Positions 1-64,000 of a DNA stretch of 64,000 bases are shown here, piece by piece. The notes under the pieces were generated by a model, which worked only from the letters and a program-made list of their open reading frames with translations, searched no databases and was not told the origin of the DNA. The stretch is from positions 1-64,000 of the forward strand of contig LPNY01000158.1 of the NCBI GenBank assembly GCA_001655195.1. The letters are read 5' to 3'. Numbering within the stretch: position 1 is the stretch's first letter; every line of letters begins with the position of its first letter. The DNA is from Arcobacter sp. EP1. GTDB lineage: Bacteria; Campylobacterota; Campylobacteria; Campylobacterales; Arcobacteraceae. A program made the translations under genes and the position numbers.

Positions 1-38
1 CCAATGATAAAATAGAAGTTTTACTTAAAAGAGGTTGA
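1..38 (+). CDS. 3' end of an upstream gene (partial)
   Basis: One frame reads NDKIEVLLKRG and then stops at TGA 36-38. The composition looks like the tail of a real protein, and the next 250 bases lack a convincing gene. Only 11 codons are visible, so the family cannot be recognised and this could be chance. Confidence 0.3.
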   Translation, partial: NDKIEVLLKRG

Positions 39-56
39 TTTTTTATTATATTTTAA

Positions 57-131
57 GGTGACAACTCTCTTGTGCACGCTACGCTTAGTCACGCTTTGTT
101 ACTTTTTTCAGCGAAAAAACAAGTTGCCACC
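57..131. repeat. Palindromic element with inner hairpin
   Basis: GGTGACAACTCTCTTG at 57-72 is mirrored by CAAGTTGCCACC at 120-131 with a 4-nt gap in pairing. An inner TTTTTTC-AGC-GAAAAAA hairpin sits near 103-119. The middle carries CACGCTACGCTTAGTCACGC, far richer in G+C than its surroundings. It follows the putative upstream stop codon, so it may be a terminator-like or repeated intergenic element. The stretch 132-293 shows nothing I can assign. Confidence 0.4.
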
Positions 132-293
132 AAAAATTCTGTTTTTAGCTACTGACGTTTTTTCTTGTTTTATGAGTTTGTTGTCTGTTTGTATTTGGAT
201 TTTGAAAAATTACCATTTGCTTTCTTAGTAATTATCGGTAGTTTTAAGTTCTTGTTTAGAAAAGTTTTTATTTGGGGTCTAACCCCCTTATTA

Positions 294-758
294 CTAAAGA
301 GAATTTTTAAGAGAATTAAGTGCTGGTCTAAGATTAGAAATCCAATCTTTATCCAAAGAATTAAATTCATGTACAAATACATTTGCAGCACCTCGATCAA
401 AGATACCACGTGCAGCAACAGTTTTATGAAGTAAGACTAGTGTAGGTAAATTAAGCATTATAGACATTGTAGCTTCTATTTGATTCCACTCTGTAGTTAA
501 TGTAAGATTTTCTGAAATTTCTTCATGTTTAATAGTTCCAGATTTCATAAAAATTTGAGGTAAACCTAAAACTATTGTACATTGACATTTTGTCATCAAG
601 CTTTTTACATCATCAAAAGGTGTTTTTAATGGAATATGATTTTTTCCAATAGTATTTGCATTAAATCCAGTATCTTCAAGTAGTTGGTAAAAATCTTTTA
701 ATTTATGTTCTATTATTGGCGGCGTCCAATTCGGTCTAGAAATAAATGTTTCAATCAT
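294..758 (-). CDS. Unassigned 154-aa protein, possibly TIR/deoxyribosyltransferase-like fold
   Basis: The gene has a good start: AAGGAT precedes ATG at 758 on the minus strand. I do not recognise a named family. The middle reads WNQIEATMSIMLNLPTLVL, an acidic residue followed by an A-x-x-LxLP-hydrophobic strand. This resembles the E-x-G-x-A-x-A-L-G-K-P-V pattern of nucleoside 2-deoxyribosyltransferase and TIR-like NAD-cleaving folds; a GxFDRGA loop follows. There is no signal peptide or membrane segment, so it should be cytosolic. It stands alone in its region, with a 16-bp palindrome and paired GTCACA repeats directly upstream. The functional reading is inference only. Confidence 0.6.
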   Translation of the reverse strand: MIETFISRPNWTPPIIEHKLKDFYQLLEDTGFNANTIGKNHIPLKTPFDDVKSLMTKCQCTIVLGLPQIFMKSGTIKHEEISENLTLTTEWNQIEATMSIMLNLPTLVLLHKTVAARGIFDRGAANVFVHEFNSLDKDWISNLRPALNSLKNSL

Positions 759-774
759 ATTATATCCTTATCAT

Positions 775-819
775 AAAATATTAATATTTTATCAGACTGT
801 CGTCACAGTTTCTGTCACA
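775..819 (-). promoter_or_regulatory. Putative operator/promoter of the 154-aa gene
   Basis: AAAATATTAATATTTT at 775-790 is a perfect 16-nt palindrome 17 nt before the start codon. Just beyond it, GTCACA occurs at 802-807 and again at 814-819, spaced by 12 nt (about one helical turn), followed by a run of A. The same paired motif recurs at 29090-29107. Binding by a regulator is inference. Confidence 0.4.
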
Positions 820-890
820 AAAAAAGGAATTTTAAAAGTTTTTAAAAAAGATTGTTTTATTAGAATTTTTGTCGGAAGTTTGGTGTAGAT

Positions 891-970
891 TTTGCCGAAG
901 TCTAGCGAAGGTGTACTCTAAGTACATCGAAGCTAGAATTCGGTGAAAGATGCGCCGAAATTACGGCAAA
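891..970. repeat. Nested hairpin element, copy A
   Basis: The outer arms TTTGCCG (891-897) and CGGCAAA (964-970) pair. Inside them TAGC pairs with GCTA, and the innermost stem is GTGTACT against AGTACAT. It lies just after the guaA stop (975), in the space between guaA and the 154-aa gene. Copies with the same architecture but different stem bases occur at 2665-2723 and 51375-51519. Confidence 0.55.
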
Positions 971-974
971 AAAA

Positions 975-2513
975 TTATTCCCACTCGATTGTTGCTGGTG
1001 GCTTTGATGAAATATCGTATACTACTCGGTTGATCCCATCAACCTCATTGATAATTCTTCGAGAGATCGTCTCTAAAATATCATGTGGAATATGTGCAAA
1101 CGTTGCTGTCATACCATCTGTTGCTTCTACGATTCGTACACATACAGTATTATCATACGTTCTGTTATCACCCATAACACCTACTGATTTTACGTTTAAT
1201 AAAACAGTGAAGGCTTGCCATGTTTTATCGTAGTATCCACTTGCGTGAAGTACGTCTAACATGATTGTATCGGCTTTTCTAAGTAACTCTAAATCTGGTT
1301 TATTTACATCTCCCATAACTCGAATAGCAAGTCCTGGTCCAGGGAAAGGATGTCGTCCAATCATATCTCTTGGAAGCCCTAATTCTAATCCTAGAAGTCT
1401 TACTTCGTCTTTGAAGATTTCTCTTAATGGCTCAATAAGTTCAAATGTCATCCAATCAGGAAGTCCACCAACATTGTGGTGTGATTTGATTGTTTTTGAA
1501 GGACCTTTAACAGATACTGATTCAATAACATCTGTGTAAAGTGTACCTTGTGCTAAGAACTCAATACCATCATGTTTTTTTGCTTCTTTATCAAATACTT
1601 CAATGAATGTTTCACCGATAATTTTTCGTTTTGTTTCTGGGTCAACAACACCTTCTAATTTAGTAAGGAACTCTTCACTAGCATCAACGGTAATTAAGTC
1701 AACACCTCTTGCTTTGAACATCGCTTCAACTTGAGGTCTTTCATTGGCACGTAAAAGTCCATTGTCAACAAAGACAGGGATAAGTTGGTCACCAATCGCT
1801 TCTGCTAATAGTGTTGCAACAACTGATGAATCAACTCCACCTGATACACCACAAAGAACTTTTTTGTCCCCTACTTGTGCTTTGATTTTATTGATTTGTT
1901 CTTTTGCAAAAGAACCCATGTTCCACGTAGATTCACAGTCACAAATATATTTAGCAAAGTTCTTAAGTAACTTAGTACCTTGTGCTGAATGATATACTTC
2001 TGGGTGAAATTGGAAAGCGTAGATTTTTTCATTTTCATTTGCAATAGCTGCATATGGTGAGTTCTCACTTGTACCAATTGTTTCAAAACCTGTTGGAAGT
2101 TCATCAACTTTGTCACCATGAGACATCCAAACAATTTGACCATCATCTGTATCTTTAAACATTAGTGATTTTTTATTTTTAAAGTTTAATTTTGCTTTTC
2201 CATATTCATGGTGATCTGCTGGAACAACTGACCCACCATAATATTGAGAAATCAACTGCATTCCATAACAAATTCCAAGAATTGGAAGACCTAAATTAAA
2301 GATTTGATCATCTGGGTGATATGAATCTTTTGCATAAACTGATGCTGGACCACCTGAAAGAATAATCCCTTTTGGAGTTCTAGCTAAAATATCTTCGATT
2401 CTTTCATTGTAAGGTACAATCTCCGAATAAACACCAGACTCTCTAAGTTTTCGTGCAATAATTTGAGTGTATTGACTTCCAAAATCTAATACAACTATTG
2501 GTACATGTTTCAT
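975..2513 (-). CDS. guaA: GMP synthase (glutamine-hydrolysing)
   Basis: Converts XMP, ATP and glutamine to GMP, the last step of guanine nucleotide synthesis, in the cytoplasm. The class I glutamine amidotransferase domain (about 1-190) has the nucleophile in GICYGMQ (Cys82) and the His170/Glu172 pair in FQFHPEV. The ATP-pyrophosphatase domain has the P-loop SGGVDSS at 224-230. The C-terminal dimerisation domain ends PPATIEWE, the standard GuaA terminus. Length (512 aa) is normal. It is a single-gene unit on the minus strand with about 240 nt to the next gene downstream (nhaD), so it is probably transcribed alone. Confidence 0.98.
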
Positions 2514-2664
2514 TAAACAGCTTCCTTTATTTTTCTATATAATTGGCGATTGTATCTAAAAAGGTATTTAGATTTGCTAAAGTAGATTTAAGTAGTGAAA
2601 ATTAGATTATGATTTATTTCAATAAAAGGTAAATAAGAAGAACTATTTTGTGTAAAATTAAGAG

Positions 2665-2723
2665 AAGATAGAATTTTTATGAGGCGTATACTCAAAAGTA
2701 TATCACGACTAAAATTCTATCTT
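2665..2723. repeat. Nested hairpin element, copy B
   Basis: The outer stem AAGATAGAATTTT (2665-2677) pairs with AAAATTCTATCTT (2711-2723). The inner stem GTATACT (2686-2692) pairs with AGTATAT (2697-2703) around a CAAA loop. GAGGC lies 5' of the inner stem and CACGAC 3' of it. It sits between guaA and nhaD, next to the nhaD terminator. Architecture matches copies A and C. Confidence 0.6.
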
Positions 2724-2726
2724 ATT

Positions 2727-2753
2727 AAAAGAAGTGCTAAGGCACCTCTTTTA
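2727..2753 (-). terminator. nhaD terminator
   Basis: On the minus strand an AAAAGAGGTGC / GCACTTCTTTT stem with one wobble pair begins at the nhaD stop codon and runs into T-rich sequence. It would end the lipoprotein-nadB-nhaD transcript. Confidence 0.6.
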
Positions 2754-4139
2754 TGCTCCAATTCCCATCATTTGGAACTGTAAGTACCAAATTGCTACAG
2801 AAACAACGTATCCAATAACGATTGTCCATGCATATTTCATATGAGAACCGAATGTATAGATTCCATGTAATTTACCCATTACACCAACACCTGCTGCTGA
2901 ACCGAATGAAATCATTGATCCACCAACACCTGCTGTTAATGTAACGAGCATCCACTGTGAGTGATCCATAGGTGGTGACGCTTTAAGTACTGCCGACATT
3001 ACTGGAATATTATCAACGATTGCTGATAAGAATCCAACCCCGATATTTGACCATGTTGGTCCAAGTACTGATGGGTCATACACTACAGATGCTAATGCTA
3101 ACCATCCAATAAAATATAATGCTCCAACAGCGGCCAAAATACCAAAGAAGAACATTAACGTATTGTTTTCAATTTTTGCAATTGAATCAAAAATATTAAA
3201 GTGATCTTTACCATACTGTAACTTTAACTTATACGAGTAAAGTTTAAGTACTGCAAGTCCAAACATCATACCCCACATTGCTGGTAAATGTAATATTTGA
3301 TGAGATAAAACTGCACAAGCAATTGTTGCAATACCAAGTACCATAACTACTTTTGCACCCTCTGCCATTTCTGGTTTTTTCTCTTTTGTTGCATCAAACG
3401 GAGGAACTGTATCAGGAACAAATCTCGCTAAAATCACTGCTGTTACTAAGTAACCAATAATTGAAGCTGGGAATAAGAACATAAAGTCAAAGAACGTTCC
3501 CTTTCCTGCTGTCCATGCCATAAGTGTCGTAATATCACCAAACGGCGACCACGCACCACCAGCATTTGCTGCAACTACGATGTTAATCGCACCTGGAACT
3601 AAGAATGCTTTATTCTCTTTTTCAATAGTAATTAATACTGTTGCAAGAATAAGTGCAGTTGTTAAGTTATCTGCAATTGGAGATAAGAAGAAAGCAATAA
3701 TACCAGTTGCCCAGAATAACTTTCTATATGTCCAACCTTTAGTAACTAAGTTGTATTTTAATCTATCAAATACTCCCATGTGAATCAATGACTCAATATA
3801 TGTCATCGCAACAAATAGGAAGAAGAAAATCCCTGCAATCTCTAAGATTAAGTGATTTGCTTGAATATGAATAAGATTCATATCTAAACCATTCATCGCA
3901 TAATAAATTGCAATTAAAATAAACATAAATGTACCAATAAATAAAGCAGGTTTTGCTTTGTCAATTTCATACTGCTCTTCTGCTGCTACAAAGTAGTACC
4001 CTACTGCAAAGATAAGTAAACAGGCAAATCCAACCCATGTCATAGTAATATCAGGGTTTTGTACGTGTTCTCCCCCACCACCGCCTGCTGCGAAAGCTGC
4101 AACAGAAACTAATAATAATGACATTAAAACTTTTAACAT
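2751..4139 (-). CDS. nhaD: NhaD-type sodium:proton antiporter
   Basis: Predicted inner-membrane Na+/H+ antiporter of the ArsB/NhaD superfamily (462 aa), exporting Na+ in exchange for protons. About a dozen hydrophobic segments are visible. The N-terminus is a signal-like helix followed by a Gly-rich patch (AAGGGGGEH), as in many NhaD proteins. Conserved-looking helix-break segments include SPIADNLTTALIL, NAGGAWSPFGDITTL, SAIVDNIPVMSAVL and GGSMISFGSAAGVGVMG, which match the NhaD family pattern. The start overlaps the nadB stop by 7 nt, so translation is probably coupled to nadB. A second, unrelated antiporter (NhaC type) lies at 45.9 kb. Confidence 0.93.
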   Translation of the reverse strand: MLKVLMSLLLVSVAAFAAGGGGGEHVQNPDITMTWVGFACLLIFAVGYYFVAAEEQYEIDKAKPALFIGTFMFILIAIYYAMNGLDMNLIHIQANHLILEIAGIFFFLFVAMTYIESLIHMGVFDRLKYNLVTKGWTYRKLFWATGIIAFFLSPIADNLTTALILATVLITIEKENKAFLVPGAINIVVAANAGGAWSPFGDITTLMAWTAGKGTFFDFMFLFPASIIGYLVTAVILARFVPDTVPPFDATKEKKPEMAEGAKVVMVLGIATIACAVLSHQILHLPAMWGMMFGLAVLKLYSYKLKLQYGKDHFNIFDSIAKIENNTLMFFFGILAAVGALYFIGWLALASVVYDPSVLGPTWSNIGVGFLSAIVDNIPVMSAVLKASPPMDHSQWMLVTLTAGVGGSMISFGSAAGVGVMGKLHGIYTFGSHMKYAWTIVIGYVVSVAIWYLQFQMMGIGA

Positions 4140-5590
4140 CCATTCTCCTTAATATAATGAGCTCCAAGTGAACTTGTACGTTCAATTGAAAATTCTAGTA
4201 TAGATTTTGCCGTAAGTAGCCTTAAAAATAATAGTCTTCCCACATCTTCTTGTAAGAATGTTTCTATTTGGGACAGTGCAGATTCTAGTTTGCTTTTTTC
4301 GCGTACTATTGCTGCATTTTCCCACATGATTTTTCGTAAACTATCTTTGATTGGTTTATCAATACTTTGATTTCTCGTGAAGGATTTTATCTTTTGCGTA
4401 TAATTTTCGCGTGATATTTCGAAACCTTCTTCTAAAGAATTCTCAACGGCTACTTTTGAGTAAACCAATCCTTCCAGTAGTGAATTTGAAGCTAATCTAT
4501 TTGCTCCATGCAAACCTGAGCAGGCTACTTCACCAATAGCATAAAGGTTTTTTATTCCTTTGACTTTTGCATCAATATCAATCTCAATACCACCCATAGC
4601 ATAATGAAACGCTGGTGAAATGGGAACCTTTTCAAAAGGTAACTCAAATCCTAGTTCTTTGATGTTGGAATAGATATTTGGGAATCGTTTTTTAAAAAAG
4701 TTTTTTGAGAAACTTTCAAAACTAAGGTAAACACCTTTTTTTGTTCGATTTGCATAGTCAAAAATTGCACGACTAACTACGTCTCTAGGAGCTAACTCTC
4801 CATCTTTGTGGTAGTCAAATAAAAAACGTTTATCATCATCATCAACCACATAAGCACCCTCACCTCGTAAGGCTTCACTTAAAAGTGGTTTTCGTGCATA
4901 TGACGTACCTTTAAAAACCGTGGGATGAAACTGCATCATCTCCATATCTTTTAAAGCAATGTTTTTCTCTAAACAAATACCTTGCACTTCACCAGCAATT
5001 GCCGGCGAATTTGTATGATATTTATATAAAGAACCAATTCCACCACTAGCAAGTATCACGTTGTTTGCGTAAGCTACTTCTTGTTTTGTTTCACTAACAA
5101 AATAGGAAGCTCCATAACAGATACCATCTTGGATTAAAAGATCATTGACAACACACTCTGTTTTAATTGCATGGGGGCATGATTTTAGTAAAAACATATG
5201 CATTTGTCGTCCTGTAGCATCACCATCTGCGTGTAAAATACGGCTTCTACTATGGGCTGCTTCTTTTGTAAAAGCTAGATTACCCTGTTCGTTCACATCA
5301 AAATCAAAACCTGCATGAATCAAATCATCAATACAACTCCTAGAGTTTTCACTCAAGACTTCTACGGCCTCTTTGTTATTGTGTTCAACCCCAGCTTTTA
5401 AGGTATCTTGAATATGTGCAGGTATGTCTGTTGCATCCACAGCAGTTGCGACGCCACCTTGTGCATAAAAAGTGTTACATTCCCAAGGTTCTTTTTTACA
5501 AATCACTAGTACATTTTTATCTCTTGGTATTAGTCTTGCAGCATTTAAACCTGCAATTCCTGCACCAATAATCAAATAGTCATAAATCAC
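4133..5590 (-). CDS. nadB: L-aspartate oxidase
   Basis: FAD enzyme oxidising L-aspartate to iminoaspartate, the first step of de novo NAD synthesis, in the cytosol. The N-terminal FAD site GAGIAG is at residues 9-14. Family landmarks include HADGDATGRQ, an MGGIEID segment and GLHGANRLASNSLLEGLVY near the C-terminal half. At 485 aa it is shorter than the E. coli enzyme (about 540), losing part of the helical tail. The start is GTG at 5590, which overlaps the stop of the upstream small lipoprotein gene (GTGA). nadB is therefore the middle gene of a three-gene operon with nhaD. Confidence 0.95.
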   Translation of the reverse strand: MIYDYLIIGAGIAGLNAARLIPRDKNVLVICKKEPWECNTFYAQGGVATAVDATDIPAHIQDTLKAGVEHNNKEAVEVLSENSRSCIDDLIHAGFDFDVNEQGNLAFTKEAAHSRSRILHADGDATGRQMHMFLLKSCPHAIKTECVVNDLLIQDGICYGASYFVSETKQEVAYANNVILASGGIGSLYKYHTNSPAIAGEVQGICLEKNIALKDMEMMQFHPTVFKGTSYARKPLLSEALRGEGAYVVDDDDKRFLFDYHKDGELAPRDVVSRAIFDYANRTKKGVYLSFESFSKNFFKKRFPNIYSNIKELGFELPFEKVPISPAFHYAMGGIEIDIDAKVKGIKNLYAIGEVACSGLHGANRLASNSLLEGLVYSKVAVENSLEEGFEISRENYTQKIKSFTRNQSIDKPIKDSLRKIMWENAAIVREKSKLESALSQIETFLQEDVGRLLFLRLLTAKSILEFSIERTSSLGAHYIKENGC

Positions 5591-5718
5591 TTTCTAGATT
5601 CTTCCTTTTGTGAATTATCAACATATACTGGGTCCGCTTTATAACCACAACCTGTCACACCTAATAAAAAAGCTGTTATAATACAGCCATGAAAAAAGTT
5701 AACGATATTCTTACTCAT
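5587..5718 (-). CDS. Small LptM/YifL-like lipoprotein (43 aa)
   Basis: A short reading frame begins ATG at 5718 (MSKNIVNFFHGCIITAFLL) and continues GVTGCGYKADPVYVDNSQKE to a TGA that overlaps the nadB GTG. It has a hydrophobic segment followed by the lipobox LGVTGC and a mature peptide starting CGYKADPVY. This resembles the tiny LptM (YifL) lipoproteins, whose mature end begins CGxKxP.Y and which assist LptD assembly in enterobacteria. The gene overlaps the start of the divergent DciA-like gene by 30 nt, which makes the exact start uncertain. The assignment rests on the lipobox, motif and operon overlap. Confidence 0.6.
   Translation of the reverse strand: MSKNIVNFFHGCIITAFLLGVTGCGYKADPVYVDNSQKEESRK
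5677..5682 (+). promoter_or_regulatory. -10 box close to the DciA-like start
   Basis: TATAAT lies only 6 nt before the ATG at 5689 and no AGGA-like ribosome site is present. If this is the real -10, transcription would begin at or near the A of ATG, giving a leaderless mRNA. The same bases are inside the opposite-strand lipoprotein gene, so the match could be chance. Confidence 0.35.
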
Positions 5719-6108
5719 TTGAAATATAGTCCTGAATTTAAAAAGATTAACACAAATAATACAATAGAAAAGTTAATAGATGCTTTACCCTTAAAACTTA
5801 AAAAGGGAGTCAAATTTGCCTATATAAAACGGCAAACACTTTTCTTTGTCCTTACCCATCCTGTGTTTAAAATGGAATTTGAGTATAACAAGAGTTTAAT
5901 AAAATCACTTTTAAAACCAGCCAACATAGCTAATGTGGATGATGTTCAGTTTTTTGTTACCAATAAAATTGAAAAAAAAGAAGAAGTAAAAAAAGAGGAA
6001 AAACCCTCTTTTAATGAAAGATCCTACGGACTGTTTGAAAACTTTGCAAAAGATGAAAAAACATTTAAAATTTTTGAAGAGATACGACAACTGATTAAAA
6101 AAGCTTAA
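5689..6108 (+). CDS. DUF721/DciA-like protein
   Basis: Basic 139-aa cytosolic protein. The N-terminal part (about 1-95) shows the helix-helix-strand pattern of DUF721/DciA proteins. It opens with a helix, continues LIDALPLKLKKGVKFAYIKRQTLFFV, then has a strand ending HPVFKMEFEYNK and a helix of Leu/Lys. DciA is the replicative helicase loader or operator in bacteria lacking DnaC/DnaI. The C-terminal part is a Lys/Glu-rich linker (about 98-110) and a short helix. It diverges from the lipoprotein-nadB-nhaD operon and converges with the YgjP-type gene, overlapping by 14 nt. The family call is moderate, from pattern only. Confidence 0.6.
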   Translation: MKKVNDILTHLKYSPEFKKINTNNTIEKLIDALPLKLKKGVKFAYIKRQTLFFVLTHPVFKMEFEYNKSLIKSLLKPANIANVDDVQFFVTNKIEKKEEVKKEEKPSFNERSYGLFENFAKDEKTFKIFEEIRQLIKKA

Positions 6109-6676
6109 GTTGATTATCCAAAAACTTATAGTTAGGACAATATTCTTGCACTAAACCCCAAAAACGTTTGGAATGGTTTTTATGTTTAATGTGCGCCAAT
6201 TCATGAATAATGACATACTCAATAACTTCTAGAGGATACTTCATCAACAAAATATTTAGGCTAATTGAGTTTTTTGAAGAGCATGAACCAAAACGAGTTT
6301 TATTCTTTCGAAATTTTAATGCTGTTGGGAAAAGTTCCATACGATTGGCATGTTTATCCACTAAATTAGGTAAGAGTTCTAAGGCTCTCGCTTTATAAAA
6401 GATATCACTATTTTCAACCTGCTCTTTTGGAAGGGGTTTCCCCAGATAATAAAAGTGACTTTCGAGGTCTTTATCTTCTAATCTTTTAAGATGTTTTTCT
6501 ATCCAATTTCGCTTTTTTTCAATGAGTGCTTTTGCATCCTCCAAACCAAAAAATCGATTCGCTTTTATTTGTAGTTCATTTTTATTTAAAATGCGTAAAT
6601 AACAGTGTTTCATCCTTGCCTTTTGCACTAAATTAACAGTAACTGAACAACTGTTCACCTCAATCTTAAAATCCAC
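6095..6676 (-). CDS. YgjP/SprT-like zinc metallopeptidase
   Basis: The C-terminal domain has the zinc motif HELAH with a third ligand His in KNHSKRFW, the arrangement of the YgjP-like (DUF45) metallopeptidase family. In the longest frame (GTG at 6709, 204 aa) these are His169, His173 and His179. I prefer the GTG at 6676, 11 codons in, because AAGGA lies 5 nt before it while 6709 lacks a ribosome site. The protein is cytosolic and its substrate is unknown. It overlaps the DciA-like gene tail-to-tail. Confidence 0.85.
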   Translation of the reverse strand: MDFKIEVNSCSVTVNLVQKARMKHCYLRILNKNELQIKANRFFGLEDAKALIEKKRNWIEKHLKRLEDKDLESHFYYLGKPLPKEQVENSDIFYKARALELLPNLVDKHANRMELFPTALKFRKNKTRFGSCSSKNSISLNILLMKYPLEVIEYVIIHELAHIKHKNHSKRFWGLVQEYCPNYKFLDNQLKLF

Positions 6677-6769
6677 AACTTTCCTTAAGAAATTTTTTGA
6701 TAAAATCACGCACTACATAATATTGACACAATAGTAGCATATTGAAAATTATAGTGAGGAATAACGCAG

Positions 6770-7942
6770 ATGAAAATTGCAAAAAGAATGGAGAAATTAT
6801 CTCCGTCAGTAACAATGGCTATTACTGCTTTAGGTCGGGAGCTTAAAGCACAAGGTAGAGACATTTTAAGTTTTAGTGCGGGGGAACCTGATTTTAACAC
6901 ACCTGAGGTGATTAAAGAAGCAGGAATTGAAGCGATCAGAGAAGGTCACACTAAATACACAGCAGTTGAGGGGATTACTGAAACAAAACAAGCAATTATT
7001 AATAAACTTAAACGAGATCACGGTTTAGAGTATGAACTGGGTGATATTGTTATTAGTAATGGTGCAAAACACTCACTGTTTAACCTATTTCAATGTTTAA
7101 TTGAAGCAGGTGATGAAGTTATTATTCCAGCTCCATACTGGGTAACGTATCCTGAGCAAGTAAAATATTCAGATGGTGTACCTGTTTTCATTGACACTGA
7201 TGACACAACAAGTTTTAAAATTACACCAGAGCAACTTCAAGCAGCAATTACGCCTAAAACTAAAGTTCTTTTATTAAATACACCTTCTAATCCAACGGGT
7301 GGTGTTTATTCTAAAGAAGAGTTACAAGCACTAGGTAAAGTATTAGAAGGGACTGATATTTTAGTATTCTCTGATGAGATGTATGAAAAAATCATGTTTG
7401 ACTCAAAAGAGTTTACAACTGCTGCGGAAGTAAGTGAAGATATGTTCAAACGAACAGTTACAATCAATGGTTTAAGTAAATCAGTTGCAATGACTGGATG
7501 GAGATTTGGATATTTAGCTACGCCTCACAAAGATCTTGTAAAAGCGATGATTAAACTTCAAGGGCAATGTACTTCTAATATCAACTCAATTACCCAACAT
7601 GCATCTATTTTAGCTTTAGAGGGTAAAGCAGATGATACTATTGCAATGATGCGAGGTGAATTTGAAAAACGAAGAGATGTTGCTATTGAAAAGTTCAATG
7701 CAATTGAAGGAATCTCTTGTGTTAAACCTGATGGTGCATTTTACCTATTTGTAAATATCAAAGGTGTTACATCAGACTCAATGAAATTCTGTGCAGACTT
7801 ACTTGAAAAAGAAGGTGTGGCAGTTGTACCGGGACTTGCTTTTGGTACAGAAGGGTACTTTAGATTCTCATTTGCTACAGATTTAACTTCTATTGAAGAA
7901 GGAATCAGACGAATTGAAAAGTTCGTAAAAGAGAACTACTAG
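6770..7942 (+). CDS. aspC: Aspartate aminotransferase (class I)
   Basis: PLP-dependent transaminase (390 aa) interconverting aspartate/2-oxoglutarate and oxaloacetate/glutamate, linking amino-acid and TCA metabolism. Landmarks are the substrate-binding SAGEPDFNTP (36-45), NTPSNPTGGVY (170-180), the aspartate in FSDEMYE, and the Schiff-base lysine Lys237 in SKSVAMTGWRFGY. GTGAGGA precedes the ATG. The cation-efflux gene follows after 4 nt, so the two are probably co-transcribed. Substrate specificity within the AT class I group is inferred from overall similarity to the bacterial aspartate aminotransferase subgroup. Confidence 0.93.
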   Translation: MKIAKRMEKLSPSVTMAITALGRELKAQGRDILSFSAGEPDFNTPEVIKEAGIEAIREGHTKYTAVEGITETKQAIINKLKRDHGLEYELGDIVISNGAKHSLFNLFQCLIEAGDEVIIPAPYWVTYPEQVKYSDGVPVFIDTDDTTSFKITPEQLQAAITPKTKVLLLNTPSNPTGGVYSKEELQALGKVLEGTDILVFSDEMYEKIMFDSKEFTTAAEVSEDMFKRTVTINGLSKSVAMTGWRFGYLATPHKDLVKAMIKLQGQCTSNINSITQHASILALEGKADDTIAMMRGEFEKRRDVAIEKFNAIEGISCVKPDGAFYLFVNIKGVTSDSMKFCADLLEKEGVAVVPGLAFGTEGYFRFSFATDLTSIEEGIRRIEKFVKENY

Positions 7943-7946
7943 TTCC

Positions 7947-8846
7947 ATGACATTACAACGTAAAGCTACCGTTGTTTCTACAAGCGTAGCGGCAATTCTT
8001 ACAATTATTAAACTGGTTGTAGGGATTGCTAGTGGGTCTGTTGCAGTACTAGCATCTGCAGTAGACTCAGTACTAGATATGTTTGTATCACTTTTTAACT
8101 ATTTTGCTATTTCAAACTCTGAAAAACCAGCTGATCATAACTTTAACTATGGACGGGGAAAAATCGAAGCTCTAGCATCTGTAATTGAGGGAACAATTAT
8201 TGCCGTATCGGGTCTATTTTTACTCTATCAAGCAGTTAAAAAAGCTATCAATGGTGATATTTCAAGTTATATTGGTGAATCTCTTACTATCATGGTTATC
8301 TCACTTATTATAACGGTTGGTCTAGTAATTTACTTAAACTATGTTGCAAAAAAAACAAATTCAATGGTGATTAAAGCTGATGCTTTACACTATAAAACAG
8401 ATGTTTATACCAACGCCGCTGTTTTAATATCACTTTTACTAGTTAACTTCACAGGTTATGAAATTATTGATGTTCTTGTGGGTGGAGGAATTTCGCTTTT
8501 TATTATTTATTCAGCCTATGAACTCATTCAAGAGGGTGTTTTAGTTTTACTTGACCGCTCGGTGGATGAAGAACTTGTTGAAAAAATCGTTGATGTGATT
8601 AATAGTGAAGAGCGTATTAACACCCATCATTTACTTAAAACACGAGAAGCAGGACATCAGACTTTTGTGGATGTACACCTCGTATTTGATTGTCTAATCA
8701 CGCTAATGGATGCCCATAGAGTGACAGATAGAGTTGAGGATAAGATTCATAAGCTTGATGAACAACGAGAATGGATTATAACAATTCATATGGATCCATA
8801 TGATGATTTTGAGATGAACGAACAGGGAGAAATCACCCATGCTTAA
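7947..8846 (+). CDS. Cation diffusion facilitator (FieF-like)
   Basis: Inner-membrane divalent-metal/proton antiporter with about six hydrophobic helices followed by a cytosolic domain (299 aa). The transport-site residues of the FieF/YiiP type are present: Asp40 and Asp44 (SAVDSVLDM) and His148/Asp152 (LHYKTD). The C-terminal domain has the ferredoxin-like metallochaperone pattern with HH and DVHLVFD segments that bind regulatory metal in YiiP. It likely exports Zn2+ or Fe2+; the sequence alone does not fix the metal. It lies 4 nt after the aminotransferase and overlaps the rhodanese gene by 8 nt. Confidence 0.93.
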   Translation: MTLQRKATVVSTSVAAILTIIKLVVGIASGSVAVLASAVDSVLDMFVSLFNYFAISNSEKPADHNFNYGRGKIEALASVIEGTIIAVSGLFLLYQAVKKAINGDISSYIGESLTIMVISLIITVGLVIYLNYVAKKTNSMVIKADALHYKTDVYTNAAVLISLLLVNFTGYEIIDVLVGGGISLFIIYSAYELIQEGVLVLLDRSVDEELVEKIVDVINSEERINTHHLLKTREAGHQTFVDVHLVFDCLITLMDAHRVTDRVEDKIHKLDEQREWIITIHMDPYDDFEMNEQGEITHA

Positions 8847-9270
8847 AAAACTACTGACACTATTGATGTTTGCACCACTACTTTATGCACAAGTCAATTT
8901 TCAAACAGCTAAACTTTATAAAGCAGATATCAGTGCGAAACAAGCATATGAAATGCAACAAGAGGGAGTTGTTCTCATTGATGCACGAACAAAAAGAGAG
9001 TTTAATACTCTGCATCCTAAAGGTTCAATTAATATTCCTGTCTTTTTTGAAAAAAATGGAAAGCGGGTTTTTAATCAAAACTTTCCTAATGAAGTCTATG
9101 AACTTCAAAAAAAGAACCTCAATACAAAACTTATTTTAATATGCCGTACTGGCTCACGTACAAAACTGGCTTCTAATATCCTAGCAAACCTTGGTTTTAA
9201 AGAAGTTTATAACGTACAATACGGTTTTGCTTTAGATTGGACAAAAGTTAATCTCCCTGTTGCAAAATAG
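8839..9270 (+). CDS. Periplasmic rhodanese-domain protein
   Basis: 143 aa with a Sec signal peptide (about 1-17, cleavage after LLYA) and one rhodanese domain. The active-site loop is CRTGSR at 102-107, giving the catalytic Cys102; the domain entry is VLIDARTKREF. Periplasmic single-domain rhodaneses are common in sulfur-metabolising Campylobacterota, where they carry sulfane sulfur, but the partner here is not visible. The start overlaps the end of the cation-efflux gene by 8 nt, so translation is probably coupled. Confidence 0.9.
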   Translation: MLKKLLTLLMFAPLLYAQVNFQTAKLYKADISAKQAYEMQQEGVVLIDARTKREFNTLHPKGSINIPVFFEKNGKRVFNQNFPNEVYELQKKNLNTKLILICRTGSRTKLASNILANLGFKEVYNVQYGFALDWTKVNLPVAK

Positions 9271-9335
9271 CCCTTTATAAGTCCTATTTTACTTAACTTT
9301 TTGTAAAGTATAGTATATAAAGAATAGGACACTCT

Positions 9336-11684
9336 ATGAACTACATAAAAATTCTAGGGGCAAATGGAAGTAAAGCAAAATCATATGCCAGCGCTTCTTT
9401 TCAAATATTTAAAGATATTGTTGTTGATGCAGGAAATATTGTTAATGCCTTAGGCACTGACGCACAATATATTAATCATATTTTTTTAACACACTCTCAT
9501 GCAGAACATATTTCTGATTTACCTTTTGTTATTGAAAGTTACTTTGAAAAACGTACACAACCACTCACTATTTATGCACTTAAAGAGACAATTGAAACCT
9601 TAAAAGAGCACTCTTTTAATAACAAAATTTGGACAGATTATACAAAAATAAAATTGCTCAATAGTGATAAAAATGCTCTTATTTTCCAAGAAATTAAACT
9701 TCATGAAACTATAAAACTAGGCTTTTATAAAATTAAAGCAATTGAAGCTAATCATATTAATGGTTCATGTGGTTATGTGGTAATGAAAGACAACCTAGGT
9801 TATTTAATAAGTGGAGACACATACTGCAACGATGCCCTTTGGAATGAGCTCAATAACAATACAAAAATTAAGTCGTTGATTATTGAGTGTTCATTTCCAA
9901 ATCAAATGCACCAATTAGCTAAAGAGAGTCTTCATTTAACACCTAACTTACTCAAAGATGAATTAAAAAAGCTACAACGAAAGGATATTCAAATCTTTCT
10001 TTATCATCTAAAACCCTCTTATAACGAAACACTTATTGAAGAGATTCAAGAAAATAAGATTTTACAAAATGGAGGGAAAGTTTTAGAAGATGGGGATGTA
10101 ATACATATTGATACGGGTGAAATCGAGACTAATATGATTAGCCATGATAAATTTGAGCGTATCATGGAAATCAATCTTGCTCTGTCTCATCAACTTAATA
10201 AAGACAAACTTCTTGAAATGATTCTTCAATTAACACAAGAGCTTACCCATGCTGATGCAGGAACACTCTATATTGTTTCCAAAGATAAAAAGTATCTGGA
10301 GTTTCAAGTAGTACAAAACAACACATTAGATATTCAAATGGGTGGAACCAAAGGTGACATTACTTGGGATAAACTACCACTATATTTAGAAGACGGTACA
10401 AAAAATCTCACAATGGTAGCAGTTATGTCTGCACTACAGAACCAAATAATTAATATTGAAGATGTTTATTACGATACAAATTATAACTTTGAAGGAACAA
10501 AAGCCTTTGACAGCTCTACAGGATATCGCTCTACTTCTATGTTAGTCATACCAATGGTTAACCATGAGAATGATGTTATTGGAGTATTACAGCTAATTAA
10601 TAAAAAAAATATGGGAGATCATGAGACTATCAATTTTGATGAGGCTGATGAACGTATATTAAAAGCACTTGCAGGACAAGCAGCTATGGCATTGACTAAT
10701 ACACAACTGATTAATAGTTTAGAAGAGTTTATTGATGCCTACATTGCAACCATTGCCCAAGCCATTGATGCAAAATCACCCCATACAAAAAATCACATTG
10801 TCAATGTTGCAAAGATTGCTTCACTCTTGGCGAATGCAATTCATGAAGATAACACTATTTATAAAAATATACGATATAGCAAAAATGATTTTAAACAGAT
10901 AGAAATAGCAGCATGGATGCACGATATTGGTAAAATTTCTATCCCTGAATCAATTATTGATAAACCAACTAAACTACAAACTATTGTGGATAGGATTGAA
11001 TTGATTAAAGAACGTTTTGAAATTTTAATCCGCGATACGAAAATTGCTATTCTTGAACAAAAGCTCTCACAAGAAGAAGGCAAAAATCAAATAGCTCAAT
11101 TTCAAGATGATTTAGCCTTTTTAGAAGTTGCTAATATTGGTGGTGAATATATGGGTGATGATAAAATTGAACGCATCCATAAAATTGCACAATATACTTA
11201 TATAAAAAATGGCCAAGAAACTCCTTTTTTATCAAAAAATGAAGTTAATAATCTCATTATTCGAAAAGGAACTCTCACAGAAGAAGAGAAACGACTTATG
11301 AATGGTCATGCTAAACTCTCCTATGATATGCTCTCTGCACTTCCTTTTCCTAAAAAATTTAGCGATGTTTTACATATTGCTGCAAATCATCATGAGAAAC
11401 TTAATGGAAAAGGATACCCAAGAGGACTTGGTGAAAAAGATCTTGTTCTAGAAGACCGTATTATGATACTAGCCGATGTCTTTGAAGCACTAACCGCATC
11501 AGATCGTCCTTATAAGGATGGAAAAAAGCTTTCTGAAGTCTTTAAAATACTTTCATTTATGGTAAAAGATGAAGAGATTGATGGGGAATTGATACGTTTC
11601 TTTCATAAACATGAAATATTAAAAGAGTATTCAAATGAACAGCTAAAACATACTCAAATTGATGAAAGTAGACTACTATATTAA
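9336..11684 (+). CDS. MBL-fold / GAF / HD-GYP signalling protein
   Basis: 782 aa, no signal peptide, so cytosolic. Residues about 1-260 are a metallo-beta-lactamase fold of the phosphodiesterase/RNase Z type with HSHAEH at 53-58 (Glu replaces the usual Asp of HxHxDH), a later ISGDTY and an ECSF strand. Residues about 270-450 are a GAF sensor domain. The rest is an HD-GYP domain: His in KSPHTKNH (about 480), HDIGK at about 530, and HHEKLNGKGYP at about 685. A helical insertion of over 100 residues follows HDIGK. HD-GYP domains hydrolyse cyclic-di-GMP; the MBL domain could act on a second cyclic nucleotide. The next gene, an adenylate cyclase, starts immediately after the stop codon. Confidence 0.9.
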   Translation: MNYIKILGANGSKAKSYASASFQIFKDIVVDAGNIVNALGTDAQYINHIFLTHSHAEHISDLPFVIESYFEKRTQPLTIYALKETIETLKEHSFNNKIWTDYTKIKLLNSDKNALIFQEIKLHETIKLGFYKIKAIEANHINGSCGYVVMKDNLGYLISGDTYCNDALWNELNNNTKIKSLIIECSFPNQMHQLAKESLHLTPNLLKDELKKLQRKDIQIFLYHLKPSYNETLIEEIQENKILQNGGKVLEDGDVIHIDTGEIETNMISHDKFERIMEINLALSHQLNKDKLLEMILQLTQELTHADAGTLYIVSKDKKYLEFQVVQNNTLDIQMGGTKGDITWDKLPLYLEDGTKNLTMVAVMSALQNQIINIEDVYYDTNYNFEGTKAFDSSTGYRSTSMLVIPMVNHENDVIGVLQLINKKNMGDHETINFDEADERILKALAGQAAMALTNTQLINSLEEFIDAYIATIAQAIDAKSPHTKNHIVNVAKIASLLANAIHEDNTIYKNIRYSKNDFKQIEIAAWMHDIGKISIPESIIDKPTKLQTIVDRIELIKERFEILIRDTKIAILEQKLSQEEGKNQIAQFQDDLAFLEVANIGGEYMGDDKIERIHKIAQYTYIKNGQETPFLSKNEVNNLIIRKGTLTEEEKRLMNGHAKLSYDMLSALPFPKKFSDVLHIAANHHEKLNGKGYPRGLGEKDLVLEDRIMILADVFEALTASDRPYKDGKKLSEVFKILSFMVKDEEIDGELIRFFHKHEILKEYSNEQLKHTQIDESRLLY

Positions 11685-13856
11685 ATGAAAAATAAAGTCC
11701 TACAAAAAGTATTTATCTACAGCAGTGCAAGTATAGCTGTAGCTATATTCTTGAGTTTCATCTATATTTTTTATCCTAAACTACCTGATTCTATTGACAA
11801 TAGAATGCGTGATTATCTTTTTAATGTTCGAGGAGAAATTCCCAATACTAATAATGTTGTTATTGTTGATATTGATGAAAAATCCCTTCAAAGTTTGGGA
11901 CAGTGGCCATGGAGTAGAAATCATGTATCAACCATACTTCAAAATTTAACCCAAGCGCAAGCTGCCTTAATTGCATTCGATGTTGTTTTTGCAGAAGAAG
12001 ATAGAAGTTCACCCCATAAAGTTCTTAATTCTTTAAATATTAAACAAGATAATATTCCAAACTATGACAAAATTTTAGCACAAACCATCGCACAAACACC
12101 TACTATCTTAGGGTACCAGTTTGAACTTGAAGAAAAAGAGCATTTAAATAAAACTGCTCCTTCTATTCCTGCTGTATTTATTGAAAAAAACAAAAATAGA
12201 GACAGTAACTTTTTAATCAAAGCTCATGGAACAATTATCAATATTCCAACCCTACAGGAGAATTCCTACTCCAGCGGATTTTTTAATAATATCCCCGATG
12301 ATTCAGGTATTATTCGAAGTGTCCCATTAATCATTTCTTATGATGATGTCATCTACCCTGCACTATCTCTTGAAATTATGCGTATTATCACACAATCAAA
12401 CAAAGTTAATATCAACTACAGTAATGAAGGAGTGGAATCTATTTCTTTAAATGAGATTACCATACCAACTGACAGATATGGTCGACTATTAGTAAACTTT
12501 AGAGGCCCAGAAAAAAACTTCCCTTATTACTCTGCAATTGATATCTTTAATAATAGTTTTGATAAATCTACAATTGAAAACAAGATAGTTCTTATTGGGG
12601 CATCTGCAGCAGGTCTTTTAGATTTACGGGCAACCCCTTTTGAATCAATTTATCCAGGAGTAGAAGTACATGCCAATGTTATTGATAATATCATTGCAGG
12701 TGATTTTATTTATAAAGCTTCATGGGTTGATGGTCTAAATCTCATTGCTATTTTTCTACTAAGTTTTATTATCGTATTTACAATAGCCTATACCCCATTT
12801 ATTCTTAACCCTATTATTTCAATAGGCTTTATTGCTGTTAGTTGCTTTTTTGTTTATTGGCAACTTTTTAATGAGGGCTTAGTATTTAATCTCTTTTTTC
12901 CAATAGCTACTATTATTCTGAGTGCAATTGTTGCAACCCTCTTAGACTATTTTTACGAGATAAAACAAGAAGAAGCCATCAAGAAAAAGTTTGCTTCTAA
13001 AGTATCCAAAGAGGTTATGGATAACCTTTTAGAAAACCTTGAAGATAATAGTTTTCAAGCTATGGAAAAAGAAGTAACTGTATTTTTTAGTGATGTTCGT
13101 GGATTTACACAAATTTCTGAAAAAATGAAAGATGCCCGTTCACTTATTAGTTATCTTAATGAATATATGGAGCCTATGAGCAATATTATTACAAAATACC
13201 AAGGAACTATTGATAAGTACATTGGTGATGCGATTATGGCTTATTGGAACGCCCCTGGTGATGTAAAAAATCATGCAGATAAAGCAGTACAAGCTTCATT
13301 AGAACAAATTGCGTATTTAGAAACTCTTAATAAAGAGTTTGAAAAAAACAACCAACCATTTATTGATATTGGTATTGGGTTAAATACAGGAGAAGCAGTC
13401 GTAGGAGAGATGGGAAGTATCGGACGAAGTGATTATACAGTTATTGGTGATTCGATTAACTTAGGTGCTAGGTTAGAGTCACTATGTAAATATTATAATT
13501 CACGACTTAATATCTCTAACTTTACAAAAGAGCGATTAAAAGAGAGCTATATTTTTAGATTTTTAGACTTAGTAACAGTAAAAGGGAAAGTGGAACCCAT
13601 TGAAATTTGGCAAGTCATTGACAAAGGCATTGCAACAGGAGTACTAAAAGAAGAGTTAGATAGTTATCATCAAGGCATTGAACTTTATAAGTCTTCAAAT
13701 TTCTCACAAGCCTTAGAAATTTTTCAAACACTTGAAGCAAGTGAATACAAAACAAACTTAAATATATACAAACTCTATATCCAACGATGTGAACACTATT
13801 TAGAAGTACCTCCAGAAAATTTTAATGGAGTATATGAACATACAACTAAAGGCTAA
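11685..13856 (+). CDS. CHASE2-domain adenylate cyclase
   Basis: 723 aa. An N-terminal helix (about 8-28) leads to a periplasmic CHASE2 sensor (about 30-340), three membrane helices (about 345-425) and a cytosolic class III cyclase (about 455-640). Metal aspartates are Asp470 (FFSDVRGF) and Asp515 (YIGDAIM). Lys511 sits at the adenine-specifying position, and Thr585 (DYTVIGD) replaces the Asp of mammalian enzymes, as in class IIIb adenylate cyclases. The tail (about 650-723) is TPR-like. It makes cAMP by inference. ATG follows the preceding TAA with no gap, so expression is coupled to the MBL/HD-GYP gene. It converges on the exporter/cargo pair at 14.3-18.8 kb. Confidence 0.93.
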   Translation: MKNKVLQKVFIYSSASIAVAIFLSFIYIFYPKLPDSIDNRMRDYLFNVRGEIPNTNNVVIVDIDEKSLQSLGQWPWSRNHVSTILQNLTQAQAALIAFDVVFAEEDRSSPHKVLNSLNIKQDNIPNYDKILAQTIAQTPTILGYQFELEEKEHLNKTAPSIPAVFIEKNKNRDSNFLIKAHGTIINIPTLQENSYSSGFFNNIPDDSGIIRSVPLIISYDDVIYPALSLEIMRIITQSNKVNINYSNEGVESISLNEITIPTDRYGRLLVNFRGPEKNFPYYSAIDIFNNSFDKSTIENKIVLIGASAAGLLDLRATPFESIYPGVEVHANVIDNIIAGDFIYKASWVDGLNLIAIFLLSFIIVFTIAYTPFILNPIISIGFIAVSCFFVYWQLFNEGLVFNLFFPIATIILSAIVATLLDYFYEIKQEEAIKKKFASKVSKEVMDNLLENLEDNSFQAMEKEVTVFFSDVRGFTQISEKMKDARSLISYLNEYMEPMSNIITKYQGTIDKYIGDAIMAYWNAPGDVKNHADKAVQASLEQIAYLETLNKEFEKNNQPFIDIGIGLNTGEAVVGEMGSIGRSDYTVIGDSINLGARLESLCKYYNSRLNISNFTKERLKESYIFRFLDLVTVKGKVEPIEIWQVIDKGIATGVLKEELDSYHQGIELYKSSNFSQALEIFQTLEASEYKTNLNIYKLYIQRCEHYLEVPPENFNGVYEHTTKG

Positions 13857-13867
13857 CCTTAGCCTTT
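13848..13867. terminator. Hairpin between convergent units
   Basis: AAAGGCTAA-CC-TTAGCCTTT overlaps the cyclase stop codon and lies between two convergent reading frames. The T-tract is weak in both directions, so termination strength is uncertain. Confidence 0.45.
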
Positions 13868-14123
13868 ATTGTGCTTTAAATTGGATGTCTTTAATTCTCA
13901 CATCTTCAAAATCTGTTCTTGTTTTCATTCCTAAATCTGTTCCTTCAACATCTAAATCAGTATTTTCAAATGTCATTACATCACTCTATGTAGAAGGATT
14001 TGTTATATTAGTATTGATAGTTACTGGATTATCCGTAGTAGTATCGGTATCGTAAGTTAACTCAATTTCATTGTTATCATTAATTTTCCCATGAAGATTT
14101 TTAACTACATTATGCGAGTGCAT
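13866..14123 (-). pseudogene. Amber-interrupted small reading frame
   Basis: On the minus strand a frame opens with ATG at 14123 and reads 45 codons (MHSHNVVKNLHGKIND, then NEIELTYDTDTTTDNP). It hits TAG at 13986-13988 and then continues in the same frame for 39 more sense codons (SDVMTFENTDLDVEG, then KTRTDFEDVRIKDIQF) to TAA. Both halves have similar acidic, Asn/Thr-rich composition, which suggests one gene broken by a single nonsense mutation. There is no clear ribosome site. I recognise no family. The rest of the gap (14124-14257) is AT-rich with nothing identifiable. Confidence 0.4.
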
Positions 14124-14257
14124 TTTTATAAACAGAAATTTCAATTGCATACAGTGAAGATATGCAAAAAAACTAATAACTTTCTTTAATGCACTAAATC
14201 AACGTAAAATAAAGTTAAGGAATAAAAAATTTATTTGGAAAAAAATATAAGTTTTTA

Positions 14258-15901
14258 TTAGAAATTTTGAATATAGTTTAGCTTAATCGTATATTTACTA
14301 TAAGGGGAAGATTCATGATTAGAATCTTGCTTTGAGTAAGTTCCCCCTGCACTAATAATTGATTTTTCTCCAAACTTTCGCTGTAAATTTAAGGCAAAAT
14401 CTTTCTTCTTATCACGTTTTCTAGATAAAAAGTTGACATCTTTTTCGACATCTAAAGTCTCTTTATAAAGAACACTACTTTGTAAAGAGTAAAATTTAGT
14501 AAACATATAATTATTAGCGACTCCTAAACTATAATACTCTGTAGAGACATCTGTTCTTGATTCTTCACGCTCTAATTCTTTTCCTAGATTACCACTAAAT
14601 GTAAATGTTGATTGTGGTGATATTACATATTTTAAGCTATTTTGCCACTCCACAAGATGTGAGTTTCGTGTTGGCTCGTTTTTATAATTAATTTGTCCTA
14701 GTTTTAATCCAGTTGTATATAAAAGTGTTTTATCTAAAACCTTTGTGATACTTGGAGTAATGTAAAAATTATGTTGATAAGGGTGATGTCCTAAAAAGAC
14801 TTTTTCAAAATTAAAGTTAAGTGCAATTTTATAATCTTTTGTATAATAAGTTGGTTGAAAAACTGTAGAAATATAATGAATATCTTTTTCTTTATAATCA
14901 TCATATTTTAGATTTAATAGTGTCAGATTATTTTCTAATGCAAAATTATCATCAACTTTATACTTATAAGAAAAAATACTAGCAAGTTGATATATCATTG
15001 TACTATTTTTTTCGCCACTATTTGAAAGTTCAATGTCAGTATCAAGTGTTGGATTGTAAATACTAAAAGATCCTGCATTGGGAGAATTACTAACATTAGA
15101 ATCATAAATCATGCCTAACAAAGCCGTTATATTAAAAAAATGTTTTGTCTGTTTTTGTTTAATTGCTTCAACATTTGCAATAACTTTTTCTTGAACTTTT
15201 AAAGGTAATTCTTCGCTTGCAAGTACACTATTAAACTCAGTTAATGCCTGTGAGAGAAGTCCCATTTGTAGATAAGTCTGTGCTAACTCTAACCGCACTC
15301 GTATATTATTTGGTTCTGCAATTAATATTCTATCGTAAGCACTAATAGCAAATTCATACTTTTTTGTTTCATATGCACTGCGACCTAAGTAATAATTTAT
15401 TAATATGTTTCCCATATCATTAAAGAATAGCTTATTAAAAAGAGTATAGGCCTCTTCGTAGCGTTTCTGTTTATAAATAGATAATGCCTGTTGGTAGTCT
15501 TTTGACTGTGGGACAATAGTTTTATTTGTATTTTCAACTTTAGTGGTGGCAGGTTTTGATACAACCTTTTCATCTATTTTTGTAGCAACTGTAACATTAG
15601 AAGATTTAATATCAGAACTGTTAATTAAGAATGCATTTTTAGTATGCTTGCGTATATCCTTTAAGGCTTTTTTTCTATCTTTATTTTCAATATTAACAAA
15701 GTAGTAGATATAGTATTGTCTCTTTTCAGTATAGGTATCATAGATTTTTTCATAATTACGTAGTTTCCATAAACTACTTAGTTTCTTGACAACTGCAACT
15801 TGAATTGCTGATTTGGTAGTATCAATTTGAGAAAGCTCAACCGGTTTAGCAAAAGTACCTACTATACTAAAAAATGTTAAATATAAAATTCGTATTATCA
15901 T
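14258..15901 (-). CDS. TPR/beta-barrel outer-membrane exporter, DUF560 (Slam/T11SS) type
   Basis: 547 aa with a signal peptide (about 1-18), a SPOR-like segment (about 45-95), a Thr/Lys linker and TPR repeats (about 135-255). The C-terminal half is an outer-membrane barrel of alternating aromatic strands ending IQNF. The junction is diagnostic: a TPR helix ending LASEELP, a helix VQEKVIANVEAIK, then the first strand with YDSNVSNSP. This matches the DUF560/Slam pattern (LP..V...I...L, then GYDSNVN). Slam proteins (type XI secretion) carry proteins with TbpB-like barrels across the outer membrane. It overlaps its upstream neighbour, the likely cargo, by 4 nt (ATGA). Confidence 0.8.
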   Translation of the reverse strand: MIIRILYLTFFSIVGTFAKPVELSQIDTTKSAIQVAVVKKLSSLWKLRNYEKIYDTYTEKRQYYIYYFVNIENKDRKKALKDIRKHTKNAFLINSSDIKSSNVTVATKIDEKVVSKPATTKVENTNKTIVPQSKDYQQALSIYKQKRYEEAYTLFNKLFFNDMGNILINYYLGRSAYETKKYEFAISAYDRILIAEPNNIRVRLELAQTYLQMGLLSQALTEFNSVLASEELPLKVQEKVIANVEAIKQKQTKHFFNITALLGMIYDSNVSNSPNAGSFSIYNPTLDTDIELSNSGEKNSTMIYQLASIFSYKYKVDDNFALENNLTLLNLKYDDYKEKDIHYISTVFQPTYYTKDYKIALNFNFEKVFLGHHPYQHNFYITPSITKVLDKTLLYTTGLKLGQINYKNEPTRNSHLVEWQNSLKYVISPQSTFTFSGNLGKELEREESRTDVSTEYYSLGVANNYMFTKFYSLQSSVLYKETLDVEKDVNFLSRKRDKKKDFALNLQRKFGEKSIISAGGTYSKQDSNHESSPYSKYTIKLNYIQNF

Positions 15902-18849
15902 TGAGTTTTTGTTGCCTTAAATACACCATAAGCTCTGTGAGCACTATCATTTAATGTTTCAAAGTTTCCACCAACACTTTTCAAGCTTCCATCTCCATAA
16001 AAATTACCATTGAAGCTCCCAGACTGGCCTGTTCCACTCATTGTACCAGAAAAACCTGAATTAGATACTGAAGTTGAAGTCATATCCAAATTCCAAGTAC
16101 TACTTGTAGATGCGAACTTCATATACGATTTATTAGCACCAGTCGTTACTAAATTATTAACACCACCACCTAAATCAAAGTTCATAAAAACTTTATTCGT
16201 AGTATCATCCATATTAATATTCTCAATGGCTGTAACATCTGATCCACTAACAATTTTCACAAAACCAATAACTTTTCCATTAAAATGATATTCCGTAGCA
16301 TTTGTAGCATTTAATAGAGCATCAATGGTACTAGAAGAGGTCTCAATACCAGCTACCCATGTTGATAAGGGGTTGATATGGTAATCATTATTCCCATCAA
16401 CATCTGCACTCCAATACCCCCATGAACTATCATCATCACTCATCATAGGATTATCATTAGAATCAAACATCACAAAATTATTACTTGAATCATACCCACC
16501 ATCAGGAACTGCAATAAGATAACTCTGCGTTGCATCTGTTAACAATTTCTTTACTCCACCAACTTTATAAAAACTATTTGAACTAACTGTTCCTAAAGCT
16601 CCAAATATATCTTCACTTACATAATATGCACTAGATGCAGCTAATGTTCCTGCAAATTCTAAAGCTGCATAATCAGTCGGATTTGTTCCATCTTGATTAA
16701 TTTTTCCAGAACTAATCTCACCTGTTGCTTTATTGATATCAAAACTAATAATATCATCTGCACCACTTTGAGCATTAAATCCTATAGGTACAGCACTGTC
16801 ACTAACAGCTAAATAAGAGACAAGTCCAACTAAAGATGATGTTCCACTATTTGTTACACTATATGTTTTATCCGTTTGTAGAAATGAAGCATTTAACATC
16901 TCTTCTTTTTCACTTATTGTTCCAGAAGAACTGTATTGATATTTTGTTGAATCCATACTAGCAATAAGTCCTTGTCCCTCTGTTCCTTTTAACTCAATAA
17001 CACCATTAGAAGTTGTTGTAAAGTAATTATCATAGGTATCTAACGCTGTTGAACTTGCAGAGTATGTATATTCATTATCATAAAAGGTCATTGTTGTGCT
17101 TGTACCTGCAATAAAAGATTCAGCTCCTTTTTCAAAAACATCTTTATTTACATGTGTCAAGGAATTAAGTCCGTGATTGTAATACTGATAACCTACATCA
17201 GTAGAAAACTTAGAAGTATTTTTGAGTTTTCCCGTACTATCTTTGTCGATATTCAAGGTTTTATAGGTTTTATACATATAAACTTTAGAACTATTCATAT
17301 TTGAACTTACTAAATCCGTACCTACCACAAACATTTCATTTAGTCCACTTACAGAGGTATCTGAACTATCACTGTATGCAACAAAAAACTCACCTGTATT
17401 ATCAGCTTGAACTTTAAAGGTCGATGTTTTTGTAGTTCCATCATCTAATGTATAGTTTTGTGTAAATGTACCAATTTCAGAACTTCCAGTATACGCACCA
17501 ACAGCAGGCGTTGTAAATGCAGTGCTAGATGGAACACTTCCATTTATAACAAAATTTTCACTATCAAGAGTATCTTCAATCGTATCATTATATGTTAGGG
17601 TATCGTCTGATTTTGTAGCTTCAAAAGTTGTATCTTCATGTAAAAAGTTATCTGTATCTGAATCTGCTTCATAATAAACTCCTAAAAATTTACCAGATTG
17701 GGTATTTGTGTGTGTAGACGTTATAGTAGATTCTCCAACTTCTCCAGAACTACTAGCTGATGTTACATAAACTTTAAAGTCATCATCCGCTCTTAAATCA
17801 CTTCCTGCAACAGATACACTCCATGCTCCACTTGAACCGACAGTTGTACTGTAAGTTGTACCATTTACTTTAAAGGTAACCGTGTCCCCTGAAACAATAT
17901 CTCCACCACTTGCTGTTCCAGATACAGTCACATTTGATTGACCTTCGCTCACAGATACCACATCATCTGAAGTTATTGAGTTAACAGTAACTGTTCCTGA
18001 TTCAAAAGGTTCACTCTCATTAGTAGTATTATCTATATCAGGTATTGCATTTGAAATAGGAGGGGAAGAAGCAGTTGGGTTATTTGAACTATTTTTCTTT
18101 GCTACTTTTTGCTTTTTGTTATTTTTAGAAGTTTTTTGTTTTTTACTATTTTTTTTAGCTGTTTTTTCTTTTTTTTGTTTCTTTTTTGCAACTTTCTTTT
18201 TATCTTTTTTATTCTTTTTTGCTGACTCTTTTTTCTTCTCTTTTGATTTAGTTTCTTCTTTTTCTTCTTCTGGTTCTAAGCTATTTTCAAGCTCCTTAAT
18301 ATCATTGTTAGAAATATTTTTAGGTTGAGATGGAGATTTATTTAATTGGGTTCTGGTTAACTGATTTGCATTAACATTAACACTTTGTCCTGCTGATGTT
18401 ACTGTAATAGCACCTTGTGTACAGGCAATAATTTTTTGGTTACCAAGAACAATTGTTCCTCGAATACCAATGGCAGCACTTTTTGTTTGTAGTTTGAATT
18501 TTTCTTTATTAATTTTTCCAATATTACCAGTAATGGTTTTAAAAGCACCCTTAAAAAAGTTAAAGTTTGTCTTTGATGCTTTAGGTTGATTAACATCGTA
18601 AAGATATTCTTGGATATTTAAAGCAGAATTTTTACCTAAAGTAACAATTGTATTATCTTTAAAAATCAGCTGAACTTTTGCATTGGATTTTGTAGAAATT
18701 ATATCTTTTTCTTCAAGGTTGAGCCCTAAAGTGACAGTAAGTTTTTCATTAGCTCGCTCTATAGTGGCATCACCTACAACAGCAGATACTTTACCAATAC
18801 TTGCAAATACAGATGAAATGAAAAGCAATAAAAATATTAATACTCTCAA
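15898..18849 (-). CDS. Secreted FecR/Ig-like protein with TbpB-like C-terminus (probable exporter cargo)
   Basis: 983 aa. The signal peptide (1-16, cleaved after VFA) has no lipobox Cys. Residues 18-160 form a FecR-type domain with the hallmark AAIGIRGT (125-132). Residues about 185-255 are an extreme Glu/Lys then Lys-rich linker. Residues about 285-385 are a bacterial Ig-like module (VTVSGTASGG, VTFKVNGTTYST, GAWSVSVAGSDL). The long Ser/Thr/Asp-rich body (about 390-930) is predicted beta. The C-terminus reads SGSFNGNFYGDG, then VGGNFETL and GVFKATKTQ. This is the glycine/aromatic pattern of the TbpB-type 8-strand barrel that directs Slam-dependent export. The gene leads a two-gene operon with the exporter. 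The cargo role is inference. Confidence 0.8.
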   Translation of the reverse strand: MRVLIFLLLFISSVFASIGKVSAVVGDATIERANEKLTVTLGLNLEEKDIISTKSNAKVQLIFKDNTIVTLGKNSALNIQEYLYDVNQPKASKTNFNFFKGAFKTITGNIGKINKEKFKLQTKSAAIGIRGTIVLGNQKIIACTQGAITVTSAGQSVNVNANQLTRTQLNKSPSQPKNISNNDIKELENSLEPEEEKEETKSKEKKKESAKKNKKDKKKVAKKKQKKEKTAKKNSKKQKTSKNNKKQKVAKKNSSNNPTASSPPISNAIPDIDNTTNESEPFESGTVTVNSITSDDVVSVSEGQSNVTVSGTASGGDIVSGDTVTFKVNGTTYSTTVGSSGAWSVSVAGSDLRADDDFKVYVTSASSSGEVGESTITSTHTNTQSGKFLGVYYEADSDTDNFLHEDTTFEATKSDDTLTYNDTIEDTLDSENFVINGSVPSSTAFTTPAVGAYTGSSEIGTFTQNYTLDDGTTKTSTFKVQADNTGEFFVAYSDSSDTSVSGLNEMFVVGTDLVSSNMNSSKVYMYKTYKTLNIDKDSTGKLKNTSKFSTDVGYQYYNHGLNSLTHVNKDVFEKGAESFIAGTSTTMTFYDNEYTYSASSTALDTYDNYFTTTSNGVIELKGTEGQGLIASMDSTKYQYSSSGTISEKEEMLNASFLQTDKTYSVTNSGTSSLVGLVSYLAVSDSAVPIGFNAQSGADDIISFDINKATGEISSGKINQDGTNPTDYAALEFAGTLAASSAYYVSEDIFGALGTVSSNSFYKVGGVKKLLTDATQSYLIAVPDGGYDSSNNFVMFDSNDNPMMSDDDSSWGYWSADVDGNNDYHINPLSTWVAGIETSSSTIDALLNATNATEYHFNGKVIGFVKIVSGSDVTAIENINMDDTTNKVFMNFDLGGGVNNLVTTGANKSYMKFASTSSTWNLDMTSTSVSNSGFSGTMSGTGQSGSFNGNFYGDGSLKSVGGNFETLNDSAHRAYGVFKATKTQ

Positions 18850-19075
18850 AATAAATCCTTATGTCCCTAATTATAGCATAAATAAATTAATAATAATAAA
18901 AAAATAACTTAATTATTGAAACTAATAAAACAATTAAATATCGTATCAGTTCATAAAAATTTTGATTTGAATAAAGTCAGAATATCTAGAATTAACATAT
19001 CATTTTAAAAATAGAATAGACTAAGAGATGTTTTGGTACTATTGCAAAAATAAAATAGAATGGAATATTGATTTT

Positions 19076-21034
19076 ATGGCACTTATAGACTTACAAAACA
19101 TTTCAAAACAATACGATATAAAAGTTATTTTAAAAGATGTAAACTTCACCCTAACCCAAGGTCAACGAATCGCAGTTATTGGTCAAAATGGACAGGGAAA
19201 ATCAACACTACTTAAAGTTATTACAGGTGAAGCAGAGCCTGATAACGGCGAGATTTCTATTGATAAATCAATTAAAATTGAGATGCTTGCTCAACAGCCA
19301 AAATTTAAAGCAAACCTCTCTGTTCGTGAGGCAATTGAAGACCAACTAACTGAATTAAAAGCGACAAAACAAGAGTACGAAGCTATTACAGAAAAACTAG
19401 CAACTGACTATGAAAACAGTGAACTCATTAATAGACAAAGTCAACTAGCAACCTATTTAGATTTTCACAATGCTTGGGATTTAGATAATATGATTGAGAG
19501 GGTACTAAAAGAGTTCCGCTTAAAAGAGTATGAAACTAAAGATGTAAATTTACTCAGTGGTGGAGAACAGCGTCGTGTTAGTTTAGCAGGACTTTTACTT
19601 AAAAAACCTGATGTTTTACTTTTAGATGAGCCAACAAACCACCTTGATGTATATATGGTAGAATTTTTAGAGACCTTACTCAAAAAGAATAACTTTACCC
19701 TTCTATTTATCTCACACGATCGATATTTTATTGATAATCTTGCTACTTCAGTTGTTGAAATTGAAGGAGGAAACCTTAAAAAATTTAATGGTGGATACTC
19801 TTCATATTTAGAACAAAAACAACAGATTTTAGAAAACATGCAAAAAGATCATCAAAACATGATACGGCTTTTTAAACGAGAAGCCCATTGGATGCAACGT
19901 GGAGTTACCGCAAGACGAAAAAGAAATGAACGAAGAAAATCAGAATATTTAGAGTTAAAACAAAAAGTAAAATCAAACCCTGGACACATCAAAAAAATGT
20001 CACTGGATTTACAACGAGAACAAAAATCCTTTAATACAGAAGATACTCGCACACAAAACAAAAAGAAAATGCTCTTTGAACTTGATGATATTTCCATTAG
20101 TTTAGGGGATAAACTTCTTATTAAAGATTTTACTGCACGAATCTTACAAAAAGACACGATTGCAATTGTTGGCCCTAATGGAACAGGAAAATCAACTATG
20201 CTTAAAATCTTTATGGAGAAACTCAAAGTTGATTCAGGGAAATTTAAAAAGGGTGAATTCAAAGTAGGATACTTTGACCAACAAAGAGAGATGTTAAGTG
20301 ATGATTCAACAATCATGGATATCTTTTGTCCTATGGGTGGAGATAGTGTAGAGCTACAAGATGGACGAACACAGCATGTTTATGGATATCTTAAAAACTT
20401 TCTGTTTCCAAGAGAGTATTTAAATAAAAAAGTTGGGGTATTAAGTGGAGGAGAGAAAAATAGAATTGCATTAGCCTATCTATTCACACAAAAAATTGAT
20501 TGTTTAGTTCTTGATGAGCCGACCAATGATTTAGATATTCCTACAATCAATATCTTAGAAGAGTATTTACAAAACTTCCAAGGTGCCTTGATTTTTGTAA
20601 GTCATGACCGATACTTTGTGGATAAAATTGCCAAAAAACTTTTTGTTTTTAAAGGCTCAAACGGTGAAGTTATGGAAAGTTTCCAACCCTACACTGAATA
20701 CCTAGAAATCGATAAAGAGTTAAGAGAACTGAGCCTTCTTGAAAAAGAAGCATCAACTAAAGATATAACCGAAGAAAAAATAGTACAACCTATAAAAAAA
20801 CAGACTAAACTATCCTATAAAGACCAAAGAGACTACGATAATTTACCACAAGAGATTGAAGAGATTGAAGCAAAAATTGAAGTTATCAACAACTGCCTAG
20901 CAGATCCTACTTGTTACGAACAAAAAGGAATTGTTGCAGTCTCAAAAGAGTTAGAAGAACAAGAAACAATTTATGAACAAAAAGTTGAGCGCTTTTTAGA
21001 ACTTGAAGAAATGGTTGAAAGTTTCTCTTCATAA
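19076..21034 (+). CDS. ABC-F ATPase (Uup-like)
   Basis: Two tandem ABC ATPase domains without membrane helices: Walker A GQNGQGKST and GPNGTGKST, signatures LLSGGEQRR and VLSGGEKNR, Walker B LLLDEPTNHLD and LVLDEPTNDLD. A basic inter-domain linker (HWMQRGVTARRKRNERRK) and a C-terminal coiled coil (about 590-650) are like Uup. ABC-F proteins act on ribosomes or, for Uup, on branched DNA. I start at ATG 19076 (652 aa, MALIDLQNISKQYD) because the family begins here; the in-frame ATG at 19028 adds 16 residues unlike the family. It is the first gene of a likely run with yqeY and a diguanylate cyclase. Confidence 0.93.
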   Translation: MALIDLQNISKQYDIKVILKDVNFTLTQGQRIAVIGQNGQGKSTLLKVITGEAEPDNGEISIDKSIKIEMLAQQPKFKANLSVREAIEDQLTELKATKQEYEAITEKLATDYENSELINRQSQLATYLDFHNAWDLDNMIERVLKEFRLKEYETKDVNLLSGGEQRRVSLAGLLLKKPDVLLLDEPTNHLDVYMVEFLETLLKKNNFTLLFISHDRYFIDNLATSVVEIEGGNLKKFNGGYSSYLEQKQQILENMQKDHQNMIRLFKREAHWMQRGVTARRKRNERRKSEYLELKQKVKSNPGHIKKMSLDLQREQKSFNTEDTRTQNKKKMLFELDDISISLGDKLLIKDFTARILQKDTIAIVGPNGTGKSTMLKIFMEKLKVDSGKFKKGEFKVGYFDQQREMLSDDSTIMDIFCPMGGDSVELQDGRTQHVYGYLKNFLFPREYLNKKVGVLSGGEKNRIALAYLFTQKIDCLVLDEPTNDLDIPTINILEEYLQNFQGALIFVSHDRYFVDKIAKKLFVFKGSNGEVMESFQPYTEYLEIDKELRELSLLEKEASTKDITEEKIVQPIKKQTKLSYKDQRDYDNLPQEIEEIEAKIEVINNCLADPTCYEQKGIVAVSKELEEQETIYEQKVERFLELEEMVESFSS

Positions 21035-21061
21035 AAGTTTCATTTTTAATTTCCTTTTAGT

Positions 21062-21067
21062 TATAAT
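21062..21067 (+). promoter_or_regulatory. -10 box upstream of yqeY
   Basis: TATAAT about 35 nt before the yqeY ATG at 21103, in the 68-nt gap after the ABC-F gene. CAAGGA provides the ribosome site. This suggests a separate promoter within the run. Confidence 0.4.
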
Positions 21068-21102
21068 CTAGCACTAAATAATTTTTTATACAAGGAAAAT
21101 AG

Positions 21103-21546
21103 ATGGGTTTAAAAGAGCAATTAAAAGCTGATTTAAAAGATGCTATGCGAGCAAAAGAGCTTGTACGTAGAGACTCTATTCGAGCAATAAACACAATGAT
21201 TAAACAAATTGAAGTCGATGAGCGAAAAGAATTAACAGATGATGATATTTTAAAACTCATTCAAAAAGGTATCAAACAAAGAGTAGAAGCGGCAACGCAA
21301 TACAAAGAGGCTTCAAGAGAAGATTTAGAAGCAAAAGAATTAGAACAAGTTGAAGTTTTTAAAGCCTATTTACCTGCACAATTAAGTGACGAAGAATTAG
21401 AGTCAGGAATGAAAGAAATCGTTGAACAAGTTGGTGCAACATCTATGAAAGACATGGGTAAAGTTATGGGAACTGCAACAAAGAAGTTTGCAGGAGTTGC
21501 AGACGGTAAACGTATTAATGAAATGGTTAAAAAACTACTAGGATAA
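21103..21546 (+). CDS. yqeY: GatB/YqeY domain protein
   Basis: 147 aa, all helical and highly charged, matching the YqeY family in length and in the segments RRDSIRAINTMIKQIEVDERKE, YLPAQLSDEEL and MGKVMGTATKKFAG. YqeY resembles the tRNA-binding tail of GatB and is thought to bind tRNA; its precise job is unknown. An 11-nt gap separates it from the downstream diguanylate cyclase start (the A of ATG is at 21554), so they are probably co-transcribed. Confidence 0.9.
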   Translation: MGLKEQLKADLKDAMRAKELVRRDSIRAINTMIKQIEVDERKELTDDDILKLIQKGIKQRVEAATQYKEASREDLEAKELEQVEVFKAYLPAQLSDEELESGMKEIVEQVGATSMKDMGKVMGTATKKFAGVADGKRINEMVKKLLG

Positions 21547-21553
21547 TTACATC

Positions 21554-22810
21554 ATGGATAAAATGAACATTGTTGTCAAAGAGACATTAACAAACCTAAA
21601 ACAGAAAAATGTTCCAGCAGCACCAAATGCTTACCATAAAGAATTTTGTAAAATTGCAAAAAAATATGATTTTGCAGTTGAAGAGTGTCAACAATTTAAA
21701 AAGCTCATTGCACAATTAAGCAAAGAAGAACAAAAAGAGATTAAAGAGAAAAAAGTAACAACCATGGAAGATATGGTTCCTATTTTACTTAATCGGGTTG
21801 CAAAGAAAAATGTTAAAACATTAGCGGGGCTTTTAAAAGACTCTATTACCCCATCAATTAATGTAACAATTGATGATAAACTTGCGAAATTCTCTATTAA
21901 AATTGATAACTCACCTGAATTAATCTTTGAAGAAGATATTCAAAAAGAGATGCAAAACTTTATTAATAAACGTTTTGAAGCAGATAGAAAAGTTGTTAAA
22001 CAAAAAACTGCTGATATCGCACGTCTTGTTACACTAATGGGTCAATACCTCAATGATGCCATCTCAAGTAGTAGTGAAGGAACAGCAAATGTTACCTCTA
22101 TTAAAGATGAGTTAAGTTCAATTGAAATTGATGCAGAAGGTATCCAAGAGTTAACAAGTTTACAAAACAAATTAATCTCAGCAGCCGTTTCAATTGAGAG
22201 TGAAATGAATGAGGTAGGTAAAAAGTTAAGTTCAGGGAAATCCCATGTTGAGCAATTAGAGAGTAAAATCAACTCGTTAGAAGAACAACTTGATAGTGCT
22301 AAAAAAGAGAGTAAAACCGACCATTTAACAGGTCTTTTAACCCGCCGTGCTTATGATACGGAAGCTGAAAGAATTGAAAAAGGATTCTTTAGAAACAATG
22401 CACACTATGCGTTAGTTTTCTTTGATATAGACCACTTTAAAAAGGTTAATGATAACTTTGGACACGAAGCTGGTGATATTATTCTTTCTACTTTTGCCAA
22501 AATTCTCAAAAGCCAAACGCGAGATGTAGACGTTTTAGGACGATATGGAGGAGAAGAGTTTGTTGCTCTGATTCAATATACAAATGTTGAAGATGTTCTT
22601 AACTATGTGAGAAGAATCAAGCAGATTATTTCTGAAAATGATTTCATTTATAAAAATGATAAAATTCACCTCACTTTCTCTGCAGGATTAACATTACGAG
22701 CAGATTATGGAAGCTATCAAAGTGCTATTCAAAAAGCAGATGTACTGCTTTATGAAGCAAAAAATGGTGGTAGAGACCAAATACGATTAGAAGATGGAAC
22801 TATTCTTTAG
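21554..22810 (+). CDS. Diguanylate cyclase (GGDEF) with helical N-terminus
   Basis: 418 aa, soluble. Residues 1-210 are a helical domain I cannot name; a coiled coil covers about 215-260. The GGDEF domain follows from about 265 (DHLTGLLTRRAYD, FFDIDHFKKVNDNFGHEAGD). The active site is GGEEF (about 331-335), and an intact inhibitory RxxD motif (RDVD) lies 5 residues ahead, so the enzyme should make cyclic-di-GMP and be product-inhibited. The start is ATG 21554, with an alternative ATG three codons on. An HD-GYP protein that could degrade the product is encoded at 9.3 kb. Confidence 0.93.
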   Translation: MDKMNIVVKETLTNLKQKNVPAAPNAYHKEFCKIAKKYDFAVEECQQFKKLIAQLSKEEQKEIKEKKVTTMEDMVPILLNRVAKKNVKTLAGLLKDSITPSINVTIDDKLAKFSIKIDNSPELIFEEDIQKEMQNFINKRFEADRKVVKQKTADIARLVTLMGQYLNDAISSSSEGTANVTSIKDELSSIEIDAEGIQELTSLQNKLISAAVSIESEMNEVGKKLSSGKSHVEQLESKINSLEEQLDSAKKESKTDHLTGLLTRRAYDTEAERIEKGFFRNNAHYALVFFDIDHFKKVNDNFGHEAGDIILSTFAKILKSQTRDVDVLGRYGGEEFVALIQYTNVEDVLNYVRRIKQIISENDFIYKNDKIHLTFSAGLTLRADYGSYQSAIQKADVLLYEAKNGGRDQIRLEDGTIL

Positions 22811-22863
22811 TTCTACTCTTCATCCCACTATTTTCAACAATTCCAACAAAGTAGGGTTTTATC

Positions 22864-24012
22864 ATAATCAATAAAAAAGAACTCTTTATACTTATTTATA
22901 CTATCACTATTTTATTATCAGTGATGTATGCAACCCAACCTTTACAACCACTTTTATCCCGTGAATTTAATGTTAGTATTGTTCATGCTTCTTTTTTTAC
23001 AGCAGTTATTATGATGTTCTTAGCCATTGCACCTATTATGTATGGGTATTTACTGGAACATGTTAATGCTAAACGAGTACTCATCATTGCATCTATTATT
23101 CTTTTTATCACCAATATCATACTTAGTTTTTCCACAACTTACTCACTGTTTTTAATTGCACGTATCATAGAAGCATCTGTTATTCCTGCAATTTTAACAG
23201 CCTGCATGTCAATTTTAGCAAGTGATAAAATTAACATCAAAAAGAATATGTCTATTTATGTTGCTGCAACTGTTTTTGGTGGATTAGTAGGTCGTGTACT
23301 CTCAGGCTTTATTGCCACTGAATTTGGTTGGCGTATGGTATTTGTTTCATTGAGTTTTGCCCTACTTCTTGGTCTTTATCTTATAAAACAGCTCTCATTT
23401 GACACTCAGGCAAAGATGAATAAACCCAAACTCTTTGATATCATTACAATATTAAAAGATAGACGTTTTGCAGTTGTTTATACCCTGATGTTTACAGTGT
23501 TTTTTGTTTTTGCAGGTATCTTAAATGTATTGCCCTTTAGAATTAAAGAACAGATTCCGGATATTACAGAAACACAAATTGGACTTCTCTATTTAGGTTA
23601 TGGTGTTGGAATTATTGTCTCTCTTTTCATTCACAAAATTGTTGCACTTTTTAAAAAAGAGCTCCGTGCTATTATCTTTGGAATTATCACACTGATTATT
23701 TCCATCTTTTTATTTCTAAGTAAAACACCATTGGTTATTTTTGCAGTTGTTTTTTTATTGTGTTTAGGAATGTTTATTGTGCATACTGTATCCACGCGAA
23801 TTGCAAACTCACTGCAAGAGTCTCAAAAAGCGCTCACTTCGGGTATGTACCTAACATTTTATTATTTAGGTGGAGCAGTTGGTTCAATACTACCTGCTAT
23901 GGTTTATGCAACCTTTGGTTGGGGTGTTACTATAGGAGTGTTTGTATTAGCACTTTGTATTATTTTAGGGGTTGTATTTTTTAATCGTAAACTTTTTAAA
24001 GCCTACAACTAA
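22864..24012 (+). CDS. MFS transporter, apparent ATA start
   Basis: Twelve-helix major facilitator (about 382 aa), of the multidrug/sugar-efflux-like type, with a helix 1 ending VMYATQPLQPLLSREF. The first ATG/GTG (22921/22924) would delete nearly all of helix 1. The frame stays open 20 codons upstream and reads INKKELFILIYTITILLS, clearly the missing helix, but has no ATG, GTG or TTG before a TAG at 22852. AGGG at 22853-22856 sits 7 nt before ATA 22864, so ATA is the likeliest start; a mutated ATG is the alternative. The substrate is unknown. It ends 4 nt into the convergent small gene. Confidence 0.8.
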   Translation: MINKKELFILIYTITILLSVMYATQPLQPLLSREFNVSIVHASFFTAVIMMFLAIAPIMYGYLLEHVNAKRVLIIASIILFITNIILSFSTTYSLFLIARIIEASVIPAILTACMSILASDKINIKKNMSIYVAATVFGGLVGRVLSGFIATEFGWRMVFVSLSFALLLGLYLIKQLSFDTQAKMNKPKLFDIITILKDRRFAVVYTLMFTVFFVFAGILNVLPFRIKEQIPDITETQIGLLYLGYGVGIIVSLFIHKIVALFKKELRAIIFGIITLIISIFLFLSKTPLVIFAVVFLLCLGMFIVHTVSTRIANSLQESQKALTSGMYLTFYYLGGAVGSILPAMVYATFGWGVTIGVFVLALCIILGVVFFNRKLFKAYN

Positions 24013-24233
24013 TATGATTTGTTAGTTAGAAAAAGCGATTTTGAGTAATAAAGTACGTCCTCATCAGCAATAAGAACTTCTTCTCGCATACCCTCTTGTA
24101 AATACCGTGGGTTAATATCCAGCTTAAAGGCATCTTTATAATTACTATTTTCCTGTTTAGTATTTGTTGCAACACGAAAGTCATTACGGTTGACATTAAC
24201 GGAAGGGGAAGATAAATTATCTGATATCTGCAT
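24009..24233 (-). CDS. Small hypothetical protein (74 aa)
   Basis: Not a known family to me. A strong ribosome site (TTAGGAGTATAAATG) precedes the ATG at 24233, which supports a real gene. The protein is hydrophilic and Asn/Ser-rich at the N-terminus (MQISDNLSSPSVNVN), with a PRYLQEGMREEVL segment in the middle and no signal peptide. The PRY segment loosely recalls PRYVKEKTQKEI in the protein at 50391. It converges with the MFS gene, overlapping by 4 nt. Confidence 0.65.
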   Translation of the reverse strand: MQISDNLSSPSVNVNRNDFRVATNTKQENSNYKDAFKLDINPRYLQEGMREEVLIADEDVLYYSKSLFLTNKSY

Positions 24234-24371
24234 TTATACTCCTAATTTTTCTTCCGTATTATATTCAATTTTTCATAAATGCTTTATTGATTAAAGTAAA
24301 ATTCTTTCCAACTTAAACCCACACTTTATATATTCATGATATTATTTTACTTTCAAATTTAAAGGATACCC

Positions 24372-25220
24372 ATGAAACGCTTTTTAACGCCACTCCTTTT
24401 TTTAGGAGCAATCACTTTATGTCAAGCAACTTCTCTAGAAGATTTAGCTTTTAATCTTAACAAAAAAATCAAAGAGAACGCCCCAGTAAAGGAGCTGAAT
24501 ACTCTTATCAAACAAGGTGCACCTTTAAACGAAGGTTCAATTTTTCCACCTCTTTATATTGCATCAGGTCACAATAACTTGCCTGCAGTTAAATTGCTTT
24601 TAGATAATGGGGCAAAAGTTGACTATAGTACAAACTTTACAGGAACAGCTCTGAATGTAGCTGCCCATAAAGGTCATATTGATATTATAAAACTACTGTT
24701 AAGTGTCGGTGCGGATCCTTGTATTAAAAACTCATTAAAACATACTTCTCTTAGTTTAGCACAAGCCTCAAAACATACTCAAGCTTACAAAATAATGGCG
24801 GCTTCAAAAAAAGGAAAAATCTGTTTAGATAAGATTAAACGAGAAAAAGAATTAGCCTCATTAGTTGAAAAAAACAGTACAAAAGATTTTGATAAAAGCT
24901 ACAAAGCAGCAAAACAAAAAGCGATACGAGAGAACAAATATCTTGTTATCTATTTTTCTGCCCAATGGTGCCCACCATGTAAAATACTCAAAAAAGAGCT
25001 TTGGAACAATAGTGAATACATGAAGTTTTTTAATAAAAAAGCCGTCCTTTTTACCGTTGATTTAACAGATTCCCAAGATAATGCACTCGTAGTAGGAAAT
25101 GAATACAATGTTAAAATAAAATCAATACCAACAATTTTAGTTATCAACAATGAAGATAAAGTAATTTTTGAGAAAAAAGGCTTAATAAAAGGGCATAAAC
25201 TCTTACAAGAGTTAAAATAG
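24372..25220 (+). CDS. Periplasmic ankyrin-repeat / thioredoxin fusion
   Basis: 282 aa. The signal peptide (about 1-19) ends after CQA. Residues about 25-150 carry ankyrin repeats (PPLYIASGHNNLPAVKLLLDNGAKVD; ALNVAAHKGHIDIIKLLLSVGADP). Residues about 165-282 are a thioredoxin-fold domain with WCPPC (Cys200/Cys203) and SIPTILVIN, the cis-Pro region. The thioredoxin part resembles the DsbD-gamma/TlpA-like thiol reductases. The ankyrin part probably binds a periplasmic client. A strong terminator follows. The two-domain fusion is unusual, but both halves are clear. Confidence 0.9.
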   Translation: MKRFLTPLLFLGAITLCQATSLEDLAFNLNKKIKENAPVKELNTLIKQGAPLNEGSIFPPLYIASGHNNLPAVKLLLDNGAKVDYSTNFTGTALNVAAHKGHIDIIKLLLSVGADPCIKNSLKHTSLSLAQASKHTQAYKIMAASKKGKICLDKIKREKELASLVEKNSTKDFDKSYKAAKQKAIRENKYLVIYFSAQWCPPCKILKKELWNNSEYMKFFNKKAVLFTVDLTDSQDNALVVGNEYNVKIKSIPTILVINNEDKVIFEKKGLIKGHKLLQELK

Positions 25221-25230
25221 AGTATGCTTT

Positions 25231-25258
25231 ACAGATAGGTTAAAAACCTATCTGTTTT
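25231..25258. terminator. Bidirectional terminator
   Basis: ACAGATAGGTT-AAA-AACCTATCTGT, an 11-bp perfect stem followed by TTTT on the plus strand and by A/T-rich sequence on the minus strand. It separates the convergent ankyrin-thioredoxin gene and the sulfide dehydrogenase gene. Confidence 0.85.
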
Positions 25259-25268
25259 AGCGTTAAGA

Positions 25269-26549
25269 TTATCGGAAGATATCAGCTGTTTGGTTTTTAT
25301 ACCAACCAACTGCATATTCAGCTTCTAACATTCGATATCCTTCATCAGCACCCATTGGACTAAGTCCTCCAGCACCTTTGACTTTTTTAATACCATCTTC
25401 GTGAGCTTCATAAACAGCTGCAACAGTAATACCATATGATGGTGAAATCAAACTATAACAAGTATTTGCTAATTTAGGAGGATTTACCACTGGTTTATCT
25501 TGCAACATTCGTGTAATCTGTAATGCTGCAATTTTCCCTTGAGAGTTTGCAGAGAATCCAGATTTTGGCATTTTTGATGCAATTGAAGCATCACCAATAA
25601 CATGAACATCTTTTACCATACGTGATTCAAATGTTTTCGTGTTTACTGGACACCAATCACCTTTTGTTAATCCTGAATCAAATGCTAACTGACCCGCTTT
25701 TTGTGCTGGGATATAGTTAAGAACATCTGCTTTAATTGTTTCATCTTCAGTAGTAACAGTCAATTTCTTTGGATCTACAGAAAGAACTTCTCCACCAAAT
25801 TCTGCCCCTCTCCAATCAATCATATCTCCGTAAAGTTTTTCCCATCCCTCTTGGAAAAGACCCTGTTTAGAGAATTTGTTTTTTTGGTCTAAAATGATAA
25901 TTTTAGAGTTAGGTTTGTTATGCTTTAAGTAGTGCGCTACTAAAGAGATTCTTTCATATGGCCCAGGAGGACATCTAAATGGATTTGGTGGTGGAACCAT
26001 TACATAAGTACCTCCATCTTTCATACCAGCAAGTTGCTCTTCTAAAAGTGTCGTTTGTGCTCCTGCTTTGTATGCATGTGGTGCATACATCTCCGAACCT
26101 TTTACGTACCCTTTTTCGTATTTAAAATCAATTCCTGGAGAAACAATTGCTTTGTGATATGGAATCATTTCTCCATTTTCTAAGATAACGGTATGGTTTG
26201 CACCATCAACTTTTTTAACTTTTGCATGTTTTACAATAACTTTATATTTTTTCGCTAATGTTTTGTAATCATGTTTAATGTAATCCAAGTCATTCATACC
26301 AGCAATAACAGTATTACCAAATGGACAAGTATAATAAACTTCATTTTGCTCAATTAAAATAACTTCTGTTTCAGGTGAGAATTTTTTAAGGTACTTAGCC
26401 GCAGTAGCACCTCCAAATCCACCACCAACGACAACAACTCTTTTTTTCTCTTTTGGTAAAGTTGCCACATTAGTTAAACTATTACAAGCTGCTAGTGAAA
26501 GTGCAAAAGAACCTACAAGTAATTTATTAAAATTTCTTCTATTCATCAT
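25269..26549 (-). CDS. fccB: Flavocytochrome c sulfide dehydrogenase, flavoprotein subunit
   Basis: 426 aa. A Tat-type leader (NRRNFNKLLVGSFALSLAAC) marks export of the folded FAD protein to the periplasm. The FAD site is VVVVGGGFGGATAAKYL. The redox cysteines of the FccB/SoxF family are represented by YYTCPFG and ANTCYSLISP; the end YRMLEAEYAVGWYKN is typical. It oxidises sulfide to sulfane sulfur, passing electrons to a cytochrome c. The upstream gene encodes a small cytochrome c 12 nt away, so together they form an FccAB-like pair. A SoxF role is an alternative, as no sox genes are in view. Confidence 0.92.
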   Translation of the reverse strand: MMNRRNFNKLLVGSFALSLAACNSLTNVATLPKEKKRVVVVGGGFGGATAAKYLKKFSPETEVILIEQNEVYYTCPFGNTVIAGMNDLDYIKHDYKTLAKKYKVIVKHAKVKKVDGANHTVILENGEMIPYHKAIVSPGIDFKYEKGYVKGSEMYAPHAYKAGAQTTLLEEQLAGMKDGGTYVMVPPPNPFRCPPGPYERISLVAHYLKHNKPNSKIIILDQKNKFSKQGLFQEGWEKLYGDMIDWRGAEFGGEVLSVDPKKLTVTTEDETIKADVLNYIPAQKAGQLAFDSGLTKGDWCPVNTKTFESRMVKDVHVIGDASIASKMPKSGFSANSQGKIAALQITRMLQDKPVVNPPKLANTCYSLISPSYGITVAAVYEAHEDGIKKVKGAGGLSPMGADEGYRMLEAEYAVGWYKNQTADIFR

Positions 26550-26561
26550 GATATGCCCCTC

Positions 26562-26858
26562 TTATCTTTTAACTTTTGAAAAGTAGTATGATACTTGTTC
26601 TAACTCAGCATCCGTGAACCCTTTAACATGTTTTTGCATCATTGTTCCTTTTCGCTGACCATTTTTATATTGCATCAAGATACTGTACATTGTACTTTTT
26701 CCCATTCCTGCAATCGTTGGTGTAACTGCTACTGACTTTCCATCTGTTCCATGACATGATGCACATGATAAAGACAACATTTTCCCTTGCAACTCATCGT
26801 AATCTACAGCATAAGAAAAACTGCATAAACAAAATAAAGCTAACGCTATTCTTTTCAT
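26562..26858 (-). CDS. Small periplasmic cytochrome c (FccA-like)
   Basis: 98 aa from ATG 26858, which has an excellent ribosome site (AAGGAGGGG); an upstream in-frame ATG (26945) lacks one. The signal peptide is about 1-17 (ends SYA). One class I heme site, CASCH, lies at about 32-36, and an axial Met is in GTMMQKH near the C-terminal part. It is the likely electron acceptor for the FccB flavoprotein encoded next, passing electrons to the respiratory chain. The gene leads the operon. Confidence 0.92.
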   Translation of the reverse strand: MKRIALALFCLCSFSYAVDYDELQGKMLSLSCASCHGTDGKSVAVTPTIAGMGKSTMYSILMQYKNGQRKGTMMQKHVKGFTDAELEQVSYYFSKVKR

Positions 26859-26945
26859 TGACCCCTCCTTCAAATCACTATCAATTTTAAATTCTCTTTC
26901 TAAAATAGGCGAATATTTTAGTAAAAGTTTGACTTGGATTTTCAT

Positions 26946-27217
26946 CTTTAAATCTTGACTAATTGATTAAAGATTCATAATTAAATGATACATATGAAGC
27001 GTAACATTAAAGTAGCAATTTAGTGACAGAAGTGACAAATTTCAAAATTTGTGTCATTTTAGTGACACTTTTTCATATAAGAATTTATAATTTGAAAAAG
27101 AGTCACAAAATTTATTAGTTGTAGTTATAACTTGTATATATTTTACTTATATTTATTGACTTTTTGAAAGTATATTTTATCACAGCAGATAAACTACTGT
27201 GACAAAAGTGGGTGTTT
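26946..27217. promoter_or_regulatory. fcc upstream region with inverted repeats
   Basis: The gap between the fcc operon and the chemoreceptor gene holds several possible operator repeats. TGACA-GAAG-TGACA lies at 27023-27036. GTGTCA-TTTTAG-TGACAC at 27051-27068 is a perfect inverted repeat. An imperfect larger inverted repeat spans 27033-27056. Near 27180-27202, TCACAG and CTGTGA form a hairpin just past the chemoreceptor stop that may act as its terminator. Which protein binds is unknown. Confidence 0.4.
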
Positions 27218-28735
27218 TTATAGTGATGCGCAGTTTTCTCGTTTTGTTTTTTGAATGGTCCAAAAAACATCAGAAATTGCTTTATCAATTTCTAGTGAAT
27301 TATCAAGCATACTTTGAACATTACCATTAGCATTATCTTCAATAATAGTTTGAACCCCTCGGTGTACATTTAAATGAACCTCTTTTAAATGATTCCAGTT
27401 TTCTGTTTTAGTAAAAGCTTTATCTAAACGTTCTTGCTCAATAATCCATTTACCTAAGTTACACTCTGTCTCTTTTTTAACTTGCCAAACTTTTTTAGAA
27501 TCTAACTCTTTATAATTACTATCTTTAAAATTAATATGGTCAAGTTTTAAACGATTAAGCGTAAACATCAAGTCAACATCACACACTTGTTCTTTAGCAT
27601 CTTTTATATATGTGGTATGTTGAACAACATCAACTAACTTTTGAGAGAGTTGTTCAATTTGAGAACTTTGAGAATTTATTTGAGCAGCAGCTGACGCATT
27701 GCGCTGTGTTGTTTGATCAAGTTCAGTAATAGCATCATTAATTTGTTCAATAGCTTGCTTTTGTTCACTACTTGCATCACTAACTTCTTGAATAATACCC
27801 CGTTGACTCTCAATTTTTTCATTTAGGACACTATATCCCTCAATCATATTTTGGGCGATTCCTTTTCCTTCTGTTGCACGCTCTTTTGCTTTATGAACAA
27901 TTGCCGTAATCTCTTTAGCAGCATCAGCACTACGGCTTGCTAAATTTCGTACTTCTTGTGCAACAACAGCAAATCCTTTACCAGCTTCTCCAGCTGTTGC
28001 CGCCTCAACAGCAGCATTAAGTGATAAAATATTGGTTTGAAAAGCAATTTGATCAATAATTGAAGTAGCTTCTTCAATGGAGCCAACTTCATTGTTAATT
28101 GCATCCATTGAGCTAAATGTACTGTTTGCCAAAGTTTCACCCTCAGTTGCTGAACTACTAACCTCTTTTGAAAGATGTGCCATCTTAGAAGTATTCTCAC
28201 TAGTATTAATAATAGTACTTGTTACTTCTTCTAAAGCAGCTGCTGTCTCTTCTAAAGAAGCCGCTTGTTCATTAGAAGCTTCTGAAAGTGTATTTGAAGC
28301 ATCTGATAGTTCTTTCATCTCTTGATGCAACTGTTTAGATGTCATATCCAATAATGCTAGAAGCTCAGAAATACTACTTCCAAGGGCCCTTATTCCTAAA
28401 ATAACAGAACCCATCTTTCCGCTTAAGTTATTAGTATCAACCGCATATTCAAAATTTGCATTCCCATATTCAATAAGAGTAGCGATACCACGATCTGCTA
28501 ACTCCGCATTATTTGAAAGTGCCGTATTTAGACTTGTTTTAATTCTATTCAGCCGTTCATCTTGACATGCACCTTTAACTGTTATTCCATAAAACCCTCG
28601 CTCAAATTTCTTTAAGACTTCACTGATTTCATTAAGGAGTTGATCTTCACAACTTTTCTCACCCTCAAGTTCCTTGATTCGTTGCTTCAATTGAGCAATT
28701 TCTTCATCTTTTGCTTTACTATTTCCAAAAAACAT
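27218..28735 (-). CDS. Soluble chemoreceptor with C-terminal zinc-binding (CZB) domain
   Basis: 505 aa without signal peptide or membrane helices, so a cytosolic receptor. An N-terminal coiled coil (about 8-45) and helical region lead to the methyl-accepting signalling hairpin with the tip [19 protein letters not shown] and [15 protein letters not shown]. The C-terminal CZB domain has the zinc pattern LDHINFK, CNLGKW and HLNVH. This layout is that of Helicobacter pylori TlpD, which senses oxidants such as hypochlorite through the zinc-bound Cys. It is adjacent to sulfide-oxidation and cytochrome genes, so an energy or redox taxis role is plausible. Confidence 0.93.
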
Positions 28736-29297
28736 AAAATTTCCTTATATCTAACCCTATAGACTTTTATTAAAATACACTTTATTACATCACATGCAAA
28801 TTCCAGAATAATTATATAATAATTTCACAAAATAACTATGTATTTTTTATTCATTTCAAAAAACTATAAAAATAACTTTTAATAACCCAAAAATAAAAAA
28901 ATTACATATTCTTATATCCTTGATATATTAAAGAATATAAGATAAATTTAACTTTATTAAAAAATAAGTTTCAATTAAAATAATATTTTATTTTTCTATT
29001 CTAAATATAGAATTATTAAAAAAATACTACTAATAATCAAAATTATTATTTTGAAATAAAAAAGACATACTGAATTATAATAAACAAGCGTCACAATTCT
29101 CGTCACAAAAAGAGAAAATTGTAAAATATTTTTTACTTAATTGAAAAAATAGAGAAAATTAGATTTATGTCAATTCAAGATTCATAATATTTTAGAGATA
29201 ATCTAAGTATTTATATTTCTTGTTAAATAAAAGTGACAAATTTAATCCCTTAAGAAAAAATAAGCTACCATATTCTTCCAACAAAAAAGGACATTGT
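28736..29297. other. AT-rich intergenic region
   Basis: About 560 bases without a credible gene between divergent chemoreceptor and cytochrome genes, extremely AT-rich with long A/T tracts. Paired GTCACA motifs lie at 29090-29095 and 29102-29107. No RNA gene is recognisable. Confidence 0.6.
29090..29107. promoter_or_regulatory. Paired GTCACA repeat
   Basis: GTCACA at 29090 and 29102, spaced 12 nt, inside CGTCACA-N4-TCGTCACAAAAA. It is nearly the same as the pair at 802-819, including the trailing A-run and AT-rich flank. Candidate direct-repeat operator, roughly 190 nt before the cytochrome gene. Confidence 0.4.
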
Positions 29298-29696
29298 ATG
29301 AAACTGGGGAAATTTATACTTTTACTTACACTTATTTCAAGTACACTATTAGCGGACAACGGTCAGTTATTTTTAAAAATGAAAGATATGCGTGATGCTA
29401 TGCATCAAATTAGTGATGGCTTTTTCTTTAACAATAAAATAGGAATTTTAAAAGGAATTAACGCTTTAGAAGAGGCAAACTCTATTTTTGACTCGTACAG
29501 CAGTGTCAAAGAAAATTTACGGGACAATGAAAAACATATGTCTGCAATTTCCTATAATAATGCGTTAAAAATGAAACAACATATTACACGAATGAAAAAT
29601 CATGTGAGTAAAGACGAATACAATAAAGCTTCCATGATGTACACTCAAATCATCAACGACTGTACAGCATGTCACTCTATTGTTAGAGGGTGGTAA
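29298..29696 (+). CDS. Periplasmic cytochrome c with C-terminal heme site
   Basis: 132 aa. I start at ATG 29298 because AAAAGGA precedes it and a signal peptide (LILLLTLISSTLLA region) follows at once. The body is helical, rich in Met/Lys, and ends NDCTACHSIVRGW. The single heme motif CTACH therefore lies at residues 122-126, only 6 residues from the end. That is the layout of class II (cytochrome c') four-helix-bundle cytochromes, which bind NO or carry electrons. No axial-ligand assignment is possible by eye. It is divergent from the chemoreceptor. Confidence 0.85.
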   Translation: MKLGKFILLLTLISSTLLADNGQLFLKMKDMRDAMHQISDGFFFNNKIGILKGINALEEANSIFDSYSSVKENLRDNEKHMSAISYNNALKMKQHITRMKNHVSKDEYNKASMMYTQIINDCTACHSIVRGW

Positions 29697-29703
29697 TCCC
29701 TCT

Positions 29704-30621
29704 TTATTTTAGTAGTGAGTTATCTTCACTATTAGCTAAATACTCATGAGCCATGTATGAACTTCGTGCATATGGCGTACTGTGAACATATTCAAATCCC
29801 ATATCAAGAGCTGTTCGTTTATATAAAGCAAACTGTTCAGGAGTAACAAACTCTTTTACCTTTTCATAATCACCTGATGGTGCTAAATACTGTCCAATAC
29901 TTAAGAATTTACATCCTACATCAAGTAAATCTTGGAATACTTGAATCATCTCTTCTTGAGTTTCACCAATACCAACCATCAAAGCACTTTTGGTTTTAAT
30001 TTTATCACCACCAAGTTCTTTTAGACGTTTAAGTACTTGCAGACTTCTTTCATAAGAAGCATTTTTTCGAATGTGGTATAAAGAAGGTACAGTTTCTACG
30101 TTATGTCCAATAATCACAGCCCCTGAATCTACCACTCGCTGTAGAGATTCCTCTTTTGCTTTAAAATCAGGGATTAAAATCTCAACTTGTGTTCCAGGTG
30201 ATTTTTGTAAGATATCTTGTGTTACACGATAAAACTGCTCTGCACCACCATCTTTTAAATCATCTCGTGCGGGACTAGTAATCACTACAAATTTAAGTCC
30301 TAATTGTAATACTGATGTTGTTACTTTCTGGATTTCTGTTACGTCAACTTCTGTTGGCAATCCTGTGTGTACGTTACAGTATGAACATCTTCGCGTACAG
30401 ATGTTTCCTAAGATTAAAAAAGTGGCATTTTTATTGGAGTAGCATTCACTAATATTAGGGCATTTTGCTTCTTGACATATGGTATGCAATCCACCTACAT
30501 CTTTAAGTAATGTCTCCATTTCGATTTGGGCATTAGGTGTGATTTTTTTTCGTAACCACTCTGGCTTTTTAAATTGTACTTTTGGCTTGTCACTAAATTG
30601 TTGTTGTTCAGGCATTGTCAT
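29704..30621 (-). CDS. lipA: Lipoyl synthase
   Basis: Radical-SAM enzyme inserting two sulfurs into octanoyl groups on lipoyl domains (305 aa, cytosolic). Both iron-sulfur sites are visible: the auxiliary cluster motif CQEAKCPNISEC and the radical-SAM motif CTRRCSYC. The conserved C-terminal YVHSTPYARSSYMAHE ends with the Arg-Ser-Ser-Tyr auxiliary-cluster ligand motif. It overlaps the upstream lipoate-ligase gene by 14 nt. The pyruvate dehydrogenase operon that uses lipoate lies 1.2 kb away on the other strand. Confidence 0.97.
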   Translation of the reverse strand: MTMPEQQQFSDKPKVQFKKPEWLRKKITPNAQIEMETLLKDVGGLHTICQEAKCPNISECYSNKNATFLILGNICTRRCSYCNVHTGLPTEVDVTEIQKVTTSVLQLGLKFVVITSPARDDLKDGGAEQFYRVTQDILQKSPGTQVEILIPDFKAKEESLQRVVDSGAVIIGHNVETVPSLYHIRKNASYERSLQVLKRLKELGGDKIKTKSALMVGIGETQEEMIQVFQDLLDVGCKFLSIGQYLAPSGDYEKVKEFVTPEQFALYKRTALDMGFEYVHSTPYARSSYMAHEYLANSEDNSLLK

Positions 30622-31330
30622 TATCTAGTAATCCTTTTAATTTTTCGTTCTCTTTGTCATTAAGTGTTGATGGGTTTAGTGTTGCTTTAAAGGTTGTCTC
30701 AAAAGCATCAATTAACTTGTCAATTGCTTGTGCATACGTTAAGTTCACACCAACATCTTGTAAACTATTTCCTAACTCTTCTTTCTTTTCTATCTCATTA
30801 ATGGGTATTGAACCATGTTGAAAAATAACATGTTTTGACCATTTTTGAGCATTTCCACCTATTTTTAAACCATTTACAATGATGTCATAAGCTTCAAAAC
30901 CCACTTGACAAAAGTTACTCTTACTTAAATCTATTGCAGGAATATCTTTCGCATAATTTGCTTCAAGCCCTAGAGACCTGTAAAAGGTTAAAAGAAAAGA
31001 ACAAATCTTTTCATAGGTTTGTTTAACAGTTAACTCTTTTGAAAAACCTGATGGCAATAGTAAACTATATGAGACATCGTGTCCATGAAATAGAACACCA
31101 CCACCAGTTAGGCGCTTGGCACAGTTTTCATTGTATTCCGCATAATCATTGATGTAATCTTGCGTTTTTTGAGAAACACCAACGGTAAATGATTTCTCCC
31201 ATGTATAAAATCGCAATATTGGAGTATCATCTTTGTGGAATGTGGTTGCGAGGGCCTTGTCGATTGCCATATTGATTTTGGCACTCTGTTCAAAAGAGCA
31301 AATAAGTCTAAATTCATTATCTATTTGCAT
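30608..31330 (-). CDS. Lipoate-protein ligase / octanoyltransferase family protein
   Basis: 240 aa from ATG 31330 (MQIDNEFRLI); a TTG 8 codons upstream is possible. It belongs to the BPL/LplA/LipB catalytic family: RFYTWEKSFTVGVSQ, KRLTGGGVLFHGHDVSYSLLLP and the active-site lysine region GLKIGGNAQKWSK. The gene precedes and overlaps lipA, so it probably supplies the octanoyl or lipoyl transfer step for the neighbouring E2 and E3 lipoyl domains. Whether it uses free lipoate (LplA) or octanoyl-ACP (LipM-like) cannot be decided by eye. No canonical lipB is in this window. Confidence 0.88.
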   Translation of the reverse strand: MQIDNEFRLICSFEQSAKINMAIDKALATTFHKDDTPILRFYTWEKSFTVGVSQKTQDYINDYAEYNENCAKRLTGGGVLFHGHDVSYSLLLPSGFSKELTVKQTYEKICSFLLTFYRSLGLEANYAKDIPAIDLSKSNFCQVGFEAYDIIVNGLKIGGNAQKWSKHVIFQHGSIPINEIEKKEELGNSLQDVGVNLTYAQAIDKLIDAFETTFKATLNPSTLNDKENEKLKGLLDNDNA

Positions 31331-31811
31331 TATTAAACTTTTCTTAGTCTTCAAATTTTTAAAAGTGTTACCTTAAATTTGAATTATTTTTTCAAGATAA
31401 ATTATAACCTTTATTGAAAATTAATACCATTACCAAAAATACTAATTTATTTTTTTAAGTAAAGTAAAAGATATATGAACAACAAGTGATAAAATGTACA
31501 TTAATTTTACATATTGTTAAAAAAAGGTGAACTTATTTTTACATAAGTGAGTTTTTTTGATTATAAACTTAAAGTTTACTAAGTTTACATATGTTCATTA
31601 TGCTCTATTCTTTAGCCAATTTAAGTTTAAATATGAAAAAATACCTATCAATCTTATGATTTTCTTTTACGAAATTTTCATAATAAGCAAATAAGTTGAT
31701 TAGAGTATTATGTTAGTTCAATTTGTTAATCATTATTTAAGATTAACTTATCTCATACATATGTCATGTAAAAGATATACAATAAAAGAAAATCACACTT
31801 AAGGAGACTCA
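31331..31811. promoter_or_regulatory. Divergent promoter region of lipoate genes and aceE
   Basis: About 480 AT-rich bases separate two divergent lipoate-related units. I see no gene. Several T/A tracts and short inverted repeats occur (for example ACTTATTTTTACATAAGT near 31530-31547). AAGGAGACTCA just before 31812 is the aceE ribosome site. A shared regulator of both units is possible but not shown. Confidence 0.5.
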
Positions 31812-34484
31812 ATGTCAAACCCACATTTAGAAGATGTTGATCCATTTGAAACACAAGAATGGATTGATGCTTTAGACGCAGTAATCGAAGAAGAAGGAAG
31901 TGATCGAGCACACTACTTATTAGAAAAACTGATTGATAAAGCAAGAAGAAACGGTGCATACTTACCATATAAAGCTACTACAGCATATTTAAATACTATT
32001 GCAGTTGAAGAACAACCAGCAATGCCAGGAAACAGAGATATAGAAAGAAGAATCAAGTCTATTATCCGATGGAATGCTCAAACAATGGTACTAAGAGCCT
32101 CTAAGAAAAACTTAGAGCTTGGTGGACACATTTCATCTTTCCAATCTTCTGCAACACTTTATGATGTAGCTTTTAACCACTTTTTTAAAGCTAAAGATCA
32201 TGCAAGTGGTGGAGACTTAGTATTTTTCCAAGGACACATTGCTCCAGGTATTTATGCAAGAAGTTTTGTTGAAGGACGAATTTCAGCAGAACAAATGGAC
32301 AATTTTAGACAAGAAGCATTTAATGATGGATTATCTTCATACCCTCACCCAAAACTTATGCCTGACTACTGGCAGTTCCCAACAGTATCAATGGGACTTG
32401 GACCAATTCAAGCAATTTACCAAGCACGATTCTTAAAATACTTAACACACAGAGGTATTAAAGATTGTTCTGAGCAAAAAGTTTACTGTTTCATGGGAGA
32501 TGGTGAATGTGATGAGCCGGAATCTTTAGGTGCAATTGGACTTGCAGGACGAGAAGGATTAGATAACTTAATTTTCGTTATTAACTGTAACTTACAACGA
32601 CTAGACGGTCCTGTTCGAGGAAATGGAAAAATTATCCAAGAACTTGAAGGAAACTTTAGAGGTAATGGTTGGGAAGTTAATAAAGTAATTTGGGGAAGAC
32701 AATGGGATTCTTTAATTGCTAAAGATAAAGATGGAAAACTTCTAGACTTAATGGAAAGTACAGTTGATGGTGAATACCAAAACTTTAAACAAAAAGGTGG
32801 TGCATACACTCGAGAGAACTTCTTTAACAAAACTCCTGAAACTGCTAAAATGGTAGAAAACATGAGTGATGATGATATCTGGAGATTAAACCGAGGTGGT
32901 CATGATCCAGTTAAAGTTTACGCAGCATTCAAAAAAGCAAATGAGACAAAAGGTCGACCAACAGTAATCTTAGCTAAAACAGTTAAGGGTTACGGAATGG
33001 GTGAAGCAGCAGAAGGTAAAAATATTGCTCATGGTGTTAAAAAAGTTGACACAGGTTCGTTAAGACAATTTAGAGATAGATTTAACATCCCTGTAAGTGA
33101 CGAAGAATTAGAAACATTACCATACTACAGACCAGCAGATGATTCTCCTGAAATGAAATACATGAAAGAGAGAAGAGACGAGCTAGGTGGTGCAGTTCCA
33201 CAAAGACGAGAAAGATTCACTGAAAAACTTGAAATCCCAGCATTAGAAAAATTTGATGCAGTATTAAAAGGAAGTGGTGACAGAGAAATCTCAACAACTA
33301 TGGCATTTGTACGAGTTTTAAATGCACTTATCAAAGATAAGAAAATTGGAAAAAGAATTGTTCCAATCGTTCCAGATGAAGCAAGAACTTTCGGTATGGA
33401 AGGTATGTTTAGACAAGTAGGTATCTACTCTTCTGAAGGTCAACAATATATCCCACAAGATAGAGACCAAGTTGCTTACTACAAAGAGGACAAAAAAGGT
33501 CAAGTACTTCAAGAAGGTATTAATGAGCTTGGAGCGATGGGTTCTTGGACTGCAGCTGCAACTTCATACTCAATCAATGATTGTCCAATGATTCCATTCT
33601 ACGTATTCTACTCAATGTTCGGATTCCAAAGAACAGGTGATATGTGTTGGGCAGCTGGAGATCAAATGGCTAGAGGTTTCCTAGTTGGTGGAACATCTGG
33701 ACGAACGACACTAAATGGTGAAGGACTACAACACGAAGATGGTCATTCACACATTATTGCAAACACAGTTCCAAACTGTGTAACTTATGATCCTACATAT
33801 GGTTATGAAGTTGCCGTAGTTGTTCAAAATGGTATTGAAAGAATGTATGGTGAAAACCAAGAAAATGTATTCTACTACCTTACAACATTAAATGAAAACT
33901 ATAAACAACCTGCAATGCCAGAAGGTGCAGTTGATGGTATTATTAAAGGTATCTACAAATTAGAAGATAATGAAGCAAAAGATAACTTCAAAGTTAAACT
34001 TTTAGGTTCTGGTTCAATTTTAGAGCAAGTTAGAAGTGCCGCTAAAACATTAGCACTTGATTATGATGTAGCTTCTGAGGTTTACTCAGTAACTTCATAC
34101 AATGAATTAACACGAGAAGCACAAGATGTTGAAAGAAAGAACTTATTAAACGTTGAAGCTGACGATGAGACTGCATATGTTGATCAAGTATTAGGTTCAG
34201 ATGATGAAAATATCATTATTTCTGCAACTGACTACATGAAATCATACTCTGAGCAAATCTCTCCATTTGTAAAAGGTAACTTCAAAGCACTTGGAACTGA
34301 CGGTTTTGGACGATCTGATTCTCGAGCAAATTTACGAAGTTTCTTCGAAGTAGATGCTGACTTTATTGTATTTACAACATTAGCACAGTTAGCTAAGCTT
34401 GGAAAAATTGATAAGTCTGTTGTTCTTGAAGCAATGAAAAAACATAACATTGATGCAAATAAAATCAATCCATTACAAGCATAA
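31812..34484 (+). CDS. aceE: Pyruvate dehydrogenase E1 (homodimeric)
   Basis: 890-aa thiamine-diphosphate enzyme decarboxylating pyruvate and acetylating the E2 lipoyl arm. It matches the homodimeric AceE type in length and throughout. The ThDP motif begins GDGECDEPES and ends NCNLQRLDGP; GHIAPGIYARSF, MFGFQRTGDMCWAAGDQMARGF and the substrate-handling HEDGHSH are also present. A strong AAGGAG site precedes the ATG. It is first in aceE-aceF-lpdA with 10- and 9-nt gaps. The presence of this complex implies aerobic pyruvate oxidation rather than sole reliance on ferredoxin oxidoreductases. Confidence 0.98.
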   Translation: MSNPHLEDVDPFETQEWIDALDAVIEEEGSDRAHYLLEKLIDKARRNGAYLPYKATTAYLNTIAVEEQPAMPGNRDIERRIKSIIRWNAQTMVLRASKKNLELGGHISSFQSSATLYDVAFNHFFKAKDHASGGDLVFFQGHIAPGIYARSFVEGRISAEQMDNFRQEAFNDGLSSYPHPKLMPDYWQFPTVSMGLGPIQAIYQARFLKYLTHRGIKDCSEQKVYCFMGDGECDEPESLGAIGLAGREGLDNLIFVINCNLQRLDGPVRGNGKIIQELEGNFRGNGWEVNKVIWGRQWDSLIAKDKDGKLLDLMESTVDGEYQNFKQKGGAYTRENFFNKTPETAKMVENMSDDDIWRLNRGGHDPVKVYAAFKKANETKGRPTVILAKTVKGYGMGEAAEGKNIAHGVKKVDTGSLRQFRDRFNIPVSDEELETLPYYRPADDSPEMKYMKERRDELGGAVPQRRERFTEKLEIPALEKFDAVLKGSGDREISTTMAFVRVLNALIKDKKIGKRIVPIVPDEARTFGMEGMFRQVGIYSSEGQQYIPQDRDQVAYYKEDKKGQVLQEGINELGAMGSWTAAATSYSINDCPMIPFYVFYSMFGFQRTGDMCWAAGDQMARGFLVGGTSGRTTLNGEGLQHEDGHSHIIANTVPNCVTYDPTYGYEVAVVVQNGIERMYGENQENVFYYLTTLNENYKQPAMPEGAVDGIIKGIYKLEDNEAKDNFKVKLLGSGSILEQVRSAAKTLALDYDVASEVYSVTSYNELTREAQDVERKNLLNVEADDETAYVDQVLGSDDENIIISATDYMKSYSEQISPFVKGNFKALGTDGFGRSDSRANLRSFFEVDADFIVFTTLAQLAKLGKIDKSVVLEAMKKHNIDANKINPLQA

Positions 34485-34494
34485 GGAGTAAAGA

Positions 34495-36213
34495 ATGAGT
34501 ACATTAGTAGATATTTTTATTCCCGATTTAGGTGATGACAAAGATGTTGATTTAATTGAAGTGATGGTGGCAGTTGGTCAGAAGATAGAAGTTGAAGATG
34601 GTCTTATTACATTAGAGACTGAAAAAGCTTCTATGGATGTACCAACAACACATGCTGGTATTGTTAAAGAGATTTTAGTAAACGAAGGTGATAAAGTTAA
34701 CTCAGGTGACTTAATCGCTCGAGTTGAAGTAGCAGCTGAAGCCCAAGCACCAGCTGCAGCTCCTGTTGAAACTCCTGCAGTTGAAGCAAAAGTTGAAGCG
34801 GCAGTTGAATCTTCAGATCTTGGCGCTCCAATGGATTTAAAAACAGCAGAAGCAGAACTAGAAGCAATTTCTGCATCTGGGGCACAAGTTTCGTGTCAAT
34901 TTGTAAATGAACAAACAATTTGTTCAGTAGTTGAAGAAGTACATATTCCTGACTTAGGTGATGACAAAGACGTAGACTTAATCGAAGTTATGGTTAACGT
35001 AGGCGACACTGTTGAGTTTGAAGACGGTCTTATTACATTAGAGACTGAAAAAGCATCTATGGACGTTCCCGCTCCATTTGCAGGTGAAATTATTGAGATT
35101 GCTGTTGAAGCAGGTATGAAAGTAAATTCAGGTGATTTAATCGCAAAAATGGTTAAAACGGTTGTTATGGAAAACAAAGTCCCAACGGCAACTGCACCAG
35201 TAGAAGAACCAGTAAAAGTGGAAAAAACTGTAGAAACAACTGTACAAGCAGTAACTGCGCAAGTAAGTGAGCCTGAAAGTACAAGCGTTCTAAGTAAAAA
35301 ATCTAAAAAAGTCTATGCAAGTCCAAGTGTAAGAAAAGTTGCACGAGAATTTGGTGTTGATTTAGGTTTTGTAAAAGGTAGCGGACGAAAAGGAAGAATC
35401 CTTAAGGACGATATTAAAGCTTACGTAAAAGAGCAACTAAATAAACCAGCTAAAAAAGTAAAATGTAGTGGTGGATTAGGGTTTGACTTACCAGAACTTA
35501 AAGAAATCGATTTCTCAAAATTTGGAGAAATTGAAAAAGTTGAGTTAACACGAATTCAAAAAATCTCAGGTCCTAGTTTACATAGAAACTGGGTATCAAT
35601 TCCTCATGTAACACAATTTGACGAAGCAGATATCACAGAACTTGAAGATTTCAGAAAAGCACAAAATGCGCTAGCAGATGGGTTTAAACTATCTCCATTA
35701 GTATTTGTTGTAAAAGCAGTAGCAAAAGCTTTAGAGATTCACCCTAAATTTAACGCATCATTAAGTGCAGATGGACTAAGCCTAATCATGAAGAAATACT
35801 TCCATATTGCAATTGCAGTGGATACTCCAAATGGTTTAGTTGTTCCAGTTATCAAAGATGTAAATAAAAAAGGATTCAAAGAGATCGCTATTGAAATGGC
35901 AGAGATTTCAGCAAAAGCACGAGATGGTAAATTAAAATCATCAGATATGCAAGGTGCTTCATTTACAATCTCAAGCCTTGGTGGAATTGGTGGTACTAAA
36001 TTTACTCCAATTATCAATGCACCAGAAGTAGCAATTTTAGGTCTATCTAAATCTGAAATGAAACCAGTTTGGAATGGTGAAACGTTCACACCAAGACTTA
36101 CTTTACCATTATCGTTATCGTACGATCATAAAGTAATCGATGGAGCTGATGGAGCACGATTTACGACAACATTATCGAAGTTATTAAGTGATATTCGATT
36201 ATTAAGCCTATAA
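34495..36213 (+). CDS. aceF: Pyruvate dehydrogenase E2 (dihydrolipoyl acetyltransferase), two lipoyl domains
   Basis: 572 aa. Lipoyl domain 1 (about 1-80) has Lys44 in ETEKASM; lipoyl domain 2 (about 148-225) has Lys186 in the same motif. The linker between them is Ala/Pro/Glu-rich and then contains two cysteines (SCQFVNEQTICSVVEE), which is odd for such linkers. A peripheral subunit-binding domain (about 280-318: ASPSVRKVAREFGVDL) and the trimer-forming catalytic domain (about 345-572) follow, with catalytic His545 and Asp549 in DHKVIDGADG. It transfers acetyl groups to CoA. The two lipoyl domains share long identical runs with each other and with that of lpdA. Confidence 0.97.
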   Translation: MSTLVDIFIPDLGDDKDVDLIEVMVAVGQKIEVEDGLITLETEKASMDVPTTHAGIVKEILVNEGDKVNSGDLIARVEVAAEAQAPAAAPVETPAVEAKVEAAVESSDLGAPMDLKTAEAELEAISASGAQVSCQFVNEQTICSVVEEVHIPDLGDDKDVDLIEVMVNVGDTVEFEDGLITLETEKASMDVPAPFAGEIIEIAVEAGMKVNSGDLIAKMVKTVVMENKVPTATAPVEEPVKVEKTVETTVQAVTAQVSEPESTSVLSKKSKKVYASPSVRKVAREFGVDLGFVKGSGRKGRILKDDIKAYVKEQLNKPAKKVKCSGGLGFDLPELKEIDFSKFGEIEKVELTRIQKISGPSLHRNWVSIPHVTQFDEADITELEDFRKAQNALADGFKLSPLVFVVKAVAKALEIHPKFNASLSADGLSLIMKKYFHIAIAVDTPNGLVVPVIKDVNKKGFKEIAIEMAEISAKARDGKLKSSDMQGASFTISSLGGIGGTKFTPIINAPEVAILGLSKSEMKPVWNGETFTPRLTLPLSLSYDHKVIDGADGARFTTTLSKLLSDIRLLSL

Positions 36214-36222
36214 GGAGTTAAA

Positions 36223-37995
36223 ATGAGCACTATTGTAGATATTTTTATTCCTGATTTAGGGGACGATAAAGACGTTGATTTAATTGAAATCATGGTTGAA
36301 ATTGGTGAAGAGATTGAAGTTGAAGATGGTTTAGTAACATTAGAGACTGAAAAGGCATCTATGGATGTTCCTTCAACGCACGCAGGAGTTATCAAAGAGA
36401 TTCTTGTTGAAGTTGGAGCTAAAGTAAATACGGGTGATTTAATCGCTCGTGTTGAAGTTGCTGATGCAGTAACAGAAGAACCAAAACAAGAAGAAGTAAA
36501 AACTGCGCCAGCTGCAGCGGCAACTCCTACAGCAACACCAGTTTCAGTAAGTGGTGATGCAAACCAAGTAAAAGGTCAAGTACTAGTAATTGGTGCAGGA
36601 CCTGGTGGTTACTCTGCTGCATTTAGATGTGCAGACTTAGGTTTAGATACAGTTTTAGTTGAACGACACCCTACTTTAGGTGGTGTTTGTCTAAACGTTG
36701 GATGTATTCCTTCAAAAGCACTTCTTCACGTTGCAAAAGTAATCGAAGAAGCTGAACATATTGAACATGCAGGTATTTCATTTGGTAAACCTCAAATTGA
36801 CTTACCAGGTGTTGCGGCATATAAGTCTGGTGTTGTTAAAAAATTAACAGACGGCCTTACAGCTATGGCAAAAATGAGAAAAGTAACAGTAATCCAAGGG
36901 GTTGCAAGCTTTATTGATAATAATAACGTAGTTGTAGAGCACACAGATGTTGAAGGTAAACAAACAAAAGTCTCTTTTGATAACTGTATTATTGCCGCTG
37001 GTTCACAAAGTTCTAAAATGTCATTTATTCCACATGAAGATCCTAGAATTTGGGATTCAACAAACGCTCTTGAAGTAAAAGAAGTACCAAAAAGACTTCT
37101 TGTAATGGGTGGTGGAATCATCGGTTTAGAAATGGGAACAGTTTATGAAAAACTAGGTTCAAAAGTTGATGTTATAATTCGAGGGAATCAAGTTATGACA
37201 GGAACGGATAAAGATATCGTTAAAGTTTACCAAAAAGCAAACGAAAAACGATTTAACTTTATGTTTAAAACTCAAGCACAAGCAATCATCCCAAAACAAG
37301 AGGGAATCTATGTGGAATTCAAAGGTGATAATGCACCAGAAGAACCACAAGTTTATGATGCAGTTCTTGTAGCAATGGGTCGAACACCAAATGGACTTAA
37401 AATTGGACTTGAAAATACTGATGTAGAAGTTGACGAGTGGGGATTCATTAATGTAGATACACAAATGAAAACTAAAGCCTCTAACATCTATGCTATTGGT
37501 GATATCATTGGTGGTCCAATGCTAGCACACAAAGCAGTACATGAAGGACATGTTGCAGCTGAAGTTATCGCTGGACACAAAGTATTCTTTGAACCAAAAC
37601 AAATTCCAGGTATTGCCTACACTTTCCCAGAGATTGCAACAGCAGGATTGAGTGAAAATGAAGCAAAAGAAGCAGGTCTTAACTACGAAGTTGCCTCTTT
37701 CCCTTGGAGTGCATCAGGACGAGCATTAGCCGCAGACGTTGCAGGTGCAGGTCTAACAAAACTTATCTTTGATAAAGATACACATCAGCTTATTGGTGGG
37801 TCTATTGTTGGAGATAACGCAGGTGAATTACTTGGTGAGATTTCACTGGCATTAGAAATGGATTGTGACGCTGAAGATATCGGTCTTACTATTCATGCAC
37901 ACCCTACTTTACACGAATCTGTTGGTATGTGTGCAGAAATCTTCCACGGAAGTATTACTGATTTACCAAACAAAAAAGCAGTAAAGAAAAAGTAG
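36223..37995 (+). CDS. lpdA: Dihydrolipoyl dehydrogenase (E3) with N-terminal lipoyl domain
   Basis: 590 aa, about 115 longer than plain E3. Residues 1-80 are a lipoyl domain (Lys44 in ETEKASM), joined by a Pro/Ala-rich linker (about 85-118) to the E3 module. That has FAD site VIGAGPGGYSAA, the redox disulfide Cys156/Cys161 in GGVCLNVGCIPSKAL, the NAD site VMGGGIIGLEMG, and the catalytic His-Glu in HAHPTLHESVG. It reoxidises dihydrolipoamide with NAD+. Lipoyl-E3 fusions are known in Neisseria-type and other complexes. It is the last gene of the operon, followed by a strong terminator. Confidence 0.97.
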   Translation: MSTIVDIFIPDLGDDKDVDLIEIMVEIGEEIEVEDGLVTLETEKASMDVPSTHAGVIKEILVEVGAKVNTGDLIARVEVADAVTEEPKQEEVKTAPAAAATPTATPVSVSGDANQVKGQVLVIGAGPGGYSAAFRCADLGLDTVLVERHPTLGGVCLNVGCIPSKALLHVAKVIEEAEHIEHAGISFGKPQIDLPGVAAYKSGVVKKLTDGLTAMAKMRKVTVIQGVASFIDNNNVVVEHTDVEGKQTKVSFDNCIIAAGSQSSKMSFIPHEDPRIWDSTNALEVKEVPKRLLVMGGGIIGLEMGTVYEKLGSKVDVIIRGNQVMTGTDKDIVKVYQKANEKRFNFMFKTQAQAIIPKQEGIYVEFKGDNAPEEPQVYDAVLVAMGRTPNGLKIGLENTDVEVDEWGFINVDTQMKTKASNIYAIGDIIGGPMLAHKAVHEGHVAAEVIAGHKVFFEPKQIPGIAYTFPEIATAGLSENEAKEAGLNYEVASFPWSASGRALAADVAGAGLTKLIFDKDTHQLIGGSIVGDNAGELLGEISLALEMDCDAEDIGLTIHAHPTLHESVGMCAEIFHGSITDLPNKKAVKKK

Positions 37996-38001
37996 CTATT
38001 T

Positions 38002-38037
38002 AAATTCACTTTCTTCTTTGAAAGTGAATTTTAGCTA
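38002..38037 (+). terminator. aceEF-lpdA terminator
   Basis: AAATTCACTTTC (38002-38013) pairs perfectly with GAAAGTGAATTT (38020-38031) around a TTCTTT loop; TTAGCTA follows. It lies 7 nt after the lpdA stop. Confidence 0.8.
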
Positions 38038-38103
38038 ACTCATCTACTTTTATATATGCTAAATCGCAAAATTCCCTTTTGCCTTAAATATATACTTTTT
38101 TAA

Positions 38104-38133
38104 TTAAACTATTTTCTCTTGCCCAATTCTATA
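38104..38133 (-). repeat. Remnant of the TIGR02757 gene 3' end (direct repeat, left copy)
   Basis: On the minus strand these bases read YRIGQEKIV and then TAA, against YRIGQEKLF-TAA at the end of the intact gene (42767-42796). The two 30-nt stretches share 25 bases, including 17 contiguous (TCTTGCCCAATTCTATA), in the same frame and with the stop aligned. Beyond the Tyr codon similarity ends. It marks a probable recombination boundary of the 38.1-42.8 kb segment. Confidence 0.55.
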
Positions 38134-38231
38134 GTGACAGATTTGACTTACATAGGATTTACTCTATAAACATACTTTTAAGAGCTAGCATATCAATTTA
38201 TATTTAATTACAAGATAGCCCTTATTTTGAG

Positions 38232-38293
38232 GATTTTAGATATATCTATGTGGTCAAAAGACCACATCTAGACTACAAATGACCTCTAAAATC
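38232..38293. terminator. Nested inverted repeat after the peroxiredoxin-like gene
   Basis: GATTTTAGA (about 38232-38240) pairs with TCTAAAATC (38285-38293). Inside, ATGTGGTC-AAAA-GACCACAT (38249-38268) forms a perfect hairpin. It overlaps the stop codon of the last gene of the TetR-linked operon and may end that transcript, although no clean T-run follows. The rest of 38038-38231 holds nothing else recognisable. Confidence 0.5.
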
Positions 38294-38939
38294 AACTTTT
38301 TAATTTTAAAAAATCAAGCACATCCTTAGGCTCGCATCTTGTTGTATAATCTTCTTCAATATGTGCAAATATAACTTCTAAGTTTTTATTAATCACATAG
38401 GTTGCAGGAATTGGCATTTTAAACTCACTATTTCCTTGTGTTTCTTCAAGATTTATACCAAAATGTTCATAGATTTCTTTTACATCTTCATCTAACGTAA
38501 ATACTATTCCAAATTCTTGCATTACTTTTGTATCAATATCGCTCAAGATATCGAATGTAATACTGTTCTCTTTTGAAGAGATATTTGTATACTCTGCTTT
38601 TTCTGGACTAATTGCTACAATATTTGTACCTACTTCAATAAAATCATTTTTTAATCTTTCATATTCTCTTAATTCCATATTACAAAACGGACACCAACCA
38701 CCCCTGTAAAAGTCTATTACTAGATATTCATTTTTTATTAAATCTTTTACATTCTTTTCATTTTCAAAAATATCTTCCAATACAAAATATGGAACAACAT
38801 CACCTACTTTCAATGCATTAGTTTTAAATCCACTTCTAATAGTATTTTCAATTCCATTTTTTATCTTTTGACCAACATCTGCTGGCATCTGAGAAAAACT
38901 CTTATCACTTAATGTTTGTAAAGCCTCTTTTAAACTCAT
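38292..38939 (-). CDS. Peroxiredoxin-like (AhpC/TSA) protein
   Basis: 215 aa, cytosolic, thioredoxin fold. The active site is RGGWCPFCNMELREYERL, the CPFC variant of the AhpC/TSA peroxiredoxin-like family, in place of the classical PxxxTxxC site. The N-terminal 60 residues are a helical extension; cis-Pro is in the MPIPATYVI segment. The likely role is reduction of peroxides or other thiol-reactive compounds. It is the last gene of the TetR-linked operon, 12 nt after the Old Yellow Enzyme gene. Confidence 0.88.
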   Translation of the reverse strand: MSLKEALQTLSDKSFSQMPADVGQKIKNGIENTIRSGFKTNALKVGDVVPYFVLEDIFENEKNVKDLIKNEYLVIDFYRGGWCPFCNMELREYERLKNDFIEVGTNIVAISPEKAEYTNISSKENSITFDILSDIDTKVMQEFGIVFTLDEDVKEIYEHFGINLEETQGNSEFKMPIPATYVINKNLEVIFAHIEEDYTTRCEPKDVLDFLKLKS

Positions 38940-38951
38940 ATTATTTCCTTT

Positions 38952-39989
38952 TTATATCAATATATTTAATGAATCATTATCATAAGTTTCTAATGACTTA
39001 TTTGTTTTAATTTTTTCAACTAAATCTGGATTAGCAACAGCAAGTCTTCCAAATGCAATAATGTCAAACTTATTTTCATCTATTGCATTATTACTTTGTT
39101 CAATACTATAAGAACCATTTGCAATTAAATTACCTCTGTAGTTGTCTCTCATAAATTCAGATACTTTTCCATTTAAATAAGGGACAATTTCACTGTCATC
39201 ATAAATTCCAGTATGAATATATGCAAGTTCTCTTTTTTCAAGCTCTTTTAACAGATAAACAAAAGTATCTTCATCCCCTTGTACATAAGACATATGTAAA
39301 TAGGCATGGGGAGACAATCTAATTGCAACTCTGTTTTTGCCAATAGCTTCCACCATCTTATCAATAGCTTCTAATATAAATCGTGCTCTATTTTCTACAC
39401 TTCCCCCATACTCATCATTTCTTTGATTTGTTACTTGATGTAAAAATTGATCAGGAAGATAACCATTAGCAACATGAAATTCAATACCATCAAAACCTGC
39501 CTCAATTGCATTTTTTGAAGCTTGAACAAAGTCATTGATAATTCTTTTAATTTCATTCGTAGTTAAAGCTTTTGGTTCTTCATACATCAACTCACTTCTT
39601 GGCATTCTTTCATCAAAAGCAACACTTGAGGGTGCAAGAGGCGTCCTATTAGTATAAATAGAGTGAGATAATCTTCCTGCATGAAAAAGTTGAGAGAATA
39701 TCTTTCCTCCCTTTTCATGTACACCTTTTGTTACTTTACTCCAAGCTTCAATTTGTTCATTTGTAAAAATACCCGGTTGATTTGGGTACCCTTGCGCCTC
39801 TTTTGAAATAAGAGTTGCTTCTGTAATAATTAAGCCTAAATCACCTCTGCTTGAATAATATTTAATCATATCTTCAGTAGGAACCAAATCATCATTGGCA
39901 AAACATCTAGTAATAGGTGCCATAGCTATTCTGTTTTGTAAAATCAATGTGTCATTTAATTTATACACTTCAAACAATTTTTCATTCAA
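38952..39989 (-). CDS. Old Yellow Enzyme family ene-reductase
   Basis: 345 aa FMN-dependent alkene reductase of the NemA/OYE group. It begins with an FMN-binding N-terminus (LQNRIAMAPITRCFA). The substrate/catalytic segment is HVANGYLPDQFLHQVTNQR, with the His and Asn that bind the nitro or carbonyl group and the Tyr proton donor, followed by DEYGGSVENRARF. The C-terminal AFGRLAVANPDLVEKI binds the phosphate. It reduces electrophilic alkenes such as enones, maleimides or quinones with NAD(P)H. The gene lies between the VOC and peroxiredoxin-like genes in the operon; an E. coli parallel is nemA under NemR. Confidence 0.93.
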   Translation of the reverse strand: MNEKLFEVYKLNDTLILQNRIAMAPITRCFANDDLVPTEDMIKYYSSRGDLGLIITEATLISKEAQGYPNQPGIFTNEQIEAWSKVTKGVHEKGGKIFSQLFHAGRLSHSIYTNRTPLAPSSVAFDERMPRSELMYEEPKALTTNEIKRIINDFVQASKNAIEAGFDGIEFHVANGYLPDQFLHQVTNQRNDEYGGSVENRARFILEAIDKMVEAIGKNRVAIRLSPHAYLHMSYVQGDEDTFVYLLKELEKRELAYIHTGIYDDSEIVPYLNGKVSEFMRDNYRGNLIANGSYSIEQSNNAIDENKFDIIAFGRLAVANPDLVEKIKTNKSLETYDNDSLNILI

Positions 39990-39999
39990 TATTTATCCT

Positions 40000-40605
40000 T
40001 TACTTTTTAGGTGTAAAAACTCTTTTTTCTGTTGTTTTTTCATATGCCACACCATTTTCATAAGAAACCAATTCAAAATACATTCCCCAAGGAGATACAA
40101 AATATACCCATGTAGTTCCTGCATTTGCTCCTTGAGTCATTACAGTTGGCTGACCAAGTACCTTTACACCTTTTTCTTTTAGATATTTAACTGCTACATT
40201 CATATCTTCTACATAAATTGCAATATGGTGTCCACCAATATCACTGTTTTTAGGTTGAACTTCTCTTTGATTTTTTACTACATATTCAAAGATTTCAAAG
40301 TTTGACCCATTTCCTAACCTCACCATTGCAATTTTAGGAATTTCAGCTCTTGCATCAACATCAAGATGATCTTTTAACCAATCATTATCAGATTTAAAAG
40401 GTCCAATTTCGAATACAACCTCTGCACCTATCACATCTTCAAAAAATGTAACTGCTTCTTTTAAATCAGGAACTGTAAATCCCACATGCTCCATGCCTGT
40501 ATTACCCGGGATTCCTTTTGTCTCTGCATTTAGTGTATTTATAGAAAATAACATTAAAAGTAAAAATACTACTACTTTCATTTTTTTTTCAAATATTTTT
40601 GTCAT
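40000..40605 (-). CDS. Exported VOC (glyoxalase/dioxygenase-like) protein
   Basis: 201 aa. A signal peptide with a hydrophobic core VVVFLLLMLF ends near NTLNA, so the protein is periplasmic, unusual for VOC proteins. The mature part (about 30-201) is a single vicinal-oxygen-chelate domain: GMEHVGFTVPDLKEAVTFFEDV, NFEIFEY, GGHHIAIYVEDMNVAVKYLKE, YFVSPWGMYFELVSYE. The metal ligands (His, Glu, His, Glu) appear complete. The substrate is unknown. AAGGAT precedes ATG 40605. It is third in the operon, 22 nt after the SnoaL-like gene. Confidence 0.87.
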   Translation of the reverse strand: MTKIFEKKMKVVVFLLLMLFSINTLNAETKGIPGNTGMEHVGFTVPDLKEAVTFFEDVIGAEVVFEIGPFKSDNDWLKDHLDVDARAEIPKIAMVRLGNGSNFEIFEYVVKNQREVQPKNSDIGGHHIAIYVEDMNVAVKYLKEKGVKVLGQPTVMTQGANAGTTWVYFVSPWGMYFELVSYENGVAYEKTTEKRVFTPKK

Positions 40606-40627
40606 CTTAAATCCTTTTTATATCTAA

Positions 40628-41269
40628 TTATCTTTTTAAATAGTTGTAACTATCATCCGTTTTATTTCTTTGCCCTCTGTATTTGTCTTCAAATTTTTCA
40701 GACCAAATTGCAGTTGCCTTATTGTTTCTATTCCAATCAAATAAAGTATTTCTATGTTGGATTTTCCATACATCACCTTTTTTAACAAAATTAAACAGAT
40801 GTCTACCTCCTAAGATTCCTTCATGCTCAATACCTTCTTCATCTTTTGCAACATGATATGCATACACATAAGCTTCTGCCTTAGCGGTATCACCATCTAA
40901 TTCAATTAACACATTTGAAATTCTATGTTGAGATATTTCTAATGCTTCAAAACCTTTCATTGCAATTGGTACAAATGCATGTGCATTATCATTCCATGCA
41001 AATAAATCAGGGAAAATAGGATCTTGGTGCTCTTCTATTGCCTCTTCCCAATAAGTTGATTTCATTAAATCACCATCCACTCTGTCTAATGCTCTAGCAA
41101 ACTTATAAATAACCTCTGTTATCTCTTGTTTATCCCATAATTCTGAGATTTTTTCTTCTGTTGTTTTCATATTTGTTCCTTTTGTAATATCTGCTTGTAG
41201 TGTTGAAAAGCTCATGCTTAAAACCAGTAACCCAATTAATAAATTAATTTTTTTTAATAACGACTTCAT
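40628..41269 (-). CDS. Exported SnoaL-like (NTF2-fold) protein
   Basis: 213 aa. I start at ATG 41269 because it gives the same leader (MKSLLKKINLLIGLLVL) as the orphan leader at 41684; ATG 41278 adds three residues and overlaps the ABM stop. The signal peptide ends at STLQA. The mature part has the SnoaL_4 pattern: an alpha helix WDKQEITEVIYKFARALDRVD, an ISNVLIELDGDTAKAEAY strand pair, GGRHLFNFVKK and WKIQHRNTLFDWN. This fold includes dehydratases, dehalogenases and LinA-like lyases. Asp and His are visible in plausible active positions, but chemistry cannot be assigned. Confidence 0.85.
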   Translation of the reverse strand: MKSLLKKINLLIGLLVLSMSFSTLQADITKGTNMKTTEEKISELWDKQEITEVIYKFARALDRVDGDLMKSTYWEEAIEEHQDPIFPDLFAWNDNAHAFVPIAMKGFEALEISQHRISNVLIELDGDTAKAEAYVYAYHVAKDEEGIEHEGILGGRHLFNFVKKGDVWKIQHRNTLFDWNRNNKATAIWSEKFEDKYRGQRNKTDDSYNYLKR

Positions 41270-41271
41270 CT

Positions 41272-41586
41272 TTACCATGCCTGCAATGTTTTAAGAACTG
41301 TAAATTCTCTATCTCTTTTTAGCATAGCAGGTAGCTTTTTTTCATACTCATGTCTATACTCTTTATCCTCTAATTGATTTTTAATAAAATCCTCCATTGA
41401 CTTTTCATTCCATCTTTCATAAAGAGTAAAATGAGTTTTATCATTTGCATCTTGATGCATATAAGATAAAACAAAAGTTTCCTCTTTTGACATTTGATTA
41501 ATTACCTCTTTTGCCGAAGCAATCCACTCTTGAACCTTTTCTTCTTTTACATAAAAATCTACGTAAAACGCTAATTGATTTTCCAT
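41272..41586 (-). CDS. Antibiotic biosynthesis monooxygenase (ABM) domain protein
   Basis: 104 aa, one ABM (quinol-monooxygenase-like) ferredoxin-fold domain: AFYVDFYVKEEKVQEWIASAKEV, a short strand EETFVLSYMHQDANDK, THFTLYERWNEKSMEDFIKNQL and HEYEKKLPAMLK. Such small proteins oxidise quinols or polyketides without cofactors, or act as dimeric binding proteins. As written it has no signal peptide, but an out-of-frame signal peptide ends two nucleotides upstream. AAGGATTAAAAATG provides the ribosome site. It is the first full gene after the TetR operator. Confidence 0.87.
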   Translation of the reverse strand: MENQLAFYVDFYVKEEKVQEWIASAKEVINQMSKEETFVLSYMHQDANDKTHFTLYERWNEKSMEDFIKNQLEDKEYRHEYEKKLPAMLKRDREFTVLKTLQAW

Positions 41587-41588
41587 TT

Positions 41589-41684
41589 TTAATCCTTTTT
41601 TATATCTGCTTGTAGTGTTGAAAAGCTTATGCTTAAAACTAATAATCCACTTAATAAATTAAGTTTTTTTAGGAATGATTTCAT
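41589..41684 (-). pseudogene. Orphan signal-peptide frame upstream of the ABM gene
   Basis: From ATG 41684, with an AAAGGAG site 8 nt ahead, the frame reads MKSFLKKLNLLSGLLVLSIS then FSTLQADIKKD and stops at TAA. It is a close copy of the SnoaL-like protein's signal peptide, in protein and DNA. One extra A in the six-A run (ATAAAAAAGG) would give QADIKKGLKMENQLAF, fusing it in frame to the ABM protein, parallel to QADITKGTNMKTTEEK in the SnoaL-like protein. It is either a frameshifted gene start, a slippage switch or a sequencing error. Confidence 0.65.
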
Positions 41685-41716
41685 TAAATAAACTCCTTTA
41701 AAGTTAAAATAAATTT

Positions 41717-41732
41717 CAGAACTATTGTTCTG
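41717..41732. promoter_or_regulatory. TetR operator 1 (operon promoter)
   Basis: CAGAAC-TATT-GTTCTG, a perfect inverted repeat (extended TCAGAAC...GTTCTGA), 33 nt before the orphan leader start. It is placed to block transcription of the ABM-to-peroxiredoxin operon. Confidence 0.7.
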
Positions 41733-41748
41733 AAACAAAACAAAAAAA

Positions 41749-41784
41749 TGTCCATTTACAGAACACTCGTTCTGTAAATGGACA
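41749..41784 (-). terminator. tetR terminator containing an operator
   Basis: TGTCCATTTACAGAAC (41749-41764) and GTTCTGTAAATGGACA (41769-41784) form a perfect 16-bp stem with a 4-nt loop. On the minus strand it is followed by TTTTTTTG, a classic intrinsic terminator 8 nt after the tetR stop. Its apex, CAGAAC-ACTC-GTTCTG, is itself a match to the operator consensus. Confidence 0.8.
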
Positions 41785-41791
41785 AAAAAAA

Positions 41792-42373
41792 CTACTTATT
41801 AAAAGTAGTCATAAAAATTTCAAGCATATCAAGCAATTGCTCTTTCTCTTGACCAGTTTTTCCAACAACCATAATTCCTGCTGAAAAATTCATAACATAT
41901 CTTGCTAGCATATTAGGATCCTTGGAACTATCAATTTCTCCATTTAATTGAGCATTTTTAAAACACTCCTCCATTACGCCGATATGTGACTCTAGTAACG
42001 TTTTAATAAGTTCAAAGGCATCAAACTCTAACATCTCTTTTTGGGCAGCACTATTTATAACCATACAACCCATAAAGTTATCCTCTAAAGAGTAATTGAT
42101 TCTATTCAATAAAAAAGCTTTTATATTGTCTATACCTAAAGGCTTTTTTGTTAAAAGATCCAACGTTTCTTTTTGTATTTCATTTGCATAGGTAAGCAAA
42201 CACTCTTTAAACAGACCTTCTTTATTTCCAAATACTTCATACATACTGTGTTTATTTAATCCAGTAGCAGCAACCAAGTCACTTACTGATGTACCTTTAA
42301 AACCTTTTTCCCAAAACACATTGGTTGCAGCTTTTAAAACGTCATCTTTGTTGTACTCTTTTTTTCTTGCCAT
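41792..42373 (-). CDS. TetR-family regulator (NemR-like)
   Basis: 193 aa. The DNA-binding domain (about 8-55) has the helix-turn-helix TSVSDLVAATGLNKHSMYEVFGNK. The ligand domain contains NFMGCMVINSAAQ with Cys103, close to the redox-sensitive Cys106 of E. coli NemR, which belongs to the same GC-motif TetR subgroup. Four palindromes CAGAAC-N4-GTTCTG (two upstream of this gene, two downstream before the operon) suggest autorepression and control of the operon. Ligand: probably an electrophile, by analogy with NemR-nemA-gloA. Confidence 0.9.
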   Translation of the reverse strand: MARKKEYNKDDVLKAATNVFWEKGFKGTSVSDLVAATGLNKHSMYEVFGNKEGLFKECLLTYANEIQKETLDLLTKKPLGIDNIKAFLLNRINYSLEDNFMGCMVINSAAQKEMLEFDAFELIKTLLESHIGVMEECFKNAQLNGEIDSSKDPNMLARYVMNFSAGIMVVGKTGQEKEQLLDMLEIFMTTFNK

Positions 42374-42392
42374 AATAACTCCAAATTAATTT

Positions 42393-42408
42393 CAGAACAT
42401 CTGTTTTG
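42393..42408. promoter_or_regulatory. TetR operator 3 (tetR promoter)
   Basis: CAGAAC-ATCT-GTTTTG flanked by TTT and AAA, one base off the perfect palindrome, 20 nt before the tetR start. Confidence 0.6.
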
Positions 42409-42426
42409 AAACACTCAATGTAATTC

Positions 42427-42442
42427 TAGAACAAGTATTCTG
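42427..42442. promoter_or_regulatory. TetR operator 4 (tetR promoter)
   Basis: TAGAAC-AAGT-ATTCTG followed by AAA, a variant of the same palindrome 34 nt from operator 3 (centre to centre), upstream of tetR. Confidence 0.5.
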
Positions 42443-42478
42443 AAATTTGACTTAATAAAAAACTATATTACTACTATG

Positions 42479-42640
42479 TTAGGTTCCCATAATTGTAGCA
42501 GCTATTTTTCTGCTACTATGCTCACCCAAATAAATGCTCTGCCACGTCCCTAAATTCATTTTTCTATCGGTTATTGGAAGTGCAAGAGAAAGCCCAAATA
42601 ATGAGGACTTTATGTGCCCGCATATCATCAGCTCATATAT
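42479..42640 (-). pseudogene. 3' fragment of yjbQ (UPF0047)
   Basis: The minus strand reads CGHIKSSLFGLSLALPITDR then KMNLGTWQSIYLGEHSSRKI and AATIMGT before TAA at 42479. This is the C-terminal third of a YjbQ/UPF0047 protein (family pattern HIKSSLLG, LGTWQ.IYL.E, V..IGE). Upstream the frame loses similarity and soon stops, so about 50 of roughly 140 residues remain. The rest of the gap up to 42766 has no gene. It sits next to the right-hand recombination boundary. Confidence 0.75.
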
Positions 42641-42766
42641 AACTACTAATCCTATATTTTATATTAAAGTATGTTACTTATTAGACAGTATAATAGCAGT
42701 TCTATTTTACTGATTCAAGTGTACTTTTGTAAAAATAAATTGTTCAAAACAGCCTATATAAAGGTA

Positions 42767-42796
42767 TTAAAACAACTTTTCTTGCCCAATTCTATA
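42767..42796 (-). repeat. 3' end of TIGR02757 gene (direct repeat, right copy)
   Basis: The intact counterpart of the remnant at 38104-38133, coding YRIGQEKLF and stop. It shares 17 contiguous bases with the left copy. Confidence 0.55.
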
Positions 42797-43534
42797 TAAT
42801 GCAAAATCATACTTAACAGGGTCATTTTTATCAAAAGTTTTTAACTTTTCAGTAATTTCGATAGCTGATTTTAAATCATAAGTTTTACGGTTTAATAGTC
42901 CTAATTTTTGACTTACTTTAAAAGTATGAGTATCCAAAGGCAAAATTAAATCTTTTTTATCAATCCTACTCCATAGTCCCAAATCTAATTCATCTTTTCT
43001 TACCATCCATCGCAAAAACATATTCCATCGTTTGTAGGGGCTGTTACCAATATATTTGATGTTTCCTTGTTTGTCTCTTTTAAAAGGGCTTGAAACTAAA
43101 AAGGTGTAACCTTGAGATGTGTAGTCATATTTTTTATTAATTGCATCAATGACACTATCAATGCCTTCTAAAACATTATGCTTTTTTTCATAACCTATCA
43201 TAAAAATATCTTCTAATGATGCTACTTGTTTAAGTCGTCTTAGTGCTGTAAATATAGCTATAACGTCATTACTATTTTGAAAACGGTAGTAGTGGTTTGA
43301 TAGGGCTTTTTTGATTTGTTCTTCCTTTGCATCTAAAAGTGAAAAATCAAGTGAATCTAAAAACTTTACGATGAGTTTTGCATTGCCATATCCAAAGAGT
43401 CCACATAACAAAATAGCATATTCATCTTTTTGACGTGATGCCACAAGTAGTGGGTCTGGTTTATCGTAACTTAACTCACAATGACTATTTCTACTACAAA
43501 CCTCTTGGTCTAAGAGTGCTTTTATATCTTGCAT
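42767..43534 (-). CDS. TIGR02757 (DUF2400) family protein
   Basis: 255 aa cytosolic protein of a conserved family of unknown function common in Campylobacterota and Bacteroidota. Matching segments are DPLLVASRQKDEYAILLCGLFGYGN, RWMVRKDELDLGLW, LILPLDTHTFKVSQKLGLL and the terminal YDFALYRIGQEKLF. The central part resembles a helix-hairpin-helix DNA-glycosylase-like fold, including the Asp of PLDTHTFK. That is suggestive only. It diverges from the nitroreductase gene, with about 58 nt between starts. Confidence 0.88.
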   Translation of the reverse strand: MQDIKALLDQEVCSRNSHCELSYDKPDPLLVASRQKDEYAILLCGLFGYGNAKLIVKFLDSLDFSLLDAKEEQIKKALSNHYYRFQNSNDVIAIFTALRRLKQVASLEDIFMIGYEKKHNVLEGIDSVIDAINKKYDYTSQGYTFLVSSPFKRDKQGNIKYIGNSPYKRWNMFLRWMVRKDELDLGLWSRIDKKDLILPLDTHTFKVSQKLGLLNRKTYDLKSAIEITEKLKTFDKNDPVKYDFALYRIGQEKLF

Positions 43535-43592
43535 GTCCCACCTAAAATTTTTGATTTGCTATAATAACAAGAAATAAAAAAAAAGAGTTTAA

Positions 43593-44174
43593 ATGAATTA
43601 TGATGAATTAAAAAGTTTGGTTCAATCCTCACGTACTACACGACGATTTAAAAAAGATGCCAAAGTAACCAATGAAGATCTCAAAGAATTACTAGAAGTT
43701 GCACGTCTGACTTCGAGTGCAAAAAACATGCAACCAATTAAATATATTTTAGTGACGAAAAAAGAAGAGGTGCTTCAACTTGCACAAACAGCAGCTTGGG
43801 CAGCACACTTTAAAGAGTGGGAACAAAGTGATGAGGAACGACCAAGTGCTTTTATACTCATGCTAAATGACCGTATGATTGATGGGTATCCACTCTTTGA
43901 TGCAGGTGCATCTTTTACTGCTATTTCACTAGCTGCAAAAAGCAAAGGTCTAGCAGTGTGCCCAATGGCATCCATTGATAAAGAGTTGTGTTCTAAACTA
44001 TTTGTTATACCTGATAATCTTGATGTGATGATTGGAATTGCCGTTGGTATTGGAAATGAAACAATACAACTCGTAGATGCAAAAGCTGGGGATACAAACT
44101 ACTATCGTTTAGAAGATGAAACTCACTGTGTTCCTAAACGAACGTTAGATCAAATCATTATGGGTGAATATTAG
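43593..44174 (+). CDS. Nitroreductase-family FMN oxidoreductase
   Basis: 193 aa. The FMN-binding N-terminus is SSRTTRRFKKDAKV, followed by ARLTSSAKNMQPIKYILVT and the C-terminal GIAVGIGNETIQ. Members reduce nitroaromatics, quinones or flavins with NAD(P)H, usually as dimers. An insertion-free short version, typical of the family in anaerobes and Campylobacterota. It stands alone, with a hairpin after the stop. Confidence 0.9.
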   Translation: MNYDELKSLVQSSRTTRRFKKDAKVTNEDLKELLEVARLTSSAKNMQPIKYILVTKKEEVLQLAQTAAWAAHFKEWEQSDEERPSAFILMLNDRMIDGYPLFDAGASFTAISLAAKSKGLAVCPMASIDKELCSKLFVIPDNLDVMIGIAVGIGNETIQLVDAKAGDTNYYRLEDETHCVPKRTLDQIIMGEY

Positions 44175-44202
44175 AAAGAAGAGTACTAGAGTACTCCTTC
44201 TT
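44172..44202. terminator. Hairpin between nitroreductase and sirtuin genes
   Basis: AGAAAGAAGAGTACT and AGTACTCCTTCTTCT pair with one bulge around a central AG. It overlaps both convergent gene ends and probably terminates both. Confidence 0.5.
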
Positions 44203-44899
44203 CTATAAACTGCTTTATATCCTCTTCAATTTTTTCATAAGCAGTGTTGGCATCTTCGTAATAGACTTTTGTAAAACTCTCATCCCAAATGGCATCACTC
44301 TTTTCTAAGTTATTCAAAATGGAGACATCTGCAAATTGAGATAAATGGTTTACGTCTATCACATACCCACTAGTACCAATAACTACCAGTAAGCCGCAAT
44401 CTTCATCTAAAAGACGATACATTTTTTCATACATGGGTGCAGCTTCACCAAAAAATACAATATTAGGTCGCATTTTACCGCTACATTTTTCACATGTTGA
44501 GTTACTCTCATCTTGAAGTTGATACTCTACATTGATGATGTTTGCACATGACATACAACGTAATTCTTTTAAGAACCCATGCAGATGCATCACATCATTA
44601 CAAGAAGCTCGTTCTAGTAAATCATCCACATTTTGCGTAATTACTTCAACTCTATGGGGATTCTCTTTTTTGATTCGTGCAATCATATCATGGGCATGAT
44701 TAGGTGATTTATTGGCAATATCTAAGCGTCTTTGGTTATAAAAATTCACTGTAGCATCGTAATTCCAATCCAAGCACCCTACACTACATATCTCTTTGAT
44801 ATCGTGATTTTCCCATAACCCATCTGCATCTCTAAAGGTTGAGATACCGCTAGAAGCACTCAAACCAGCACCGGAAAATATAATCACTTTTTTATGCAT
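44186..44899 (-). CDS. cobB: SIR2-family NAD-dependent protein deacylase
   Basis: 237 aa sirtuin. The NAD site is GAGLSASSGISTFRDADGLW, TQNVDDLLERA follows, and the catalytic His is in MHLHG. The zinc site is CMSC and, after 15 residues, CEKC; the substrate region is RPNIVFFGE. It removes acyl groups from protein lysines, forming O-acyl-ADP-ribose, in the cytosol. Cysteines and catalytic residues are complete, so it should be active. It is divergent from the SDR gene. Confidence 0.95.
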   Translation of the reverse strand: MHKKVIIFSGAGLSASSGISTFRDADGLWENHDIKEICSVGCLDWNYDATVNFYNQRRLDIANKSPNHAHDMIARIKKENPHRVEVITQNVDDLLERASCNDVMHLHGFLKELRCMSCANIINVEYQLQDESNSTCEKCSGKMRPNIVFFGEAAPMYEKMYRLLDEDCGLLVVIGTSGYVIDVNHLSQFADVSILNNLEKSDAIWDESFTKVYYEDANTAYEKIEEDIKQFIEEGVL

Positions 44900-44989
44900 A
44901 GAAACTACCTTTTATTTAAATAACTCCAATATCATAACATCTACACCATAAGTTTTTAGCCACATAAACAAGTTATGACACTTTTTAGA

Positions 44990-44995
44990 TATAAT
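44990..44995 (+). promoter_or_regulatory. -10 box of the SDR gene
   Basis: TATAAT 37 nt before the ATG at 45033, in T-rich sequence typical of Campylobacterota promoters. Confidence 0.5.
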
Positions 44996-45032
44996 TTTAG
45001 CTTTAAAATTATTGTCTTTTATAGGATACAAG

Positions 45033-45854
45033 ATGCAAAACATACTCATAACTGGGTGTTCAACAGGAATTGGGCTCGAGACTGCCCACACATTAAAGCA
45101 AAACAATTATAAAGTCTATGCAACAGCACGAAAGAAAAAAGATGTAAAACGGCTCAAAGAGTTAGGGTTTATCGCCTATAAATTAGATACGACAAAACCT
45201 AAACATACAACAAGAGTTTTAGAAAAAATCATGTTACGAGATGGAAAACTGGATGCAGTATTTAATAACGCAGGATTTGGACAGCCAGGTGCGGTAGAAG
45301 ATGTTTCAACACAAGTTTTAAAAGAACAGTTTGAAACCAACCTTTTTGGACTGCACGAAGTCACAACTCAATGTATGAAAATTTTTAGACAACAAGGTTA
45401 TGGAAAAATCATTCAACACAGTTCGGTGTTAGGCATCATCTCTTTAAAATTTAGAGGGGCATACAATGCAAGTAAATATGCCATCGAAGGTTTAGCAGAT
45501 ACCATGAGACAAGAACTCTCTGGAAGTAATATTTTTGTAAGTACAATAAATACTGGACCTGTTACCTCAAAGTTTAGAGAAAATGCATTGATAAAATTTG
45601 AAGAGAATATTGATATTGAAAATAGCTTTTTTACGCCAACATATAATAGTGAACTCAAAGAGCGATTAGTAAGTGATAAAGATGACACTCCATTTAATTT
45701 ACCACCAAGTTCAGTGGCAAATGTAGCACTCAAAATCATGCAAAGCAATAAACCAAAACCACGGTACTACGTTACAGGGGCAACTCATATCCTAGGCTTT
45801 GCGAAGCGAATTTTATCTACAGGTTTGCTTGATAAACTACTCAATCGTATTTAA
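45033..45854 (+). CDS. Short-chain dehydrogenase/reductase
   Basis: 273 aa classical SDR. The cofactor site is ITGCSTGIGLETA with basic residues after strand 2 (ATARKKKD), which favours NADP(H). NNAGFGQPG, the Ser in QHSSVLG, and the YNASKYA active-site Tyr/Lys follow. I start at ATG 45033 (MQNILITG) because AGGAT lies 7 nt ahead; 45012 adds seven residues. The C-terminal extension past 190 resembles retinol-dehydrogenase-like SDRs. The substrate is unknown. A 12-bp terminator hairpin follows the stop. Confidence 0.9.
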   Translation: MQNILITGCSTGIGLETAHTLKQNNYKVYATARKKKDVKRLKELGFIAYKLDTTKPKHTTRVLEKIMLRDGKLDAVFNNAGFGQPGAVEDVSTQVLKEQFETNLFGLHEVTTQCMKIFRQQGYGKIIQHSSVLGIISLKFRGAYNASKYAIEGLADTMRQELSGSNIFVSTINTGPVTSKFRENALIKFEENIDIENSFFTPTYNSELKERLVSDKDDTPFNLPPSSVANVALKIMQSNKPKPRYYVTGATHILGFAKRILSTGLLDKLLNRI

Positions 45855-45884
45855 AAGAGAAGATAACCTTCTCTTTTAAATTTT
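45851..45884. terminator. Bidirectional terminator
   Basis: TTAAAAGAGAAG (45851-45862) pairs perfectly with CTTCTCTTTTAA (45868-45879) around ATAAC, with T-rich sequence on both exits. It serves the SDR gene and the convergent nhaC. Confidence 0.85.
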
Positions 45885-47590
45885 TAAGCCTTTAAATAAG
45901 GTTTTCCGTAGAATCGTATCACTAAAGCAACAACGAGTAATCCAAGTGGTAATAAAACATAAACCGATACACCATAAGCTGCCGGTAAATATCCAACTAA
46001 TACGGCAACAACACCAACAAATAGTGCATAATAAAGTTGCGTAGAGATATGATCCATATGATCACACGAAGATGCCATAGATGATAAAATTGAGGTGTCT
46101 GAAATAGGAGAACAGTGGTCTCCAAAAATAGCACCAGTCAATACTGCCCCAATATTTAACACGATATAATTATGTAAATCTACAGTTTCTAGTCCTGTAT
46201 GTAAACCAACTGCGTTGGCTAATGGAATAGTAAGTGGCATTAGAATTCCCATGGTTCCATAAGACGTACCCGTTGAGAATGAAATAATTGACCCTAATAT
46301 AAAAATAATAGAAGGTAATGCCACTTGTGGCGTAGTATCAGAAAGAAGCGTCACTAAATATGTCGCGGTTCCTAGGTCTTTCATCACTGAACTCAAGGAC
46401 CATGCTAAAATCAAAATCACAGCCGTAATAACCAGTGCTTTAACTCCAAATACCCATGTTTCAATTGCTTCATGAAGGTTAAATATTTTTTGTTTTAATC
46501 CCATTGCTATGGCTACTAATGAAGCTAAAAGTGCTGCCTCAAAAATAACAATAGAAGCATCTGCTGAACCAAAAGCATCTCGAATTGAAGAAAAAGAGTA
46601 TGGGTTAGATTCAAAAGATTTTAATATTTCACCCTCTAATGCTGTCGAACCATTGATATAAAACCCAATAAAAGCAAATATAATCAATACAAAAATCGGC
46701 ACAATTGCATTATAAATTGAGTAGGTTACTCCCTCTTTTGGTAACATAAAAGAGTTTTCTTGATTCATAATAGAAGTTGCTGTTTCAGGATTTGCTACAT
46801 GTCCTTCATGGTGTGCTCTCACTGCTGCTTTGTGCATTGGTCCAAATTCTCGTAAGAAATAAGCACTAAAAAATACAAAGGCTAACATCAAAATATTATA
46901 AAATCGATAAGGAATAGTTTCAACAAAAATAGCAAACGCATTAATATCAGGTTGACCAATAGCAGCGTAGGCATCTTTGATAAGGGATAACTCATATCCA
47001 ACCCACGTCGAAATAAGAGCAAGACCAGCAATAGGTGCCGCCGTTGCATCAATAACAAAAGCCAATTTTTCTCTTGATACTTTTAGTTTATCCGTAACAG
47101 GTCGCATGATAGGACCAACAATTAGTGAGTTTGCATAATCATCAAAAAAGATAAAGAAACCCATAATCCACGTATAGATTTGTGCACTTGCAGGTGTTTT
47201 TGCTCGTTTTGCTAAGTATTGTGCAATGGCACGCGGTCCACCCATTTTGGTGATAACTGCAATCATACCCCCAATAGTTAATACTTGTAAGATAATACCT
47301 GCATTCCATGAATCAGCCATTGAACCAACCATTTTAGACGAAATATCAACAAAGACATTAAACAACGAAGCAAAAATATTTTCACCACTAACATTTAAAA
47401 CAAATGCACCTACAAAAATCCCCATAAACAATGAAAAGATTACATTACGCGTAAAAAAAGCTAATACAATCGCCACTAAAGGCGGAAGTAAACTCAAAGC
47501 TTCATAAGATGTACTGTTATCATTGGTTTGAGAAAAAAGCACTACAGGAAGTAGCACTACCACTAAGAATGTTTTTAAGATTTTATTCAA
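45884..47590 (-). CDS. nhaC: NhaC-family Na+/H+ antiporter
   Basis: 568 aa membrane protein with about 11-13 helices and a short N-terminal leader-like helix. Family features include FFDDYANSLIVGPIMRPVTDK, ATAAPIAGLALISTWVGYE, FSTGTSYGTMGILMPL and GAIFGDHCSPISDTSILSS. The last is the NhaC/ArsB-like pattern in which Asp/Ser residues line the ion path. It exports Na+ or a metabolite in exchange for protons; members of this group also transport malate/lactate (MleN/YuiF-like), so the substrate is not certain. It is monocistronic. Confidence 0.92.
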   Translation of the reverse strand: MNKILKTFLVVVLLPVVLFSQTNDNSTSYEALSLLPPLVAIVLAFFTRNVIFSLFMGIFVGAFVLNVSGENIFASLFNVFVDISSKMVGSMADSWNAGIILQVLTIGGMIAVITKMGGPRAIAQYLAKRAKTPASAQIYTWIMGFFIFFDDYANSLIVGPIMRPVTDKLKVSREKLAFVIDATAAPIAGLALISTWVGYELSLIKDAYAAIGQPDINAFAIFVETIPYRFYNILMLAFVFFSAYFLREFGPMHKAAVRAHHEGHVANPETATSIMNQENSFMLPKEGVTYSIYNAIVPIFVLIIFAFIGFYINGSTALEGEILKSFESNPYSFSSIRDAFGSADASIVIFEAALLASLVAIAMGLKQKIFNLHEAIETWVFGVKALVITAVILILAWSLSSVMKDLGTATYLVTLLSDTTPQVALPSIIFILGSIISFSTGTSYGTMGILMPLTIPLANAVGLHTGLETVDLHNYIVLNIGAVLTGAIFGDHCSPISDTSILSSMASSCDHMDHISTQLYYALFVGVVAVLVGYLPAAYGVSVYVLLPLGLLVVALVIRFYGKPYLKA

Positions 47591-47681
47591 AGTATTCCTC
47601 CATTTTAAAATAAAACCGAGGATTATAATGAAAACAAATGACTTAAAAGAGGCTTTTTACAGTCATGTAGTGACTTTTGTA

Positions 47682-48482
47682 TTAAGTAGCTTGTATCTCT
47701 TTTGTATTAGCTTTTTGCTGTAAGAAATCAGAAATTTGCATCAAACAGAAGGTTACAATAAATATCATCAAACCAGGAAAAAAACTCACCCACCATGCAA
47801 TATCAAGTACCGCTTTTCCATCACTAAGTAAACTTCCCCAAGACATCTGTGGTGGATTGACGCCTAGTCCTAAAAATGATAACCCAGATTCTGCTAATAT
47901 TGCACCCCCTACTCCAAAGGTAAAAGAGATGAGAAAAATAGGTGCTAACAGTGGTGCAAAATACTTAAAGATGATTTTCGTAGTAGGCACTTGCCCTAAC
48001 TTTAGCACTTTTATAAAAGGTTTTGTTCCTATTGCAAAACTCTCACTTCGTATGAGTCGTGCCATTCCCATCCATCCAGTAATAGAAATCACAATGATTA
48101 GAACCACTGCTGATGCTTGAATGTACGAGACTAAAGCTAATAATAAAAAAAAGGTAGGAAAGGTTAAAAACAGATCAATAACAATAGTAATCGTTTTATC
48201 CATGTTCCCCTTAAAATATCCAGCATTTATTCCAATAAAAAGTCCAATAATAGATGAAATTGCCGCACTCAAAAAACCTATTATAAGTGATGTTTGACCA
48301 CCCAACAAAATACGAGCTAAGATATCCCTACCCAAACGGTCTGTCCCAAAAGGATGCGATAAAGAGGGACTTGATAGAATTTCGCTTGGATTTAATGTAT
48401 ATGGAGAAGTTGTATAAATAAATGGCAGTATAAAAACTAAAACAATCAGTGTTCCTAAAAGATATGCTGCCACTTTAAACAT
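47682..48482 (-). CDS. Peptide-type ABC transporter permease (DppC/OppC)
   Basis: 266 aa, six hydrophobic helices. It begins with a DppC-type N-terminus and HPFGTDRLGRDILARILLGGQTSLIIG. The ABC-binding EAA-like loop is GGAILAESGLSFLGLGVNPPQMSWGSLL. Normally this permease works with a DppB partner, two ATPases and a binding protein, none of which is nearby. Here it lies 12 nt after rsmD in the same direction, a known arrangement in Campylobacterota. The substrate (di/oligopeptides or nickel) cannot be told. Confidence 0.92.
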   Translation of the reverse strand: MFKVAAYLLGTLIVLVFILPFIYTTSPYTLNPSEILSSPSLSHPFGTDRLGRDILARILLGGQTSLIIGFLSAAISSIIGLFIGINAGYFKGNMDKTITIVIDLFLTFPTFFLLLALVSYIQASAVVLIIVISITGWMGMARLIRSESFAIGTKPFIKVLKLGQVPTTKIIFKYFAPLLAPIFLISFTFGVGGAILAESGLSFLGLGVNPPQMSWGSLLSDGKAVLDIAWWVSFFPGLMIFIVTFCLMQISDFLQQKANTKEIQAT

Positions 48483-48494
48483 TTGTTGCCTTTA

Positions 48495-49085
48495 CTATTG
48501 TGCTTGAAAATAAGAGAGTGTACTCTTACCAAATTTCTTTTGTTTAAACAGTGTAAATTTTCCTAAAGTTTCAGGAACTTCTATAGAACTCACATGTTCA
48601 AAACAGATAAGAAAAACATTATCATTTTCAATTTCTCGAACCACATCAAATGATTTTTCATAAATATCTTCCATACCCTCTCGATAATCAAAAGGTGGGT
48701 CAATATAGACTACTAACTCATCCTCAGAATTTTTCAAAGAACTAATAATAGAAGGAAGTTGAACAAAAGTGTTTCCTAACATTGTTTGGCATTTATTTGG
48801 CTCAATTGCTTTACAATTTTGAACTAAAATATTATAAGAGTTTTTATCAATCTCTACAAAGTAAGCTCGTTTTGCATCTCGACTAATGGCTTCTAATCCA
48901 ATACTTCCACTACCTGCAAAGGCTTCAATAAAAACTTTGTCAATAATATCAAATTGAAGTACATTAAAAAATGACTCTTTTAAACGTGCTTTTGAGCTTC
49001 GTGTAACATCTAAAGAAGGGAGTTCTAGTTTTTTACCTTTGTATTTTCCTGCAATAATTTGTGTTGTTAGTTTTTGATTTTTCAT
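48495..49085 (-). CDS. rsmD: 16S rRNA (guanine966-N2)-methyltransferase
   Basis: 196 aa SAM-dependent methyltransferase. It begins with GKYKGKKLELP then TRSSKARLKESFFNVL, followed by the SAM site EAFAGSGSIGLEAISR and the catalytic DPPFDYREG, where DPPF marks N6/N2 base methylation. It modifies G966 of 16S rRNA on assembling 30S subunits. It is first in a two-gene unit with the DppC-like permease. Confidence 0.95.
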   Translation of the reverse strand: MKNQKLTTQIIAGKYKGKKLELPSLDVTRSSKARLKESFFNVLQFDIIDKVFIEAFAGSGSIGLEAISRDAKRAYFVEIDKNSYNILVQNCKAIEPNKCQTMLGNTFVQLPSIISSLKNSEDELVVYIDPPFDYREGMEDIYEKSFDVVREIENDNVFLICFEHVSSIEVPETLGKFTLFKQKKFGKSTLSYFQAQ

Positions 49086-49235
49086 AATAATTCTTTATCT
49101 TTATAATTGTTTGATTTTTTGTATTATAGTCAAAAAAAGTTAAGGGTTTGATTGTGTTAATTTTTCATTAATATCCAATTTAATTTTATTTAATCTGCCT
49201 TGTTATACTTCGCCTATCACACACAAGGAAGAAAA

Positions 49236-49709
49236 ATGAACAAAACGTTAGCAACCTCATTAACGACTATAACCTTTTTAATCATCGCTATTAGTGGAGT
49301 TATGTTGTTTTTTCACTTTTTTGACGCACAAGTCAAAGAGTTACACGAAATTTTAGGATTAGTTTTTATGGGAGCAGTTGTTTTTCATCTGTTTTACAAC
49401 TGGAAGAGTATGAAAAACTATTTTAATAAAAAAATCTTTTTATCATCACTTATTGTTGGAGTATTAGTATCAGCCACTTTTGTAGGCACGAGTTTAGATC
49501 AAGGTGAAAATCCAAAACGAACAATTATTGAAACTGTTTTAAAAGCACCACTTGATAGTTCTCTTTCACTGTTTAAATTAACAAATGAACAAGCAAAGGA
49601 CAAACTAAAAAAAGCGGATATTACTTTTGATGAACAAACAACAATACTAGCAATTGCAAAATCCAATAAAACAAGTCCTTTTAAAATTATAGCAATCTTA
49701 ACAAAATAG
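49236..49709 (+). CDS. DUF4405 membrane protein
   Basis: 157 aa from ATG 49236, which follows AAGGAAGAAAA; an upstream TTG (49200) is poorer. Three N-terminal helices carry family features HEILGLVFMGAVVFHLFYNWKSM: His residues on helices 2 and 3 resemble heme ligands of small cytochrome-b-like proteins. The C-terminal 70 residues are soluble and basic, with a TFDEQTTILAIAKSNKTSPFKI segment like other DUF4405 proteins. Possible heme binding is inference; the function is unknown. Confidence 0.8.
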   Translation: MNKTLATSLTTITFLIIAISGVMLFFHFFDAQVKELHEILGLVFMGAVVFHLFYNWKSMKNYFNKKIFLSSLIVGVLVSATFVGTSLDQGENPKRTIIETVLKAPLDSSLSLFKLTNEQAKDKLKKADITFDEQTTILAIAKSNKTSPFKIIAILTK

Positions 49710-49782
49710 ATAAAAACCATTTTGTAACCAAACAGGTGTTTTCTTTGGATAAAATCACAACAATTTATAACAAAGAGAACAC

Positions 49783-50289
49783 GTGCCACGAAAACTACTA
49801 AAAAAAGTATTACCTACCCATGAAAAAATCAAAGAACAACGCTTTTTAAAAATCTTTGGTAGTTTCTTACACAGACGTGAGTTGTGGAGGCTCTCTCGTA
49901 AAAAAGTTATCACAGGGGTTTTTATTGGCATTTTTGTAGCAGCTTTACCCATGCCATTACAAATGGTTTTAACGGCAACTTTAGCCATAATCTTTAGCGC
50001 CAATTTGCCTATTAGTTTTGTACTGATATTTATCAGTAATCCACTCACCATGCCTCCGCTATTTTTTCTAGAATACAAAATAGGTAACTTCTTTCTCAGA
50101 CCTGAAAACCCAATCGAATTCAACTTTGAATCCATGTATGATAATTTTGGGCAAATTGCCCTTAGTCTTTGGAGTGGTGCTCTCATCCTAGGAGTAGTTT
50201 GTGCAACCATTTGTGCGATTACTCTAAACTACCTATGGATTTATAGTGTACGCAAAAATAGAAAAGCTTCTCAATTCAACAAAATTTAA
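49783..50289 (+). CDS. DUF2062 membrane protein
   Basis: 168 aa. It starts at GTG (MPRKLLKKVLPTHEKI), with a basic cytosolic N-terminus, two to three helices and the family hallmark VFIGIFVAALPMPLQMVLTA then FISNPLTMPPLFFLEYKIG. DUF2062 proteins are conserved small inner-membrane proteins of unknown role, sometimes fused to glycosyltransferases. It follows the DUF4405 gene after 73 nt. Confidence 0.88.
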   Translation: MPRKLLKKVLPTHEKIKEQRFLKIFGSFLHRRELWRLSRKKVITGVFIGIFVAALPMPLQMVLTATLAIIFSANLPISFVLIFISNPLTMPPLFFLEYKIGNFFLRPENPIEFNFESMYDNFGQIALSLWSGALILGVVCATICAITLNYLWIYSVRKNRKASQFNKI

Positions 50290-50390
50290 AATCAGATTAA
50301 ACTAGCTTAACAAACACGAAATTTCTAAATATCAACAAAAAAAGTCCCTCATTTTGATGTAAACTATATAAAACGTTATAGGTGATACTC

Positions 50391-50942
50391 ATGATTATTG
50401 ACTCAAGTATACATAATTCGCTAAACAATACAACCACAAAAAGCAGTGAAGAAAAACAGGATAATAGTTTTGACTCACAGTTAGCCTCTTCAAAAGATGA
50501 CCCACGTTACGTGAAAGAGAAAACTCAAAAAGAGATTATTGCAAACATGGAGAAACTTGTAGGAGATATCGATTCTGTGATGCGAACGGGAATGACACCA
50601 GAAGAGTTAGAACAACTTGAAAAGATGTTAGAACTTATCCAAAAAGAACTTGATGAAAAATATCCTGATGAACAGAAAATTAAAAAGATGCTTGATGAAT
50701 TAGAAAAAGAGATTGCACGCTTCAAAAAAGAGATAACTGGTGAAGCAATAATTGAAGCCGACGAGCTTGATAGCAAACCTAAAACTGAAATATCAACATC
50801 CCAACTAAATGTACAGGAGCGTGTAGAAAAAGCAAAAAAAGGTATAGAGGAATTAAAAGAGTTTGTTGAAGCAAAACAACCAACGCAACTCTATAGTCAA
50901 ACAGAACTGTTACAAGAGATAAAACAGTTTCAATCGCAATAA
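50391..50942 (+). CDS. Hypothetical coiled-coil protein
   Basis: 183 aa from ATG 50391 (AGGTG ahead); a GTG three codons up is possible. No known family. The N-terminal 45 residues are polar and Asn/Ser/Thr-rich (MIIDSSIHNSLNN), then DPRYVKEKTQKEIIANMEKL opens a long acidic/basic coiled coil (about 55-120). The C-terminus has another helix. There is no signal peptide. The next small gene starts 15 nt later with a perfect AAGGAG site, so the two are co-transcribed and may act together. Confidence 0.75.
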   Translation: MIIDSSIHNSLNNTTTKSSEEKQDNSFDSQLASSKDDPRYVKEKTQKEIIANMEKLVGDIDSVMRTGMTPEELEQLEKMLELIQKELDEKYPDEQKIKKMLDELEKEIARFKKEITGEAIIEADELDSKPKTEISTSQLNVQERVEKAKKGIEELKEFVEAKQPTQLYSQTELLQEIKQFQSQ

Positions 50943-50957
50943 TCAAAAAGGAGACTA

Positions 50958-51281
50958 ATGTATATTACACAAGCCCTAAACCATACAGTTAATGGCAGCC
51001 CTAACGATACACCAAGTCAAGAAATATTTAATAGTGGTGATAATAGTTTCTTTGAACAGATGCTTACTGCTAGTTCTATGCAACAAACAGGAAGTATAAC
51101 TAACCCTGAAATGGCAATGAACAAAGATATGCAAAAACAAAAAGATGAATCAAAAGCTGACCTAATCACAGTCAATGATGAAGAAGAGACAGAAGAACAA
51201 GCAACCCAATACCTAGGTTCACCTGTTAGTACAACAGATATGCTTAGTACCATTGCTAGTTTTCAAAGAGATAGTGCGTAA
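50958..51281 (+). CDS. Hypothetical acidic low-complexity protein
   Basis: 107 aa, no known family. AAAAAGGAGACTA precedes the ATG, a strong ribosome site. The sequence is rich in Ser/Thr/Gln/Asn/Met and ends TTDMLSTIASFQRDSA. A helix FFEQMLTASSMQQ lies at about 31-43, similar in character to hook-length or flagellar assembly factors, but no motif proves it. Co-transcribed with the coiled-coil gene. A terminator follows directly. Confidence 0.7.
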   Translation: MYITQALNHTVNGSPNDTPSQEIFNSGDNSFFEQMLTASSMQQTGSITNPEMAMNKDMQKQKDESKADLITVNDEEETEEQATQYLGSPVSTTDMLSTIASFQRDSA

Positions 51282-51297
51282 TACGCACTGTCTTTTT
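51273..51297 (+). terminator. Terminator of the small-protein pair
   Basis: AGTGCGT-AAT-ACGCACT hairpin at 51273-51289 overlapping the stop codon, followed by GTCTTTTT. Confidence 0.75.
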
Positions 51298-51374
51298 ACT
51301 TACTTACAATATCCATAAACATTAAAATCAGAAAAAATATTTTACAAAATTATAAAAGGTTATAGTTGATTGGT

Positions 51375-51519
51375 CATACGCAAGAGAATGCGTATATTTT
51401 AGTTGTAGTCAAGGCGAAGAAAAAAAATCCAAGTAGGAGCTTACATATAGTAAGTGACTGCTTGGATTTTTTTATTTAACGCAGAATAAAACTAAAAGAT
51501 ATGCTTTATCTTGCGTATG
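51375..51519. repeat. Nested hairpin element, copy C
   Basis: This is the longest copy. The outer arms CATACGCAAG (51375-51384) and CTTGCGTATG (51510-51519) pair and extend inward with few mismatches (ATTTTAGTT against AACTAAAAGAT). The middle stem AAAAAAATCCAAG pairs with CTTGGATTTTTTT, and the inner stem is CTTAC-ATATA-GTAAG. TAGGAG lies 5' and TGACTG 3' of the inner stem. The right arm includes the last codons and stop of rny. Confidence 0.65.
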
Positions 51520-53053
51520 ATTGGGCTCTAAGTTCACGGATTACGTTGACCTTAATCTCTCCTGGATACTGAACCTTCTCTTCAATCTCTTGTGCAATTT
51601 CTGTTGCCAAAATAACCGCTTCATCATCATTTACTAACTCAGCTTTTACGATAACTCGTACTTCTCGCCCTGCATTAATAGCATAAGCATTAATAACACC
51701 AGTTTTAGAAGTTGAGATATTTTCTACCTCTTCAACTCGTTTTAAGAAGCTCTCTAATACTTCTCTTCGTGCTCCTGGTCGTGCAGCTGATAATGCATCT
51801 GCAGCACACACAGCGGCACTTTCTACGTTGATTGGCTCTTCATGACCGTGGTGAGCATATACTGCGTTAATAACGGTATCTGGCTCGTCATATCTTCGAC
51901 AAATCTCTGCACCTAAATCCACATGTGAACCTGGCATGTCATGAGTTAACGCTTTACCAATATCATGTAACAATCCAGCACGTCGTGCTAAAATAGAGTC
52001 TCCACCCATTTGACCAGCTACTAGTCCTGCTAGGTTTGCTACTTCTAATGTATGTTTCAGTGCATTTTGACCATAACTTGCTCGGTATCGTAATCTTCCA
52101 ACAAGTTTCATTAACTCTGGATGCATTGATTTAATACCTAATTCAAGCACTACGTCTTCACCCTCTTTGAGGATATTTTTATCGAATTCAGCTTTTACTT
52201 TATTGTAAATCTCTTCGATACGTGCTGGTTGAATTCGTCCATCTTCAAGTAAATCTTGGATAGTTTTAGTTGCAATGGCACGACGGTAAAGGTTAAATGA
52301 TGAAATCGTAATGGTATTTGGTGTATCATCAATGATAATATCAACCCCTAATAACATCTCTAGGGCTTTAATATTTCGTCCCTCTTTACCAATAATCTTA
52401 CCCTTGGTCTCTTCATCATTAATTGGTAAATTATTGATTAATCTTTCAGCGGCAAACTCACCAGCATATCGTGTAACTGCATTTGAAAGCATGTTATTAA
52501 TTTCATGTTGGGTATTTTTTTCAGCCACTTTATACTTACGTCTAAAAATAGAAGCAATTTTTGCTCGGCTGTCCTCTTTTACTTTTTCAAGCATGAGCTT
52601 TTGCGCTTCATCTTGTGTTAATCCTGAAGCATTTTCAAGGACTTTGATAGCTTTATTCAGTTTTTCATCATAGGTTTTTTGTTGTCTTTGAAGTCCCTCT
52701 TTTAGGGTCTTAATCTTTTCATTGTTTTCAACAATTGAAGATTTTTCAGATTTGATTGCTTTTAGTTCTGATTCTAAGTGTTGATTGAGTTCTTTCTCTT
52801 TTTTCTCAATCTTATACAACATATCATCATACTCTCGTTTTGCAGCTTTAAACTCACGTTCGTAGTCTTTTTTTGCTTTAATTTGAGCATCTTTGAGTGT
52901 TACTTCCGCTTCATGTTCAATAACTTTTGCTTTAGCTTTTGCTTGCTCAATATAAATATCAAATTTTGCTTTATTTAATTTTTTCATAACAAACACAGTT
53001 ATTGCAGCAGCAAATATTGCAACAACCAGTCCCTCTATTAATAATACGTCCAT
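51506..53053 (-). CDS. rny: Ribonuclease Y
   Basis: 515 aa membrane-anchored endoribonuclease starting mRNA decay. Layout: N-terminal membrane helix (about 5-22), long coiled coil (about 25-175), KH domain (about 205-265, KGKIIGKEGRNIKALEMLLG), HD domain (about 330-420) with RRAGLLHDIGKALTH and a second HAHHGHEEP-like segment (AVYAHHGHEEP). The C-terminal segment ends RELRAQSYAR. Length and domains are standard. The 5-formyl-THF cyclo-ligase gene lies 10 nt upstream, so they form an operon. Confidence 0.97.
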   Translation of the reverse strand: MDVLLIEGLVVAIFAAAITVFVMKKLNKAKFDIYIEQAKAKAKVIEHEAEVTLKDAQIKAKKDYEREFKAAKREYDDMLYKIEKKEKELNQHLESELKAIKSEKSSIVENNEKIKTLKEGLQRQQKTYDEKLNKAIKVLENASGLTQDEAQKLMLEKVKEDSRAKIASIFRRKYKVAEKNTQHEINNMLSNAVTRYAGEFAAERLINNLPINDEETKGKIIGKEGRNIKALEMLLGVDIIIDDTPNTITISSFNLYRRAIATKTIQDLLEDGRIQPARIEEIYNKVKAEFDKNILKEGEDVVLELGIKSMHPELMKLVGRLRYRASYGQNALKHTLEVANLAGLVAGQMGGDSILARRAGLLHDIGKALTHDMPGSHVDLGAEICRRYDEPDTVINAVYAHHGHEEPINVESAAVCAADALSAARPGARREVLESFLKRVEEVENISTSKTGVINAYAINAGREVRVIVKAELVNDDEAVILATEIAQEIEEKVQYPGEIKVNVIRELRAQSYAR

Positions 53054-53063
53054 ATCAAAATTC

Positions 53064-53600
53064 CTAACTTGTTATTATATAGTCGGCTTGAATATCGTAA
53101 TGATCAGTTATTATCTGTGAGGTTTGACAAAGTTTTCTCTGAATAAAAATTTTCGTAGGCGTATAGTTTAATCTACCAAAAAACCTATCGTACATCCCTT
53201 TTCCAAAACCAATACGTTTAAATGCCCCATCAATTCCCACAACAGGGACAATGGCTACATCAATTTTAGTCTTTACAAAAGAGTTATTAGGTTCTTTAAT
53301 ACCAAATCTTTTTTTTATCAACGGTAATCTATACGGAACAACTTTAAAACTATCTTCAAACATAAAAGGCACATATACTTGCACATTTTTTTCGCGTCTG
53401 AGCCTTTTAATTAGTGGTAAAACATTGACTTCCATCCCCAATGGAAGATAAAGTAATACATTTTTAGCTTGTAGATTGTTTAAGAGGTTATATAAATTAT
53501 CTACTATTTTTTTATCATTATTATACTTTGAAAAACGGCTTACAAATTTTAAACTTTTTATACACGATTCTCTAAAATCACCCTTGTGATTTTCTTTCAT
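53064..53600 (-). CDS. 5-formyltetrahydrofolate cyclo-ligase
   Basis: 178 aa, cytosolic; ATP-dependent conversion of 5-formyl-THF to 5,10-methenyl-THF. The N-terminus is degenerate compared with the family. VLLYLPLGMEVNVLPLI and the hallmark RIGFGKGMYDRFF (phosphate and Mg binding) are clear. It is slightly shorter than E. coli YgfA (about 182). It lies immediately upstream of rny on the same strand, a frequent pairing in Campylobacterota. Confidence 0.93.
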   Translation of the reverse strand: MKENHKGDFRESCIKSLKFVSRFSKYNNDKKIVDNLYNLLNNLQAKNVLLYLPLGMEVNVLPLIKRLRREKNVQVYVPFMFEDSFKVVPYRLPLIKKRFGIKEPNNSFVKTKIDVAIVPVVGIDGAFKRIGFGKGMYDRFFGRLNYTPTKIFIQRKLCQTSQIITDHYDIQADYIITS

Positions 53601-53661
53601 ATTTAAGCCTTACTTGGATAAAATTCTTACCCAATAAATAATTTTACCGAAAGGAATTAAA

Positions 53662-54213
53662 ATGCAGTTTAAAAATTTTGCATTTTTTGCAATTTTAACA
53701 ACACTGCTATTTAACGGTTGTGGAGATTCTAAAGTCTCTGAAGATAGTACGCAAAAGCAAACTAAAACAACTACAGATAGAAAAGTATTTTTAACAACAA
53801 CACAAAACACAGTTTTAAGCACAAACAAAACAAAAGAAACCTTTATCATTAAAGAGTTAGCCAATAAAGCAATTTTAGTTAATTTTTTTGCAACATGGTG
53901 TCCCCCTTGTAAAGCGGAGATTCCACATTTAAATAATTTACGAAAAAAATATGGTGAAAATTTCGAAATTGTGGGTGTTTTACTAGAACAAAACAAAAAC
54001 AACGATGAGTTACAAACCTTTATTAGCGATTTTAAAATCGAATATCCTGTTACAAACTCTGACCAAAACTATGAGTTAGCAAAAGTTTTAGGGGGAGTTC
54101 AATCAATCCCTACAATGTTTATGATTGATAAAAGTGGAAAAATCATCCAAAAATATGTGGGTGTAGTTCCAGAAGAGATGTTAGAGATGGATATAAAAAA
54201 GGCGATTAAATAA
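53662..54213 (+). CDS. TlpA-like thioredoxin lipoprotein
   Basis: 183 aa. Its signal peptide carries the lipobox LLFNGC, so it is a lipid-anchored envelope protein. A Thr/Lys linker leads to a thioredoxin-fold domain with FFATWCPPCKAEIPHL and the cis-Pro segment QSIPTMFMID. Proteins of this type reduce disulfides, often for cytochrome c maturation or outer-membrane protein quality. The stop overlaps the ftsY start (TAATG), so translation is coupled to ftsY. Confidence 0.93.
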   Translation: MQFKNFAFFAILTTLLFNGCGDSKVSEDSTQKQTKTTTDRKVFLTTTQNTVLSTNKTKETFIIKELANKAILVNFFATWCPPCKAEIPHLNNLRKKYGENFEIVGVLLEQNKNNDELQTFISDFKIEYPVTNSDQNYELAKVLGGVQSIPTMFMIDKSGKIIQKYVGVVPEEMLEMDIKKAIK

Positions 54214-55151
54214 TGTTTGGAATATTTAAAAAGAAAACCGAAGAGAAACCCCAAGAGGTCGAACAAGAAGAATCAAAGAGTTTCTTTTCCAAAGCCTTAG
54301 AAAAAACCGTTGGAAATATCGCATCAATTGTTCCTAAAGGACAAGAAAAGATTGCCTTTGATGATATCGAAGAGATTCTAATTGAATCCGACATGGAGTA
54401 TGAAATCATCGAAAAAGCAATGGATGGACTTCCTGAAACAATCACTCGAAAACAGTTACGTCACCGTTTAGTTATGCTATTTGAACATGCACCTGATGTA
54501 GATATGGATAACTTACCAAAACCTTTTGTTCAACTCATCATTGGGGTTAATGGCGCAGGAAAAACAACCACTATCGCAAAACTAGCAAATATGTATAAAC
54601 AATCGGGACAAAGTGTTATGTTAGGTGCTGGTGATACCTTTAGAGCTGCTGCTATTGAGCAACTCTCAACATGGGCAGGAAAAATTGATGTGCCAATTGT
54701 TAAAACACAACAAGGACACGACCCAAGTGCAGTAGCATACGATGCTATCTCATCCGCACAATCAAAAGATATGGACAATGTTATTATTGATACAGCAGGT
54801 CGATTACAAACACAAACTAACTTAGCTAATGAGCTTAAAAAGATTGTCAAAGTATGTGGAAAAGCCAAAGATGGTGCACCTCATCAAAAACTTATGATAT
54901 TAGATGGTACTCAAGGGAACACTGCTATCGCACAAGCACGAGCATTTAATGAAATGGTTGGTGTTGATGGAATCATCGTAACAAAACTTGATGGAACAGC
55001 AAAAGGTGGAGCGCTTTTTTCAATTTCAAATCAACTTGAACTTCCTATTTTTTACGTAGGTGTTGGTGAAAGTGCCGATGACTTAGTAGTATTTAGTCCA
55101 GATGATTTTGTGGATAGTTTACTGGATGGTATTTACGGAAAAGCAAGTTAA
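54213..55151 (+). CDS. ftsY: Signal recognition particle receptor FtsY
   Basis: 312 aa GTPase that docks SRP-ribosome complexes at the inner membrane. The short acidic A-domain (about 1-30) has Lys/Glu-rich sequence, then the N domain and the G domain: G1 GVNGAGKTTTIAKLA, DTFRAAAIEQL, G3 DTAGRLQ, G4 TKLDGTAKGG and the closing GVGESADDL. It is a compact form like other Campylobacterota FtsY. It starts within the stop of the TlpA-like gene. Confidence 0.97.
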   Translation: MFGIFKKKTEEKPQEVEQEESKSFFSKALEKTVGNIASIVPKGQEKIAFDDIEEILIESDMEYEIIEKAMDGLPETITRKQLRHRLVMLFEHAPDVDMDNLPKPFVQLIIGVNGAGKTTTIAKLANMYKQSGQSVMLGAGDTFRAAAIEQLSTWAGKIDVPIVKTQQGHDPSAVAYDAISSAQSKDMDNVIIDTAGRLQTQTNLANELKKIVKVCGKAKDGAPHQKLMILDGTQGNTAIAQARAFNEMVGVDGIIVTKLDGTAKGGALFSISNQLELPIFYVGVGESADDLVVFSPDDFVDSLLDGIYGKAS

Positions 55152-55152
55152 A

Positions 55153-55173
55153 GAGTAAGTTAAAAACTTACTC
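55153..55173. terminator. Hairpin after ftsY
   Basis: GAGTAAGTT-AAA-AACTTACTC, a perfect 9-bp stem just after the ftsY stop and before the convergent esterase gene. The U-tract is weak on the plus strand. Confidence 0.55.
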
Positions 55174-55180
55174 CTCAACC

Positions 55181-55735
55181 TTATACTCTAAAAAACTCTT
55201 CAATAAAAACAAAGTGTCGTTCAATACCTTCAAAGGTATGATTCCCTCCATCTTCAATAATACAATTAGCATTTGGTATTTTCTCAACAGCTTGTTTATA
55301 ATCCAGAAGTTCATCACCCTTTTGTAATAAGAGCAAAATATTTTTCTCTTTTTTTATTGTAGATACATCTAGTACTTTTAAAGATTGCATGTGTTCATTG
55401 GTAACTTCAAACGAAGACAAATCATAATAGTTTGTTGCCATACCAATTTTATCAAGAGTTTTATAAGGAATAATGGCAGGGTTAATTAAAACTGCTTTCA
55501 GATTGTATTTATTAGCAAGATAAATAGAGTAAAACCCACCCAAAGAAGAGCCCACCAAGCTTACCTTTTCATTCCGTTGTAAAAAAAGTTCTATTAATTG
55601 CTCTAGGGTATGGATTGCAAGTTCTGGCACATAAGAAAGAGATGGCATAACAATATCATCATTGAAATACTCTTTAAAAAGCGTTGCTTTACCACCATAT
55701 CCTGAACTTCCAAATCCATGTATATATATAATCAT
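55181..55735 (-). CDS. YqiA/YcfP-type alpha/beta hydrolase
   Basis: 184 aa. It begins IYIHGFGSSGYGGKA (oxyanion region), has nucleophile elbow GSSLGGFYS (Ser), an ALLINPAI strand and the catalytic His in GGNHTFEG. This is the small esterase family UPF0227/YqiA. Activity on short acyl esters is known for YqiA; the natural substrate is not. It is 18 nt after the exported hypothetical protein. Confidence 0.9.
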   Translation of the reverse strand: MIIYIHGFGSSGYGGKATLFKEYFNDDIVMPSLSYVPELAIHTLEQLIELFLQRNEKVSLVGSSLGGFYSIYLANKYNLKAVLINPAIIPYKTLDKIGMATNYYDLSSFEVTNEHMQSLKVLDVSTIKKEKNILLLLQKGDELLDYKQAVEKIPNANCIIEDGGNHTFEGIERHFVFIEEFFRV

Positions 55736-55753
55736 GCTAATCCTTTCAAAGGA

Positions 55754-56305
55754 TTATATGGTCTTATTTCTTAACTCCTCTTTTAAAAGGGTATTTAAAT
55801 AACGAGCAATCTTCTTAAAGTTCTTATTTTTTTTGCCATCTTCATTTTTGAGACGTTTCTTATGATTGGTAGCAAACCCTAGATGATAAATACCATCAAA
55901 GACATTATTGATAGCATTTTTACCAAAAATCATCGTTTTTGCGCCATCTTTTTGAACTCTGTGAAAACCTGTCTCTTTTCCTTTTTCATCATCACCATGA
56001 AGTTTTTTCCACTTTTTAGCATACAAATCTACAATGTGACGATTTAAGATTGACACATCAGAGGGTGAAATTTTTCCATCCCTTGCAATCTTAGTTTGAC
56101 GAATAGATTTTAAAATAATACGGTTCATCTGTTTTGCACTGCGAATTGCAATCGCCCTATCTTGAGGGGATGTTTTGTAATGCAATGACTTATCCTCTTG
56201 AATGATTTTAATAATTACATCTAAACCACTATTGTTTGCTTTTGCAAAACCTGAACTACTTAACACCATCACACTTAACCCTAAAGCTAATAACATTCGT
56301 TTCAT
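55754..56305 (-). CDS. Exported hypothetical protein
   Basis: 183 aa from ATG 56305, which has an AAAGGAGAAAA site; a GTG/ATG seven codons up lacks one. The signal peptide is about 1-22 (ends GFAKA). The mature protein is basic and helical with no Cys. Segments such as SPSDVSILNRHIVDLYAKKW and FGKNAINNVFDGIYHLGF look conserved in style but I cannot name a family. Periplasmic location is inferred. It heads a two-gene unit with the YqiA-like hydrolase. Confidence 0.75.
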   Translation of the reverse strand: MKRMLLALGLSVMVLSSSGFAKANNSGLDVIIKIIQEDKSLHYKTSPQDRAIAIRSAKQMNRIILKSIRQTKIARDGKISPSDVSILNRHIVDLYAKKWKKLHGDDEKGKETGFHRVQKDGAKTMIFGKNAINNVFDGIYHLGFATNHKKRLKNEDGKKNKNFKKIARYLNTLLKEELRNKTI

Positions 56306-56411
56306 TTTTTCTCCTTTATTGAACAACTGTTAATATTACATTTTGAAATATTTTTAAAACTATAAAAGTTTTTAGTGTAAAATTCGTGAAATAGATATGG
56401 AGAAGCTAACT

Positions 56412-57761
56412 ATGGCAAAGAAAAAAACATCACTTTTTGAGTGTCAACACTGTGGAGAGCAGGCAACCAAATGGCTAGGAAAATGTCCTAGTTGTGGCTC
56501 ATGGGACTCTTTTGTTGAGTTAAACAACGAACAACAAGAGGTTTTAAAACAGACTTCAAAAGTAATTAATACGCAATCAAAAGCAAAACCAATTACCCAA
56601 ATTGAACAAGATGATGTTATACGTTTCTCTTCAAATAACAACGAATTTGACTTAGTCTTAGGTGGAGGAATTGTTCCTGGGAGTTTAACACTCATTGGTG
56701 GAAGTCCTGGGGTTGGTAAATCAACGCTTTTATTAAAAGTTGCAGGCTCCATTGCACAAAGTGGGAAAAAAGTTCTTTATGTCTCAGGAGAAGAGAGTGC
56801 TGGGCAAATCAAACTACGCGCCAACCGTTTAGATGCCAATAACAAAGATCTCTACCTATTAAGTGAAATCAAACTTGAAGAGATTCAGGATGAACTTTTA
56901 CGTGATAACTATGAGGTTGTTATTATTGACTCCATTCAAACCATATATTCTAGTGCACTAACATCCGCACCTGGTTCTGTTTCACAAGTGCGAGAAATAA
57001 CCTTTGAACTCATGCGAAAGGCTAAAGAGTCCGATATTGCTATGTTTATTATTGGGCACATTACAAAAGACGGTAGTATTGCAGGACCACGAGTATTAGA
57101 ACACATGGTAGATACGGTTTTATATTTTGAAGGAGAATCAAGCAAAGAACTTCGAATGTTACGTGGTTTTAAAAACCGTTTTGGAAGTACTAGTGAAATT
57201 GGTATTTTTGAGATGACCAACGAGGGGCTCATTTCAGCAAAAGATATTGCATCAAAGTTTTTTGATAAATCTAAAGCTCAAAGTGGTTCGGCACTAACCG
57301 TTGCCATGGAAGGTTCACGAGCTTTAATACTAGAAGTTCAAGCTTTAGTAACAGAGAGTACCTATCCCAATCCAAAACGAAGTGCTACAGGATTTGATTT
57401 AAATCGTCTCAATATGCTTTTAGCACTACTTGAAAAAAAACTTGACTTACCTTTTAACAATTATGATGTTTTTATTAATATTAGTGGGGGTATTAAAATC
57501 AAAGAGAGTTCTGCGGATTTAGCAGTGATTGCTGCTATTATTAGCTCCTTTAGAGACCGTCCTATTTCAAAAGAGTCTATTTTTATTGGGGAAGTATCCT
57601 TAACCGGTGAAATAAAAGATGTTTACTCAATGGATATGCGATTAAAAGAGGCTAATGCCCAAGGAATTACTAAAGCAATCATTGCACAAAAGCCTGCGTT
57701 GAAAATATCAACAAAATGCTTTGCAGTGGATGAAGTATCAAAAATGATAGAGCTATTTTAA
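56412..57761 (+). CDS. radA: DNA repair protein RadA
   Basis: 449 aa from ATG 56412 (GGAG ahead; MAKKKTSLFECQHCG); ATG 56397 adds five residues. The zinc finger is CQHC and CPSC, Walker A is GGSPGVGKST, Walker B IIDSIQTI, the RadA-specific motif KNRFG lies at about 255-260, and the C-terminal Lon-like domain has GGIKIKESSADLAV. RadA speeds branch migration in recombination and may unwind DNA. It is monocistronic, with a palindromic terminator over its stop codon. Confidence 0.96.
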   Translation: MAKKKTSLFECQHCGEQATKWLGKCPSCGSWDSFVELNNEQQEVLKQTSKVINTQSKAKPITQIEQDDVIRFSSNNNEFDLVLGGGIVPGSLTLIGGSPGVGKSTLLLKVAGSIAQSGKKVLYVSGEESAGQIKLRANRLDANNKDLYLLSEIKLEEIQDELLRDNYEVVIIDSIQTIYSSALTSAPGSVSQVREITFELMRKAKESDIAMFIIGHITKDGSIAGPRVLEHMVDTVLYFEGESSKELRMLRGFKNRFGSTSEIGIFEMTNEGLISAKDIASKFFDKSKAQSGSALTVAMEGSRALILEVQALVTESTYPNPKRSATGFDLNRLNMLLALLEKKLDLPFNNYDVFINISGGIKIKESSADLAVIAAIISSFRDRPISKESIFIGEVSLTGEIKDVYSMDMRLKEANAQGITKAIIAQKPALKISTKCFAVDEVSKMIELF

Positions 57762-57770
57762 AATAGCTCT
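57749..57770 (+). terminator. radA terminator
   Basis: AGAGCTATTTTAAAATAGCTCT is a perfect palindrome containing the radA stop; ACTCTATTATTTCTATTTT follows. Confidence 0.6.
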
Positions 57771-57782
57771 ACTCTATTATTT

Positions 57783-58187
57783 CTATTTTCCTGCTCGTTT
57801 ATTTGCTCCATCCATTAATCTCTCCTGAGTAACAATTGCACGAGTGTGTGTTCCTTCACCTATTTTTCCAGATGAATCAAACACTTCAATAGAGAACTTA
57901 TAAAGTTTTCCTTCCATGCCTGTAAATGTTGCAATTGATCGTGCAGTATCACCCTCAAGTGTTGGGGCTAAATGTTTTACATTGACTTCCACACCAACAG
58001 AGAGTTGACCCTCACCATATAATGGTATTAAAACCTTTGCTGCTGAACACTCCATGAGTGCCACTAAACGTGCCGTTGCAAACACAGGTGGAAAATTATC
58101 ATCACTTGATATTCCTAAGTTCTTTGCTAAATCTTTTGCTTCTACTTTAAATTCGATAGTAGCGTTTGCTCCAATTTCTAATGTCAT
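57783..58187 (-). CDS. Hotdog thioesterase (FlK-like)
   Basis: 134 aa from ATG 58187, with an AGAAGGAG site; a start nine codons up is weaker. It matches the hotdog thioesterase family related to fluoroacetyl-CoA thioesterase: PPVFATARLVALMECSAAKVL with Glu in the active position, SVGVEVNVKHLAPT containing the conserved His, and an IGEGTHTRAIV strand. It probably cleaves a short acyl-CoA. The substrate is unknown. Confidence 0.87.
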   Translation of the reverse strand: MTLEIGANATIEFKVEAKDLAKNLGISSDDNFPPVFATARLVALMECSAAKVLIPLYGEGQLSVGVEVNVKHLAPTLEGDTARSIATFTGMEGKLYKFSIEVFDSSGKIGEGTHTRAIVTQERLMDGANKRAGK

Positions 58188-58267
58188 AAAAACTCCTTCT
58201 AATTTTATCTGCATTATTCTATCAAATTAAAATAAATTTTTCAGCTATTTATTTATCAAAATTACGC

Positions 58268-58273
58268 TATAAT
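58268..58273 (+). promoter_or_regulatory. -10 box of ybeY
   Basis: TATAAT, 29 nt before the ATG at 58303, preceded by T/A-rich sequence. Confidence 0.5.
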
Positions 58274-58302
58274 CCGCGAAAATCAAAGGAAAATTGACGT
58301 AA

Positions 58303-58722
58303 ATGATTGATTTAGATAACACAACCTCTTTAGACGTAGATGTAACATTTTTAGAATCTATCGCGTCACAATTAACCAATAAAGAGTTTGAACTTATTAT
58401 TGTTAACAATGATGAAATAAAAGCGTTGAATAAAGAGCACCGTCAAAAAGACAAAGCGACTGACGTCTTATCATTTCCTTTAGAGTTTGATATGCCCAAT
58501 ATGCCTTTAGGTTCAATAATTATTTCAAAAGATTTTGTAGAAGATAAAGCCAAAGAGTATGGTCATAGCCAACAAGAAGAGTTAAGTTTATTATTTATTC
58601 ATGGGTTATTGCACCTTTTAGGGTATGACCATGAGGTTGATAGTGGAGAACACCGTGCTAAAGAAGAAGAACTCATTAAAGCCTTTGATTTACCAAATAG
58701 TTTAATTATAAGGAATTCCTAA
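58303..58722 (+). CDS. ybeY: Endoribonuclease YbeY
   Basis: 139 aa metal-dependent RNase that matures 16S rRNA 3' ends and helps ribosome quality control. The zinc motif HGLLHLLGYDH (H-x3-H-x5-H) is complete; KDKATDVLSFPLEF and LGSIIIS are typical. Length is normal. The Ca/Na antiporter starts 1 nt after the stop. Confidence 0.96.
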   Translation: MIDLDNTTSLDVDVTFLESIASQLTNKEFELIIVNNDEIKALNKEHRQKDKATDVLSFPLEFDMPNMPLGSIIISKDFVEDKAKEYGHSQQEELSLLFIHGLLHLLGYDHEVDSGEHRAKEEELIKAFDLPNSLIIRNS

Positions 58723-58723
58723 T

Positions 58724-59641
58724 ATGGATTTTGTCATTTTTATCGTAGCAATGACTGCGCTGATTTATGGGGCAGATTTTATTATTCACCAAAGTGAAAA
58801 AATTGCCTTGCATTATAAAATATCACCTTTTGTTATTGGGGCAACACTTGTAGCCCTTGGAACAAGTTTACCCGAAATGGCAGTTTCAATGTCAGCATCC
58901 ATGAAAGGCAGTGGAGATATCGCTGTTGCTAATGTTATTGGTAGTACTATTTTTAATATTGCTTTAGTACTTGGTGCAGTATTTATTATTGCTAAAAAAA
59001 TCAAACCTGATCGAGATCTCTTTGCTAAAGATTCTGCGTGGGCACTTTTCCCTATTTTAGTCTTTATTCTTATGGGATTAGATGGAAAACTTAATGCAGT
59101 TGATGGAGTGTTGTTTTTATTTCTCATGGTTGGATATCTAATCTTTCTTATTGGTTCTAATCAAGTTGAAGAGATTGATGACGAAATAGCAAAAGAGAAG
59201 TTTGGGTGGGGAAAAAGTTCACTCTTTTTACTTCTTGGATTTGCATTAACTGTTGGAGGAGCTGATTTTGCTATTGATAGTGCAGGAAACATTGCCCGTG
59301 AATTTGGCATTAGTGAATGGGTTATTGGTCTATTTCTTGTAGCTTTTGGTACGAGTCTGCCTGAACTTACTATTTCAATTAAAGCAGCACGTAATGATAA
59401 TGCTGATTTAGCCATTGGAAATATTATTGGGTCAAACGTTGCAAACTTTACGATGGTATTAGGATTGAGTTCAATTGTAAATGTTCTAAATGTAAACTTA
59501 GTAGAAAACTTTTTTGATATAGCGGCTGCATTTATACTCTCATTGATGTTAGTCTTTATAACAGCTAATAAACTTTATAATAAAAGTGCGGGAATTGTTT
59601 TGATGGTTGTATTAGCACTCGTTATTCAAAACAGTTTATAA
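58724..59641 (+). CDS. Calcium/sodium exchanger (CaCA family)
   Basis: 305 aa with about ten helices. The two inverted alpha-repeats are present: GATLVALGTSLPEMAVS then VANVIGSTIFNIALVLG, and LVAFGTSLPELTIS then IGNIIGSNVANFTMVLG. They contain the Glu that binds Ca2+. It is YrbG-like. It exchanges Ca2+ for Na+ or H+ at the inner membrane. Co-transcribed with ybeY. Confidence 0.94.
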   Translation: MDFVIFIVAMTALIYGADFIIHQSEKIALHYKISPFVIGATLVALGTSLPEMAVSMSASMKGSGDIAVANVIGSTIFNIALVLGAVFIIAKKIKPDRDLFAKDSAWALFPILVFILMGLDGKLNAVDGVLFLFLMVGYLIFLIGSNQVEEIDDEIAKEKFGWGKSSLFLLLGFALTVGGADFAIDSAGNIAREFGISEWVIGLFLVAFGTSLPELTISIKAARNDNADLAIGNIIGSNVANFTMVLGLSSIVNVLNVNLVENFFDIAAAFILSLMLVFITANKLYNKSAGIVLMVVLALVIQNSL

Positions 59642-59650
59642 AAGAAAAAG

Positions 59651-59688
59651 AGTTAAGTTAAAGAAAAGAGTATTTCTTTAACTCAACT
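59651..59688. terminator. Bidirectional terminator
   Basis: AGTTAAGTTAAAGAAA (59651-59666) pairs with TTTCTTTAACTCAACT (59673-59688) with one mismatch. It lies between the convergent exchanger and Fur-family genes. Confidence 0.7.
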
Positions 59689-59697
59689 ATAGAATAC

Positions 59698-60099
59698 CTA
59701 CTTAGTACACGAAGGACAAGTTCCTGCAAAAACCAAAGAACTCTCCGTAATCGTATATCCACTTAACTTCTTAGCTTCAACAAAGAGTGCAGATGTATCA
59801 ATTGAAATATCCATAATTGCTTGACACTCTTGGCAAACAACATGTGCATGTTCCTCTTTGGTTAATTCGTAAACAACTTTTTGATTGGGAATTTTTACTT
59901 CATTTAAAAAAACCTTCTCAATCATTGCATTAACATTTTTATAAATAGTTGCCAAAGAAATTGATGGAAACTTTTGTAATAAAGAGTGATATAAATCATC
60001 TATATTCATGTGTCCATGTTGATATAATTCTTCAACAATGGCTAATCGTTGTGGAGTAACTTTTAAGTGGTAATCTTTTAATAAATGTGTATAATCCAT
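59698..60099 (-). CDS. Fur-family regulator (PerR-like)
   Basis: 133 aa. The winged-helix N-terminus has TPQRLAIVEELYQHGHMNIDDLY and SLATIYKNVNAMIEK. The metal-binding C-terminal half has EEHAHVVCQEC and CPSC, so the four-Cys structural zinc site is complete. The adjacent divergent gene encodes a peroxide-detoxifying desulforubrerythrin, which argues for a PerR role (peroxide sensing) over iron (Fur) sensing. The call as PerR is inference from context. Confidence 0.88.
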   Translation of the reverse strand: MDYTHLLKDYHLKVTPQRLAIVEELYQHGHMNIDDLYHSLLQKFPSISLATIYKNVNAMIEKVFLNEVKIPNQKVVYELTKEEHAHVVCQECQAIMDISIDTSALFVEAKKLSGYTITESSLVFAGTCPSCTK

Positions 60100-60338
60100 T
60101 GTATCGCTCCAATTTGTATAGAATCATAGTAAAAAACTAATTCTAATCTTATTAAAAGTCTATAATAAGAAAATAAAGTAAGATGTTAACAAAATTAATT
60201 ATTAACGGAAAATAATTTTCCCTTAAGCTTTTTTGGATTATAATTATCAAAGGAAAAAAATTATCCACTAATACTTTTAGTGAATAGTTACATTCATTTA
60301 ATTAAAAACGATACAATAAAAAATCAAGGAGTTAAAAA
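60100..60338. promoter_or_regulatory. Divergent promoter region of the Fur-family and rubrerythrin genes
   Basis: AT-rich gap with candidate Fur/PerR-type sites, for example GATTATAATTATC at 60236-60248 and TAATTATTAAC near 60196. TACAAT (60312-60317) is a likely -10, 22 nt before the rubrerythrin ATG, and CAAGGAG gives the ribosome site. Operator identity is inferred. Confidence 0.4.
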
Positions 60339-60998
60339 ATGAGACAGTATGAAACTTACAAATGTAACACATGTGGAAATACCGTAGAGGTACAAAATGT
60401 TGGTGGTGGAGAACTACACTGTTGTGGACAAGCTATGGAAATGATAACTGAAAACTTAACTTTAGTAAACCTAATGAAAGCCTTTGCAGGAGAATCTCAA
60501 GCACGAAATAAATATGAGTACTTTGCAAAAGTTGCACAAAAAGAGGGTTATCGAGATATTGCAGAGCACTTCCAAAGAGCCGCAAATAATGAAAAAGTTC
60601 ATGCAAAATTAGAGTTAGCACTTCATAATAGAATGGTGAGTAATTCTGAAGATAGTTTTGGGAACACAGCAGAGAATCTACAATATGCTATAGATGGAGA
60701 GTCCTATGAAAATGTAACAATGTATCCAGACTTTGCTCAAATTGCTAAAGAAGAGGGACATAAAGAGGCTGCACGTCTTTTTGATGGAATTGGAAAAATT
60801 GAAATTGAACATGAAAATATGTTTAAAAGTCTTTTAGAACGACTTTCAAATGATGCAGAACATGTAAGTGAAGATGACGAAGAAGAATGGATTTGTGAAG
60901 TGTGTGGTCACGTGCATAGAGGTAAAAAAGCACTAAAAGTGTGTCCCGTATGTAAACATCCACAAGAATACCAATCACGACTTAACGCTAAAAAATAA
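60339..60998 (+). CDS. Desulforubrerythrin
   Basis: 219 aa fusion: an N-terminal desulforedoxin-like zinc/iron site (CNTC and HCCG, residues 9-12 and 27-31), a central four-helix diiron domain (ESQARNKYEYF, ExxH in NNEKVHAKLE, and IEIEHENMF), and a C-terminal rubredoxin domain (CEVCGHVHRG and CPVCKHPQ). This is the Campylobacter jejuni Rrc-type protein. It reduces H2O2 in the cytosol using NAD(P)H-derived electrons. It is divergent from a PerR-like gene and followed by a terminator. Confidence 0.95.
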   Translation: MRQYETYKCNTCGNTVEVQNVGGGELHCCGQAMEMITENLTLVNLMKAFAGESQARNKYEYFAKVAQKEGYRDIAEHFQRAANNEKVHAKLELALHNRMVSNSEDSFGNTAENLQYAIDGESYENVTMYPDFAQIAKEEGHKEAARLFDGIGKIEIEHENMFKSLLERLSNDAEHVSEDDEEEWICEVCGHVHRGKKALKVCPVCKHPQEYQSRLNAKK

Positions 60999-61025
60999 AA
61001 GGTGAGGCTTTGCCTCTTCTTTTAT
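60999..61025 (+). terminator. Rubrerythrin terminator
   Basis: AAAGGTGAGGC-TTT-GCCTCTTCTTT stem with minor mismatches, followed by TATTACTTTTATT. The hairpin starts at the stop codon. Confidence 0.7.
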
Positions 61026-61056
61026 TACTTTTATTCCTTTTTTGCTAAAATCTTTT

Positions 61057-62604
61057 ATGATTAAAGCACTATTTTTTCTTTTTTTATCTTTTACTACCCT
61101 ATTTTCACTAGAGTTTACTGTTGCCTCCTATAATGTAGAAAATCTATTTGATTTAAAACATGATGGAACTGAGTATCAAGAGTATATTCCCAACACCAAA
61201 TCAAACTGGAATCAAAAAATCTTTGAACAAAAAGTAAACAATGTCAAAAAAGTTATCACACAACTTAATGCTGATATTATTGGTTTACAAGAAGTAGAGT
61301 CAAAAGAAGCTCTGGATACATTAACAAAAAAGTTACCGCAATATCCCTACAGTGCCTTTAGCAAGAAAAAGAACGCTTCAATAGGATTAGCACTATTAAG
61401 TAAATTTCCTATTATAAACCATCAACAAATAAATGTTCCACAATCTAGAGTTAAGCGTCCAATTCAAAAAGTCACCCTATCAATCAATAACAATAAATTT
61501 ATCATTTTTAATAATCATTGGCCTTCAAAACGTCAAGCTGAAAATGAGAGAATTCGATATGCTATGAAACTTCAAAAAAACGTAAAAAAACTCTCTTCTA
61601 GACAAGATTATATTCTTTTAGGAGATTTTAACTCCAACTATAATGAATTTGAAACTATTAAACTGGAAAGTCGCCTAAATAATACCCAAGGGTTAACCGG
61701 TATTAATCATGTACTTAATAGTTATGAAAATGAACAGTTTATAACAAAAAGCTCTTTGAAGAATATATCTAAAAAAGTTCATTATAATACTTGGCTAGAG
61801 TTATCTTATAACAATCGTTTTTCAAATATTTTTAGAGGTACAAAAACAACACCCGATAATATTCTATTTACAAGTGCATTATTTGATAAACACGCTATTT
61901 CTTATGTTGAAAATAGTTTTCATGTTTTTAAACCACCCTACTTGTTCAAAAACAAAAAAATAAATCGCTGGAAAATGAAAAACAATTATAAGGTTCATGT
62001 GGGTAAGGGGTATTCGGATCATCTTCCTATTATGGCAAGCTTTTCAACACAATTACAAAAAAAGACTACCCATCAAACAAGAAAAGGCATAGAAGAACTC
62101 TATAAAAACTTCAATCTTGATAGTCCTATTATTTTTAAAGATGCTGTCGTTATTTATAAAAACAAAGATAGTGCTATTATCAAACAAAAAAACAACCGTG
62201 CAATCTATTTGTACCGTTGTGCAAAAAATCTAAAACTTGGATTGAAGTACGATATTAGGCCACTTAGAATAAAAGAACATTATGGATTAAAAGAGATAAC
62301 GCAGATTGAAGTTCTTAGAAAAAAGAACAAAGTGAAAAATATTCAAACATTTTATTTAGATGCCAAATCAAAAAATCTTCACGATTTAAAACTTCAAAAT
62401 GAAATTGTATCCAATCTAAATGGCATCTATAAAAAAGGATATTTTTATACAAACCATACAAAAATAAAACTTTATGCAAAAGAGAGAACGCTTTTACCAA
62501 AAGATGGGCAAAATGTCACTATAATATCAGGACATTTGGGATTTTTTAAAAATAAAGCCCAAATCATTATTTATAAAACAAGTGATATAAAGGTCAATCA
62601 TTAG
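61057..62604 (+). CDS. Exported endonuclease/exonuclease/phosphatase family protein
   Basis: 515 aa from ATG 61057; ATG 61042 is an alternative. The signal peptide is about 1-18 (ends FSLEF). The EEP domain (about 20-340) has the standard residues: VASYNVENLFD, IIGLQEVESKEA (metal Glu), FNNHWPSKR, LLGDFNSNYNEF and YSDHLPIMASF (catalytic His). The last 170 residues are an additional beta-rich domain. The substrate (nucleic acid, lipid phosphate or sugar phosphate) is not fixed. It probably acts in the periplasm or outside. It overlaps murJ by 1 nt. Confidence 0.9.
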   Translation: MIKALFFLFLSFTTLFSLEFTVASYNVENLFDLKHDGTEYQEYIPNTKSNWNQKIFEQKVNNVKKVITQLNADIIGLQEVESKEALDTLTKKLPQYPYSAFSKKKNASIGLALLSKFPIINHQQINVPQSRVKRPIQKVTLSINNNKFIIFNNHWPSKRQAENERIRYAMKLQKNVKKLSSRQDYILLGDFNSNYNEFETIKLESRLNNTQGLTGINHVLNSYENEQFITKSSLKNISKKVHYNTWLELSYNNRFSNIFRGTKTTPDNILFTSALFDKHAISYVENSFHVFKPPYLFKNKKINRWKMKNNYKVHVGKGYSDHLPIMASFSTQLQKKTTHQTRKGIEELYKNFNLDSPIIFKDAVVIYKNKDSAIIKQKNNRAIYLYRCAKNLKLGLKYDIRPLRIKEHYGLKEITQIEVLRKKNKVKNIQTFYLDAKSKNLHDLKLQNEIVSNLNGIYKKGYFYTNHTKIKLYAKERTLLPKDGQNVTIISGHLGFFKNKAQIIIYKTSDIKVNH

Positions 62605-63902
62605 TGCTAATTAAATCAATATTTACAAACAGTAGTGGAATTTTAGTATCTCGTATTTTAGGATTTATACGTGATTTACTCACTGCTTCTATTTTAGGTG
62701 CTAATATCTACTCTGATATCTTTTTTGTTGCCTTTAAACTCCCTAATCTATTTAGAAGAATTTTTGCAGAAGGGGCATTTACCCAAGCATTTATTCCAGC
62801 TTATGCAAAAACACGAAACAAAATACAATTCTCAAGTGCTGTTTTTTTACAATTTTTAGCTTTTATAATGATTTTAGCTCTATTTGTCACCCTCTTTTCA
62901 AAACTCATTACCCATCTAATTGCCATGGGATTTGATGATGCAACTGTTGATTTAGCAGCTCCCTTAGTTGCTATTAACTTTTACTATCTACCCTTGATTT
63001 TTATTGTGACATTTATGGCAGCACTTCTACAATATAAACACCATTTTGCTACTACTGCGTTTTCAACAGCACTTCTTAATATGGCTATGATAGGAGCACT
63101 TTTACTCTCAAAAGATTTAGATAAATATGAGATAACCTACTATTTAAGTTATGGCGTTATTATTGGTGGAATATTACAAGTCCTTGTACATGTTATGGCG
63201 ATGAAAAAGAAAAATCTTCTAAAAATATTTACCTTCAAAAAAATGGCAATAAAAGAGAATAAATTTTATAAAAACTTTATAGGAGCAACTCTAGGAAGCT
63301 CTACTGCGCATATCTCAGCCTTTTTAGATACATGGTTGGCATCTTTTTTAATGAGTGGGAGTATTAGTTATCTTTACTATGGAAATCGTGTTTTTCAGCT
63401 CCCTTTAGCTTTGTTTGCTATTGCAACATCTATAGCACTCTTTCCTATGATTGCGCGAAGTATCAAAAATAAAGATGAAAACAGAGCCTTAGCACTTATG
63501 AAAAAATCCTCTCTGATACTTTTGGGACTTTTGAGTATTGCCACATTCATTGGTATTGTTTTTGACGAACTAATTATTTGGTTACTTTTTGAAAGAGGTG
63601 CCTTTAGTGCACAAGATACACAAAATACAGCACTCATTTTGAGCATGTACCTTATTGGATTACTTCCTTTTGGTTTAGGTAAGATTTTCTCCCTATGGCT
63701 TTATGCAAAAGAACAACAATTTAAAGCGGCAAAAATTTCAATGATTTCATTAGGATTTAATATCATTTTTTCACTGATTCTTATCAAACCTTACGGAGCT
63801 GCCGGATTAGCTTTTGCTAGTACTTTAAGTGGATTTATCCTCTTTTTCCTCACCATTAAAGCTTTTGGATTTACAAGTTTTAAAAAGCTTTTTACTAATT
63901 AA
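62604..63902 (+). CDS. murJ: Lipid II flippase MurJ
   Basis: 432 aa, about 12-14 helices, MVF-family flippase moving lipid II to the periplasm for peptidoglycan. It starts at GTG 62604 within the previous stop. Family segments SRILGFIRDLLTASILGA, FVAFKLPNLFRRIFAEGAFTQAFIP and YGNRVFQLPLALFAIA are clear. The C-terminus is shorter than in E. coli (about 510 aa), lacking the last helices, as is usual in Campylobacterota. Confidence 0.96.
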   Translation: MLIKSIFTNSSGILVSRILGFIRDLLTASILGANIYSDIFFVAFKLPNLFRRIFAEGAFTQAFIPAYAKTRNKIQFSSAVFLQFLAFIMILALFVTLFSKLITHLIAMGFDDATVDLAAPLVAINFYYLPLIFIVTFMAALLQYKHHFATTAFSTALLNMAMIGALLLSKDLDKYEITYYLSYGVIIGGILQVLVHVMAMKKKNLLKIFTFKKMAIKENKFYKNFIGATLGSSTAHISAFLDTWLASFLMSGSISYLYYGNRVFQLPLALFAIATSIALFPMIARSIKNKDENRALALMKKSSLILLGLLSIATFIGIVFDELIIWLLFERGAFSAQDTQNTALILSMYLIGLLPFGLGKIFSLWLYAKEQQFKAAKISMISLGFNIIFSLILIKPYGAAGLAFASTLSGFILFFLTIKAFGFTSFKKLFTN

Positions 63903-63937
63903 TACAAGAGATAAGCTTCTATTCTATCTCTTTTAGA

Positions 63938-63943
63938 TATAAT
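63938..63943 (+). promoter_or_regulatory. -10 box for the next gene
   Basis: TATAAT, 33 nt before the ATG at 63976. A short AAGAGAT / ATCTCTT hairpin (about 63906-63931) between this and murJ may terminate murJ. Confidence 0.45.
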
Positions 63944-63975
63944 ATTTGCCTTTTATAAAACACTATAGGAACCAA

Positions 63976-64000
63976 ATGAAAGAATTTTTTAATTATTATA
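63976..64000 (+). CDS. Start of a downstream gene (partial)
   Basis: ATAGGAACCAAATG gives a ribosome site and start; MKEFFNYY is read before the window ends. Together with the -10 box it supports a real gene. Family unknown from eight residues. Confidence 0.45.

Follow-up and report, generated by a model that had tools for sequence, protein, structure and literature searches.

An exporter-cargo gene pair in the analyzed window, i.e., the whole 64,000-nucleotide stretch of contig LPNY01000158.1 from Arcobacter sp. EP1, is part of a larger module with a CHASE2 adenylate cyclase and a cAMP phosphodiesterase. The earlier note on this DNA recognized the pair as a type XI secretion system (T11SS) with an FecR-containing cargo and missed both neighbours. 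We put the chance slightly above even that the four genes form a surface-to-cytoplasm module, in which the cargo would be displayed by the T11SS, while its FecR head would be retained and signal to the CHASE2 cyclase. The features are the following:

9336-11684, plus strand: class II cAMP phosphodiesterase with GAF and HD domains (HD-GYP type), 782 aa
11685-13856, plus strand: CHASE2 and class III adenylate/guanylate cyclase (723 aa), encoded convergently to the pair (Pfam CHASE2, 3.6e-63; Guanylate_cyc, 4.4e-22)
13847-13868, plus strand: terminator-like stem 3' of the cyclase gene, between the convergent gene pairs
14258-15901, minus strand: predicted T11SS outer-membrane exporter (Slam/DUF560 family), 547 aa, ATG start (profiles of relatives, model, tblastn)
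14264-15142, minus strand: modelled 14-strand outer-membrane barrel of the exporter, residues 254-546, with YDSNVSNSP at strand 1 (strand list of the model)
15149-15502, minus strand: predicted periplasmic TPR helices of the exporter, residues 134-251 (AlphaFold2, pLDDT mostly >93; Pfam TPRs)
15512-15844, minus strand: extension at the exporter N-terminus, residues ~20-130 (missing in most relatives; low pLDDT)
15898-18849, minus strand: cargo with FecR head, Ig module and TbpB-type tail, 983 aa, TTG start
15901-16428, minus strand: predicted TbpB-type handle and 8-strand barrel of the cargo, residues ~808-983, presumed T11SS export signal (profile, fold)
17704-18003, minus strand: Ig-like extender module of the cargo, residues 283-382 (NCBIfam NF012196)
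18010-18354, minus strand: Lys-rich, probably disordered linker of the cargo, residues 166-280 (sequence)
18355-18801, minus strand: FecR module of the cargo, residues 17-165, its most conserved part (profiles)
18802-18849, minus strand: putative signal peptide, cargo residues 1-16, without a lipobox cysteine (sequence)

The exporter and cargo genes are both intact and are translationally coupled through an ATGA overlap, confirming the coordinates and the overlap reported previously. The earlier note had also placed the motifs of both products rightly, namely, the TPRs (Pfam TPR_19, 2e-9) and YDSNVSNSP where the first barrel strand begins in the exporter, and the FecR domain, Lys-rich linker, Ig-like module and C-terminal FNGNFYG, VGGNF and GVFK motifs in the cargo. 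Membership of the exporter in the Slam/DUF560 family, which the note had proposed, follows from its relatives and its structure, since the window protein itself is below the profile cut-off: taken alone, it has TPR matches, reaches 29.4 bits against TPR_Slam (PF24575; cut-off 35.2) and has no match to SlipAM (PF04575), so that the direct profile match is weak. Used alone as a query against genome contigs, it also recovered zero relatives, and these were found with a profile from a 12-row exporter alignment. TPR_Slam matches 32 of the 34 relatives, and SlipAM matches 7 of the 34 at the level of Arcobacteraceae (best 2.7e-7) and 14 of 33 in a wider aligned set (best 3.4e-16). Moreover, tblastn with the single window sequence leads to plasmid genes annotated as ‘surface lipoprotein assembly modifier’, the best of which, in a Novosphingobium plasmid (6e-7), adjoins a gene for a TbpB-like cargo. 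The AlphaFold2 model (mean pLDDT 80) consists of helices at residues 134-251 followed by 14 long strands at residues 254-546. Its best fold match is BcsC, which is also a TPR-barrel protein, and the closest barrel among the matches listed is the 14-stranded OmpG (target-normalised TM-score 0.69). No Slam structure is present among the best 50 PDB fold matches listed, so the fold stands without comparison to a true Slam. Collectively, relatives and model support a Slam-type exporter by family, with export itself being predicted. PADLOC returned no match for the exporter and only a chance-level match for the cargo. In relatives of the exporter, SPOR (loci L048 and L046) or SH3_3 (L033) domains are found at the N-terminus, SPOR above the cut-off; their fusion ahead of the Slam-like TPRs suggests possible contact with, or binding to, peptidoglycan. 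A SPOR domain was suspected by eye in the N-terminal extension of the window exporter too and was rejected, with no significant match and low pLDDT.

The cargo starts with a putative Sec signal peptide, clear by eye (MRVLIFLLLFISSVFA). A lipobox was found in none of the 78 FecR-headed proteins searched, which supports the previous view that the cargo is non-lipidated. The FecR domain (PF04773, 1.4e-9) spans residues 50-134. The layout of an FecR anti-sigma regulator, with a cytoplasmic anti-sigma domain and a transmembrane helix before FecR, is absent from the cargo, in which the FecR module immediately follows the signal peptide. Most cargo relatives have a similar low-complexity linker after FecR. 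The Ig-like module (NCBIfam Ig_like_ice, 56 bits) is 58% identical to region II of the ice adhesin MpAFP, and the part between this module and the tail is poorly modelled. The profile of the cargo C-terminus (A6) matches TbpB (4qq1, 1.8e-15), as the earlier note had expected, and further matches are chains of NHBA, LbpB, hemophilin and HpuA. Likewise, the best PDB fold matches of the modelled tail are TbpB (2.6e-5) and fHbp (7.7e-4), and TbpB_B_D matches 13 of 34 cargo relatives. The last ~180 residues are thereby predicted to form a TbpB-type handle and 8-strand barrel. Together with the SlipAM-positive relatives and the tblastn matches, this tail bears out the T11SS reading of the pair, and both structure predictions agree with it.

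The pair resembles the known Slam/DUF560 T11SS, with TbpB, fHbp, hemophilin and NilC as cargo, in that a TPR and 14-strand barrel exporter is encoded by the cargo gene and the cargo ends in a TbpB-type handle and 8-strand barrel. Unlike in those systems, the cargo here appears non-lipidated and has an FecR head in nearly every locus, and the linked genes encode a CHASE2 cyclase and a cAMP phosphodiesterase rather than iron or haem uptake. The present pair also lies outside the Proteobacteria covered by the T11SS surveys (PMC8406197, PMC12282271). Neither survey contains FecR-headed cargo, consistent with the remark in the note that this architecture is not one its author knew from described cargo.

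Next to the pair, the 782-aa product combines PDEase_II (3.4e-13), GAF (3.1e-12) and HD_5 (9.6e-34) domains. The phosphodiesterase part additionally resembles the anti-Pycsar protein Apyc1, though below the threshold (33 versus 50 bits). The terminator-like stem behind the cyclase gene is a consensus match only, two such stems being found versus 1.8 expected in shuffles. Seven cNMP-binding domain matches are present in the 3.0 Mb genome, and the proteins carrying them could be the receivers of cAMP.

To delineate the module, 71 non-redundant exporter loci were compared, several of which end early at contig ends. An FecR-domain gene is found in 66 of them (in 64 within 500 bp of the exporter), a TbpB-type tail in 55, a CHASE2 gene in 44 and the phosphodiesterase in 29. 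With dozens of relatives of both proteins encoded side by side, the pair is not due to chance. In the family of the window, including Arcobacter and Aliarcobacter, exporter relatives with a barrel are encoded by 47 of 104 genomes. All 47 of these encode CHASE2 versus 12 of the 57 genomes without the exporter (Fisher 1e-18, phylogeny ignored). In 39 of the 47, CHASE2 lies no more than 6 kb from the exporter. Six gene orders and orientations were seen among 39 loci, which speaks against mere frozen synteny. Module members are found in Campylobacterota, Desulfobacterota, Gammaproteobacteria and Alphaproteobacteria, with loci in Sulfurimonas, Sulfuricurvum, Hydrogenovibrio, Thiomicrospira and Desulfobacterota, and the module recurs in Thiomicrospirales. 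On plasmid pAMI5 of Paracoccus aminophilus and in Shinella, genes for a TPR-barrel protein, an FecR protein and a CHASE2 cyclase lie in a row; the TPR-barrel proteins match the family profile (E about 1e-32), and the FecR proteins have weak TbpB/FHBP_C matches at the tail. One locus (L051, genome G091) contains two tandem pairs, one of which includes a 2991-aa FecR-headed, TbpB-tailed cargo (3897-12872), a length compatible with an adhesin. At another locus (L173, G071:C1 ~25715-30815), adjacent exporter and CHASE2 genes are both degenerate with many stops, as if the module decayed as one unit.

A cluster of the same four genes in Campylobacterota, i.e., a CHASE2 adenylate cyclase, a phosphodiesterase, an FecR-domain outer-membrane protein and a TPR protein, was described in 2022 (mBio, PMC9239204) and suggested to represent a common pathway. 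In the part of that article available to us, the TPR protein is not named a T11SS exporter, nor the FecR protein a TbpB-tailed cargo, and the cluster is presented without a mechanism. Relative to that part, the T11SS exporter and cargo identity of the TPR and FecR proteins and the wider distribution are new.

A variable effector at the N-terminus, a pedestal and a barrel at the C-terminus make up described T11SS cargo (PMC12282271). By this precedent the cargo might be a T11SS adhesin of the usual kind, with the entire mature protein, FecR included, being brought to the surface or released, FecR acting as an extracellular effector and the cyclase cluster only controlling expression. The Ig module, as an ice-adhesin extender, fits such a protein, and the FecR modules have additional matches in leptospiral LipL45/Lsa33, for which the NCBI names are lipoprotein and surface adhesin. 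We nevertheless consider this reading rather unlikely, because no part of the cargo is better conserved than FecR (mean column identity of 49% versus 23% for the tail) and its divergence tracks that of CHASE2. Across 29 loci, pairwise divergence of FecR and CHASE2 correlates with rho 0.85, similar to CHASE2 and its own cyclase domain (0.83), versus 0.20 for the cargo tail and CHASE2, with partial correlations of 0.45 for FecR-CHASE2 and 0.18 for exporter barrel-CHASE2; all these values are uncorrected for the history of the species, and saturation is higher for the tail and exporter distances. An effector on the surface also fits poorly with the FecR-CHASE2 pairs that occur without an exporter, and with the resemblance of FecR to periplasmic retention modules. 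In the same genome, a second CHASE2 cyclase (G000:C182, L165 4717-7440) adjoins a divergently encoded 190-aa FecR protein without an exporter, which suggests that FecR-CHASE2 is a general pair; exporter-free pairing is also seen elsewhere in the family of the window and in Ruegeria. Conversely, CHASE2 is absent near the T11SS pairs without an FecR head at L167 and L180, which, in this small sample, fits a model of FecR acting with CHASE2. The cargo in the Campylobacterota locus L167 (2606-7430) is a 1165-aa non-FecR protein with a TbpB tail. In two further loci (L163 7474-8483 and L164 4992-5959), the FecR domain beside the CHASE2 cyclase is seemingly divided between two overlapping ORFs that both begin with a signal-peptide-like sequence, representing either a true split or a frameshift.

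Profile comparison shows a remote similarity between the N-terminal half of FecR and the module that retains LapA/MpAFP adhesins in the periplasm. The FecR module profile matches the MpAFP chain 5ix9 (5e-4), and the NCBIfam model retention_LapA (NF033682) matches all 30 FecR module members, the isolated module of the window scoring 30.3 bits, below the 50-bit cut-off. In hhalign, the FecR module scores 40.5 against ten LapA-like modules from relatives, versus at most 20.2 when the columns were shuffled 200 times. The cargo shares with the RTX adhesins LapA and MpAFP this N-terminal module and the MpAFP-type Ig extender, and differs from them in having an apparent Sec signal peptide, a T11SS tail in place of the T1SS/RTX C-terminus, and no TAAG site. 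It could be a retained adhesin without signalling, whose FecR head only anchors it in the exporter, as LapA is anchored in LapE, the cyclase being separate. The lack of a lipid anchor and the 2991-aa relative, besides the retention-module similarity and the adhesin-type Ig module, fit this proposal, which we judge improbable: it leaves unexplained both the co-occurrence with CHASE2 across phyla and the exporter-free FecR-CHASE2 pairs, and a LapG site is missing. No LapG-type TAAG site was found after FecR in the window cargo, nor was a conserved one. The same genome contains three Peptidase_C93 (LapG-like) genes, and the cargo was considered as a LapG substrate; this was rejected because of the missing TAAG-type site and because separate LapA-like giant adhesins explain the LapG genes better, LapA-type giant adhesins with TAAG sites being common in the family of the window (loci L130-L151).

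A precedent is found in Sinorhizobium meliloti, where a pSymB gene overlapping a CHASE2 cyclase gene by one base encodes FecR, TPR and a barrel-looking C-terminal region in one chain. The record carries no annotation for this gene ahead of the cyclase; from its position and from the literature, we take it to be nsrA. In S. meliloti, experiments show that outer-membrane NsrA is required for signalling through the CHASE2 cyclase CyaK in response to an outside signal that is a protein (PMC7529298, PMC13001267). The window module resembles NsrA-CyaK/CyaD in tying FecR, TPR and an outer-membrane barrel to a CHASE2 cyclase. However, NsrA is a single polypeptide without a TbpB tail, whereas in the window FecR and the TPR-barrel are on two polypeptides, the one with FecR also containing an exportable body. 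A further related arrangement, the Burkholderia BiofilmReg operon (PMC5192318), has a gene for a periplasmic FecR-domain protein beside a CHASE2 sensor, but its output is a histidine kinase, FecR is fused to LysM and there is no exporter.

NsrA, which unites FecR with TPR and a putative barrel in its single chain, raises the alternative that the TPR-barrel is a receptor rather than an exporter, sensing a ligand like NsrA while a wholly periplasmic FecR protein relays to CHASE2. Four loci (L077, L084, L093 and L104) in which a short FecR partner without a TbpB tail lies beside the exporter are in line with it. We give this alternative only a slim chance, given that the TbpB tail, a signature of T11SS cargo, is found in 55 of the 71 loci, that cargo of up to 2991 aa is ill-suited to the periplasm, and that SlipAM matches many exporter relatives.

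For the surface-to-cytoplasm module, we propose the following route. The cargo would cross the inner membrane by Sec, and the exporter would recognize its TbpB-type C-terminal barrel and move the tail to the cell surface together with the body, i.e., the Ig-like module and the variable middle. Like the related LapA-type retention modules, the FecR head most probably remains folded on the periplasmic side, with the disordered linker threading the exporter, which would double as the outer-membrane anchor of the lipid-free cargo. The periplasmic head would then pair with CHASE2, the sensor domain of the adenylate cyclase in the inner membrane, so that a signal sensed outside could alter cAMP, and the adjacent phosphodiesterase would reset it. 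The module may be viewed as a split NsrA-CyaK receptor whose FecR part gained an exportable body. The linkage of exporter, FecR and CHASE2 genes in varied orders and several phyla, the exporter-free FecR-CHASE2 pairs, the shared divergence of FecR and CHASE2 and the NsrA precedent favour this reading. Several points speak against it. The mature cargo of described Slam systems reaches the surface, its N-terminus possibly included. The tail-less short FecR partners and the missing LapG-type site also count against the proposal, as do the 8 of 47 exporter genomes without a CHASE2 gene within 6 kb. To the most specific version, namely, a trans-envelope sensor in which the periplasmic head of the T11SS-displayed protein directly gates the CHASE2 adenylate cyclase and the exporter serves as the anchor, we assign somewhat less than an even chance.

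If correct, this would add a further secretion route with periplasmic retention, after T1SS (LapA) and T5bSS (CdrA), and one coupled to cAMP. The authors of one T11SS survey speculated that such systems might bring sensor proteins to the surface (PMC12282271). The ligands of CHASE2 have been called unknown (PMC5192318), and signal transfer from NsrA to CyaK/CyaD is unsettled (PMC7529298, PMC13001267); here the module gives a testable answer, with the periplasmic FecR head as the CHASE2 partner and the outside part delivered by the T11SS. The findings extend T11SS to Campylobacterota and Desulfobacterota, add a common cargo architecture missing from the surveys (PMC8406197, PMC12282271), and propose parts and roles for the cAMP cluster that PMC9239204, in its available part, presents without a mechanism. 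For these bacteria, the module may represent a way to sense the outside world through a secreted protein.
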